Assembly (NCBI RefSeq): GCF_035083965.1
Contig: NC_089726.1
Span: 14,823,501 to 14,887,500, forward strand
Length of the DNA: 64,000 nucleotides
From: Branchiostoma lanceolatum
Taxonomy: Eukaryota > Chordata > Leptocardii > Amphioxiformes > Branchiostomatidae
Direction of reading: 5' to 3'
In this document: positions 1-64,000 of the stretch, one piece after another
Layout of the letters: each line of letters begins with the position of its first letter
Numbering within the stretch: position 1 is the stretch's first letter
The notes under the pieces: generated by a model
Databases searched by the model: none
What the model was told of the DNA's origin: nothing
Seen by the model: only the letters and a program-made list of their open reading frames with translations
Made by a program: the position numbers and the translations under genes

Positions 1-1516
1 GTAAGGTTTTCCGGGTTGTAGCGTTAACCAGCTCTTTATTCATGTAGTCAGGCTGTTATGTAGAGTACAAAATGTAATGCTGACTGTTTTGGGCACAGGA
101 AAGAGTGGATTGTTTTATTCACTCTCGGGATAGACAGGAGTTCTGACATGTTTTCTAATATCAAATCACTTGATAGACCTTATGATGGGAATTAAAATGG
201 TATGAAAATGAAAGTATTTGTTAAGCGTTTTTTTCTGTGTGGTTTTTGTAATGTGTTGTATAGAGCACTAGCATTATTTGCTGGTGTAATAATTCAGACA
301 CATGTACCTCAACACACCTTCAAGTCACCTACATGTATAATCTGTGTGTTAACATACATTCTGACATACAAAAGTAGCAGCAGATATCTCATTACATCCA
401 CACACTTCAAAGAGAAGTTGTGGAAAAAAGAGCTACACTTTCTTCTCTGCTACAGCATATCCTTGTCTACACTTCATGTCCTATAATAGCATATAAAATT
501 AGAAATAAGAGTCATAGGAAATAGTAAATTCAATATGTAAATTACAAACTTGCTTATATTTTTGTTGTTGCACCAGACAGTTTGTGATTGGTGTTTCACA
601 AAGGTTACATTTGGATGTGACTAATATAAATATCCGTACATCCATACAAAAATCAAAACTGTGGATTCAGATCACACCCAAATACATTATCCATGCACCA
701 AAGCTGTATTGGTTCCAGAATAGTTTAAAATATAGGATAAGCTCACATGAATACAGCTTTTCAAAGAACAGGCCATCTTCCTCTGAGAATGTAGAGAGGA
801 TTTAGTAAATTACATTTGTCAATATACTTACATGTACATGACACACTGTTCAAGTCCATCTAGTCAGCATTAGAGCAATCAAAGATTAGCATAACAAACA
901 ATACAAAAAAGGATTATACATGTACATTTAAGCAATGATATGTGTTAGAAGTAACCAAAAGGTAGGTAACCTAGAGGATTCCAGGAAACTCTACTTTAAG
1001 CTGCCAGCAGAAGCATATCAATGGTAAATATGAAATATTATATACCCATGTACTGTAAATCACTTTAATATAGTGGCAGGAAAATATAGCGGTTGGGGGT
1101 AAATGGAGTAGGTCACGGCACTTAATTTTAACGGTGGGAACAAACATTGCTGTCTCAAATACTAGTGATCAAATATTAGCGATGATGAAATTCTAGCTGT
1201 TGACTAGTGACCGTCAAATCAGCTAAAATTAAGTTACAGTTAACAAATCAAGAATTACAGTAATATATACCAGACTGGTGTAACGTAGAAAAAATATATA
1301 TCAGGAAAGTGATGAAGAACAAATGATTGGTGGGATACTTTGACTCCTAGAAAAAAGTATCATCTTCTTATAGATGGGTTCTTTTGTCTAAAAACAAACA
1401 TTGACTGGGTCAACTGAGTTGGATTGCAGTATTATTGGAAGCTGCTCTGTTGTGTTCTACTGGATCTCCTATGTCTTCTAAAGTCCTACACCTAATGGCA
1501 GTTTCTCCTGATCTGT
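1..1516. other. G6PD 3' UTR and downstream flank, no other gene seen
   Basis: No spliceable coding segment was recognised in this stretch. It lies downstream of the G6PD stop codon on the minus strand and probably holds the 3' UTR. Minus-strand AATAAA hexamers occur at 35-40 and 114-119, over 1.3 kb from the stop, so the real polyadenylation site is uncertain. The stretch also contains the inverted-repeat element at 1051-1262. Confidence 0.5.
1051..1262. mobile_element. Probable MITE with TACTGTAA ends
   Basis: The segment begins TACTGTAAATC and ends GAATTACAGTA, so its ends are inverted repeats, and its interior is also loosely palindromic (ACTTAATTTTAAC against GCTAAAATTAAGT). There is no ORF. 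Similar material ending in GATTTACAGTACTGTA is present in intron 2 of the first DCLRE1B copy near 12440. The target-site duplication is not clear. Confidence 0.45.
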
Positions 1517-4500
1517 TCAAAGCTGAGGCTTGGTCCACTTGTAGGTGCCTGAGAAAATGAAGCCAAACTTCCTGGCAAGGTCGTCAGCTTCCTGGGGGCC
1601 TCGGCTGGGAACATCAGTAAACAAAACAAGATTAGCACTCAGTTATCATCAAGGAGGTTAAGAAATAACCTCATTGTTATCATGTATTGTACACATGCAG
1701 GGTTCAGTTCAGGCTGTCATAAAAGCTAAAAGACCACCGAAAAATGACACAAAGTTTCTTCATGATTGGAAGTGGGCCTCATCCGCAACTTGGTACACTT
1801 CATAGGCAACTCACCTGCCATACTTGTAAGGTGCAGGCTTTATCTTTTCGTTCTCTAGTTTGTGAAGTAGTGGTGTGAAAATCCTCCAGGCCTCTCGAAG
1901 TTCATCACTATAAGATACAAATCAACTCATGTGAAGCAAATTCAAACAATGTGAACAGCAGATTCTGAATTATTCCCAAAAGAACAGAAAAGATGACAAG
2001 TGCTGCACATAACTGAGTACCTTCTGACGAAGTGGAGTTGTGCACCACAGAACACATCCAGGATGAGTCGCTCGTATGCATCAGGCATCTTCACCCCCTG
2101 TACAGGACAAAAAAAGTATAGGGAAGGTTTGCTACAAAGTACAAACACAACATACAACATTTACTGTTTCTTAGAATGAACACAAAGACATAGCAAAATC
2201 AAATGTCCACTTGGTTGAGCTACTTCAAAAAGTGATTATTGAAGCATTCAAGCTCTATATTCTTCTTCTTCCTATTGCTTTATTTTCAATACAAACTTTG
2301 AAGTTTTATACACATACACCTTCTCCATAGATGCACAATATCTGTCCTATAGAAGTTAACAAATAGTGCTACTGTAAAAAATGTACAATTAAAATGTACA
2401 AACCTTGTATCTTGCCCCATAGGACAGGTCCAGCTCTGACTCCTCAGGGTTGATGTTCATGCCAGGTGCCTTCACCATCATCTTACAGTACACCGCCTCC
2501 TGCGGCTGCACACGGATCACCAGCTCGTTACGCTTACACTGTCCGCCGAAGATGTCACCAGGAACGTCCTTGAACTGGATCCGTACTTCTGCCTTCCTCT
2601 CGTTTAGAGCTGAGGGGAGGCAGACACAAACATTCATGAGAAAGCCTGAAAGCATCAAGTGTCAGTTACAGATTTGTTACCATTTCAATGATTCAGATGC
2701 ACCAAGAAATTAAGTTTGAGTCTTTTAACTTGCAATTGTTAACCAAGGTGACTATGCTTAGTGTCACTGATGAAAAGTAGTGGATGCTGCTTGAAACATC
2801 TGACCGTTTCCAAAATTATATCCAGTTGCTTGAGTAACTGCTATTTGGCGCAAAGTGACTATATGCATTGTATCTTATGCAAAGTTGCAACATCTTATAA
2901 TGCAGTTGTAAAGTTATGTATCTTTGTAAAGGAATAACAACACGATTTGTACTTGCCATACTAGAGTGAATACCAGTAATCTGAGGACATCTTACCTTTA
3001 CCACACTTCATGATGAAAGGAACTCCATCCCATCTCTCTGTCTTCACAAACACCACAGCTGAGGCAAAGGTGGGGGTGACTGACCCCTTGGGCACAGTTT
3101 TGTCATCCAGGTAGCCATTTTTGGCATCGCCCTCCCCCTGGGGGTCTCCGGTGTACTGTCCAACCACAACGTTCTCCAGCTCCAGGGGAGGCATGCACTT
3201 CAGCACTTTCACCTGTAGAGTCAAAAGTATCAACCCATGTCAGTCTACCTGGAAGGTTTACCACCTGTAGCAAGATTACTTACTGATACAATGAACCTGT
3301 ACGTACTAGTGTCTGTCTTCTCTGTCATGCCCAGTAGAAGAATAGCTCTCCAGTGAGTTAAACTGGATCGAAATCACTTTCCTTTTTTTCCCTGTCCTTG
3401 GTGCTGAAATGTTCTTATGTGGTCTTGTATCCTTCACATAAATGTACTGAACAAACCTTGTCACAATGCATCTGTTTGTATTATTCAAATCAAGCTATAC
3501 AAATGCACTTAACACAATGCCCTTACACAATGCTGGGAGACCATTTGAAATTTTGCTGTCTTTAACTAGTGAGTTATAGAAGCAAGAGCAAACGATGAAG
3601 TGTGATGATGAATAATCCAACATATACACAGGGGCCATACTTGTGCCAATGGGAATTTCTCCATATCATCATTGACACACTCCTTATGATAGATATGTAA
3701 GGGCATGTCTGTACACAGAGCAACATGATTGGTACCACGGTACATCCTGTTATCTGATAGTCTCTGTATACAGTGGCTGTTATTGTGAGGTTAATAGTGT
3801 AGTGTGATGTTAGGTTAGGTTGACCTTCTCATCTCTGATGTCCTCTGCACTAGTGGAGGCGGGTTTCTCCATGGCGACCAGGGACAGGATCTGCATCAGA
3901 TGGTTCTGCATCACGTCCCTGAGATTACAGGAATAGGGACAACTTGTTACATATGAATAAACATTTCAGAGGTCACGAGAGAAGGAAAGGGCACATGTAG
4001 CCAGCGTCTCTTATTCTGTCACTGGAAAGAATTTTGCTGTGTAGGACCTACGAATTATAAAATTATTCTGTCAAACTTGACAGGTAAATTTGGTAGGCAA
4101 AGATATGGAAGTACCCCAATTTGAATAACTACACCCAAACACCAGTCTGGAAATTGAACAATGATGGAAATATGTACATGATGACAGAAAATAAATCTTT
4201 TTAGGATTTTTACCTCAACGGGAATTGGGATGAAGGAAAAAAAAATGGTCTGGCTAAAGCCCTGTACATGTGTAACAGCTTACATTATGGTGACTCTGTG
4301 ACAGCCAGAAACAAGAATAGAATCCAGGAAGAAACAGGAATCCATCTTAGAGTAAAAGGGGTGCCTCGCTGAGTCTGGTTGTCTAAACTTTTAACAGCCA
4401 AGCTCACCTGATGATTCCAGACTCGTCAAAATATCCTCCCCTGCCCATGGTACCGAAGGGTTCCTTGAACGTGATGACAACACACTGCACATGGTCCCGG

Positions 4501-7500
4501 TGCCACAGGGGGCTGAACATCTTGTTTCCAAACCTAAAATAAAAAAGTAAACTGTTTCGGTCCTGCCTAGCTTAAAACAATACATGTATGTACATACAGT
4601 TGTTGTATGTGTAACATGATATGCTACATCTTTATGCACCCTCTATCTTTGCATGTCTATGTTTGTACGTAATAGCTGTTCTATTTCAGAAGTCAATAGG
4701 GTCTAAGGGGGGACCTTCAAATTAACATTCAACAATAAGAGTGACAGGATTTCAAAGCATGTAAGATTGTACTTAGCATAAGAGGTCAACGACCAGCATA
4801 ACAATCTGCACACTTAAGATGAGAGGACCTTTACTGCTGTTACAGTATGAAGATTTGTTGGGAACAGTCCTATGTTCCAAAGCCCCTATATATGAGCTGA
4901 TGCTCCTATGTTCCAACAACCATACAATCCAACAACACCCCTATGTTAGTAATAAAGGTTGTCAGAACATAGGGGTGCTAGAACATAGGGATGTCAGAAC
5001 ATAGGGGTGTTGGAACATAGGGGTGTTGAAACATAGGGGTGTAACTGATATGTTAACATACCTCAGGACCATGAGGTTCTGGACCATCTCCTTGCCCAGG
5101 TAGTGGTCGATCCTGTAGATCTGGTCCTCCCTGAACAGCTTGGACAGGTGCTGGGACAGGTCGGCCGAGCTCTCGCTGTCACGGCCAAACGGCTTCTCCA
5201 CAATGATACGGGACCAACCCCTGACGTTTGGGACAGGAGGGAATGAAGGAGGGGTCATGTTTGTTATCTTTCACAATTCAGAATAGGACATTTGCAAATG
5301 TGCATCATCTAACAATATGCTCTCCATTAGAACATGGGAGTCTATGGCTATTACATTTCTATTATATAATAGTACTGTAGAAGATTTGTGTAGACAACTT
5401 CTTGAAACTTTGAGAAAGATATGACTGCTAAAATCTTAGTCTTCTGTCAATCATGCTTCTATTTGGCAGCATGTTTGTTCACCCCTCGTTTCTTAGACAG
5501 ACCACTGCTTCGACTTACACATATGTACTTGGCTTCTGAAGATGATGCACACTTGACAGTCCCAAGTTGTATAAAGGTATGGAGCAATGGCAGGCATCAT
5601 TAATGATCAAATCACCGCACTACCACAAAATATCAACTCATCAGCAATTGAAAGCATGATATAGTATGAATGATGATGCATAGCTCTTTGGAATGCATAG
5701 ACTGCATGAAACGTCATACCATGCATTTGCAAGATCCTGATTAGTAAGCAAAAGAAAGTATGGAAATGCAGCAAGCAGATTATGTAAAACTACTAAGCAT
5801 CACTGCATGCCTTAACACCTTGCCTGGCCCATAGACTTTTTAATGACCTTGTCTGGCCAGCAGGACAGGATGACTTGGTGATGTGAAAACAAAGCTTTTA
5901 GCCCTTCTCTACAAACTAAAAGCTTAATGGCTGCCTTCTGCACTATGACTGGCCATGCTATAGCAGGGACAGAAAACAGCAAGTTGCTCCAATGTGCCAT
6001 TATTTCACCACTGTCTTGCCCTTTTGCTGCTATAGAAGCTGTGTTATCTTCGCAAATGCATAAGGTACAGGGAACAAAAACAAGGAGAACAAAACAGGTA
6101 AAAGAAAGAAACAAAACTACATGTATTACATGATGGTAATCTATCATCTAATACCGTCTCGCTGTCAGATCCCCAGACAAATAAAAACAAGCACTTCAAT
6201 TTTTCAGACATTCCAATGGAACATGAGTATATGTCATAAGGTAGATGAGAGAAGGAGGAATGCTTTGCAAAAGCACAACTGGTCTATCAAAGGAAAATTG
6301 TGGCTTTTTTCATCCAATCATTTCCTTAGAAGTTCTGATTTCTATCAGGGCTGGCTGATGATTGAAATTATTGTGAAGTCAGAAGATAAACTGATGCAAT
6401 ATACACTGCATAATGTTTGTTTGTTGTGGCCACACCCTCCAGACCATGACATGTACTGTACTTTGCCTGCCCTTCCCAAAGCCTATCCTTCACAGTCAAC
6501 CAACCATCCCATCCCAGATATACTGAGAAAACCCATGAGTTCTGCTAAGTGTTTCGGCATGCACAACAAGCAGAGCTATTGCACAGCATCTGGTAATTAG
6601 ATAGTTAAACTAAGAGTTATTGTGATTCATCAAAAGTTGCTGCCATACCCTGACCCAGTCGACACAGTCGACTCCTCGAGACCACTGCAAAAGATACAAA
6701 CATCATCTCCTTATAGAAAACACACCAGGGGACAGAATTAAGAGTTGTTCCTTCCAAGATAGCTGATGACTTGTTCATATGAGGAACAACAAGAACTAAG
6801 ATTGGCATTTGTTTTGTTTTGTTTTGCCTTTTGTTTGGAGAAATCCATGCTACTAGTACTTGGAAGGAAATGTATACACATCAAGTATAGACAAGGGTTT
6901 CTACATTTATCCACTAAAATTGGTGGATTCCATTGGAAGCTTTACTTTCCATTTTTGCTGCCTTCACCTGTACATTGTCAGTGCAACATAATTTGATTGG
7001 ATATGTTTCAAACTGGACACAAAACATGTGAATGGAAAGTGTAAGTTGTGAGAAGGCACTGAAAGTACCACTTCTGTGACTGTTTTAGATAGCTGCTTAT
7101 CTAAATCTAAACTTTAAGTATTGGTATGATGTATCTAAGCTGCACCAATGATGGCTACCCTGAGGAAAATTAACAAGTTTTACAGTTTCAAAAGGACTTT
7201 GATATGTAAACCCTGTTTAAAGTAATCTTGTTATGAACCTCTGTTGCTGATATTTCAAGCAGTGTTTGATTCTCATAAGAAAAAAAGGGACAGTGATATT
7301 TCTGTTACTTCGAAATACAACAATTCTGTACACTCCTAGATGTATGACATGAAATAATTGCTTGTATGAAAAGCTTCAGCTGACATGATGACAACCGCCC
7401 TGTTTTCTGCTATTGGGATGAAATGGATAAGTGAGGCTCTGCTATTTAAAGAAGCCATGCAAAATCCATTACTGCATTGGAAACAACAAGCTAATAATTA

Positions 7501-10066
7501 GAATCTGTGCTAAACTGATCTATTTGATATTGAAAGGCCTTACTCGTGTCCCATGCAGCATAGGCGGACGTTGGAGGACACATCTTTAAAGACGGTGGGT
7601 GGCAGCGCTAGGTAGAAGAGCCTGTGAGCCAGGTCCCCCTTGGGGAGGGTGTTGATCTCCTGGTTCAGGTGTTCAAAGTCTGTACGCTCTGTGTACGAAC
7701 CTTTCACGTACGAGTTCATCTTCCAGAACTCCTCAAACTTGTCCTTCTCGTCATCTTGGAGCTGCATTTTGTTATGAAGAACAGAGATCATGTTTCCTTT
7801 TCTTGATCTTATCACTACACTTAATATGTTTTACCAAGGACATTGGTTTTACTTACCTTGGGGTAACAGGCAAGGAAGGTGGCCAAATGGTAAAACAGTG
7901 AATAGAATAGACACTCATGACCACTTCTTTATATTTTGAGATCATATATACATAATGTAGAATTATCATCTAAACAAGTTGTCAACAAAGCTACACAACC
8001 TGACTTAACCTAAATGCAGTATCGTGTATCTTGCTAGCTTCTACATCTTCTTAACATTTGCTTCTTTGTAATAATGAATCTTAGTGCTTATAGCCATATG
8101 GGAGTGAGTATATTACGTAAAGAAGATGGCACCCAGGCTAAATGAACATTGAAGTTATAAAAACGTGATACTGTACCTTCATGTACTGCGTGGACTTGTC
8201 CCTGACGGCCTGCACAGTCAAGTCCGACCTGGCATAGCCAACGAAGTAAGTCTGTCTGGGCAACAAGCCATCCTTGAACAGCCACCTGATAGAACAAACA
8301 TTGGTCAAAGTCAGAAAACAAGGATTTGTAGACCACTTATTAAAATGTTCTCATAAAGACTAAGGGTGATGGTTTGGCCACACCAAGTAGCCATTAAGCT
8401 ACTTAATGTGGCCAAACCATCACCCTTAGTCTTTATGAGAACAAGAAAACAGTTGTTGTATGTGGTCATATGTGTCAATTGTGCTTTTTGTATCATTTGA
8501 TTCATATGTGACTTATCATGTGAGAAAATTTTTTTCCTACTATTGGTGGCACGTGATACTTTTTCATTCTTGACCCATTCTACTAGGAATACCCAGGCTT
8601 TCTAATCTAAGATCGAGAGATTTTCTACACTTTAATCACATGAATGACATGTAAAATGTCCTTTGTACATATTTGGACACTTACCACAATGTGGGGTAGA
8701 TTTTCTTTTTAGCCAAATCACCCTGAGAAAGGACAAAAAGATCAAGTTAATAATAAGATATACAGATGGACAATGACAACTTGTTTGGAGATACTAAAAG
8801 TCATTTATTGTTATTCTTAACTTAAGATAGTGACAATTTTTTCAACTACTTGTATTCCATGTATGTGCTGTTCATAGTTATGCATCATAGTGATTTTGTT
8901 TTCTGTATCTGTATCCATATAGCCAATATAACCGACATTCAGTGTAACACACCAGTTTCTCACATTCATAGCGGGTCGAACTTAAGCTGTGGCAGCAGGT
9001 AGGTTTTTTCAGTACGTTATGGTTTGTTGTCCTTATTCAGTAGTCTTACGATGAACGGTATACTGCTGTTTCTAAATCTTTCAGTCCTAGTTCTGACTGT
9101 GTCGAGTTCGTTACAATGTCTTGTGTGGCAGTTACTAATCTGTCCTCTGGATAGAGGATGCTCCTACGGTACTTGATGACGAGTTCTATTCTACTATGGT
9201 TCTCGGAAAATACGTTTTATTAGTCTGTACCAAGATGTCAACAAACAAGGTGGCATAGCATTTCTTTATCTTTGTCTTATTGTTCAATACAAACTCTTTC
9301 TTGCAGGTTAATGTATTTTCCATAGATGTTAACTTCCTTGAGGAGGTTTTAGGGTTAATGAGAAGAACCCAATCTTTGACCTAGCTTAAAACATTATCAC
9401 AAGGAATGCTTGGAAGGGTATTTCAGTGCTGACAGGTATGTGTACACAATGGCATGGTATGGTAACGTTATGTGTAAAAGTGCAATGCAATTCTAGCAAT
9501 ATGTCTGAGAAACTTGTATCAACAAATTATCACTGAATGCACGCCTGTAAGTTTTCATTGAAAACTTACAGGCGTGCATTCAGTGATAATTTGTTGATAC
9601 AAGTTTCTCAGACATATTGCTAGAATTGCATTGCACTTTTACACATAACGTTACCATACCATTTAATAACATTTGGCAATTCTATTTTTAAATGCAACTG
9701 CAGAACAACAACACTCACCGAGGCACCAAAGACAACGAAGACATGAGGAACATCGTCCTGACTGTCCAGGGTCTCCTTCAGGATGCTGACACCTTTAAGG
9801 AGTTGGTCTTTAGTCTTCTGGACACTAGAGACGGCGTTGGTCTGGACGTTATAATTAGACATGGTGTTGTTTCCGTGTCCTGTCTGTGCTGTAAGACTGT
9901 GTACCTGTCTAGATCTGCAGGGCTCTCCTGTCTCTGGATTAGCTCCACCCACCAACTGTGAGGAATATGAATGAGAATCACTGCTTGAAGGCGGAGGGTT
10001 GACTCTTGATGTATCCTCAGGCGATGTAGATTGTCTGGAGCGATCCTTGCTGCTTCCTGTACCCAT
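1517..10066 (-). CDS. G6PD: Glucose-6-phosphate dehydrogenase (12 coding exons plus an optional microexon)
   Basis: This is the cytosolic enzyme that oxidises glucose-6-phosphate to 6-phosphogluconolactone and makes NADPH, the first step of the oxidative pentose phosphate pathway. Coding exons on the minus strand, in order, are 10066-9719, 8722-8685, 8285-8177, 7761-7544, 5220-5062, 4533-4408, 3918-3825, 3212-2996, 2609-2404, 2097-2021, 1907-1815 and 1604-1517; all phases join and give 590 residues. Visible hallmarks are the coenzyme motif GASGDLAKKK, FYLALPP, EKPFGRD, the active-site signature [21 protein letters not shown] and the C-terminal GTYKW. The ATG at 10064-10066 follows an in-frame stop and adds an extension of about 68 residues over the in-frame ATG at 9860-9862 (MSNYN), which would give 522 residues, close to the human 515. 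Identity is certain; the start codon used is not. Confidence 0.97.
1642..1683. repeat. Micro-palindrome flanked by 8-bp direct repeats
   Basis: A 26-bp imperfect palindrome (CAAGGAGGTTA...TAACCTCATT) at 1650-1675 is bracketed by identical 8-bp direct repeats GTTATCAT at 1642-1649 and 1676-1683. The same palindrome consensus occurs at 15913-15937 with a different 8-bp duplication, which indicates a transposed or excised mobile unit rather than chance. Confidence 0.6.
4849..5042. repeat. Minisatellite of about 16-bp GAACATAGGGGTG units in both orientations
   Basis: Five near-identical units of about 16 bp with core GAACATAGGGGTG run from about 4963 to 5042, while the left part (about 4865-4950) carries the same core in inverse orientation (CCTATGTTCCAA). 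The array lies in a G6PD intron, and its right edge is about 20 nt from the splice donor of exon 5062-5220. Confidence 0.75.
6649..6684 (-). CDS. G6PD: Candidate 36-nt cassette microexon of G6PD
   Basis: Within the long intron between exons 7544-7761 and 5062-5220 there is a 36-nt open segment preceded by a pyrimidine-rich stretch ending TTTTGCAG and followed by GTATGG. Its phase fits both neighbours. Inclusion changes His-Glu-Gly-Trp to His-Asp, then [12 protein letters not shown], then Gly-Trp, adding 12 residues just before the [12 protein letters not shown] strand. Skipping gives a protein that aligns with human G6PD without gaps at this point. It is therefore an optional exon by inference; no transcript evidence is available here. 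Confidence 0.5.
8346..8443. repeat. 98-bp near-perfect palindrome in a G6PD intron
   Basis: Two 37-bp arms (8346-8382 and 8407-8443) are exact reverse complements, and the 24-bp centre contains an inner inverted repeat AAGTAGC/GCTACTT. Transcribed, it would form a long hairpin in the intron between exons 8722-8685 and 8285-8177, close to the acceptor of the latter. No coding content; it could be a short MITE. Confidence 0.85.
9454..9662. repeat. 209-bp palindrome with 104-bp arms and one central base
   Basis: Positions 9454-9557 and 9559-9662 read as exact reverse complements around a single base at 9558. The palindrome ends 56 bp before the G6PD exon 9719-10066 (downstream of its splice donor). 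There is no transposon-like end motif and I saw no direct repeats flanking it. It is either a very young fold-back duplication or a library or assembly inversion artefact. Confidence 0.85.
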
Positions 10067-11428
10067 AACCACACACGCTAGGGGAGGCGTGAATCAGCAA
10101 ATCCTCACGTGGGCCTTCTCAGTAATCATTGACCAAAACGTGCAGTCAGGCGGAGTATGTGAACAGAAAACACTCAGGCAACCCATATGTTGACATGGAG
10201 TAGGACTTTGTAGAATCCTCGATTTGTTGCACCAGACGAAACAGATCTAGCATACAGGAAACGTCAAGCCCTTCTCAAGTTCTCACAGCGAGTGCAACAC
10301 CAACACGGAAATGGCGTGACCAGGAAACGATTTAAGTTCTTAAATGCAATCAATAAGTAAATGTGTTGTCAAGGTTGCTAATGTTTGTTACCATGGTTCA
10401 GTAATGCAAAGTTAATCAATACTGCTTGGGGGGTTAATGTTTGTCCAGCGCAAGTGTCAGAATGACAACGCAAAATTTGACCACACTGAACTCTGACGCA
10501 ACTGGTCGAATTACCACGTTGGATTGTTGTTAGTGTTTACATAAATTTATGTCATAACCAGATGGTGTTACTGGTCACGATATACATGACATGTGACCTT
10601 ACGATGACACCCGTCCATTCCTTGCTAATCTCACTGCTTCAACAGTTTGTTTGCACTGGGAGGAGGAAACAAGGACTTTTTAAACGCCTTGTGATTCTAA
10701 ACGTCAGCGTTTAAAAAGCATATCGAGTTCGGGATGCAATGTACAGAGTGATAGCAACAACAAAACAACAGAATATTAAGGTTTAAACGATACCATCAGG
10801 GAGTATGAACGTCCAAATAGTGTAAATCTAAGAACCTACCTGAAGATGCACCTCCCTTTGTCAAGATAGCAGCTCCGCCCCTCAGCTGTGACAAGACCAG
10901 AATGTTTACAGATGTGGGCAACTCCATTCACTCAAATAGGGGTGTACAATAACATTTGATATCATACAAAGCACTCGAATAATATAGTCTATGCATACAA
11001 AACATGTCAAAACACATCATCCTTTGTTTTATCATTTCAATTCTATTGTTTCATGATCCAGATATATTACAATAGAAAGCAAACACCCCAACAATTTGAA
11101 AGTGAGATAATCCATCTTACCGGATATGAAATGTCGTGACTTCCTGTACTTTGTCCAGAGAGTAAAAATGGCGGTTTATTACAAAAGTGGATGAAGAAGT
11201 CGCTTGAATTTAACGGTTTTACAATGTTTGAAGCACGTTAATTCCAGATAGATTGGTGAGAATAAATACTCCGCTGTATGTAGAATGTTTTGTTACTTTC
11301 TGAGGCAAGTGCCGGAGCAAGGGCTAAGCAGTAAAATGTGTTAAACCGTCATGGATTTAATTAATTTTGGTCTGTTGTGATGAAATATATTTTTCTGGTC
11401 AGGTACAACAGGTTTGGAGCTGGTCAAG
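10067..11428. promoter_or_regulatory. Divergent promoter region between G6PD and DCLRE1B
   Basis: The two start codons face away from each other about 1.36 kb apart with no coding sequence between. On the minus strand a good donor (TCTTCAG then GTAGGT, exon edge at 10846) suggests a spliced G6PD 5' UTR exon next to a GC-rich stretch near 10850-10890. On the plus strand an acceptor TTTTTCTGGTCAG ends at 11402, just before the DCLRE1B start, which suggests an upstream noncoding exon. AAAAATGGCGG at about 11164 resembles a YY1-type site. The transcription start sites are inferred. Confidence 0.5.
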
Positions 11429-14400
11429 ATGAATGGGTGCCTCATCCCCCACACGCCGTTCGCTGTGGACTTCTGGAAATCCCGGCAGAGTGAACACACC
11501 AGACTGTTCTTCCTGACACACATGCACGCTGATCATACCTCAGGTAAAGATGCATGTCTCACAAAATATAATAACAAGATAACTTGTCATCATTTAGTAT
11601 AGATTATAGGCTAGTATTTTGGCTATATTTTACTTCTAGTATGGGGGCAATACTGGGTCTGGGACAGTTTGTCAGCAGCATAACCCAGAGTCTGCGAGTG
11701 TGTTATGCTGTATAGCAAAACTCAAACTGTGTTGTGATTTACAGATTTATGATTTTTGATTTGCAGTTTTGTGTAGAAATGGATATCAATTTTTGTAGTA
11801 GATTCTAACGTCATGTAGACTTTGAATTTGGAAAAGTTGTAGCTTCTGAAGAAATGATTCGCTTAAAAGTCTGGTAATATAGTCAATTTATAGTGTGGTC
11901 GTTGGAAATTCCTTGTACAAATTCCTTGTCGCACACTGACCCCCATCTCAGGACTATCACCATCATGGAAACATCCCATCTACTGCTCCGACATCACAGC
12001 CAAACTGCTGATCCACAAGTTCAACATCGCCCCTGCCCTGGTGCACACCCTGGAGGTGGGGGAGAGCCACATCCTGGCCCTGGACGAGACGGGACAGGAG
12101 ACCATGACGGTGACCGTGTTCGATGCTAACCACTGTCCGGGTGCCGTCATGTTCCTGTTCCAGGGGTACTTCGGATCAATCTTCTACACTGGGGATTTCA
12201 GGTGTGGCCTTGGTTACATCTTTATCCATTACATGCAATGAATATTTTACAGACCTGCTATAAGTTCATTTACTTACGTGGTAGGAAGGAAAATGAGAGG
12301 TTTTGCTGTGCTATAAATTTGTGATTGAAGCAATTCTGTAGTACAATACAAGGAGACATATTTGCTGTGCTATAGATTTTGCGTCGAGTGATGGAGGGAA
12401 AAAACTGCCAAAAGAGAATCACCTCGAAAGTTTCACGATTTACAGTACTGTATATGATGTTGTGAACTCCTTCACAATAGGGTAAATCTCATGACTCTTC
12501 CAATTGGTTGTGTTGTCTTTCACTCCAGATACAGTCCCGAAATGTTTGACCATGAAGCCCTGGCAAACAAACCTTCTATCGATGTGCTGTACTTGGATAA
12601 CACCTACTGTAGCCCAGAGTGCAAGTTTCCCTCCAGGACACAAGCCACACAGATGATAAAGGACATCATATCTCGCCACCCTGAGTACGACATCATACTA
12701 GGCATGACTATGTTAGGAAAGGAGGACATGCTCGTGGAACTGGCCAAGACATTTCAGACCTGGGTGGTGGTTACACCACAGAGGATGGAAACCTTAAAGC
12801 AGTTGGAACTACCAAACGTGTTCACCACAGACCCAGAGGCTGGCAGAATTAGGGTAGCTCTGAAGTACCAAGTTACCAGGAAAAACTTGGAGAAGTGGAA
12901 CCAAGAAAGGCCCACAATAGCCATCCTACCTTCAGCCTTGTTTACTGGGTTGAATGGAAAACCGTACGCCAACCAGCCGGGCGTTCACATCGTCCCGTAC
13001 TCCGACCACTCCTCGTACCAAGAGTTGCACGGGTTTGTGTCCAGGCTCAAGCCCAGGTCCATCATCCCTGTGGTGAAAGGGACCAGCAGAGGTGTGTTTG
13101 GGACATCGCTGCATGGGAGGGCTGACATGCACTGCTTTGACAAATACCTGGAGTCAAGTGCAAAGAGAACATTCCAGATTCCTGAATCTGTCAGGAAGTT
13201 TATGTTCCGTGGGTCCCATAACTCTGTGGTTGACGTGTTTGCGGACAAAGCTTGTGAGAGCAAAGGGAAAAGTTCCAGGAGTTGTGTTTCTGCAACAAGG
13301 GGGAGACCTATGGGTGTAGTGTTCATAGACTCCCCACAGAGCACACCAGAGAAGACCAAGTGTCAGCAAACAGTAGGCCCAGAAAATGAAAGTAGGAGAG
13401 TCTGTGGTGAGACAAATGGCAAGACTGTAGCAACAAGCAGTGAATCATCCCTCAGTTCAAAGTGTATGAAGGAGTCTGACAATTGCACAGAAGAGACTAT
13501 TCTGTCTAATAATGTTGAAAGTAAAGTTAAGAGCAGGAAGAGAAAGCTCCCTGCAAGTATAGCAATCGCTGCCCAAGCTTTTGTTTATCATAATGGACGA
13601 AAGAGGGATTGTGACAATGACCTTGTAGGAGGCAGCCCAAAACGTATCCACTGTCAGCCTGAGAAGAAGAGCAATGGTTTTGCCACAGGAGAGGGAAGAA
13701 TGCGCAATGGACCAACAGGTCTGATACCATTCACACAACAACAGGGAAAGGAGTTACCAGAAGGACAGCATAAGAACATCCCTCCTGCATTATATGTTTA
13801 TGATTTTTCTACTCACAACACTGTAGACAAGAGTACAAGCCTGTCTGACAAAGTGCCTTCAGAATCAGAAAATGGTGAGGCTCCCAAAATGTTGAGAACA
13901 TTCATCACACCACCAAGGGCCATCGATTGTAGCATGACATCTGCCATGGATTCCACTCAATCAGTAAGAAAAGGTCAACTGACACTTGATGCATTCTTCC
14001 CAAGGACTGTCGACAAGATGACGGGTCATTCCTCCAAGGATAATTCTCCTTACCAGATGCAGTTAGAAGAACAGGGTATGGAAAGTACAGAGCTTCTGTC
14101 AAAAAAGCCACTGAAAAAAAAGCGAAATGAAAAAGACAGAAAATGCCAAGGAAAGTCACCTCAGTATCAGCAGGCCAACAGTAGAAAGTCAGGTGAACAT
14201 AGAGAGTCCTTCCTCGAGAAGTCTTGCATTGGGAGAAGTAAAGCTGATGCAGCATCCCATTCAAAATCATTGGTCAGGAATGGCGCAACAGCAAGCAATG
14301 ATGAAGATGTGATCAGTCTGTCTGATTCTGACTCAAGTGAATCACCTTCTCCTAAGAAAGAATGCCTTAGCCAAAAGTCACAGACTAGAAGCAGAAAGAG

Positions 14401-14647
14401 TGGGGAGTGTGCTGCTGGTGTTGATGTAGGTGTGGGACCTAAGAAGTCCAACAAAGAAGCAATCTCATTGGTAGATGAAGAGCACTTAGAGTGTATAGAG
14501 GATGAGATCATTGAGTCTCTCCTGTTAGACGATAAATCAGATATGTGCAGTCCTGTACAAAAGAAGGGGGAAATTGTCTTGCTGAAAAGTGTTGTCTCTT
14601 TGAAATGTAAACAAGTACGCAAAAGGAGATCAAATGTTCACGATTAG
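11429..14647 (+). CDS. DCLRE1B: 5' DNA exonuclease Apollo (SNM1B), intact copy
   Basis: Apollo is a metallo-beta-lactamase/beta-CASP 5'-3' exonuclease that in vertebrates acts at telomeres with TRF2 and in crosslink repair. Exons 11429-11543, 11952-12201 and 12529-14647 join in phase to give 827 residues, against about 532 in human. The N-terminus [16 protein letters not shown] identifies Apollo rather than Artemis or SNM1A. Metal-binding residues are present: HMHADH at 31-36, His99 in DANHCPG and Asp120 in TGDFR, with the beta-CASP region running to VPYSDHSSY. The 480-residue tail is low complexity and basic-acidic; it holds a canonical PIP-box QLTLDAFF (residues 605-612, bases 13976-13999) and a SUMO-interacting motif VISL followed by acidic SDSD (from residue 716, base 14309). 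A clear TRF2-docking YxLxP is not seen; TFITP near 13904 is the nearest match. The TTG upstream of the ATG is not needed. Confidence 0.95.
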
Positions 14648-15745
14648 GTGGATTTGAATGATTAGATTATTTTTTTGACAAATTTTAATGCATTTACATG
14701 TGCATGTATAGTAAACAGACAGAAATTAACCCTTGTACTAGAAAGCAAAGATAGTGCTTTGTTAATCATTGCATATAAAATTAGATCTTCAAGATGAAAA
14801 TAGATCTTCAAGATGACAAGAAGCGATGGATGTGGATTGACTGATCATTGAAAGGAGATGTAGGTGCTGTATACAGGAAAGTAAAAGTTGACTGAGCTGT
14901 TGAAAGAAGACTGCATTATTTGAAGACATACATATAGTGGATTATGAAAACTAATTTACATTTATTAGATTAAGTCCAACTGGTTGCATAGCTATCGGTA
15001 ATTGGTTACAAAGAATCAGGATATGATGCAATAACTGAATAACATTAAACCTTTATTTAATCATGACAAGCTCAAATCCACATGCTGACAACTTTTCATG
15101 TAGGTCATGAGGGTGGAGATGTTAGAGATGTATTGTTTTAATAGCTACTTTTTGATTCATGAAAATGTATTCCATGTAAAATACATTTGTAGATCTGTGT
15201 AGTTGTAATGGACTCCATGTCTCCCTGGTACTGGTTAAGTACTGAGTGTTTATGTTGTGTACCTATCAAAGTAAGATGAAGATGCACACTTTATTTAGTA
15301 TTACAAGTTTACACTCTGGAATAAATACATATCATTGCCGTTTACTGCTCGTTAGGCACACATTTGTGTTGGTCCCCAGAAAATATCAAGTCGTATATGC
15401 AGGAAAATCCATATGTTATCCTAGCAACTATTATTCAAAATACATGCACAAAATGGCTACGCAGTAGAAACTGTTTTGTCTGTCTGATTATATATTTTGC
15501 ATAGAATGCATCTCAAAGAATCATAATTCAATGTGATGTGAGCATTTTGAAACAATTCTGTTTAGAGATTTTCATACATTGAATTGTTTTAAAAAGTTTT
15601 CCCATGAGCTTTCATGTATTCAGTGAAGATATCACTGATTACAGAATATGAGCAGTTGTCTACTAGTTTACCCCCTCCCTCACCTGGTGTAAGGTCACCA
15701 ACAGCATTGTTTACCTGTCTGCGGGCACCTTTTCATACACCTGAG
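14648..15745. other. 3' flank of the first DCLRE1B copy, duplicated downstream
   Basis: No gene was recognised. The stretch is the 3' UTR and flank of DCLRE1B, with a possible AATAAA at 15320-15325. It matches sequence after the second copy: for example, ATTCAATGTGAT at about 15527 recurs at about 19975, and GAGCAGTTGTCTAC at about 15650 recurs at about 21546. This places the right end of the duplicated unit near 15665. Confidence 0.6.
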
Positions 15746-15853
15746 TGGATGGCGTGCCTGTCCGTATCGTGGCTGTGTCAGTGGAGAACCAGTCAACCGT
15801 AGCTGGCAGTTTTGCTGTGAAGTATATAGTCTTCCTCTCCAGTACATTAGAAG
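15746..15853 (+). pseudogene. Orphan coding-like segment, possibly a stranded PX-domain exon
   Basis: A 108-nt open segment between the two DCLRE1B copies reads VPVRIVAVSVENQS then VAGSFAVKYIVF, followed by a strong donor (TTAGAAG then GTGAGT). A plausible acceptor, CACCTGAG, ends at 15745. Extending the frame upstream meets a TGA directly before it, so the segment works only as a spliced exon. The sheet-like pattern resembles the beginning of phox-homology domains by eye. No partner exons are visible nearby, so it may be a stranded or decayed exon; chance is possible. Confidence 0.25.
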
Positions 15854-15904
15854 GTGAGTATTAAGGGTTAGACCTTGACTTAGAACCAAAGCAGTAATAA
15901 GGTC

Positions 15905-15945
15905 GGTCTACGCAAGGAGGTTATATATAACCTCCTTGGTCTACG
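15905..15945. repeat. 25-bp micro-palindrome with a perfect 8-bp target-like duplication
   Basis: A perfect 24-bp palindrome (AAGGAGGTTA...TAACCTCCTT, 15914-15937) plus one base is flanked by identical direct repeats GGTCTACG at 15905-15912 and 15938-15945. This is the clearest member of a small family with the site at 1642-1683. Confidence 0.7.
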
Positions 15946-16213
15946 TATACGTAGTTAACTTTCTTGCGTTTTGGGTTTGTCAATCTGAACTTTCAGGTAT
16001 TGAGAAACCCCTTGTCACAGCCTCCTACTTAAGTGAAATCAGCATTTTGATGCAGTGCGCATGTGAATCGAAACTGAAAGTAGACAGTTACGCAAAGGCG
16101 TGGTAAGCTCCGAAACGGAAGAAAACGCTTCGCTACGTGGCCGTGGTAAGCACGGAATCCTCTATCTTTTCAGTTAACTACTAGCATATACAACAGGTTT
16201 GGAGCTGGTCAAG

Positions 16214-18225
16214 ATGAATGGGTGCCTCATCCCCCACACGCCGTTCGCTGTGGACTTCTGGAAATCCCGTCAGAGTGTCCACACCAGACTGTTCTTCCTG
16301 ACACACATGCACGCTGATCATACCTCAGGTATAAGTTATTTCTCATACCTGCAACACGCTTGTCATCATAAGAAAACAGACCAGACGCTAGCCGCTTGGC
16401 TGTGAGGTCAACACTGGCTGTGTGTTATGCTACAGATAAGATAACGTTAGTAGAATCTAAGATTTATCAAATCTCAAACTGTGTTATGATTTACAGTTTG
16501 ACAACTTTGATTTATAATTCTGCCCGGCCCAGCATTATTAATATCAATTGTAATACATGTAGCATATTCTATTGATCTATAGAGAATGAAATTGTTACTA
16601 TTACTGTATTAGAAAAGATTGTACTTTCTGAACAATTAGTTTGAACAAATTAAAACTACATGTAGTACCATGCTGACCCCCATTTCAGGACTATCACCAT
16701 CATGGAAGCATCCCATCTACTGCTCCGACATCACAGCCAAACTGCTGATCCACAAGTTCAACATCGCCCCAGTCCTGGTGCACACCCTGGAGGTGGGGGA
16801 GAGCCACATCCTGGCCCTGGACGAGACGGGACAGGAGACCATGACGGTGACCGTGTTCGATGCTAACCACTGTCCGGGTGCCGTCATGTTCCTGTTCCAG
16901 GGGTACTTCGGATCAATCTTCTACACTGGGGATTTCAGGTGTGGCCTTGGTTACATCTTTATTCAATACATACAATAGATATTTTACAGACCTATTTACG
17001 CTAACTTCATTTACTTTTGTGGTGGTTTTATTTTAAGGTAGGAGGGAAACGGAGGCTTTTGCTGTGCTATGAATTCGCAGTTGTAACAATTCTGTAGTAC
17101 AGTAGTCATACAGGGGGAGACGTATTCTGATGCCATAAATTCGCGGCAAAGAAACCCGTGAAAATAGAATCAAATTCTATTTTCACGGTTTTCTTCGTTT
17201 TATCACCTCAAATATTTCACAATTTACAGTATATCATAATGTAAACTCCCTAAAAAATTGTAACTCTTGCAATTGGTTGTGTTTTCTGTCCCTCCAGATA
17301 CAGTCCCGAAATGTTTGAACATGAAGTCCTGGCAAACAGATTTTCTATCGATGTGCTGTACTTGGACAACACCTACTGCAGCCCAGAGTGCAAGTTTCCC
17401 TCCAGGACACAAGCCACACAGATGATAAAGGACATCATATCTCGTCACCCTGAGCATGACATTGTTGTTGGCATGTCTAGTATGTATATAGGAAAGGAGG
17501 ACATGCTCGTGGAACTGGCCAAGACATTTCAGACCTGGGTGGTGGTTACACCACAGAGGATGGAAACCTTGAAGCTGTTGGAGCTACCAAACGTGTTCAC
17601 CACAGACCCAGAGGCTGGCAGAATAAGGGTCGCTCTGAAGTACCAAATTACCAGGAAAAACTTGGAGAGGTGGAACCAAGAAAGACCTACAACAGCCATC
17701 ATATCTTCAGCCTTGTATACTGGGTTGGATGGGAATCCGTACACCAACCAGCCGGATGTTCACATCGTCCCGTACTCCGACCACTCCTCATACCGAGAGT
17801 TGCACGAGTTTGTGTCCAGGCTCAAGCCCAAGTCCATCATCCCTGTGGTGAAAGGGACCAGTGAAAGGGCAGACATGCACTGCTTCGACAACTACCTGGA
17901 GTCAAGTGCTAAGAGAATATTCCAGATTCCTGAGTCTGTCAGGAAGTTTATGTTCTATGGGTCCTATTCCTCTTGTAAGAGAAAAAGGAAAAGTTCCAGA
18001 CCTTTTTTTTCTTTAACAAGGTTCCTGAGACCTAGTATGGGTGTAGTGTTCATAGACTCCCCACCTGAGAGCACACCAGAGAAGACCAGGTGTCAACAAA
18101 CAGTAGGCCCAGAAAAGGAAAGTAGGAGAGTCTGTGGTGAGACAAATGGCAAGACCGTAGCAACAAGTTGCGAATCACTCCGCAGTTCCGAGCAATCTGA
18201 AAATTATACGGAAAAAAACTTATGA
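16214..18225 (+). CDS. DCLRE1B: Second DCLRE1B (Apollo) copy, truncated after the nuclease domain
   Basis: Exons 16214-16328, 16689-16938 and 17298-18225 match the first copy base for base in length for the first two exons (115 and 250 nt) and keep its phases, giving 430 residues. HMHADH, DANHCPG, TGDFR and VPYSDHSSY are all intact, so the catalytic domain could be functional. Compared with copy 1, exon 1 is nearly identical, there is an in-frame loss of about 11 residues after VVKGTS, and the frame ends at TGA 18223-18225. The PIP-box and SUMO motif are gone. Homology begins abruptly at TACAACAGG (16192), so the acceptor and promoter upstream of copy 1 were not duplicated. It may be expressed from another promoter or be a recent pseudogene. 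Confidence 0.65.
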
Positions 18226-18235
18226 TGCTAGAAGT

Positions 18236-18338
18236 TACTCTCCAAGCAGAGGTTTCGATCGGAGGGCGATTTTTAACGCTGTCCTCCCTCCGGCAACTAC
18301 TAGCCCCCCGATCGGAACCTCTTCTTGGAGACTGATAG
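18236..18338. mobile_element. Short MITE inserted in the old exon 3 of the second DCLRE1B copy
   Basis: About 103 bp with inverted ends: ACTCTCCAAGCAGAGGTTTC on the left and GGAACCTCTTCTTGGAGA on the right, both leading into a GATCGG inner match. It is flanked by near-identical 8-bp direct repeats, CTAGAAGT (18228-18235) and CTGGAAGT (18339-18346). The corresponding position in copy 1 (about 13515-13525) lacks it. Ends are shared with the element at 24710-24875. Confidence 0.7.
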
Positions 18339-18345
18339 CTGGAAG

Positions 18346-19245
18346 TAAAGTGACGAGCAGGAAGAGAAAACTCCCTCCAAGTATAGCCATCCCTGCCCAA
18401 AGCAAGCATTTGCTTATCACACTGGACAAAAGAGATATTGTGACAATAACATTGTAGGAAGTAGCCCGAAACATACCCACAGCCAGTTTGAGCAGAAAAG
18501 CAACAGTACTACCAAGGATAATTCTATAAACCAGATGCAGTCAGAAGAACATGACAGGGAAAGCATAGAGCTTCTGTCAAAAGAGCCATGCAGGGACATA
18601 AATGAAAAGGACAGAAAATGCTAGGTAAGTTCCCTTCAGTATCAGTAAGCCAACAGTAGAAAGGCAGGTGAACATATAGAAACAAACAAGGCCTCAACAA
18701 GTCTTGCATCGAGAGAAGTAGAACTGACATAGAATCCCATTCAAAATCATGGCATTGGTCAGGGATGGCTCATCAGGAAGCAATGATCAAGATGTGATCT
18801 ATACTTTTGACTCTGGCTCATCAGCCAGCAATGATGAAGATGTGATCTATATTTCTGATTCTGACTCCAGCTCATCAGCAAGAAATGATCAAGATGTGAT
18901 CTGTCCGTCTGATTCTAACTGAAGTGTACACAGTGAATCACCTTCACCAAAGAAAGACGTCTCAGCCAAAAGTTACAGGCTCATAAGCAGAAAGAGTGGG
19001 GAATATGCTGCTGGTGTTGATGTAGGTGTGGGATATAGAAGGTCCAACAAAAAACAAACAGTGGTGGGTGAAAAGCACTTATAGTGCATAGAGGATGAAA
19101 TCATAGAGTCTCTCTCATTAGAGGTCATTAGAGGATACAGCAGATATGTGCAGTCCTGTACAAAGAAGGGGAAAATTGTTTTGCTGAAGAGTAAAGTGAC
19201 GACTCTTTAAAGTAAACAGAAAGAGGTCAAATGTTCACGATTAGG
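18346..19245 (+). pseudogene. DCLRE1B: Relic of the DCLRE1B exon 3 tail (second copy)
   Basis: The segment is plainly homologous to 13524-14647 of copy 1, from the GAGCAGG AAGAGAAA block to the final TTCACGATTAG, but it is broken by frameshifts and stops. About 350 bp corresponding to 13680-14028, including the PIP-box, is missing. The stretch encoding the SUMO-motif region is expanded threefold. It lies downstream of the TGA that ends the second copy, so it is now at best 3' UTR. Confidence 0.85.
18767..18919 (+). repeat. Three tandem units derived from the SUMO-motif coding segment
   Basis: Units start at 18767, 18815 and 18869 with lengths 48, 54 and 51 bp, all multiples of three, and share GCTCATCAG, AATGAT and AAGATGTGATCT. 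Copy 1 has one equivalent at about 14290-14345. The repeats read SNDQDVIYTFDS, SNDEDVIYISDS and RNDQDVICPSDS, so the expansion kept the frame, which suggests it happened while the tail was still translated. Confidence 0.7.
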
Positions 19246-19569
19246 TGGATTTCAATGATTTGGTTATTTTGGGCAAATACATGTACATGTACATGTATAG
19301 TAAACAGAAAGTAACCTATGTATTAGAAGTAGAAAGCAAAGATAGTGCTTTGTTGATAATTGCATAAGAAAATAGATATTCAAGATGAAAATTGATCTTC
19401 AAGATGACAAGAAGCAATGGATGGATTGACTGATTATTGAAAGGAGATGTAGGTACTGTATACTGGAAAGTAAAAGTTGACTGAGCTGTTGAGAGTAGAC
19501 TGCATCGTTGAAGACATACATATGATATAGTGGATTATGAAAACTAATTTGTTTGATTTCATAGCTACT

Positions 19570-19594
19570 AGCAAGGAGGTCTAACTTCCTTGCT
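19570..19594. repeat. Micro-palindrome present in copy 2 and absent from copy 1
   Basis: AGCAAGGAGGT...ACTTCCTTGCT is a 25-bp near-palindrome of the family seen at 1650 and 15914. In the matching flank of copy 1 (CATAGCTATCGG, about 14988) it is missing, so it appears to be an insertion. Flanking CTACTAGC and CTTTTAGC agree at 6 of 8 positions. Confidence 0.5.
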
Positions 19595-20002
19595 TTTAGC
19601 AATAGATGACAAAGAATCAAAATATGATACAAGAACATTGTTTGAAACTTTATTTATTCACGACAAGCTCAAGTAGACCCGCTGACCACTTTTCATATCA
19701 TGTAGGTCATGAGGTAAGATGATAGCTACTTTTTTTATTCATGAACATGTATTACATGTAGAATATATTTGTAGACCTGTAAAGTTGTAATGGACTCTAT
19801 GGCTCCCCGTGCTAGTTGTGTACCTATCATCTTTCAAGTCAACACTGAAAGGAAAAACGTAACATCTAACGTTACTGCCTCCTAGCAACTATTATTCAAA
19901 GTACATGCACAAAATACTACGCAGTAGAAACTGTTTAGTCTGTCTGATTAGATATTTTGCATAGAATCATATAATTCAATGTGATATAAGCATTTTCCAA
20001 CA

Positions 20003-21450
20003 ATCCTTTCTGGAATAATATACAAAATTGGTTGAAAAAAGAGATTTCTATGAATTTTGACTTAGATTCCTTTATGATTATGTTTGGAGATATATCTGCA
20101 AATGCATCTCCCCTTAAAAATCTGATAATTTTGTTAGGTAAAATTTTCATCTTCCGGTGTAGAAGTTTAAAAATCATAAATTTCCAGTCCTTTGGAAAAT
20201 TGGTATCTTCTTTTGAAAAGACAGAACGTCTCATTGCATCTCGGAGGGGTAAGCTGGAGAAGCATCGGGGTAAGTGGGGAACCTTATGTTTAATTTAATT
20301 TCATGTGAATTACATTATATGTAATTATTGATACAGACGAAGCCACTTAATTGCACCTCGGATAAACGCACCTTCCGTTTAATTGCACCGAATCCCAATA
20401 TCCAAAACCGGTTCCCATTCACTGCATTGTTAGTGACTCAGCATATCTGCACCGTGCATGGTCACCAATGCCGGATAACTGCACCAATTTTTTTCCAAAA
20501 TCCTCGACAAGTTAACTGAAAAGGTGCGCTAAAATCGGCAAACGCGGTACAAATGAGCCGATACCTGCCGGTGTGAAGGCGCAATACCGCCAATAAGTTT
20601 AAAACTGTTTTGAGTAACAAAACAAGGCGGTCTCCATTGGCAGTTACGTTGATAGGAATCGTATGGGAGGTCCCGGGCGGGTCACCCGTAATCAGTAACC
20701 AAGTTTTAGTTTCAATTCCTAGTTTCATGGCGGTACATGATTTACGTAAATCGACAACTGCACTCGACGTAATGTAACAGAAACTGTTATCCCATGGGTG
20801 GCATGACGATGTTTCAGAATGCCTCCCCTGTAACATTATGTGTGTTGTAATGCGGTAGATTGCATGGAAAAATGAAAGAATGCAAAATCAAAACAGGTTC
20901 GTAGTCATTTCTTTATTTTCAGCAAAGGGTCAATAAATAAAGTTGATAACTGAATAATTTCGTCTGTTTTTTTGTGCTTGTGTTTCTGACTAACAAAATA
21001 ACCCCTCGCCCATGGTGGTGCGGTCCAGCTGGGCATTTCGCATAATTGCACCAGCCGGATAATTGCACCAAAAACGCTGACAAATGGGTGGTGCAGTTAA
21101 GCGGATTCTACTGTACTATTAGTAATTGTATTACTATTTGTAATTATTGATACTAATAGTATGCTACTATTCAAAACGATTATAATATAGAAGTAACGAA
21201 TTAAGGACATGTAATCATATACAATATTGTTTGGAGCGGAGGCTAACTACAATTGATACTCATAAGGGAGGCTATGATCATCTGTAAGTGTATATGTGCT
21301 GCACATGTACACACTGTCCCGGTTTTTATTTGGCTTTTGTTGTGCCCATGTATGTCCTTTTTTCTGTTAGTGTTTGAGATTGTAATTTATTTTGAAATAC
21401 CAATAAAGAAAACAAAAAACAAGAAAAAACCAAAGAAAAAAAAACAATCA
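20003..21450 (+). mobile_element. 5'-truncated LINE fragment (Tx1/L1-like) with a nested DNA element
   Basis: This block interrupts the duplicated DCLRE1B flank: copy 1 runs on from 15555 while copy 2 resumes near 21447 with a repeated CAATC. Plus-strand residues such as WLKKEISMNFDLDSFMIMFG and LIILLGKIFIFRCRSLK (20020-20180) resemble the C-terminal end of Tx1/L1-type reverse transcriptase proteins, and the far end is A-rich after AATAAAG, as expected for a retrotransposed 3' end. It is split by the element at 20334-21113. The family assignment is by eye. Confidence 0.65.
20334..21113. mobile_element. 780-bp pogo/Tigger-like non-autonomous element with TA target
   Basis: It begins CAGACGAAGCCACTTAATTG and its other end, reverse complemented, begins CAGTAGAATCCGCTTAACTG, both continuing into CACC. 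A TA dinucleotide lies on each side (20332-20333 and 21114-21115). The ends resemble pogo/Tigger termini. The interior repeats the TTGCACC theme and has no transposase that I can recognise, although a 124-residue minus-strand ORF is present at 20462-20836. Confidence 0.65.
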
Positions 21451-21687
21451 ATCCTGTTTTGAGATTTTCATTATATATTGGATTGTTTTGAAATTTTTTT
21501 CCAGCAATTGTCATGTATACAGTAAAGATATCTCTGATGACAACATGAGCAGTTGTCTACTTGGGTATACTGAGATCAAAGTTTTAGACAGGTTCAGACC
21601 ATTTAATTTTTTTTCAGTACCGAAGAGCTGGCTGTAGCTGGTGCTGCTTCTAGGAAGTCAGGTTTGGCAGATCCAGTGCTCCAGCAT

Positions 21688-24517
21688 CTAATGCCTCCCG
21701 CCTGGAAGTTAGATGTTACTTATTATATTCTTTAGATACATATTCCTGAAGGTCTTAAGACTAAAATCTTAAAGGGCTGTTTCAAGATCATTGATATATC
21801 ATGTGCCATAAACTCATTTACGATTAGATCGATGTACTAACTACATGCAGATGACATACTGACCAGAAATCTCAATGGCTGCTCCATTCACAAAGCTGCT
21901 TTCCTCAGAAGCCAGGAAGGTGAAAAGATTAGCCACCTCTGTGCAGGAATAAAATCATATTCATTCATATTTGGGTTACAGAGTGCAGGAAGAAAATGGA
22001 CTAAAGCTAAGAAGGCTGGACTCCAGGCTAATACCCAAGTATGTTCTTACGATTAATGTATCCAAATTACATTCATAAAAACCTGACCACTTTCCGACAA
22101 CTAGCGATAGAGCGCAGTAAGTTCGAGCGCTTGAAAAGGGTCTAAGATAGGCCCCTCCCCGTTAGATGTGTGAGGAGAAGCAGTTATAGGGCCCTCCCCG
22201 TTAGCTGTGTGAGGAGAAGCTGTGACTCACCTTAAGATATGACCCTCCCCGTTAGATGTGTGAGGAGAAGCAGTGACTCACCTTAAGATATGACCCTCCC
22301 CGTTAGATGTGTGAGGAGAAGCTGTGACTCACCTGTCGGCTCACCAGGGCGCCCTAGTGGAGAATTCACCCATTGCTGAAATGGTAATTGGTAAACGTGT
22401 TTAATACATGATTGGTACATGAGTTCCGTATGAAACATTCCCTGTGGATTGGTTCACCAAAGGATGGCAGCTGCACATACATACATACCCAAACAGCAGT
22501 ATGCATGGCTCATGTGCGGCTATTGAGTGGTGCTCGTACGTACCTTGAATGTTTCTTCAGAAACGTGCTCCGCGCTCTTCATCAAGGCTGGAGTCGCGAT
22601 GGGGCCTGGCAGGACGGCGTTACAGCGGATGCCATGTCTGTGAGAATGTTGATATAAAATTGGAACACGTAAAGTTGTTAACATTGGCAACGACTTGTGT
22701 TTTGTTAATCCAGTTTAGCTAGGGAAGGCTTGGAAAAGACTATCGATTATTAAGACACGGACTGAACTTTCTGATAGAAGGATGCAGTTGGCTGGTTTGT
22801 ACCATGTATTTGCTAAAATGACACTGAATGCGTGAAAAGTGCGACATTTTCAACTCTGCAACCGGCTTTACTTGTATGTATCCCTGACTCACCGTGCCAG
22901 CTCCAGGGCGGCGATGCGTGTTAGCTGCACCACTCCAGCCTTGGCTGCACCGAAGTGAGACAGTGTTTCCTCTGGGGTCTTTTACAATAAAACATTCCTT
23001 ATTGTATCCATAATCTACATATGTATATATATCCCTATATATATATATATCCCTAAGCCATTTTAGATAAATGTACTCGTAGGGCATCTAGTTAGTTCAT
23101 CAAGTACATGGTCTACCAGTGATATTTTCTGTGCTGAAACAAAAACATGACCTCACCTATGAGAGGGCATCTGTCACTAGTACTCAGGATTGTTTATAGC
23201 GTACTTATTATATTAGAATCGATATCTAAAGGTGAAATACATGAAACTGTCAGTAAACTCTGCTCATACGTTTGCCACCAGGCTGCCAATGGTGATGATG
23301 GATCCTTTCTGCACGTTGTGTTTCAACATAGCTCGTGCTGCTGCCTGCACCACTAGAAACGTCCCCTGGAGACCAAAATGAAATTACAGATTGGTATCGT
23401 AATGTCCAACAGGTCCTTCTTTTCTCTGTCGAAATGATAGAACAAAAAGAAACTGACAGACTTAGCTAACAAACTGAAACCATTCGAAGTTACTTTTTAA
23501 GTGAATAGGTTCTTGGGAAAACCATTCGAAGTTACTTTTTAAGTGAACACAAACTCTTGCAATCATGAGAACTGATACATGCAAGGCAAGACCTAGTACC
23601 AGTATACCGTATAACAAGCGTTAAGTGATGATTTGTTTTTAAAAATCTATCTGGGTTCTGATCATGTTTGCACTGATAACATTGTCACCTTCACATTGAC
23701 CCTTATTGTTTCGTCAAACGCTTCCTCCGACAGCTCCAGTATCGGCCCGATCCCCAGGTTGCTTCCACCTGCAATCTGTGCCACGACGTCAGGTGCCGCT
23801 TTGTACTCGTTGCACACGAAATCAAACATCTTCTGCACCTATAATGACGAGTAATGACGGCACGTACGTAGTACATTCAGTTACATTTGACCTACGGTAT
23901 GGTATCTTCGGTTTATAAGAGTAGCACGCTAGCGACTCATCCAAGCAAATCTATCACACACCAAATTCAAGCAAAGTATACAAAACTGTGGCGTCTTCAA
24001 TTGACTGCTTATTATGACTTGACTCATATCACAGCTAAGTCTTAAATCATAAATGTTGATTTTTTTTTTTACGTCTTCCGATAATGACACATTCGCTACG
24101 TAGTCACGGTGGCTGCTGGGATCGCCCTCCAGTGACTTCAGAGTGTCGTTGGCGGTGGCTCCGTTGATGTCGGATACAACAACCTTTGCACCTTCCCTGG
24201 CGAAGGCCTGGCACACAGCACGGCCGATGCCACTCCCTCCGGCTATAAATCATATACAAACTCGTTCAAAATTGTTTGTCTATCGTATGATTCTATAGCA
24301 ACACATCTACATTTGTGTATATGAAAAAAAGGTTATATAGTTGGTAATAGCTGGTATCCAGCGGGTCAAAGTCACTGGTATTTTGCACACAACGTCACCA
24401 TAACAAAATAAAGATAAACACAAAGAGAAATCTTAGTTGAAGCCCAAAATGGCGGAGCAACTCACCTGTCACCAATGCAAGTTTTCCTGTGAGACGCCCT
24501 TTTCCTCCCTCCGCCAT
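21688..24517 (-). CDS. Short-chain dehydrogenase/reductase resembling HSD17B8/FabG, catalytic Tyr replaced by Phe
   Basis: Nine exons on the minus strand join in phase to 259 residues: 24517-24466, 24242-24073, 23838-23689, 23365-23270, 22978-22893, 22637-22544, 22375-22333, 21938-21864 and 21701-21688. The protein follows the classical SDR plan: KLALVT then GGSGIGR (cofactor loop), RVNVK (Asn122), IITIGS (catalytic Ser152), AAKAG (Lys169) and CNAVLPGPIATP. By eye it is closest to human HSD17B8, an NAD-dependent 17-beta-hydroxysteroid/3-ketoacyl reductase of mitochondrial fatty acid synthesis. Two deviations stand out: the YxxxK tyrosine is Phe165 (SHFGAAK), and the TGxxxGxG loop reads TAGGSGIG. 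Dehydrogenase activity may be lost. An ATTAAA on the minus strand at 21602-21607 could serve as the polyadenylation signal. Confidence 0.88.
22150..22332. repeat. 51-bp minisatellite that repeats a splice donor
   Basis: About four units with CCCTCCCCGTTAGATGTG and GAGGAGAAGC run up to the donor of the SDR exon 22333-22375. The period is exactly 51 bp over the last units. On the minus strand, two of the inner units carry AAG followed by GTGAGTCAC at 22281 and 22230, the same donor context as the genuine site at 22332. Confidence 0.85.
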
Positions 24518-27168
24518 TTGCTACTATTTCCCAACAATTCCAGGTGAGGAGTCTGTCTGGTAGAGACTACGAATGATCCGTCCCGCGTTCCTGATGCTTG
24601 ATTTGGTACTTGTAGACACCAGGTGACTGTACCCTACCCAATGAATGTATTGTGCTTCACCTCAAATGCACCCGAAAAATGACCTCTGATCTAGACTGGA
24701 GCGTTTTGGCTACTCTCCAAGGAGAGGAGTGGTTCCGGCTGGTTTTTGACGTGTTTTTAGGCGTTTTTTGTTGGGCTTTCTACTTTATAGAGAAATAAAA
24801 CATGAAAAAGTAAAAACGCCTAAAAACACGTCAAACACCAGCCGGAACCACACCTCTGCGCATGCTTGGAGAGTACGTTTTGGTGTCACCGGTTGAAATG
24901 GATCATGCAGTTGCGACAAGGTCTGGAGGGCGTGACAGTATCGTTTCTCTGGATTGGACCAAAATTATGGGATTGTGCGGTTTTGCCGTAATTCTTTGTT
25001 GTTGTTTCGTCAAGTTTATATCTTAAGCACTCTCTTCAAGCCAAAAAAGGAACTTAGTTAGCAGGTTCATAACGGTAATAGCGGCAAGATATCTTTGAGC
25101 AATATTCTCCTCGCAGAAACATTACACGGTTACGTCGCCACAAAAACTCCGCCGTTCTCAACGCCACGGGCGGAACTTTGAACTTGTAATATTTTTGTAT
25201 CAACAGGACTAGAGAAAAGATATAACACGTATAACATCAGTGACCAAGGTTATCAATAACGTCGGCATGTGACAGACTTGAAGAAATTGTGGTTTATTCT
25301 TTCGCCAGATTGGTGTCGTGTCAATTATTTAAACTCTTACCGAAAAACGCATCGGATTTAGGCCCATTTAGGTAAACTTAGGTAAACTAGCGTTATGTCA
25401 GAAGATGCTCGCCAAAATACGTATTGGCCATATTATGCCACGGACATAATTTGCAAATAGGCATTTGCCGAATCTTGTGTTGTTATTGATTCTAAAAGTA
25501 TACTTACCTCGCCTGACTAAATCGCGCTACAAGCGGCCGACGGACCAATCAACCAGCCTTAAGCAGCGAGAGATTGTGTTGTGTAGCTAGGAACTGCCTC
25601 ACTCTCCAAGGAGAGGTTGATTGGGGAGATTGTGACCGTCTTGCAATGTCAAATGCCCCATTTTCTAACTTGCAGCCGGCTGAGAGTAGGAATTACCTCA
25701 TCGCTTATACTGCTTCGCACATATTTTAGTTACAGCACAGAGAAAGGTAACGACCCTGCGCTGAAATGCCCCCTAGCAGCTTGCGTTCAAAGTACAGGCA
25801 TTGACCTGTCCTGTTCATTCCATGTCAATCCGTCGCGACGTCGGTGGTTTCTGAGTCATGGAATTGAGAATTGTCAGAATTTCCATTTTCCTCGCAAACT
25901 CTTGGGTCATCAGGACAAAGTACATCTGGGTTATAATGATAATGGTTTTTCGTTTGTTTTTTGCATGTGCAATTTTCAGCCCACATGCAAATAAGGACCT
26001 TACTTGCATAAATCATATCAGTTGATCATCTTCTCTACCCAAATAACACAAGTTGTCAATGTATGAAAGTCTTGTCTTCGCAAGAATACATTTATAGTAT
26101 TTTGTCATTGAATATGCAAATTAGGTATTAATTTACATACATGTAATTGATATCTATCGATATTCATTTCTTACTCGGTTACATATGTCATGTGTTTGAG
26201 AGTCCTATAAAGGAATGCAGCTGATAAACTTTCCTCATTAATTATGCAAATATATATAGATATTGATTTGCATACTTGGCATATGATTATGTAAATCATC
26301 ACTTAAGCTATCTACATACCAAAAATCCCCTGCAGTACCATAGAAAGTCGCTAGGGGGGGGGGGGCAAATATGAAGACAATCCATCCAGGCATTCTACAG
26401 TTATCGTCCCGTGGACTTTCACATTCCTGTACAATTCCCAGAATTCTTGAACTGAAACTGCACACAATATAACATACACCATTAGCTAGGTTCGCTCCTG
26501 AGGCGCCAAAATATTGTCATCGTTTCTTGAATTCTTCAGAAGAAAGTACAAGCATGTGTGGACTACAGATATCCTAGTGTCCATGTCATACTGCAGTACT
26601 GGGTGTCCACACATTGCCAACCACGCCCCCTGACCAGTACAGCTCAGTTTTGCCGGGGTACACGTTGTGGCATACCATTGGTCCAGGTAGCCCTAAACAC
26701 GTGCTGCACAGAGGCTCTCAAAGTCGCATATGGGAACATTGTATGCAACGTTAAATTATGCACATAAATCTATAATGGTATGCTATGATGATCTACACAA
26801 TCTTGGCCAAAGTGTTTTTTTACGTGATCTAGCCCTGTATAAACTATGTCCTCCCTTCCAAACTTTGGCGCCAGCCACTAGATTCCTTCTGACCTTTCAC
26901 CGGCATGACTTCTCACGCATAATATCACTGCGCATCAATATTCAACTTGCCACTGATAATTTACAACATGTTTGATTTTCCTTCTCTATAAAGCCATCTT
27001 TATGTACATGATTTATTGATATTCTCTCTGTTACGAGCTTTTACCTGTCGATGGATTTGACCTTCCGGACTATTTTGATGACCGCAGCAGAGTACATGCG
27101 TGGTACGTCCCAGCTGGTATGGGACAGAATCATGGCTGGGGTTGGAGGGTCTGGGGTTTTTCAAAATC
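24518..27168. other. Intergenic region between the SDR and EDEM1 promoters
   Basis: The SDR gene and EDEM1 are transcribed away from each other, so this 2.65 kb contains both promoters. No coding exon was recognised. It holds the MITE at 24710-24875, a further ACTCTCCAAGGAGAG motif at 25601-25615 without a visible partner end, and an 11-bp G run near 26355. The 125-residue plus-strand ORF at 25617-25994 has no recognisable features. Confidence 0.5.
24710..24875. mobile_element. hAT-like MITE with an 8-bp target duplication
   Basis: A 166-bp palindromic element with left end CTACTCTCCAAGGAGAGG and right end CATGCTTGGAGAGTA, and inner arms GTGGTTCCGGCTGG and CCAGCCGGAACCAC plus an inner repeat around AACGCCTAAAAACACGTC. 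Perfect 8-bp direct repeats CGTTTTGG lie at 24702-24709 and 24876-24883. There is no ORF. Family and duplication length point to hAT-type transposition. Confidence 0.85.
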
Positions 27169-30100
27169 ATGGACTGGTATCTCTGGTTTCTTTGCTTCAT
27201 TTCCTTCGCTGTCAGTGCTTTGGATTGGAGAGATCTGCTAACTGACGAAGATGCGGACAATGGGAAGAAATTCGGACATTTCCCGGACTCTCTGCGCCTG
27301 GAAATGCGCGAAGAGGCCCGCAAGATGTTCTACTTCGGCTACGACAACTACATGAGATACGCCTTCCCTAAAGACGAGCTGAACCCGCACGCCTGCAGTG
27401 GGAGGGGCCCAGACGTGGACAACCCGTGAGTTTTCCCCGCTTTCTCTAAACGCCTGTCGCAATCCCTGCAGCCAAGGGCAGGTCATGCCCTTCAAGCTGG
27501 CAGCAGGTATATCGACCGGGGCAATTAAATACATCCCGGGGAAGATCGTGGTCGCCGGGACTCGGTAGGGGGAGCGGGAGCTCGGGCCTGCATGGTGCAG
27601 AAAAAGTCAGCAATTTTTCGGCAATTTTTTCCACAACTTTTGAAATGCACACAAACAGTTTGAATGCACCTAACACCAGTATGCACGTGGCTGCAAAGCG
27701 GGGGGTAATTTTATAAGGGAATGTGTACGGAAAGATCTTGCGATGGCATGCTAATGATGAGGGTGATTTATCAGTGCCGCCATACATGCCACGCGGCTCC
27801 GCCTGGAGCTGTCCCGACTCGCATTCCAGGCTCCAGCAGAACCCAGGTCACTCCAGCAGGAACTCCAGCATCCTGTTCCATTCCCTACGTTTTTGCAATG
27901 GAGCTAAGACCTAGAACTGCTTCAAAAGACGATTTCATAGATAATTTACATAACGGTACAGCCACACCTCCCCACACACGATCTTCTTGTTCAGCCAAAC
28001 TTGTAGGATCCTTGCCAAGACTCATCCATTATTCATGGCGAGACAAAGACAGCCGGAACGAAACATGATCGAAGACAAATCTGGTTATGATTTATAGCTG
28101 CTCCTGTACAGCGCATGGCGTGCGGGGAGGTTCCTTGTATTGATTTCCAGTACTTTATCAGATTTCAAACCGTCCCATATGGAGCGGGATTGTATTTTAG
28201 ATCTTTTTATACCAGTATCAAAATTATGATCACTTAATCATAAAATGTACATGACGTAGAGTGGTGTTGGACCAAAGATATACTAAAGATGTAACGTTAA
28301 AAGCTATGTAATTGTTTTTCTTGTCTGTTTATTCTGTTGCAGTGGGAATATCAACATTAATGATGTGCTGGGTGACTACTCCCTGACCCTGGTGGACACA
28401 CTGGACACACTAGCTGTGAGTGTGACCTGACCACTCCAATCCTGTATGACTATCCAACTTCTTCCTGTCTTGTTAGGTGTAGAGGAATGCTGCATGAGAG
28501 GTCAACTTTGACCAACAAAAGTACATTGTACTAGTAACCTGATCAGCATGCGTTCAAGATATTTGTATATATTTGCTTGACATTCTATATGCTATTTTAT
28601 GTCATACCTGGGCAGCAAAAACTTTCGATACGGGTGTTCCGGACCGGGTGATAACTTTAGGTTATCACATGGGCTTCTATAGAATATTTAGAAAAGCAAT
28701 TGCCGGGCGCCGCTATCGAAAATTCGAATATTGCATTCAGTCGTTGGAATGTGAGGCTGGTACAATTTTTTGTTCGAGGACACCAACTTTTCTCAACTTC
28801 TGGTGCATTTTTATTGAAATGTGTGTTTTCTCGGGTGGGTATGACATAAATAGAATACAACACAGTGTATTCCGCATCACCCTCGGTCCCCGCCCTCCTG
28901 CGGGTTGGATCACCCTACGGCTCAACCACTGTCGGGCGATCCGACCCGCGGTCAGGCTCGTACCTCGGGTGTTAAGGAATACACCGTGTTGTGTTCTATA
29001 TAAACTGTACTCAGATTTCCCACACTCATAAGCATTCATACAAAGGAGGTTTAAATTATTCGTACATAACAGATTTCTGTAGATCTGAAATTTTTGAAAA
29101 TAAAAAGATATATATGCCATCGTAAACAACATCTTTGCAACGTCTATTACCAGTATGCACCAAAAGAATCCGATGTACTAGAGCTAGATGAATGGATGGT
29201 TGATACATACGACTGTTGTGCATGTCAAAAAGGCTATTGAAATAATGAGAATACAGTATCTCATAATCTTATTGTACTGTTCATGTTGTGCAGCAGAGCT
29301 GATGATTCATTGGGCGAAAAGTTTAAAGTAGGGACAACCAGGATGCATAATATTTCTTGTTTCCATTTTGCACCCTGGATGTGTATGTTATCAAAACACT
29401 ATCCAGGATTTTTTTTTAAATTTGCTGGAGATATTTTCTCTATGTAAAAAATATCACAAAACTGCTGTATGGATGACATGAACAGTGTTGGTATTGGCAT
29501 GGTATTAGAAAATAGAACAGAATAGCCTCCAGGTTTCAGTTAATAACATTCACATTTCATGTATTATTTTGTGACTTGTGAGTCCTGGGTAAGTACTCCC
29601 AGACCTGCTCTGGTATGTGATAATGCGATGCCTTAAAGTAGCAGCTAGGGAAAAGGAACATACACCTGTCCTTAATCACCACTATCTCTGAGTGACTGTC
29701 ACTTCTGATTGATCTGAGGACACAAGTTGAAGGTTGAAGTCAAGTTCAGATAACAGGACTCACAAGCCTCAATTGTGTCAAGGGTTACACTGCAGTAACA
29801 TATTATCAATGGTACAGTGGTCATGAGAAGTCTGACTGGTGCCTGTAATGTTTGTCACAGATCATGGGGAATGCGAGCGAGTTCAAGCATGCTGTTCAGC
29901 TGGTTCTGGACAACGTGTCGTTTGAGAGGAACACCACAGTGCAGGTGTTCGAGGCCACCATAAGGTAATAACCAACCTGTGTTTGGGCAGTATTATTAGT
30001 TTACATTACACATTGGAACACCAGCATAGTGGCTGTACTGAAGTACCATATACTGTACAGCGCATGTTTGCTCTTTGCAGATATTGTTCCCGCTAGTTGG

Positions 30101-33100
30101 CCTCGTGTTACAGATAAATCCAAAGTTTGATTATTATTGATAAATGCTGGTGGAAAATTTATCCGGAGTTAATGGAAAAAAATGGATCAAGAGATAATTA
30201 TAAGCATGAGAAAAGTCCTTGCATGTATCTAAACAGCTGGGATACAAAACAACATTTGCATGGTGCACAAGCTACTATGTAAGATAGTAATCTTTATTGA
30301 GCTGTGGCTACAATATGCAGATGTTCTGCACAAAAGGAGGTAAGGGAAAGGGAGATGAGTTTAAGCATTATATAGTAAGTGGTACAATCATATTCAGTCT
30401 TTTTATGAAAATATATGAAGCAGGAAAATGTCAAACTCATCGGTCCAAGTGATGTGCAGAGGAAGGCCACAAATGTGGTGATATACTCCTGACAACCCAA
30501 CTCATTGCAACAGATATTTACTGTAGCAGCGAAGGCTGTCCCTTCCTGAGAAGTAGAGATAAGAGAAATGTTCTAAACCTCCTGAGAAAGCTTCAGCAAG
30601 TTCGATAATCCGTATTTCTGTATGTCGTAAAATAGAGAGAGAGAGCTGTTACATCGCAGGCAGGATATATAAACATTTTCTATGTTTACACTATCAAAAC
30701 AGGCATGCATTAACACACACCTTCACACACATACACAGTGTATAAGCACTACATATATCAAAGTATATATTATAGATGCTTAACCTTTCTTTGCTGCAAG
30801 TTAATCCATTAACCAACTTGCCAACATCAAATCGCCTTAGTTTCGGCACAAATTTGTTGGCACTAAGATAAGGTAAAAAACAGTTCTCCATCACGCTTCA
30901 TTCTCCAGGCCTTCCACTTGTAGCCTTATTTATTGCACTGACATTTGTGAGACTGTAACTTTACCAGTGTTGGGATATGATTATCAAGGCTCTTTCATTC
31001 TAGCAGCTGAAAATGATGCGTCTGTTTTGTTTTGTGGCAGAGCTGGCTATTACATGTCAGCCCGAAGCACTAGAGTACATTTGTGATCATTAGGTGTTAG
31101 CTGTTTGATGTCCTCTCTCTTTCTTGCCTCAGTCAAACTCGAGACGTAATGCTTGAGACGAAGTGTAACGCTATTTCGACAACTAGAAGTGCAATGCGGC
31201 TTCGCCACGGCTCTCTTTTATAGGCAAGCCCACAGGGTCACTGTTGCTCTTCTCGATAAATGTGCTGACTTTTGTTATATGTGCAAAGGAAGGCCAGTTT
31301 AAACTAGTCCCCATTAATCCCAAAAGTGACCCCCCTTCCACACCAGTTCCTTGCTCAAGCCACTTTGTTCAGTTGTGCATTAAGTTCCAGCAGAGTAGAA
31401 AATGAACCTACCCGCTCCTGAAGCTGCCTACGGGCACATGTTATGCACTGGGTCAAACGTCAACTTGCAAAAGCCCAATGCTTCACACTAGGGGTGGGTA
31501 CCGGTACCGTGTACCGGTACGAAACCGGTATTTCTTAATGGACCGGTCCAAAAAAAACGGTCCGTAAAAAATCAGTGGACCGGCCTATGGACCGATTAAG
31601 AATTCATAGTACCAGGCTACCAGCGGGCGGCCACATAACTGGTCTAAGAAAATACAAAACAGCAGATTTAACGAGTCGTTTTCGAAGACGTTAGCTGTGA
31701 ATCATATCTAGAAACACTTAAAGGATGAGTAAGCAGACGGCGAGGAGAGTATAGTTATGATTCTGAGACAAAGTGAGAACCTAAGAAATTATATCGTTCC
31801 AGACATGACGTTTGGAGACTTTTACGTGTGTCTCACTATTCAAAATATGATGTACTGCGACACTACTATAATCAGGTACAGGTACAGGTCCGGACCTGGA
31901 CCTGACCTTCTGGACCTGGACCTGGACCGGACCTGAATTTTATGTACCGGTACCCACCCCTACTTCACACCCCACGGCGTGCCTGAAACATCCGCTTTGC
32001 TCCTACAGCAGCTGTTTGTCATTGGCATTTTGTCTATGTGATACATGAGGTAACTCGTTACACAAAGTTGAGCTTATCTCAGTATAGCAAGAAGCTTGCT
32101 TTGATAGTGCATGCTTTATGCTTTGCTGCAGCATGGAAAGTAGACTTGTTTTATTTCTTCAGTATCAAAGAGGCATTTATTTTGCAATGCAATGTAAGAT
32201 GTTATTTATCAGGCCTGAATTGTAATTTGTAGTCTCAACAAAAGCGGATCCGCAGAAAAGAGCTTTGCAACAGAACTGAGTCAGCTTACAGATGTGATTT
32301 TTGTGGCAGAGACTGCCATTCTCGCATAGGGCTGTTTAGCCATAGACGATGCTGTAGGGCTGTTGTGAATTAGGATTTTACTATGGTCAATACTGACCGA
32401 CGGAGGCCATATATAGTCTCAACAGAAGGCAGCATGCTACAGAAGCAGGACCTGTAGCAGAAGTGCTGCCATCCTTTTTCATATTCATGATTATGAAGGC
32501 TTCTTTCACCACACCGTTGCACCTGCTGCTACCTTTGGAAACTGCTGACAGCTCTGCTTCCGCTGACACAGATTTCAGCCATTTCCTGCAACTCTAGAAA
32601 ATGTCAGTTTGTGTCTGTCATCTTCAGAATAGTGGCATGACATATGCAGTTGTAATTATGCCTGTGGCTAAAAGTTAAGCACTAAGTTAGTGGTCAGATG
32701 TATATAGTAATGAACTCTTCACTACACAACACTGTGCACTCAAAACTATCATAAAACTACTACGGTTTAAAATGCAAAAGCCTTGGAGTTTGAATTGGGA
32801 AGATTGACTTGACGTCATGTATTGGAATTTCATTATGCCTTCTGCATACACATGAACTATGCAGCTCTATACATGCTGACAGAGTGCAAATTTCTTCAGT
32901 TGAAAGTGACGACTGTGATCATGGATTATAGTCAGCCATACAATGTGTCTAACACGGTGAGTGCTGACACCATAATTTCCTCCTTTCGTGCTGGGTACAG
33001 TTAACTAGTTGCCGTGTCCGTGTGAATAATACATGAGACCTGTCAGCTGTATTGACAATAATCTATAGATATGCTGCCATGTGGACAGGTGTATGCCAAC

Positions 33101-36100
33101 ATGCTACCTGTTCTAAAGGTCATGCCATCTGCATGCTATATGACATGACTCGGCATTATTATAATCTGTCTTCCTGGTAGGTTTTTCCCCTGTTAGGCCA
33201 TGTTGATTTGATAATATGGATGACATCCTCTGGGAACCCCAAAACTGATGCAAATGAAATAAAAAGCTTGACAGAAAAAAAGTGCCTTCATTATGAAATC
33301 TAAGTGGTCCGGAAGGTTGAACAAATGATTTAATACACCGATTATAATATATCAAAAATAGATTCTTCATTTTTGTTCTCTCACATCTTCTTCTTTTACT
33401 TTGGAATTGACTTTGGCTTTCTACTACATTAGTACTCGTTTTCATATATTGTTTAGCTATTTTTCAGCTGGTTTGTACGATTATACAGTATGGTCAAAAC
33501 TTTTTTTTGTTTTGGAAAATTGATGCGCATATCATGCCATACATATAATCAAATCAAAATGACCTTACAGGTTATTACTTACTGAAATAAACTGTCATCT
33601 ACAATACTGCAATAGTCAAATTTGTTCCATTTTGGGTGGTTCTGATGAATTATGATAAATCATGTACCGGTATGTCCTTTTACATGTGTCACACAATTTC
33701 AGGGTAATTTTGTACTACAGTAGCTGTCAATGCCATGGGATAAACTGTTTTCATTGAATCAGCAAAGAGCTAATCTACCTGTGGTATTTTGGATATTCTT
33801 GCTGTTAGATATGATGATGAAGAATATTGTTTTGGAAAAAAATGACCTCAGTAAGTCCTATATTGATATAAAAATTTCATGTTGTTTTTCATATAAAAAG
33901 TGTCAGTGCTTCAAAATCCTTACAAAGACCTGTACACAAAAAGTTGACTGATGGTAAGAATAGAAGTTTGGTAGCATTCCCAGTGCACTTTGTGCCCTTG
34001 TCAATGTGATTAACCTATTTATCTTCGTGCATGGTAATCAAACATAGTCAAACTTTCAGTTGTACATCAAACAGATGCTGTAAAAACTGCTGTTACATCC
34101 ACCTACACTCTGTATCATATTGAGTGGAAGGACCAAAAGTGACAGCCAGACCCAGTGTACTGTCTCCAGGGACACACCCAGGGCACGCTATGCCATTTTA
34201 AACTGTCATAAATTCCCCGCGGTTTGCAACCAGATGGCTGATCCATGTTGCATATGTCGATATCATATTTATGGTGCTGTACTAAACACTGCAATTACAG
34301 GTCGTTATCATTCGGTAGCATGGGTTATTTCGTAGATGTGTCTCTGGCAGAGGAAGGGACCTAAATTCCTGAGGGATATGTTTACCTTTGGATCCAAATA
34401 CCAGAAATTGTGCAGCAAAGTTGATACCAGCTGAAATCTCAAAATGGACACTCAGGATCTGGAACAAGATATGAAGTGTTCAAGGACGTTGTGTTGTCCA
34501 CAATTAGGGAGCTATCCAGGGACAGAAATACAGACAGAAATGTTATGCACTTTTCCACAACAATTCCATTGTTACATTCAGTTAGTCTATCAGAACTGTC
34601 ACCTTCTAAGACCCTGTTCACACCAGGATACTAGGATTCCTGGTATGAACGGTCCAAATCGAAACCAAACCGAAAAGAAGTTACTTCATCGTTGCAAAAT
34701 TTTCTTCCTATCCACAATTAACATTTCTTGAATCTCAATGACAACAGTGATAAATGATGTATCAAATCAGTTGTTTGCAATGGTTTAGTTGTGACCTTGC
34801 TCTTTACATGCTTGAATGGTTAGTTATATATGGTTGACTTGAAGCGGACCTCACGTGTATGACAGGATGCAGGCATGTCTCCATTGACCTTGTCAAATAG
34901 AGTCTTGGTATGCAAATGATAAACTATTTGAACATTCAAGGTAAACTAGTAGTATGATACAGGCATAGAGTTTGACATTTCAAATCATCTGTTTTGATGG
35001 TTGGTATTAACAAATGGTTGATTCTATGTCTCCTTAGCGTTTTGGTAAGCTGTGTATATGTTTTTTTTTTCAATTCAAAGATTTCCTGCCCAATGAAAGG
35101 TAGAATAGATGATTGTACATTTAGTATTCTAAGATAGCACACTTCTTTTCAATTGATTTTTTATCAGACATAGTGGCAGAGTGTGCATATGCACTCTCGC
35201 AGTTCATCGACCTTTTAACAACGCCTCAACATGAAACATTGTGCTGTTGGGGAATGCACATTTTGTGGCTATAATTATACTGGTTGATTAAACAAGCACA
35301 GAGGAGGCAGCTTGCTGTAATTCAGCGGTCACTGCAAACGAAATGGAATTAATTCTTAAAATATAGAGGAATGACTCAAATATTCGTAAGCTAATAATGA
35401 TTTCTAAATCGTGGCGTCTTTGAGAGAATGATGGAGAACTCAATTTCCTCAGATTCTTTCTTGAGTAGACGTTCCTGTCGTAACATTTCAGTCTCAAACG
35501 TCATGTTTCTACCTGGCTGCTTATAAAGATTTATGGAGTAAAACAGGTTGCTTAAACAATGAAGGCCAGAGTCGTCAGACTGTGTCTCCTGAAGAACTCC
35601 GGATCCCTACCTTGAAGGTGAACTGCAAAATTCTAGGTTGTCTGCAAAAACTATTTGTTTTCTTGCTAACCTGCCTATGATCCCCAATTTGAATATTTAC
35701 TTGCTTAGAAGTATAGATTGTGGCATAGTAAGATATAGCAGCGTCAGTTTGAAGTTTGTTGTTATAGTAAGTTATCTGTGTGATTGGTTGATCTGGGGAG
35801 GGGAGTGGCCCCGTGATTGGGATAATTTATCCACTTTTGTTAATGTTCTCCCCTCACCTGGGGCCACAGGGCAGCACCTTTGTTTAAGGTCCCAGATAAC
35901 TCTGATAAGAATGCAGGTGATTTACAAGTAATCTCCCCCAAGTGGTCCCAATAGGAATGCAAAGTCTCCTTTTGTCCAGGGGTTAAAACTATGAGAAGGG
36001 GATATATTTTAAGAGGAGGAAGTTGTCCCAGCTGTCTAGCTGATGATTTTTTGGTCACAAGTATAGTTCCAAGGTTCAGTAACACAGACCCGACTGTGCA

Positions 36101-39100
36101 GGTATTCCATGTGAGTGCACCACGTTGTCCCACGTGTGGCCCCCCAGCCACAATTATATGCAAATGTGCCAGGGATTAGTGCTGGGACAGGTAGGCTGGG
36201 TGTCTCACTTCAGCGGGGTGCCACACAGGGCAGGATCACAGGTGGGTGGACCTCACATGTAAACCTTACCTTGGAGCAGGTACACACACCAAGTCAGGCT
36301 TTTATAGCATAGCTTTACTGTCATGGTCTTGTTGATAGTTCTCAGGGAGGGTGTTTTTTCTGTTTGAGCAATTTGATATAACCTCCTTGGTTTGAGGTAT
36401 TTGTAAGTCCTGATTCATGGCAGGGTTGTGTTGTGATTTATGGTTGCTTGGTACGCTGGTATGAAATTTGCCAACTGTTTGACTGGAAAGAGTTACTTAT
36501 CTTCTCTCAGCAGTTGTACATGATGTTGTGTGTGCAGTTGTACATTGTACATGGTGTTGTGTGTGCAGTTGTACATAGTGTATGTTTGTGCTGCACCAGT
36601 AGTATATTATGGGCTATAAATTAGCGTTCTTACCATTGTTTGTGCTGCCCTCATTTGAACCCCTACATTAACTGCCTTACCTGCCCAGGTTGAGCGGAAG
36701 TTGTAAAAGTGGCATCGTTCTGAGGGAGGGCAGATGCCTCGGTTGTGGCGATGCCCTGTCAAGTTACGTTTGTCTACACTATCTTGTTCTAAACAGGATT
36801 CAGGTAGCTTGTTAACTTTTCTGACTGGGTTCCAAAGTTTGCTGTGTGGAGAGGAGATAATGGGGAAATTGGATGGATTTGTGATAATGGAGGAGAGAGA
36901 TTTGTGGTGTTCATTTACACATCCCAGTGCTTCAGGTGGTGGAAGTTTTGTCTGACTGTAATCTGATGTTTACCTATGAAAACCATTCCTGTGCCCATGC
37001 CTAAAGGTGGCCGTATCTGTTATCGCTTACAAAATGCGGTAATGGTTTTTAGACTGGGTAAATAATCAATGGACAGATGATGAGTTTGCACTGGTCGAAA
37101 CGTCGCCCATCTTCATGAATATTTTTTCTGCTAATGAGGAGATAGGAATCTTCAGTTTCGCCAGTCACCTGTGATTTGTTATTCTCTATTCTAATTGCTT
37201 GAATTGATGGGTAACTGGTAGAATTTGGGTACAGCTGGTCAAGAAGACAAATCTTCCCTTGTAAGAAATCTATGCAAGTAGAAAAAAACATAGTTGGTAG
37301 GTTGTCTGACTTGTTCAAAACACTGCCTCATTGTTGCGCTGTTGTGAATCATCTCCCCAGGGTGTTGGGCGCACTCCTGTCGGCCCACCTCATTATCACC
37401 GACCCCCTGCAGCCCTTCGGCGACGTGCAGCCCGATGGGTACGAGAACGATCTCCTGGAGCTCGCACACGACCTCGGGACAAGGTTACTCCCCGCGTTCG
37501 AGAACACGCCCACCGGTCTTCCCTATCCTCGGGTATGTATTGTATGTAAGCACTCAGTTGGAATGTTGTGGTTTAAGTTGAATCACTGTATGACTGCCAT
37601 AGTAACTTCTTTACAGTGCTTTTCTTTCAGCCTTCCTAGATTTTTTTAAAAGATGATAGACAGTAATTTTTCACATATTAAGATGATTACTAGAGCATGT
37701 GCAGGATTAAGAGATGGTGATATTATCATGATTATTGATATTCTGTGACCTGTGCAGTTTGTGAAATTGGACCTGTTAAACTGGTTTGGTTAATTGACAG
37801 TATCTGAGAATCTATTGGAGAATCTGCTATTATCCAGAAATTGGAGGATGGGTATGAATGCTACCAAAAGAACTGAATTACAACATTCCACGTTAGAGGT
37901 CTTTCTCCCTTAAAGTTAAACCATCTGAAAGTTTCACTGTTAAAAGATGATGCATCAAAAATAGCATGTTCGATTTACTTTTTCAAACATTGGTTACTTT
38001 GATAAAAACTACTTTCGTGGTGATGAAACAGTGCGCCGTAAACTGTTATCTCCAACTTCTCAAGAGGATGGAATGCGTTACAGTCTATTGTGTATCCTGA
38101 GAACAGGAATATGGTACATATATGTGTACACCCCAGAAGAAAGGCTCTTTCATTCCAAAAGACTCACACCTTAGATACACAACGTGGTGTTTGCCCAAAG
38201 CAGATACCTGAAACTGGCTATCACCTGTCACATTCAGAACCTTGCCCCAGTATTCGAGCCACTGCCCTTGGAAAGAAGTTTTGTCATACCCAAGATGACT
38301 ACATTGTGCTAGTGTCACATTCGTGTCAAGGGACTCTAACAAAAGTTGTTTTAAGAGAAACATTTGTCATACTGACTTCCTTTTACTTTGTGGCGTGGTG
38401 ACGACAGTTAATGTTTTATTCTGGGGTCGAAGTGTCACTTGATGCCACCGGTCAGCAGCATAATGAGGCACCACGCCCCTTAAACACATAAGCCAGCATA
38501 TCTCTGTGTAAGTCAGTATGGAGCATGCAGGGCTTTACTTACATAGTGTAGAGTAACAAGCTTATTGTACCACCTCTGTGGCCGCTAGTATCCTCGCAAC
38601 GGAAATTCACATTTCAAAAAGGTAGGTCAACTTTGCAAGTAAATACTCTGTAGTATGATCTATCTTATGTGTTTTGTATGACTAATTTCTAGCTTTTGAC
38701 TAGATATTAAGAAATACCAAAGCAACAAATATTATTTACCCATAAATTACATCTTTAGAACACTTTGGTGTTATCTCCAGCAAACAATTTGTCTCATGAT
38801 ACACACAAGAAAATAGGGAGCAGAATAGATATGAAGCAAATTATCTGCTCGATGACCCACATAAGTGTCCCTCCGTGTGTGTACACTTCTCCTGCATGTC
38901 ATTGTTTGGGATAAAGCAGGCCAAAAAGGGTCACTTACAGACAACTGTTGGAACAGAGGAAGAAAAGACCGAGTTGTATGTAGACATTTTTTCATGTTAC
39001 CTATGAGTTTACCAGTATGAATTATCTAAACTCTGGATGTATATAACATATGTAAGTTGGTAAGAAATATTTCAGAAGGGTTTGAACTCACCAAAAAGAA

Positions 39101-42100
39101 GGTCCTTAGGAAAGATAATTATTACTGCATGAATAAACGGAGGTGACAGAACTCAAGCTTTCGCTTGTAACGTAACAGTAGCGTTTTGTTCTTCACAGCA
39201 TGGAGTCCAACAATGCCACAAGGCATTACAATTATGGTTTGCTTTTTGACAGTGATTTATTACTGGTAGAGTTCCAAAAAGAGGCAGAAACAAGTTCAAA
39301 GAACATGCCATTTTCCCTTCATGATTAGGCGAGCTGGCGAGATCTGTACCTTCCAGATCTCAAGAGCAAGCTTATTAGCAATTATCACAATTAGTGAAGT
39401 AGAGTTCAGATCAGTTGTTTAGTGTACATTGAATTTGAACATTTATGAATGATGTAACATGTAGGAAACAGGTTGACCTTTAAGGATGGTGAGATGTGAT
39501 GACACCTTGCCTGGCCATGCAGACAACATCAGAATGTCCCTACGGGTTTGTTAGGTAGTAGGGCCATTTTGTGTTGTCAGCAGGACCAGTGCACTTCACT
39601 TCAAGGATCCTCTGCCAAGACCAGTGCAACTCTCTGCCAGCAGACTCTGGGGTGTTGGAACTCCAATGTGTGGTCTCAGTGATGCTGCATTTATTATAGT
39701 ACGACTGTAGATAAGATAAGATTTAGCTTAAGTTGGTAAACTAGCAAAATAACAGGGAAGACACAAAAAGGGGGAGGGGAAAACTAAACGTAAAGTTTGG
39801 AACTTGTACAGACTTTCCAGTGATACCTTGGAGGTCTTTTGAGGGCACAAATATTTGATAGTAATGTCTTGCCTAGAAGAGGGCCTTGTCTTGCTGCAAC
39901 ATCACAGTGACCACATAGGAGAGTCAATGTGAGCACTGCGATGTGGTATTAAGATCTGGCCATGCCACACAGTTAATCAGGTAAAGTCTCCAGTCTCTAG
40001 AGTCCCGAAATGTAGCAAATCTAGATAAAACGTTTAAGGTTGTACAGAATAGGACATTATATACTGTGCACAAAAATACATTTTGATTAAAAGATTGATT
40101 ACTACAAAAAATACTTGATATGGAGGTGACATTTGTGTGCACATACAGTATGTATGAAATGTAGAAGTTAGTAGATCTATCACAGAAAATTTGTACATGT
40201 AAGTGCTCTGTCATTTACCAAATATCCAAAAAATAAACTATCCTTTAATAAGATGAACCTACTATAAACTACTACCGTCTATAATGAAAGCAGCTCAGCT
40301 CAAGAGAAATGTGTATGCATCTGAAAACTGATTTTAAGTTTTGAATTTGAGTCCTGTGCGATAAAGCATTGCACTAGGAATGACAAACGCTATACTAGTA
40401 TGTTAAATCCTAAATTGAATTACGGAAACACCATGTCCAGAACAGGAATGGCAGCAAGTTATGTGAAGTCCCTCAATTAACATATTCAAATCAGTGTGAT
40501 CAGTGAAGCACATCTTGGATGGGCAAAGTTACATACAGATCTTCCTGATTAAACATTCCAAGATACCCCTTATAAGATGCAATCATTTACCCATATAAAA
40601 AGGTTTTTATCAGCAGTTATGTATACGCATGTACAACTCCTAGTTACTTAAATTTGTGAGCTAAGTTCAAAACGAAGGAAAAGGCATGCATGAAATTTGA
40701 TACAAATATTGTTAGTTCTTACCCACAATGTAAATGGTTTAAAATACACCATATTGTCCTGTCATTTCCTGAAGACAAAGGAAGCTGCGCATGCCCGTTG
40801 GGGTTTTGAAGTCGCCATACCGGTGTTCTTTGTAATTATCACAGGTGTGTATAATGATAGGTAACCTATGGCCGAGGACGGAGTGATAAATCTTTCGGTC
40901 TGTCACTCTGAACTGTTCATGTCACCATTGGCGCCACGAAAACTGGCAGGACAATACAAGTCTGTGAGGCAAAAATGTGGGACTGTCATATGTACCTGGT
41001 GCATTGTGTCATCATGGTGATGTTATAAGGGTATGCCCTAAAGATATGGAAAAACATACTGATAAGAGAGGTTGCATGTTAGCTTATGACTGCCGGACTT
41101 GTTTTGTTTCCCTTGACTGATCCAGACCCCCAACTGGGGCTGTAAAAAACAGGAAATAGAAAGATGTCTGTTACATCTGCTTGGAGATTGCCTTCACGGC
41201 TATATGGTGTGGATGCAACTGAGTGTGTGACCTTGTGTTCACCTTGATGCACCCTGTGTTTAAAGCCAGGCCTCATCCTTTATTGTTCATTCGAATTTGG
41301 AATGTGATTCATGCCTGCAATTATGACAACATGACAACATCTGTATTCTTCTTACATCCTGTGTTAGTGGAAAACAGCATCGGTGATAGAATCCTGGCCA
41401 TAGATATATCAGTATAATGGTAACAGCCAGTGAAGGAAGGGGATTTGCTATGCTGTAGCATTTCTTCATTACAAGCATGTTGTAAATTTATCAGTGAGAG
41501 ACAGATTTCTTCTTACCTTTCTAACATGTTGAGAATAGTCTTAAATAGGGGTTGAAATGTGTGCTGAAATCCTTTTTTCATGCCAACAGGTCATGCATGG
41601 TTTCCACTAAAAGCTGGTACAATTATATTTGTGTTTTCAGCCCCCTCCACGTTATTGTGACAGGCATACAATGTACACTCCAATGTATCACCAAGAGATC
41701 ACGAGGGCACTCTACATGAAATGGAATAACACAGATCCCTATCTATATGGAAAGGTTAAAGTAATCAAATTTCACGGGTGACATGTGAGGACAGACTGAA
41801 CTGTAAGCACTGCCAACAGGTTGAACGTGCACGATATAAAAATCAGCTGCCAATGTCATGTGATACCGGTACTACACGTACCAGTTTCCATGGGGCGCTA
41901 GATTCATCCATGCTATGTTGAATGCAACTTACTACTGCTACTTGAATGTCAGTTACACAAATTTTATTATTTTTGGCTTTTATTGCAGTAGTGCTTCTAA
42001 TTTCTATTGTAAAACGTGGCCATGGTATTGTCCCTGAGATTTTCTGGAAAACAACAAAGTACAAAATCGATGCATGGATAAGGCGTAGGGATATTCCTAG

Positions 42101-45100
42101 TCTTCACTTAAAGTTATGATCATTTTTTCTGCCGTACCTTGCAGGTAAATTTGAAACATGGACTTCCATCGAACCCCCGTAACGACACGTGTACGGCAGG
42201 GGCTGGCTCCCTGCTGCTGGAGTTCGGCATGCTCAGCCGGCTAGTCGGCGATCCCGTGTACGAGAGTATCGCCAGGAGGGCGGTCAAGGCACTGTGGAGG
42301 TACAGACATGCCTCCACAGGCCTCGTAGGTGGGCATCTTTCTTTGTCATCTACAACAACTTCCTTCGTCTGTACATTAGCAAATGTTGTGTCATGCAGTT
42401 GGAAGACATTAATCTCATCATTGATAGAACATAACTCATTCCTACAGACCTGATTGCTTGTTCTCACCATATAAAGTGTCATTCTGTCATAACCAACAAC
42501 ACTTGTTTTTGATTGAAATGATCCTATAAGACGCCTGGCATTCCCATGTTATCACATTGGATTACACAGAGGTTTCTTGTTGTTTTAGGAAACACTATAA
42601 ACATCCAGACTGGAGAGTGGATGGGGCCATGGGCGGGGCTTGGGGCGGGGTCTGACTCTTTCTATGAGTACCTGTTCAAGGTGAGACCATTCTGGGCTTG
42701 GTACTTCTGTGTTGCAAAAAATGTTGAATTTGGTAGAATGTGGGATGTGAAACTCTTGTATCAGATAAGTCAGTGCTGGTTTATACATTGCAGTAACTGT
42801 TTCTATCACCTCTTGACTCTTCCCTCGAAAGGGTCTTCTTCCTTATTGTCATTGGATAGGCCGACTGCTCTCTCTTCGCAGTCTGGCTGAATTGCAAGGA
42901 GCTTTCAATTGGAGGGGGTAGATCGCAAGGGTCTAGAGTGACTACCATTCGGTGCGTAGGTGACCTCAATACGACAATTGCCCCATGTGTGGCCATACAA
43001 CAGTAGGTTTTGAACCACTCACACAAGGAAGGATCCCTACTTTTCTCGATAAGTGCGTTGGATTCTTTAACGTGTTTTAGGTGTGGCTGTCAAACATGGG
43101 ACCTCCATTTAACGTCCTGTCCGAGGGACGTCCCTAACCGAAGCTAGGTACTCATTTATACCTGAGTGAAGTTAAGAAAGTCGTGTCAAGTGCCTTTCCC
43201 AAGGGCACAGCATCGGGGCATATCAGTGGTTTCGAACATAGGACCTCTCGGTTATTGTTGGCCAAAACACCCTACCGATTGCGCCACACGATGCCACAAC
43301 TGAAACTGTGTGGCATGTAAAATGTAAAATCCTGTGTTGTACCACCAGGGCTACATCATGTATGGGGATCCTGAGGACCTCAAAATGTTCCGCGAGATCT
43401 ACACCAGCGTCAGACAGAACCTCAGGAAAGGGTGGGAATTGTCTTTGGTTTTACATTTGGTCATTTCAGGCACACACAATTTTGTAATGTCGAACAGTAT
43501 TACCTGATTATAGCAAGGATTGCTTGAAAAATTTGGGTAAGTCCAATTTTTGTGTTGGAAATTACAGTTTGAAGTAGCGACTTTAATTCAGAATGATTTC
43601 TACTTTGAAGATAAAACATGTTTCTTGTCCCCCCCAGCCGAGACAGGTGTAATAGCGGCCAGGGGAATCCTCCCATGTACGTTAACGTGAACATCGGAGA
43701 CGGCTCGCTGGCCTCCACCTGGGTGGACTCCCTGCAGGCCTTCTGGGCGGGGCTTCAGGTAATCACTCTGTCCAAGGTCTCCACCTGACGTTTGCAATGG
43801 AGACTTTGGCGCTGATTTGCATGTAGTCTAAGTTCTGTTCAAGGCGTGGTGACTAGATAATGAAAGATGACCTCAACAGTTAATGCAAAGCGAAATTGGC
43901 CGTTTAACATGTGATTACACTGGAAAATTTCACTGGTCAACACCTGAAACCTGGAGGCATCAATTCCAGGGAGGCAGTGCACTAGAAGATAATCATGAAC
44001 TCTTTAAGGCCAAAAGAGTGTACTGTTTTTAATGTTGAACATGTATATATATGATTGCACGAATTCACGACTGGAAAAGGGGTGCAGCTATTATTTCTTG
44101 TTGGGATAATGAGGGAAACAAACCATAGAAAAAAATATTCTAGGAGTAATGTGAATAGCGGGTTCTTGGCCTCTTGCTCATTAAATTGTCTGCTACTTGT
44201 GAATGTGCAAAGTGTAGCAACCTCTTCTGGCTGACTTCCCTTCAGCAGCCCCTGTCTGTGTCAGTGTGTACAGGAAGTATTGAATGCTGTAGTACGTCAG
44301 TGAAAAGTAATAGCTTTCTTGTGGAAACTCAACCATCTGCAGACGTCACTCAAGGTTGATGTAACAAAGGATGGAGAAGTTAAAGACAATCAGGGAATTC
44401 ACTAATCATCTGGAAAGTCTTCAACTTTAGCATGCTGAATTACCCATACATCATTACTGCAGCAGAGATGTGTAATTGTGCAAAACATGCTGGTGGTCAA
44501 GGCAGTTAAAGCCAATATGGAAAAGTACATCTCTTCTCACCATTTACTGTACGTGTAGAATTAGGAAGCTCTATGTAGATGTCACAAGGAAAAGAAACAG
44601 CTAGTTTAACATTACGAAATTATATTTAACTTTATTCCTAACCCATAAAGATTTGTCTTGTTTGTATGAGGGCTGTAGAGAAATATGGTAAGGGTGTGTG
44701 TCCCCAGGCTTGAACAATCCTTCCTACTTGCAAAAGATATGTTGACAGGCTTCAAAGCTACCATGTGGGCCAAAGGGTACTACAGGAGGGCTGTGTACCC
44801 CCAGTTTAGAACAGAACAGATATAGAACCCCTGCACATCCTGATGACTGGACTGTATTTAACTTGAACTGAATTGCTGAGGGTCTTTGTAGTGCCCAGAT
44901 GACCTTTTACCCTTGACATGATATTTGTATCTTCCTGACAGCTGAAGCGTTTCTGATATAGAACATAGCAGCTTGTTTGTGTTCCCATTCTGCCGGGTTT
45001 GGAACTGGTACAGGGTCGCCCCATTCCTGATCTCCGGGAGAAGCTCAGCGATTTTGTCGGGTTAACCCCAAATCAAATATTTTGAATGCCTTCTGGGGAT

Positions 45101-48100
45101 ACGTAAACAAAGAACATTGGCACCAAGTACGTGGTAAGTGTCAGATCAACGCAAATTCCTGGGCCAGATTTAGGGACTGGGACGTAACCTCTGATTCCTG
45201 GTCCTGTTTTGGATAAGCTACTATTGATCTTGGGATACAAGAGAGCTTAGCTTCCTGCTATGCACGTCAAAGAAGACTATGTGATATCAATTCGGATTTC
45301 AAATTTCAATTAGATTTTTCTGTAGTCGACTTGCATGTAATGTTAAGTATACGTTGAGATCCTCACACTTCTAAAGTTGTACACGTGGACAGGTAATATG
45401 GCACACTGGTTAAGAAGGGCTTACCCGTTATCTTTGTAGCTAGTGGTTGTTTGGTGTGGGTTGCATTCTGCAGGCTCTATTTATACTAATGAGGTTGTTA
45501 CTATTGTTGGCGACAGGACTGCCCTCTAATCTTACTGGTGGTAATAGCTGCAGTGTTAAACAAACATTGTGGAGAATCATGACTCTTTTTACAGTGGGAG
45601 TTGTAGTAAAAATGCACAGAACATTCCATGAGGTATTTTTGTCAGGATACCTTCAACATTTTTATGGGTCAAAGATTATAGCCAGTTTCCCAGTATCAAA
45701 GTACTAGTAGTGCACTTGGCATGAAGTCCTAATATCTGGTGTACAATTATGATAAATCTTGAGTCTCAAATATTTAAATTCTTCAACTATGGTACTCTTT
45801 TATTTCACCTTACAGTTTTGAAATGAAATGATTATCAGCAAAGGGTCAGATGCTCTGTCCTTCTAAGCATCCCATGTAATTCAAATTAATGTGTAAGTTT
45901 TGCTGATAAGTAAGATATATTTACAATTAGCTCAATTAGCCTCACTGTCATCCAAAACCAGGTCTCTACTAATGAGCCTTATCACCTAATTTCACATATC
46001 AAGCCAAGTGATAAGCTTTATTAGAGCTACTACTCTCATGTATCATACCATCATGCAGATTTAGACAATGTCACGTGAGCCACCGGCTGATTGTCCTGAA
46101 AGTTGTGAAATTTTCATTATGAACCAATTTGAAATCTCTCCAAAGTCTCTATCTTGAAATGTTTTGAAATGAATGGGGTGTACTCGGTTGTACATATATA
46201 GCCGTTATACAACAATCAGGCTTTAACATTGGGTTTGATATGAAAATGTGCACCTTTTATGGCGCATATCCAAAATACAGAATGTTTTGCTGTCTATTGT
46301 AAACACACTTTGGAATTGAAAAAAATGTCCTACAAATCTGACCAATGAAACCATATATTTATGGCATTTAGAACTGCAATTAGCCACTATCTGCAAAGGG
46401 CCCTCTTCGGCCACCAGCACCTGACCACTGCACCCAGGACAGAAAAGCGCACACAGCCAACAATCGCTCCGATGCCGAAACTTTCCTACCTAATCCTGTC
46501 AGTAATAAACAAGCTTTCATCTCAGAAACTTTTATATCAGGTGGGATGGACAAGAGGGATTCGATCGTCATAAATACACGCTGTGGGGCCCAATTACTTT
46601 TTAGACTGGACTCTTTTAGAGAATACACTTGGAGTAATACAGGATGAAGTACTAGACAAGTAAGAAGAGTGCAGTATAGAACAGGGAATGGGAAGCTTGC
46701 TGGACAGGTGGTTTGTATCATAGCTAATCTGCAGATGTGATGAAGAGTAATGCCTTCAAGTCTGGGATGCGATGTGTAGGCAGGTACAAACCTGTGGTCT
46801 CACTTAGGCTATCTGTGTTGCTGAATACCAGAGCTCCTCTGTAAAATGTTCTTGCCCAAATTTTTCATTGGAAGGAGGGACTTAGCCTGGCTGCCTTCCA
46901 ATTACTACTGGGCCTCCTATACTGGCTGTCCCAAAAAAGGGTAACAAGTGTAATCAGGGTACCAAGTGTAGGAGCCCCTGTAGTAATTCGATGGCACCCA
47001 GGCTGTGAGGAACTTGGAACAAGTCAGCATTCTAGTACTGAGAATGTATGGGCTGTGACTGAAGAAACAAAGAAAGGGGGGAAGATGACAGTTTTACAAC
47101 TACGCCTGTTTTGTGTTGGTAATTTGCTGTTCAACTTCGATTCAGAACTACACCTGTTTGTTTGAGATTTCCCATACATATTTTTCTTTTTATTCTAGCC
47201 ATTTTGCAATCTCATTCTGTCTTGCTAAATCTGCCCTAAGGGTATTCTTGCTTCCCTACTGTTGATGCTAGTTGGAGGGTAATGTGTTCTTAATTGGGCT
47301 GTACATCAGAATGTAGAAACTTCTTGGATGTAACAGTTTCCAGACATGGACTGTCCTGTGACATTACAGGCTGCGGACATCACTAACTGTGTCTTTTTTT
47401 TGGTGCTTGCAGGTTCTGAACGGGGATATCGAGGAGGCTATCTGCCACCATGCCGTGTACTACGCCATCTGGCGCCGCTACGGGGCACTGCCGGAGAGGT
47501 TCAACTGGCACCTGAAGGCCCCTGACGTCCGTTTTTATCCACTGCGACCTGAACTGGTGGAGTCTACATACTTACTGTACCAGGTGAGGGTCAAGCACAG
47601 TTTAACATCAACTATCTCAGAGATGCATCTAGAACATTCTACACGTCTTGGAGTATTGAAGCCATGAGTAGATCCAGTTCCAGAAGACATATACCATTTG
47701 ATGGTCTGCTGATTCTTAGAAAGTAGGTTAAGCCCAGATTGGAAGTCTGTGACATGTTGTATTGCACTCTAAAAGGAAAATGGTTGATATGTTTGTATGG
47801 TATGTGACAGCTGCTTCAATTCCCTGTCCTGAATAACAACCACATTTTCCCCCCAGGCCACCAAAAACCCCTTCTACCTACATGTAGGGACAGACATCTT
47901 GAAAAGCTTAGAGCAACATGCCAAGGCCAAGTAAGTAACACAATTATGTTGTAGACAATCTGAGGTGTTGTTGAATTTCCACATTGAGTTTATTACTATT
48001 TTTTGTTACCATTCCGTGTAAAATACTGTATCTGCAAAATAATTCTTTGTGAGAGAGTCTCTTCTGCCATGTTTTGATCATCAGACCATCAGAATGTACT

Positions 48101-49368
48101 TTCTTGAATAGTCGCTGCCTTGTGTTTTACAGATATTGATGGTCAGCTTTTGTTTTTGCAGATGTGGCTATGCAACTCTACACTGTGTGATCAACAAGAC
48201 TCAGGAAGATCGTATGGAAAGCTTCTTTCTCAGTGAGACCTGCAAATATCTGTACTTGGTAAGGCCTTGTCCTTATTCTGCTATTACTAGTACATGTAGT
48301 TATCCCAGTATCACATCAAATGTAAGTCTTAAACGTCATGAAGCCCAGTTCAGGGTATTGAAAGAAGTAGGCTTTCTATCTGTATCGTGCCAAATGCAAG
48401 CAGCTTGGTATAAGGTTAGTGCTTTCAAGTTAAAAAGAAGGGATTGTAACTGATAGCACCACCTGTCAGACATTGATGGAAATGCAGTCATTGTGAAAGC
48501 AAATTGTGTTACATGAACCTTATATGTCTAAACATAAAAAGTTGGCAGCTTTTAAATTTCAACGTGTACATTGTTAAGAGTACACTTCATTCTTCAACAT
48601 GGCAAGTTGGACAGCTTTTAAATTTTAACATGTGCATTGTGAAGAGTACACTTGTTTCTTCATTCACAAGTACATGGTACAATTTCTGTAGTTTACTGCA
48701 TACCAATAATATTTCATGCAATGTTGACAGTTGTTTGACAAGGACAACCACGTGAACCAGCACGCTCGACGTTACCTGTTCACCACCGAGGGGCACCTGT
48801 TCAGGGTCGACAAGACGTTTCGCAGGTCGCCCTGGGAGTGGGAGGGGCTGTCCCAACCCAAGAGGTCAAAGGTGGAAGAGCAGCTGTCAGTAGTGGATGC
48901 CCGGGGCATGAATGGGACAAATGTAAGGATATACGTATTGTTGAAATGTGGGGATGTCTAAATTGGCAGTTACAAGTACTGGAAAGTAGAAAAGAAATTT
49001 TGTAGAATGTTTTTTTTGGGGGCTGAAAGAACCCTTTTCAAAAAGCTGTAATATGAGTGTAAACTGAATACACATTAAAGATTTAGTACATGTACTAATG
49101 TCACAAATAGGTTCAAACATAGGGTAGTGACCGATGGAAGTGGACTAAAGCTAAACAGGACATGAATATTATTATATTGTATTATATTATATTATATTAT
49201 ATACCATTAGACCAGGTTTATTTATATGACTCAAACAAATGCCATTTTCATGTAGTTTATCTTTTTCTTCTACAGTGTCACAAGATCCCAACAGAGAGGC
49301 GATACTTACTGCCACTCCAGAGTCGGTACCAACATCAACTGGACAGTTTTATGGGGCTGAACACATAG
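27169..49368 (+). CDS. EDEM1: EDEM1, ER degradation-enhancing alpha-mannosidase-like protein
   Basis: EDEM1 is a glycoside hydrolase family 47 protein of the ER lumen that trims or recognises mannose on misfolded glycoproteins and routes them to ERAD. Thirteen exons join in phase: 27169-27425, 28343-28415, 29861-29964, 37361-37532, 42145-42328, 42589-42680, 43349-43431, 43638-43758, 47413-47583, 47857-47930, 48162-48258, 48731-48922 and 49276-49368, giving 570 residues. The chosen ATG begins [18 protein letters not shown], a clear signal peptide. Conserved blocks include [69 protein letters not shown] and [20 protein letters not shown]-glycosylation sequons are NAS, NTT, NDT, NKT and NGT. It lacks the long N-terminal region of human EDEM1 (657 residues). 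There is no HDEL-type tail. Confidence 0.96.
28851..28998. mobile_element. Palindromic GC-rich element in EDEM1 intron 2
   Basis: Its ends are 23-bp inverted repeats, TAGAATACAACACAGTG on the left and CACCGTGTTGTGTTCTA on the right, around a GC-rich core with its own inverted segments (CACCCTCGG and CCTCGGGTG). It lies between exons 28343-28415 and 29861-29964. ORFs across it look incidental. Confidence 0.6.
29965..37360 (+). other. EDEM1 intron 3 (7.4 kb)
   Basis: No alternative exon or nested gene was recognised. It contains the hAT-like MITE at 31489-31962, a degenerate AACCTCCTTG micro-palindrome near 36369-36388 flanked by TGTTTGAG and GGTTTGAG, and a short tandem repeat of GCAGTTGTACAT and GTTGTGTGT near 36510-36580. 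Confidence 0.6.
31489..31962. mobile_element. 474-bp hAT-like MITE with TAGGGGTGGG ends
   Basis: It starts TAGGGGTGGGTACCGGTAC and ends in the exact reverse complement. Identical 8-bp direct repeats CTTCACAC flank it at 31481-31488 and 31963-31970. The interior has CCGGTCC-rich and GGACCTGG-rich stretches but no transposase. The AGGGGTGGG terminus with an 8-bp duplication is typical of hAT non-autonomous elements. Confidence 0.88.
37533..42144 (+). other. EDEM1 intron 4 (4.6 kb)
   Basis: No coding exon, RNA gene or clear transposon was recognised. Several ORFs of 60-105 codons exist on both strands but show no splice-supported frame or recognisable domain. Confidence 0.5.
42855..43312 (-). 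mobile_element. tRNA-derived SINE-like repeat
   Basis: Read on the minus strand, the head carries tRNA-like internal promoter boxes: TGGCGCAATCGG (A box, bases 43274-43285) and GTTCGAAAC (B box, 43229-43237). A body with TGTGCCCTTGGGAAAGGCAC follows. The part at 42855-43020 is shared with 62310-62460, so this is a dispersed family. It sits in the EDEM1 intron before exon 43349-43431. The tRNA-like head has diverged too far from a cloverleaf for me to call a functional tRNA. Confidence 0.7.
43759..47412 (+). other. EDEM1 intron 8 (3.65 kb)
   Basis: Apart from the small MITE at 46884-47004, I recognise nothing in this intron. ORFs of up to 113 codons lie on both strands without supporting features. 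Confidence 0.5.
46884..47004. mobile_element. 121-bp MITE with AGCCTGG ends
   Basis: The ends are inverted repeats: AGCCTGGCTGCCTTCCAATT on the left; the right end read on the minus strand is AGCCTGGGTGCCATCGAATT. The match continues into ACTAC and GGGCTCCTA. The sequence GATGGCACCCAGGCT at about 8127-8141 looks like a solitary end of the same family. Confidence 0.65.
48539..48670 (+). repeat. Tandem duplication of about 65 bp in EDEM1 intron 11
   Basis: Two imperfect copies starting at about 48539 and 48604 share AAGTTGG, CAGCTTTTAAATTT and AAGAGTACACTT. The repeat ends about 60 bp before the acceptor of exon 48731-48922. Confidence 0.7.
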
Positions 49369-49627
49369 CAGTTACAGGACATACTCCACCGCCTCACAGA
49401 GTGGTGGTGGGGGATGTAGCTGTCTGTCATTTGCCATCCTTCAATCTGTGACAAGTGACATATAGCTGATTGACATATTTATTGAGTTGCATGTGGAAGC
49501 AAGTTAAACAGTGTAAACGTTTGAAAAGAGGGCTAGATGAAGGACCAGTCTTACATACATGTACCTTTGGGGCTGAACTTTTGTTCAGGTACTATGATAG
49601 AATGACACAGTAATATTTTTTTTCTAT

Positions 49628-49633
49628 AATAAA
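49628..49633 (+). terminator. Candidate EDEM1 polyadenylation signal
   Basis: AATAAA lies 260 bp after the EDEM1 stop codon, in AT-rich sequence. It is the first canonical hexamer that I see downstream; the cleavage site is not determined. Confidence 0.45.
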
Positions 49634-52600
49634 TCTTTGAGGGCGTTGCCATAGTTACCTCTGACTATTAGACCAAAGCAAGGTTTATGGCACAGTTTAT
49701 AGAAGTATTTGTTTAAAGGTTCAGTTTTGGTCTATGTTGGTTGTATAACATGTTGCTGTGCTGCTTCGTATTAGGATTTTAGGCACTGTCTCATGCTAGC
49801 AGAGAACTGAAAATATTTGCCTCTACTTCTCACTTATTGATATTCTATTTTCAGACATGATTGCTTTTTATACATGTATTAGAAAGGAGAGATAAGACCT
49901 CTTAGTTTATCATTTGAGGTTGCAGAACATTGGGGTGTACTGGTAGATCAAGAGTCAACTGTGCCTATTGTATGTCAAATGTATAAGGTCATTAGTGCCT
50001 CACACAGAATTCATCATTCCAGTGTCCTTAACATGTAGTTGTCATGGAAGGAACAGGGACATATATATACACATTTTGATATTCCTCATCTGGCATTTAG
50101 ACCAGAAGTGCCAACATTGGTCATGATATGAACATTTTCTAGACTATTGTCTTGTACTTTGATAACTAAGTGCTAGAGGGAGTTGTCATCCAGTTTGGAA
50201 AGGCAACAGTTATTGGTCTCCAAATATAGACTTATCTTTCAGTTAATTTCTCATCATTTTATTCAGATCAACACCTACTATGATACAGAGTGAATGTAGC
50301 ATGAAATATATCATGAAACTATTTGACATGGTTTGTAATAGAAAAAAAAGGGTTAATGATAAACAAGGACTGTTTATTTATGCTGTTGAAATGACAACTC
50401 CCTACTATATAGTCTTCCATAATGAAGCCATGTAACAATGAATCATTCCAAATGATTACTAGGATTTCTACTTTAAACATGATGCCAACAACTTTGAATG
50501 TTGCACTTGAAGATTATTCAATGTGAGATTCTGTATATAACCTCCTTGGTATGACACAAGTACAGTGAATTTTACATAAAAGACATACAAGTATCCCCAG
50601 CCGTTTAACTAATGCAGTTTACATGAATTCTTATTTGTGTCATGTTGATAATTGTGATTTCACATAATTGTGAATACATTATAATTATTCTATTCCAATA
50701 TGTCATAAGATATGTATTCCAGTAAAGAAATAATTCTACAGGAACGTCCAATTCAAATGTCCTTTGAGGTAACCAGTAGAAGATAGAAAGTTTGGGTAAG
50801 GCAGTGTCATGATACTGATACATGTAGAACTTACAATTACATGTTGATAAGGGCATCAAGACAAGAGCTATTTTGGTGGTACATGTGTACATAGATTGGT
50901 TAGACTCGTGCTGTATTGACAAGCCATTCACCACTGTGTTTCATCATGACAAGGGCTACCGAGATAGTGTGAACTATTTTGTAGACAGAAAGAACTATTA
51001 GTCAGAATATCTTTCTTAATTAAGAAGAAAAATGAAGGTGGTTCAGATTGACAAGTGCACTGCAGCAAAACGCAAGTTGGTAATTTCATTTTTTTCTGAC
51101 ATGATTTGTTTCCGAGATGAACCAATATATGACATTCTAATGGCCTTGATAGTAACATAATTCATAAAGGCTTTCGTTAGATTATAGTCTATTTTACTGT
51201 GAATTACATGGACATTGGGAATAGAAAATGTGCAGTAAACATCGATATATCTCCTGCTTTGATATCTGAGAGGTCATCATGGTGAAGTAGACAATGATCA
51301 GTATATTTTCACAAAAATTAGAGAACCTGGTGAAAGTGTCGTACTATTCCATTAAAATCTCGAAGAGTAATTAAAAGCAACATTTGACGTTCCTTTATAT
51401 TTCCCCACATAGGAAATGATCTATCCTACCCCCTCCCTCCAATCAAATTGCCATGTAGGAAATATAGATGATTAACTCGCTCTGGCACAACTACATGATT
51501 CAGAGGTTCATTAGTGAATAATTAGTATTGATAGGCTGATGGCTATCAGAGCCTCATCTGTAGCACCAGTCCTGCATGTGGGGAGAATTTTAAGAAGCGC
51601 CTGTACACGTCAAATTAAAATGTCTTTTCGGGAAAGGGAAAGTTGTAGAAGGTTCGCAAAGGGACTTCAATCGTTTTGGCTGGTGTCAAAGAGTCAGCCC
51701 CGTAAGTAAGGTCGGAAATATTACAGACATCGAACATGTTAAGGCATTGCTCATGTACGTACCCAAGAACATTATACAAAATGTGTAGTACAGCAAGAAA
51801 AGAATCCGAGGTGGTGTATCATGTGCACAGCAATCATGTACTTCTCTCATGGGCGAGTTGCTTCTAGAAGTCACGGTGGATTGAAGAACCGACACCACGT
51901 ACGGATGCAGTAACGTTTGCCTTGCTTTTCTATCGTTATTAGAATAAAGCGGAGGTATTGGACGGTAGCGTACATGATACTCAACGATGCCCATAGCGAT
52001 TTGGGCTGAACAGGCGATAAAGATACATAATGAGTAGTATTATTGCATCGTGCATGAAATGTGTTTGAAAGACGCTTAAGCTTTACTTCACATGATATCA
52101 CAACGTGGTGCGCGGGAATTTTAGGAGGAATAGTTTCGTCAGTCTGGATTTTGGAAATTAAACGGCACGGCCATGCCATCTTTCCGATCGATACTGGGAT
52201 GGAAAGCAATTTTAAAAGATTTATCATTACTGGGCATTGGCACGAGATGGATGAGCTAGAACGTCGTTGTTTAAACCTGGACAAAGCGGGGCGGATATTC
52301 ATCAATCATTAATGAGCGAGATGCGCCATTTGGGAATGTATCATTTGTCCCACTTTTTGCCTTTGTCCATCTTAAATTGGGGCCAATGTTTCCCCTAAGA
52401 TCCCATGTATCGATAAAACGCCAATAAAAGAAGTTATTTGTGATAGCCAATTGTACCACCGTGCTATTTGACCCATTTGATGTCTTCCGGCCAAAATCTT
52501 CTTGATCAAAAATCATGAACTGCACCCTATCTAGTCTGTATAACGCAAACTCCAGCTGTCCGGGGATATGCGGTTACAGGGCGGCAAGCCGTTACAGGAG

Positions 52601-54320
52601 CTTGATTGAGTTCAGGCTACACCCTATCATTCAGATGAGGTCATCTAGTCAGAATAGACATGGACACTCCAGTGTCGGGTGACCCCGACGGACCTGCATT
52701 GACCAACTTGCTGGGGACGTAGGGGTGAGGGCCGAAGATTTACAGCACTTAATGGCGGACCGTAGCGACTGGAGGAAGAGGGTTGACTTAGTCCGGGCAA
52801 CCCGCCCGACATGATGATGATGATGATGAGTCAGAATGGCACAAACGAGTACTATTCATCTTCATCAGAACCTACAACATGTATATTATGTGATGCTTGT
52901 CGATTCATCAGGGACTATTGATACATGTACAAGCATGGTTTTGAACACCATGGTACAAGTGACCGTGTTTTGTCCTCCTTCCTCGTCGAACGCATGCCGG
53001 TAGCGTTGTTGGGAACTGATCTGGATCTTCGCCTTCTCCAATCATTAAGACTAACCTTTGATGTATCGAAGCCTGGCTCACAGTATTCATTGGATGATAA
53101 GACGTCAGCCAATACAGGCCTCAGCCAATAGACCGATCCTGACTGACCATCAGTTGAACCAATGGTAGCTTGGCAATTACTGGTTCGACCAACGAGAGAG
53201 TGGCTACATGTCCGTCAAATATTTGCATTTTTATGTTTTTGCTTTGCATTCTACGTTTTGATGGAGCTCCGGAGGTAAGCAGACAATTGGAGACAATCAC
53301 AGTCTAATGAGACCGTTCGTTGGGTTTTAGAATTGACGATGTACATTTTCTAGATGAACTACGTTTGCCATACCTGGCTTTCAGTTCAGTTCAGCCGCAG
53401 TGAATCACCGCACTTCAGTGTTCACGCCACGACGGCATGCACTTGTGTAGGTTGACAAAAAGTTTGACCCAAATCACTGCACGACATTTCGACGACCAAA
53501 TAACTGTCACCGCACGGATGATTTTGCAGAATCGTACGTGCTCTAGCTAAAGAGCTTCGCAGTGAATGTTCTGGAGCACCGAAGATGAGCAGCTCTGTGG
53601 ACATCCGCTTCTGAGATCCCACTATATGCGTACGTCTTATCGGATTACACGGTTTGTTACTATTCAAGCAAAACAGAGTATGGTAATTGCACCTGGCGTT
53701 CTTGGAATTTGCCAGATAACCCTGTATCTGGTGCTGTCCGTGAGCGAACAGCATTTTTTGTCCCCGCGTCTCCAAGTGACGTCATCTCTGGTTTAGATCG
53801 ATCGTCCGTTGCGGCATAAGTACACAGTACTAGGTTTCGCCTCTGATCAGGGACATAGGTACGTGATGAATTTCTACCTTGACTGTGTTTAGACATATTT
53901 TTCTTGTTATGAAATCTTAGTAATGACCGCATGTATTTCTTTCCTCGAATACCATTATGTCACAATTTAAAGGGCGTACTTAAAATTGAATGTTTACATT
54001 GAAAGTGTTTTATGATTTTTAAACAGTAAGTTCAAATATGATTCTGGTGTCGGCAATAGAATATAATTGGCAGACAATGCTTCTGGCGGAACTATCGTAT
54101 GCAGAGAAATTTGCCTAACTCAGGACGCAGTTCGGGCTTAATTTCATCTAGGAGCTTTAAACCTCCCTGATTTAATAAACTGGACGTAACTTCTTTGGCC
54201 CTGGTCCATAAATACAGGCTCAGGAAGTCCGACGGTAATGCGATTGTGCGAGGCTTTTCTATCTCTTTATTCCATTACAGATCTCTCCGACCTGTTTTCA
54301 ATCACGGACGCTACGGCGGC
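49634..54320. other. Intergenic region between EDEM1 and the orphan membrane-protein gene
   Basis: No gene was recognised in this 4.7 kb. It holds the LINE remnant at 52580-52830. A splice acceptor (TTCCATTACAG, ending at 54280) shortly before the next start codon suggests that a noncoding exon of that gene lies somewhere upstream. Opposed ORFs at 51871-52312 overlap on both strands and look like chance. Confidence 0.45.
52580..52830 (+). mobile_element. 3' remnant of a LINE reverse transcriptase with a TGATGA tail
   Basis: A short frame reads RRTCIDQLAGDVGV, EDLQHLMADRSDWRKRV and then DLVRATRPT with a stop at 52811-52813. The DRSxWR pattern is characteristic of the C-terminus of several non-LTR retrotransposon families (CR1 or RTE-like). 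It is followed at once by a (ATG)n repeat, as found at the ends of such elements. The 5' part is missing. Confidence 0.6.
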
Positions 54321-55205
54321 ATGGCTTCGGATATTCCTCCGCAGGTTCTACAGGACGACATCGAAACGATGCAGACGTTCTGGGCCGAGCGGAAACAGCG
54401 GACAAGCAGACTTTACCAGACCGCCAAGCTGGCTGGGTTCCTGTTTTCAATTGTGTTTTTGACCCTCATTCAATTCTTGTACTTTGGAGTGATATTGAAG
54501 ATATGGGGGCCAGAGAAGACGGCTGTGGACAGGGACTCTTGTACGTGTACGTGCTGGGATACAGTGTTTAAGGGTACGTACGAGATGGGAGTCGGCCGGT
54601 ACAAGCACGTCTACTTCAACGTGACGGCTCAGACATTCAAAATGTGCGGCCTGACAGTTGTCGCGATAATAATGACGTACGAGTGCATTAGTTATGTCGT
54701 CCGCATCGCCCTCTGTGGGAGAATCAGATATTCCATGCTTGCTCTGTTAGTCGCCGTCATTCACCCTCACTACTACTCGTGGTGGATGTTCTTCGGGTAT
54801 TACAACGACGACTTTTACGTCCAGTGGTACCACCAGCTGCTCTTCACCCTTACCGAGCTGTTCTCCACAGCCCTGGTGCTGAGTATGCTGGACAGAGGAG
54901 TGAAGCCCACCCCCAGGAAGCTGTTCACCGTCGCTTCTATCTCCCTTCTGCACATCCTCGCCGGAGGCATGGACCAGTTCGTGACCAATGTTGTGATGGG
55001 ACGCGGGATGTTCCACCAGATTTCCCGGGACATAGCCTTCTTCTCCTCCGACTTCTTCTACCTAATCGTGGCCGGGGCGGAGCTCGCGATGCTGTGCGCT
55101 CGGGAGAACATCCCAGCGTCTCTATTACTCATGTCACTAAAACGAGACATAATCACCTCAGCAGTTATCATAAGCGGCGTGCTATTGATTCTGTCATATA
55201 TCTAA
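54321..55205 (+). CDS. Orphan multi-pass membrane protein of about 294 residues
   Basis: A single open frame starting at ATG 54321 (MASDIPPQVLQDDIET) gives 294 residues. I do not recognise the family. About seven hydrophobic segments are visible, beginning LAGFLFSIVFLTLIQFLYF, then KMCGLTVVAIIMTYECISY, MLALLVAVIHPHYYSWW, LLFTLTELFSTALVL, FTVASISLLHILAGG, FFYLIVAGAELAML and SAVIISGVLLILSYI. The first loop holds a cysteine cluster, CTCTC, and a sequon NVT. The N-terminus is polar, without a signal peptide. The open frame extends upstream to 54195 without another ATG and crosses the acceptor at 54280, so the start at 54321 is preferred. Higher GC than the flanks and codon regularity support a real gene. 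Confidence 0.75.
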   Translation: MASDIPPQVLQDDIETMQTFWAERKQRTSRLYQTAKLAGFLFSIVFLTLIQFLYFGVILKIWGPEKTAVDRDSCTCTCWDTVFKGTYEMGVGRYKHVYFNVTAQTFKMCGLTVVAIIMTYECISYVVRIALCGRIRYSMLALLVAVIHPHYYSWWMFFGYYNDDFYVQWYHQLLFTLTELFSTALVLSMLDRGVKPTPRKLFTVASISLLHILAGGMDQFVTNVVMGRGMFHQISRDIAFFSSDFFYLIVAGAELAMLCARENIPASLLLMSLKRDIITSAVIISGVLLILSYI

Positions 55206-58027
55206 ACGTACACGACATCTGTAATGTAACGGGTTAGGACATTATTCATTGCCAATTGTGTGTGACAGGGGCCATCAACAGCCATGAATAGTCATTACAT
55301 ACGAAGTTATGATGTAATCATTCTTTTCTGATGGTATTAACAGAAACTTATTACATAGAAATTTAACTCAAATCATGTCGTTTCTGTCCATGTTTCTCTT
55401 TGACCCAGATATGATGGTTGCTTGATACATCAGTAGCCATTTTGTTCGATGTATAGTAAACGATCGAAATAATGGAAATAGAGAACAGCTTTATTATGCT
55501 GATATGTCGTTGTATACATTAGACATAATGTCGATTTTGTGACAATAGAGAGGCAGTTGGTTATTTCGCTGCCGTGCTCCTGTTGCGGGAGGTGCCCAGG
55601 ATGTTTGTCATCTTGGCAGCTGGCGCCAGGTGTAACCGTGAAGAAATAATTCAAGACGTCTTAACCAGAGACAACGGAAAGTGTCTATTACGTTCCTGGC
55701 ACAGAGTCGAGGAGCCGTGTTCCTTATCATGAGTTGGCCTTCGTACAATTCCGTAGATTAAAGGAGTCCTAAAGTCCAGAAGGGAGTGTTACTTTCCACT
55801 AGATTATGTATCGAAAAATACATAATCAGCCGACTTTTTACAGAATTCTTGTTGTGGTGAATTACACAGAGTGTGTTGTGTAAAACAATATGACACTCAC
55901 TAAACCCGTGCAGCCCCTACCCATGTATGCACACTTCCTTCATATCGTGAATATTTTTGGCATAAATGAGGGATGATATCGATAAGCACAATAAGAAGGC
56001 CATTTGTTAATAAGATATAAAAGAACGCATAACAAGTTTTTCTTATCAACCCTGAAATTCTTTTTGTAACCTACATATTAAACTTTTGTCAGACCTTCTC
56101 AGGTACATTGTATTCAGCCTTAGACCGAGGTTGTTTTATTTGATTAATGAAATAGAGGGTCACCTGGGGAATTTAGTAAAATACTGGATGTTTTTGATGT
56201 GCACGGAACTAGCGTGCATTTTATCGTATACTGCAATAAGTATTCATTTTTACTTCCTAAAATCATTTTCTATTAGAAAATAACTCCCCCCTCTGGAGTT
56301 TAGAACTCCTTTAAGTAGTTTCGAGTGTATCCGTAGTGTTTTGGGCCCTGTCTTATGACAGCGGACAACAGTGCTGAGGTAACACGGATGGTGCCCATCC
56401 GGATAAAACGCTACGGCGATTCCGAAAGATGGTACAGTCTGAGGCATTTTCAGTAAAGCCTTGCGACATTTTCAGTACATTTCGTCGTTCACTCTTGGGA
56501 CCACCAAGGAATTGCCTACCAGCTTCCATAATCCAGCACATATTCCCTATGAATTATTTACAAAGTAAGATCACATCTGACACATCATCTATTCAGATAT
56601 TCGTGCTGCCGAATTACTGTATACAGGTGTATTAATGATTTCTTTACAATAGCCAGTCTGTTCTTGCTAATTTTAAGTCTCAATCATTGCATGAGATCTA
56701 GACATACTTGTACGTGATGTACAACGAACGAGAAGTTACCAAAAGTATAATCTAAGACATACATTTCGCTGAATTGTTAAAAAGGTCGGAGCAGTACTTG
56801 TTTTCAGATTAGGGTTGTGCGAATGTGTTTCCGGGCGTCTTCTGTCGAACATTTCATTTTGTAGGCATTTGAGGTCCTTAAAGTTTAAGTGCTCTTTTCA
56901 TCGCTACAACAAAGAAAGAAAACTACGCTACTTTTACCACATCTAGGTTTGAGAAAGCTTTATCTGTCTCCATAGTTCCTATCAGAAGTTATGACTGAAT
57001 GCCACGTACAGTTGTAACAAACCGAAAAGCACATTCGAGCTAATCTTACCATCCTTGCCCAATATATAGGCAGTCGTATCTGAATATCACAAAGTGTCAC
57101 GAGCGCTAATCAAAGTGTGATAGAATTCTACCGAGGCCGAATTAAAAATTGTGTTGCCGGACCTTTGATACGTACCTGGGCTCGGATCAATAAGTTAACT
57201 GATAGCCTGATTAAATCGCACTCCCTTTATTCGATCGGCAGCGACACAGTTGACCTTCAGAGATACAGAGAGGGTGGAGTACTCGGAGTTGACTTTGATC
57301 GCGAACGCACCAACCAAACCAGACGATAACCAGATTTGATAAGCGCCAAGATGAACTGGAAAGGGACGGTCACGGTCGGCGAAGAAGCATCCCATATTCT
57401 TGATGCAGAAAGCCGTTGTAAATAATCCATAAGACGAGTTATAACTTGTCGAGCACCAACTGGAGTAAAACAAATGACCACTTCACCCAGCCTCTTATCG
57501 GATAGATGTTCTACTGAAAGCACCACAAATTGCAGTAGTTCTGAATTTACGGACCGGGTTGCCACCTTTGGAGTCCTCAATAACACCGTCTGGAAGCTTT
57601 CAGAGGTGCTTTGTATCGGTAGTCTACACATGCTCACTGAATAAAAGGCACATCAACCTCCTGATACATTCTCATGATTTTATTCTGGACTTCGCTGCAC
57701 ATAGTTTGACATCATAACTCAACAGCACGCTGAGGTGGAACGTATATTGTCACTTCATATCTGTTAAACAAAAAATATTGTTTAAATGTTACATGTGAAT
57801 AATCTTGGATATTGTGATTTAAACACTCATCTTTTAAGTTGTTCTTTCACAACATTACTATATATTAACCAATAACAACAAAATACATACAATGCAAAGT
57901 GTCTGTTCACTCATTATCATCTTGATGTATGAATAGACTCTGTTTCCTGAGGTTTCATATGAACAGAAATGGAAGTCTACATGATTTAAGAGCAGCCTGA
58001 TACTGTGTTTTGTACTAAATCATGATC
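55206..58027. other. Intergenic region before the zinc-finger gene
   Basis: Convergent 3' ends meet here. An AATAAA on the minus strand at 57679-57684, about 345 bp beyond the zinc-finger stop, is a likely polyadenylation signal. The minus-strand open frame at 57257-57637 (126 codons) overlaps another in a different frame and has no recognisable domain. A GC-rich minus-strand segment at 55561-55640 could be a terminal exon (see findings). Confidence 0.45.
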
Positions 58028-61000
58028 CTAACATGTACTCTGCACGGTTTCTGTTTCTCCCATGAAGTCTTTAGATGCCTTTCTGTCAAGTCTGATCTTG
58101 GTGGTTTCTGGATCGAGCAAGGGCAACATGAAGGAATGACTTTCCACTGCATGTGCTTTCAGGCCGAGAAAATGGTCAAACAGGCTTTTACATTCAGGGC
58201 ACTGCCATCTCACTTTTCTGGAATACTTGGTTTTCGTCGCCTCTTCTGAGAGACTTTTCTGTTTTTGCCGCATCAGCTGGCTTTTGGTCCACGCTTTACC
58301 TGGTTTGGGGAGGAGAAGCCGTTTCGTGGTTCCGTGTACCTGCACCTGTTCTGTGAGCTCCTCATGTGTTAGATCTGTCTCCTCTGTCATCCTCTTATTG
58401 CAATCTTTATGCAGCACACTGTGTGGTGTGGTACTGGGTAGAGTGTCCCGAGACTCTTTGTTTTCCACTGGGTCCGCCCCCGGTGAGAACGCTGGCTGCT
58501 CCTGCGTCTTCTTCTCCGGTACGTTCAGCGTGAGAAGTTTGCTGGGGTGTTTCATCATGACATGAAACTTTAGGTCCAAAAAGTTGGAAAACGGCATGTG
58601 GCATTCCGGACACCAGTGTCGCCGTACGTGCCGAGTGTTGGTTTTCTCCATAGACTCTCCTTTTCCGTTTGTTTGAGTCATACCATTGGATGAGCTGGTG
58701 CTGTGGTCTACCCTTTCCTTTTTGACACCGTATTCCTGGTTAACAACTTTATCATTTTTGACTTCACTGGGTTGTACAGAAGACCCCAGCAGTGCAGCCT
58801 GTATCAGCCTGTGTCCAGTCGACAGAGTTTTCTCAATATTTCCATTTTCCAAGTCTTCAGAGGGTATACTGCTCTTCTCCACCTTAACTGCTGATGTTTT
58901 CTCCAGCACTAGTTTTGTTATGTCCTCTTGACTGTATCTGCAGACTTCTCCGAACCACGAGGGGTGGTGCATCAAGACGTGCTTTTTCAGATCTAACCAT
59001 GTCTTACAGCGCATCTCACAGTTGGCAGGACAGGGGATACCCCACATAGTCTTCTTGGAGTACCCGGTAAGCTTACTAAGCTGCATGAGTTTCGTCTTGT
59101 CACCTTCCCCAGACACAGGCTCTGTCATTTTAAGACTCAGGGGATCTATCACGTCTGCAAACTTTGCAAACTGGCCAGGATGGTGTTCAAGGACATGTCG
59201 CTTCCGTTCAATCTCTGTGCTGAAACCTGTGCCACACTGGGGGCAAAGATGCATCTTTCCTCGAAACATGCTGGCTCTTGTATTGACTAGCACCTGCAGG
59301 GCAGCGCTGTAGCTGTTTCCCTGGCTGTGGTGCTCCACCTGTAGATGTGTCATCTTTGCCTCCTGTGTGCTGAAGCCCATGCCGCACTCTTCACACATGT
59401 GTCTGTACAGTAGACTGTCTTTCAGGACAACAAACTGGTCACCAAATCTTTTCACAATAGGAAGATCAGTTGCTAAAGGCTTCAACACATCTGTGAATTT
59501 GGAAGGATGCTGTTTGAGGAAGTGACTCTTCAGCTCAATAGGAGTGCCAAACCCTGCACCACATTCTGAGCAAGATACAACCTTGTGTGCACTCGATGAA
59601 AGAGGTCTGTACGGAGGTTCGTCGTCTGGTTCGCAGACCTCCCCTAGCTTTGACGGATGTTCCAACAAGACGTGCTGTTTCAGACGAGACAAGGCTTTGA
59701 AATAAGCACCGCAGGCAGGACATTTACGCTTCATTGCTCTTGCTCGGTGGACTTTGGTGTTGGCTGCTATGATCTCATTAAGGTTACAACCGCTTGCTCC
59801 CTTGTAAGTACTTTTTACTCTGCTTGGAGGTACAAATGATAACCCATTGTCATCACTGGCAGGGGCACTATCTCTGCACACTTCAGCAAGCCCCCCAGGA
59901 TGCTTTGCCAATACATGCTTTTTCAACATGGTAAGGGACCTGAACTCTTTGGTACACATGGGGCATTTTCTTGTGTACTTGTTCTTCCCTCTTCCTCTAG
60001 GCACTTCTTTTGCCCACAGATCCACCAGTTCATGCTCTGTTGTAGTACTGGGCTGTTGTACATCCCTCAGGTCGAAGTCTGACAACTTCTCGGGGTGGCA
60101 CTGCAGATCGTGCATTTTGCGCTCTACAAGCAACGCGAAGGTCTCGTGGCATAGAGAACATCTGTGTCCACGCTTTCTGCCTGGCACGAGTTGTGTGAAC
60201 TGTTCGTATAATGTTGATGGCAAAGGGCCATCTGCTGAGGGATTGCTGAAGTTATTTACTCCTGTAATGCTTCTTGGAACTTTGCGTACACTCAGGTCTA
60301 AGATTTCACTGCCCACTTCTTTCTTTACAGACTTCTTTACCCTCAAGTCCAAAGACCCATCCTGTGCAAACTGTTCCTCCTCTGGTTTTTCAGACCCTGG
60401 TCCAGTCATTTCTCTTTCATTACTTCTTCCCTTTGGAGATCTACTCCTCCCTCTCTTCATCTTGCGGTTTGGTTGCTTAGCTCTCTTGCTTCTCCTGTAA
60501 GGGTTCCCCCTCTTCCTCATCTGGTCCCTGTTTGGCCACTCGAAGTCAGGTAGCTTTTCTGGGTGGACCTGCATCACGTGCATCTTCAGATCCATGAACA
60601 TCTTGAACGTAGACTCACATTCTGTGCAGTAGATCAGCCCAGGTCTGCCCTCCTCTCCAGCTGGTTCTGACTCATGAGGAGGGTTGGTGCTGAGAAAGTC
60701 GTCAGCTGGCCAGTTCAGCAGAGGAAGCTTCTCTGGGTGGTAACGCAACACGTGCATTTTGAGGTCCACATGACTTCTGAAGGTCTTGTTGCAATCAACA
60801 CACACCTTCACCTTAAATAAAGCTGCTGTTTTCCCCTTCGCACTTTTGTCGAGACTTCCGACTTCTTCACCCACAATGTTGACAAAATTTGATGAGGAAT
60901 TTTCTGAAGCTGTCAGGGTTTTTCTAACGCCTTTCCCTGCTTGATCAGCCCATTGTTGTATGCCCTCCATTGCCTTCTCTGTCCCAGTGCCAGTACTTGC

Positions 61001-64000
61001 CTCTTCCCATGAGCTACTGTCAACTCTCATCCTCTTAGGTCGAGTATTCTTCCTCCTGGTAGATGATGTTTTCTCCACAAGGTATCCTTCATCGTGGTCT
61101 TCCAATCTTCTTTTTATTCCCATCTTCGTATCAGGGATCTGTAAATTACCACTTGGACCTTTTAGTAACTCCATAGTTTTTTCTGTATCTGTGTTTGCAG
61201 CATTGGCCTGTTTCAAATAGATGCTTAACGGCATGGGATCCACACCTTTGTCTACTGTCTCCTTCTTCACCTTTTCCTGAAGTAGTTTAGGAGGAGCTCT
61301 TGAACCTTCCTCGTCCTGGAGGTCATGTCCATACTCGTGTAGATCATTAGGTTCTCGTTTCACTTTAATAGTTAACTGTGTTGGGCCTTTAGCATTTTGG
61401 ACTTTTGATACAGAAGAGGTACTGTTTTTAGCCTCCAAGCTCTCACAGTTGTGAAATGGCACACATGGTTTTCTTTCTACACCTACAATGTTTACATCAC
61501 TGTTACCTTTAGCTGACAAATCTAGAGCAGTCTCTCTGTTTCCATTAGACAATTCCCCCCCACCATTTAACATTGACTTTGTTACCCCAGCACTATCAAC
61601 TGTTGTAACTGACACAGGGTTCTGTACAAACTTGATACTGTGTGTTAAAGGAAGAAGGCCCTGAACAGTTGTTTGTATCTTATCCTTCAGAGACATGCAG
61701 CTATTTTTGGTCCTCAGGAACTCCTCCTTGGTGATGCCGGGGAACTGTAGGGAGATGGAGTGGAAGTCGACGTGTTCCCCTCTCTCTACTGTAGCCTGGA
61801 TGACTTGCCGGGCCTCCAAGTTGTCATCCTCCCCGTCAATGTAAGGAAGGCGCGATGGGTGATGGAGAAGGAAGTGCATCCTCAACTCAATGGAATTCTT
61901 AAAGACATCATAACACTCAAAGCAAGAGTAGCAGCGATTACCCATCCTAATCATCCCTTTCTTGGGTGGCACTTTGTTTGCAGGATCACAAGCTGCAGTC
62001 TTTGTGCTGTCGTCACCTGCTTCTACTGCTTGTCTGTCACCTCTGTTTTCTTCATCTCTACTGGTTTGGACAGCTTTTGGGTTCCCTGCCTGTGTTTCAG
62101 CATCGATAGAACTGTCCTTCTGCTGAGTCTGTATTGTACAGCTCCCTTCCTTGTCAGCTGAGAAGTTGTCTACCGGAGCTATAAGAAAGGAAATTATACA
62201 TATGTTTCTCCATTGACATAGTTTTACATACAAAGACAACTCAGCAGTAAAGGTTATCGGATTGGGCTACATGGAAAAACAGGAACTGGACAGCTACATT
62301 ATTACTGGGGTGGGCTGACTACTCTCTTTGCAGCCAGGGGCTGAATTGCAAGGAGCTTACAATTGGCAAGGCTAAATTGCAAGGGTCTGGAGCGGCAGCC
62401 ATTCAGCCCTAACTCAGGTGACCTCAACACGACCATTGCCCCATGTGCGGCCATAGAACTGACAGTTGTCCTCATACTCTATTAGTAAAAAAGTGTTGAT
62501 GTGGGAATATGTTTACAATCATGACCAGTGAGAAACAATGTTTTGATCTATATACTGCTCCTACCCTGCACAGTTGTTGATGTAGATGACAATGGTGTTG
62601 TCACAGTACTTGCAGTTGCAGCAGTTGTGCTGGTCATACAAGAATCTGATGTTCCTAAAGGAGCAAAATGCAAAATTTTACTCCATTGTGATGTCATACA
62701 AATTATGCAAAGAGAGATAATGATGATTTCAGGTAGGTTGCCTTAACATTTAACAAACATTTAAACCTAAGCACTCTTCGCAATATCTGCAATCCATTTT
62801 GATGAAAAGGAGTTCTCTAAGTTTTCTAGTCTATGGTGTCTTTGTCACTGTGACATAAGAAGATATTTGGGAGACAAACTTACTTGTTGGAATGAAAGTT
62901 GTGATGGTGATTGATATCATAAGATTTTATACTCTATTTCAGAAAGTAAAGTGCTTACCAACAAGCTTTTGCTCAGTCCTTTGATTCTTCTCAAGTTGAA
63001 ATGACCCGAAACCCATGTCACATGACCTGAACGTAGGTGTGACATCAGTAACTGGCCAAAGGTGTCAGGATACCGACTTGGCACCAATGCAACCCCCAGG
63101 CACCTTTGACCTGTTGCTGATGTCACACTTCCCTGACAAAGGCTTTTGAGTCATTTCAACTTGAGAAGGATTTGAGGACTGATCAAAAGCTTCCTGGCCA
63201 TGGTAAGCACTTACCATTGTGTATGGATATAACGTATAGAATCAATATAAAACTTACTTGTTGTTTCTACAGGCTTCATCTTCTTGTACTCTTCGATGAG
63301 ACTGAGAAGGAAGGGGTTGGCTGTCTCCTTCGGGGCCTTGCCCTGGAAGATGGTGTACAGGATGTCCAGGTGGTCCTTCAGAAGGAGCGCATTCCTGTAC
63401 TTGTGGGGGGACTGTGCTCTCAGCCGATGTGCCATGGCTGAGGAAAACAACCTGCGCAGAATCCTGTAGGGCAGTGGGAATGAGATGTTTGCATCATACT
63501 GTTGAAACACATGGTAAGGGAACATGGGCTTGGAAAGGAAAAGATGTACTAAAAACAAAGCTTTTAACAATAAGTGATTTGAAGAATGCTATGAACTTTG
63601 CCATCTGACCATTAAGCCTCTGTCACAGGCAGCATGAAATTCAATTATTAAACCGACGAGTCTGCAATCTCTGAATGACATGTTCAGAAGTGATACACCC
63701 GGCATTCTCTTGACCATGGTGCAATCTTCACGAATCATCCTATGTTGGCAGGTTACCAAGCACCATTAAATACGATAAGGTACAGAATAGGTAAATTTTC
63801 AGGTGAAAGATATGTGCGACCCTCGACAGATATTAAGATCGAAGCTCATCAACTGTGTGACAGGGACTTTAAAGAATATGTTTTACTAAAAAAACTGCTA
63901 AATCAATCAATATGAATGTATTGCAAAAGTAAAGGACTTTTAAAACAGCATACCAACCTGGAGTTGGGAACAACTGTCTCCCCACTGTTTCTTCCTGCCA
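58028..64000 (-). CDS. Large protein with twelve dispersed C2H2 zinc fingers (5' part outside window)
   Basis: The last three coding exons are visible on the minus strand: 64000-63958 (edge of window), 63498-63258 and 62178-58028, with phases that join (CAG then TAT; ACA ACA A then CT). The final exon alone encodes about 1383 residues. I count twelve fingers of C-x2-C-x12-H-x3-5-H form (one with C-x3-C), separated by long linkers instead of TGEKP, most followed by HPxKL or HPxxF, as in KMHVLRYHPEKL and KSHFLKQHPSKF. Three LDL[SR]-type peptides (LDLSAK at 61508-61525, LDLRVKK near 60345, LDLSVRK near 60295) resemble CtBP-binding sites, and basic stretches such as KRAKQPNRKMKRGR look like nuclear signals. 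The penultimate exon has a helical block (PYRILRRLFSSAMAHRLR). Likely a nuclear DNA- or RNA-binding regulator; no named orthologue is recognised. Confidence 0.85.
62310..62460. mobile_element. Fragment of the SINE-like family seen at 42855-43312
   Basis: It shares GCTGAATTGCAAGGAGCTT, CAAGGGTCT, GGTGACCTCAA and ATTGCCCCATGTG in the same order as 42860-43000, but the tRNA-like head is absent. It lies in the intron upstream of the large zinc-finger exon. Confidence 0.7.
62951..63210. mobile_element. 260-bp element with long inverted ends
   Basis: Outer ends GTGCTTACCA and TGGTAAGCAC are exact inverses, and inner arms of about 50 bp match well: AAGCTTTTGCTCAGTCC and TTCTCAAGTTGAAATGAC on the left recur inverted on the right as GTCATTTCAACTTGAGAA and GGACTGATCAAAAGCTT. 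The centre carries a second inverted pair around GGTGTGACATCAG and CTGATGTCACAC. No ORF; a target duplication was not identified. Confidence 0.7.

Follow-up and report, generated by a model that had tools for sequence, protein, structure and literature searches.

A candidate optional 36-nt cassette exon in amphioxus G6PD at a site of variable length among bacterial G6PDs

Introduction

The pentose phosphate pathway is entered through G6PD, which thereby sets the supply of NADPH; microexons, for their part, have been studied mostly in neural genes. A 36-nt segment in the fourth intron of the amphioxus G6PD gene raises the question of whether this housekeeping enzyme might be made in two forms, one with and one without a short in-frame insert. 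The first-pass annotation of this DNA had stated that no metazoan G6PD isoform of such a kind is described, which is doubtful given the human 'Long' isoform (UniProt P11413), in which a 46-residue in-frame insert follows residue 257. In the human case, as in the one proposed for amphioxus, splicing optionally lengthens a metazoan G6PD in frame; the human insert, however, is longer and consists of intron sequence adjoining an exon, whereas the candidate is a 36-nt segment of its own, located where the exons join at codon 162 in human numbering. Our literature search found no paper on the human 'Long' isoform, and an amphioxus G6PD isoform was not found named in the literature searched.

Results

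The host gene and its skip form

We analysed a window of 64,000 nucleotides of Branchiostoma lanceolatum DNA, in which the minus strand carries a G6PD coding region of 12 exons (1517..10066), its start being taken at the first in-frame ATG in exon 1 and its end at the stop. When exon 4 is joined directly to exon 5, the predicted protein aligns with human G6PD over 483 residues with 0 gaps (about 797 bits), and by this match the host gene is G6PD; the expectation of the first-pass annotation that skipping the segment would give an ungapped match to the human enzyme is thereby confirmed. Exon 4 (7544..7761, minus, 218 nt), the upstream neighbour of the candidate, ends in phase 2 with GGA CAC GA, while exon 5 (5062..5220, minus, 159 nt), the downstream neighbour, starts with G GGT TGG TCC. 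Between them lies intron 4 (5221..7543, minus, 2,323 nt), which hosts the candidate and is the longest of the 11 coding introns. Table 1 of PMC5116582 gives qPCR primers for B. belcheri G6PDH with a 181-bp cDNA product; on our assembled coding sequence each primer has 1 mismatch, and the predicted product, which spans the exon 9/10 junction, is exactly 181 bp. Taken with the mir-4863 match described below, this assigns the window to Branchiostoma.

Two further features of the gene model concern its start and its eighth and ninth exons. In exon 1 (9863-10066, minus), the first in-frame ATG opens a 68-residue Ser-rich extension, MGTGSSKDR..., the start of which fits the N-myristoylation consensus. 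This stretch may equally be 5' untranslated, because its codon score per codon is low (0.20 vs 0.48 for the rest of the protein) and near those of the other frames (0.14 and 0.25). Exons 8 and 9 (2404-3212, minus) measure 217 and 206 nt, and their human counterparts 187 and 236 nt, with an equal sum, which would mean a 30-nt shift of the intron position relative to human.

Anatomy of the candidate and the predicted protein change

The candidate cassette exon (6649..6684, minus) combines an acceptor, a donor, a frame-neutral phase and an open frame, all of which can be read directly from the DNA. TTTGTATCTTTTGCAG stands directly 5' of it, and the candidate acceptor region (6685..6704, minus) reads GATGTTTGTATCTTTTGCAG, with TGC at -5 (UGC in the RNA) and the nearest 5' AG ending 22 nt before the exon. 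The segment itself ends in AGG and is followed directly 3' by the candidate donor GTATGG (6643..6648, minus). It contains 0 stops in all three frames, and the reading frame is kept to the end of the protein both with and without it, confirming the earlier claim that its 36 nt are a multiple of three and that its phase fits both neighbours. Another donor, likewise in frame, lies 6 nt upstream; it is weaker (0.4 bits), and its use would give a 30-nt alternative form (6655..6684, minus) that adds 10 residues.

The skip form reads CCMGH-E-GWSRII, and the segment falls at HE|GW. Since the 13 codons across the junction are composed of GA from exon 4, the 36 nt and G from exon 5, inclusion would change the junction Glu to Asp, such that 13 residues replace one Glu. 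The first-pass description of a 12-residue insert rich in Ser, Thr and Gly thus holds for the net gain and for the composition, but had overlooked the substitution at the junction.

Splice signals

All of our splice-site bit scores derive from an approximate splice matrix of the vertebrate type. On this scale the candidate acceptor scores 3.5 bits and the candidate donor 2.5 bits, the latter about equal to the upstream donor of exon 4 at 7544 (also 2.5 bits), and in each case 6 of the 11 true G6PD sites score above the candidate. A good acceptor and a usable donor, as previously noted, are both present, but their strengths are middling. At the segment's own score thresholds, intron 4 offers no other open pair of 6-60 nt that keeps the frame, and the antisense strand of the intron contains 0 such pairs. 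In 400 simulated introns, we found a mean of 0.0375 pairs at the candidate's thresholds. Across the whole window and both strands, 6 pairs in the candidate's phase are as good (candidate included), a count by which about 0.1 such pairs are expected per 2.3 kb, and 42 pairs are as good at any length of 6-90 nt. Because the window holds 6 equally good pairs in the candidate's phase, splice signals by themselves are weak evidence for an exon.

These numbers bring in a chance pseudo-exon as an explanation, i.e. a GC-richer patch of intron in which an AG and a GT lie at a frame-neutral distance and which is never spliced in. We consider the odds of this to be somewhat short of even. It is favored by the pair counts just given, by the middling scores of the candidate sites and by a non-coding pair elsewhere in the window, a frame-neutral 39-nt segment (36681-36719, minus), which has stronger sites (7.2 and 7.9 bits) and little coding signal. 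The near-tandem TCGACTG repeat visible inside the candidate points the same way. With thresholds set to zero, all 11 G6PD introns taken in their own phases yield 6 pairs, among which a coding score above 1.5 is found only in the candidate itself and in the 30-nt version that uses the alternative donor.

Composition and combined score

Composition is stronger evidence than the splice signals. The segment has a GC content of 0.61 vs 0.38 in intron 4 and carries 3 of the intron's 14 CpG, and 0 of 6,013 other 36-mers of the G6PD introns match both its GC and its CpG level. We also calculated codon log-odds, for which five presumed coding stretches (G6PD included) were set against the G6PD introns as training data. 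Read in frame, the segment scores 9.5; the two remaining forward frames give 5.4 and 4.8, and one reverse frame gives 8.0. In comparison, 0 of 2,824 overlapping open 39-mers from the G6PD introns reach 9.5 (mean -3.8, sd 3.3); true 13-codon windows of G6PD average 5.8. The gap in codon score between the segment and the introns is largely a matter of GC content. Furthermore, other parts of the window hold many GC- and CpG-rich 36-mers, as would suit a pseudo-exon, with 202 of 7,465 at 19500-27000 and 122 of 8,965 at 28000-37000, exons not having been removed from either count. Thus, the composition of the segment is exon-like relative to its own intron and less exceptional across the window.

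When splice and codon scores are combined, the segment reaches 15.5, a mark attained by just 3 of 1,500 order-2 simulated introns, which argues against a pseudo-exon. The same mark is reached in 8 of 50 real window blocks of intron-4 length, because the high-scoring segments there mostly overlap coding exons. Window-wide, 15 segments reach it, candidate included. Of the remaining 14, we read 12 as overlapping coding exons (8 in sense and 4 in antisense), a further point against a pseudo-exon; the 2 that do not are at 36719-36681 and 27113-27045, both minus. It should be noted that 8 of these 12 overlaps are backed by either a significant Pfam match or the alignment to G6PD, 1 by a weak collinear match (E 0.12) and 3 by a reading of the translations alone.

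The insertion site among bacterial G6PDs

We next compared the insertion site with bacterial G6PDs. The survey comprised 72 loci, which gave 70 usable proteins (L018 and L062 were dropped, having no protein with both motifs) and, after removal of three duplicates, 67 distinct ones, which were aligned with the amphioxus skip form using MAFFT. A sequence scan of genome contigs gave 8 bacterial G6PD loci and none from amphioxus. Of the surveyed loci, 60 are the best-scoring matches (46 of 119 and 77 of 120 genomes had a match) and not a random sample. In 56 of the 67 proteins, 2-14 extra residues stand at precisely the E/G boundary of MGHE^GWS, and 17 of the 67 have at least 4 there. Six sites, this one among them, show extra residues in at least 50 of the 67, and the longest insert overall is found here, at 14 residues, the next being 13.

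Among the 11 G6PD introns, intron 4 alone lies within 2 residues of such a variable-length site, which speaks against a chance pseudo-exon. At the same tolerance, intron 9 lies near extra residues in 2 of 67 proteins, of at most 2 residues, and the other nine introns near none. At 3 residues, intron 3 comes near a fixed 4-residue difference (67 of 67 bacterial G6PDs) and intron 6 near a site with extra residues in 2 of 67; at 6 residues, intron 11 comes near a 1-residue difference.

The two longest loops at MGHE^GWS belong to L031 (+12) and L041 (+14), both of which have the RIDHYLGKE and GxxGDL-type motifs intact and score 637 and 589 bits, respectively, against the zwf equivalog (cut-off 400.6). 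Since these two proteins keep RIDHYLGKE and pass that cut-off, a 12-residue insert at this site appears compatible with a working fold. The L041 insert is absent from the five solved structures shown against that protein. Both resemble the amphioxus inclusion form in their net gain of +12 or +14 over the same interval, but their loops are genomically fixed and unspliced, and the loop sequences are unrelated to the amphioxus insert. We take the insertion site to be a helix-to-strand loop of the G6PD coenzyme domain, at the start of the strand and away from the cofactor end. The first-pass annotation had placed the insert before a conserved strand and by the active site; the loop does precede WSRIIVEKP, but it is not the active site, and the link was one of sequence order only, since nearness to RIDHYLGKE places nothing there.

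The bacterial enzymes with 12-14 extra residues at the same site, together with the preserved frame, would also suit a lineage-specific constitutive exon, present in every amphioxus G6PD transcript with the skip form never made. We regard this as very unlikely, given that the donor is no stronger than the G6PD average (6 of 11 true donors are higher) and that the skip form matches human G6PD without a gap.

Comparison with neural microexons

The first-pass annotation had also suggested tissue-specific tuning of the enzyme. The strict definition of a neural microexon sets a limit of 27 nt, which the 36-nt candidate exceeds. According to the passage of PMC8797185 on fly eMIC exons, these have long AG-exclusion zones (their length being given without a cut-off), UGC near the acceptor, CUAAY branch sites, UCUC-rich tracts, a weak 5' site of their own and a strong upstream 5' site. 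The candidate shares with the eMIC/SRRM neural microexons described there the UGC close to its acceptor, but it differs from them in both the AG-exclusion zone and the branch site: no long AG-free zone was found 5' of it, as the nearest AG is just 22 nt away, and the 150 nt upstream contain no CUAAY. As to the 5' splice sites, its own donor is below the G6PD median, and the upstream one, at 2.5 bits, is not strong. With most of the checkable eMIC hallmarks absent, the suggestion of tissue-specific tuning is unsupported, and nothing in the sequence features that we checked points to a neural programme; that the candidate is a neural microexon of the SRRM/eMIC programme, tuning G6PD in neurons, seems to us extremely improbable. 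The same source reports that microexon conservation drops quickly outside vertebrates, amphioxus included, and so the absence of the segment from vertebrate G6PD is no argument against an amphioxus exon.

Origin and RNA structure of the segment

Several other explanations for the segment were tried and rejected. A duplicate or mobile origin was dismissed, as the 36-mer matches nowhere else in the window even when 3 mismatches are allowed, and a duplicated start of exon 5 is not supported (local alignment score 13.0, with a fraction of 0.498 of 500 shuffles as high). The region holds a 7-bp hairpin, but RNA structure was likewise set aside, because the segment, folded together with its 20-nt flanks, has a z of -0.34 and 72 of 200 shuffles fold as well. 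A search for repeats around the segment (5100-7600) returned nothing beyond short chance-like matches, and viral contigs contained 0 exact 24-nt matches to it.

Discussion

We give about an even chance to the 36 nt being a real optional cassette exon with both forms made. The exon-like composition and the placement at a variable-length site raise these odds, and they are lowered by the a priori rarity of unannotated short cassette exons and by the modest splice scores. This weighting, like those of the pseudo-exon and the constitutive exon, with the remainder left to a neural programme, is our judgement and was not computed. The length variation of the family at the site is directly observed, as are the features of the segment itself; its splicing, as well as the folding and any function of the inclusion form, we infer. 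If the segment is a real cassette exon, it would be included in at least some amphioxus G6PD transcripts. Skipping would yield a G6PD of the usual metazoan length, and inclusion would add 12 residues past the helix that follows FYLALPP, just ahead of the core strand WSRIIVEKP. The inclusion form should still fold, because bacterial G6PDs vary in length at the insertion site. The added loop would be flexible, Gly/Ser/Thr-rich and on the surface, most likely with little direct effect on catalysis, and at most it might change stability, contacts or modification.

A further reading, which we consider improbable, is that inclusion is regulated and provides amphioxus with a second G6PD whose loop changes partner binding, modification or stability, giving two differently behaving NADPH-producing enzymes from one gene; as part of this same reading, the spot of the loop would be the variable-length site that was lengthened independently in bacterial G6PDs. 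A real exon would let one ask, in a natural setting, whether the length of this loop alters stability or regulation with the active site untouched, and a housekeeping enzyme would thereby join the list of genes with lineage-specific microexons, outside the neural ones. A useful comparison is provided by the Agrin Z exons and the chordate cassette microexons treated in PMC12445529, which are similarly very short, optional and frame-neutral and place a few residues at a loop. As described there, Agrin Z exons carry a binding motif and are proven by cDNA in both tunicates and vertebrates, and a candidate Agrin Z exon is reported for amphioxus, whereas the G6PD candidate has no such motif and is predicted from genome sequence.

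Other features of the window

The other introns of the G6PD gene contain several repeats. Intron 1 has a perfect palindrome (9454-9662) with two 104-nt arms that are 100% complementary and 1 nt apart; it arose by inverted duplication very recently or is an artefact of the assembly. A second palindrome, in intron 2 (8346-8443), has 46-nt arms that are 96% complementary and 6 nt apart and resembles a small foldback element, while intron 5 contains short imperfect direct repeats of CACCCCTATGTT (4960-5046, minus). On the plus strand, two tandem and very similar genes match DRMBL (DNA-repair metallo-beta-lactamase, SNM1-like), at 11384-14647 and 16178-18225, the second being apparently shorter. 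A glycosyl hydrolase family 47 (EDEM-like) gene with spread-out exons and collinear Pfam matches occupies 27082-48961 (plus), and the 39-nt segment with strong splice scores at 36681-36719 stands opposite it. Inside the family 47 gene lies a mir-4863 precursor (39505-39596, plus; Rfam 106.8 bits, gathering 100), which belongs to what we take to be an amphioxus miRNA family.
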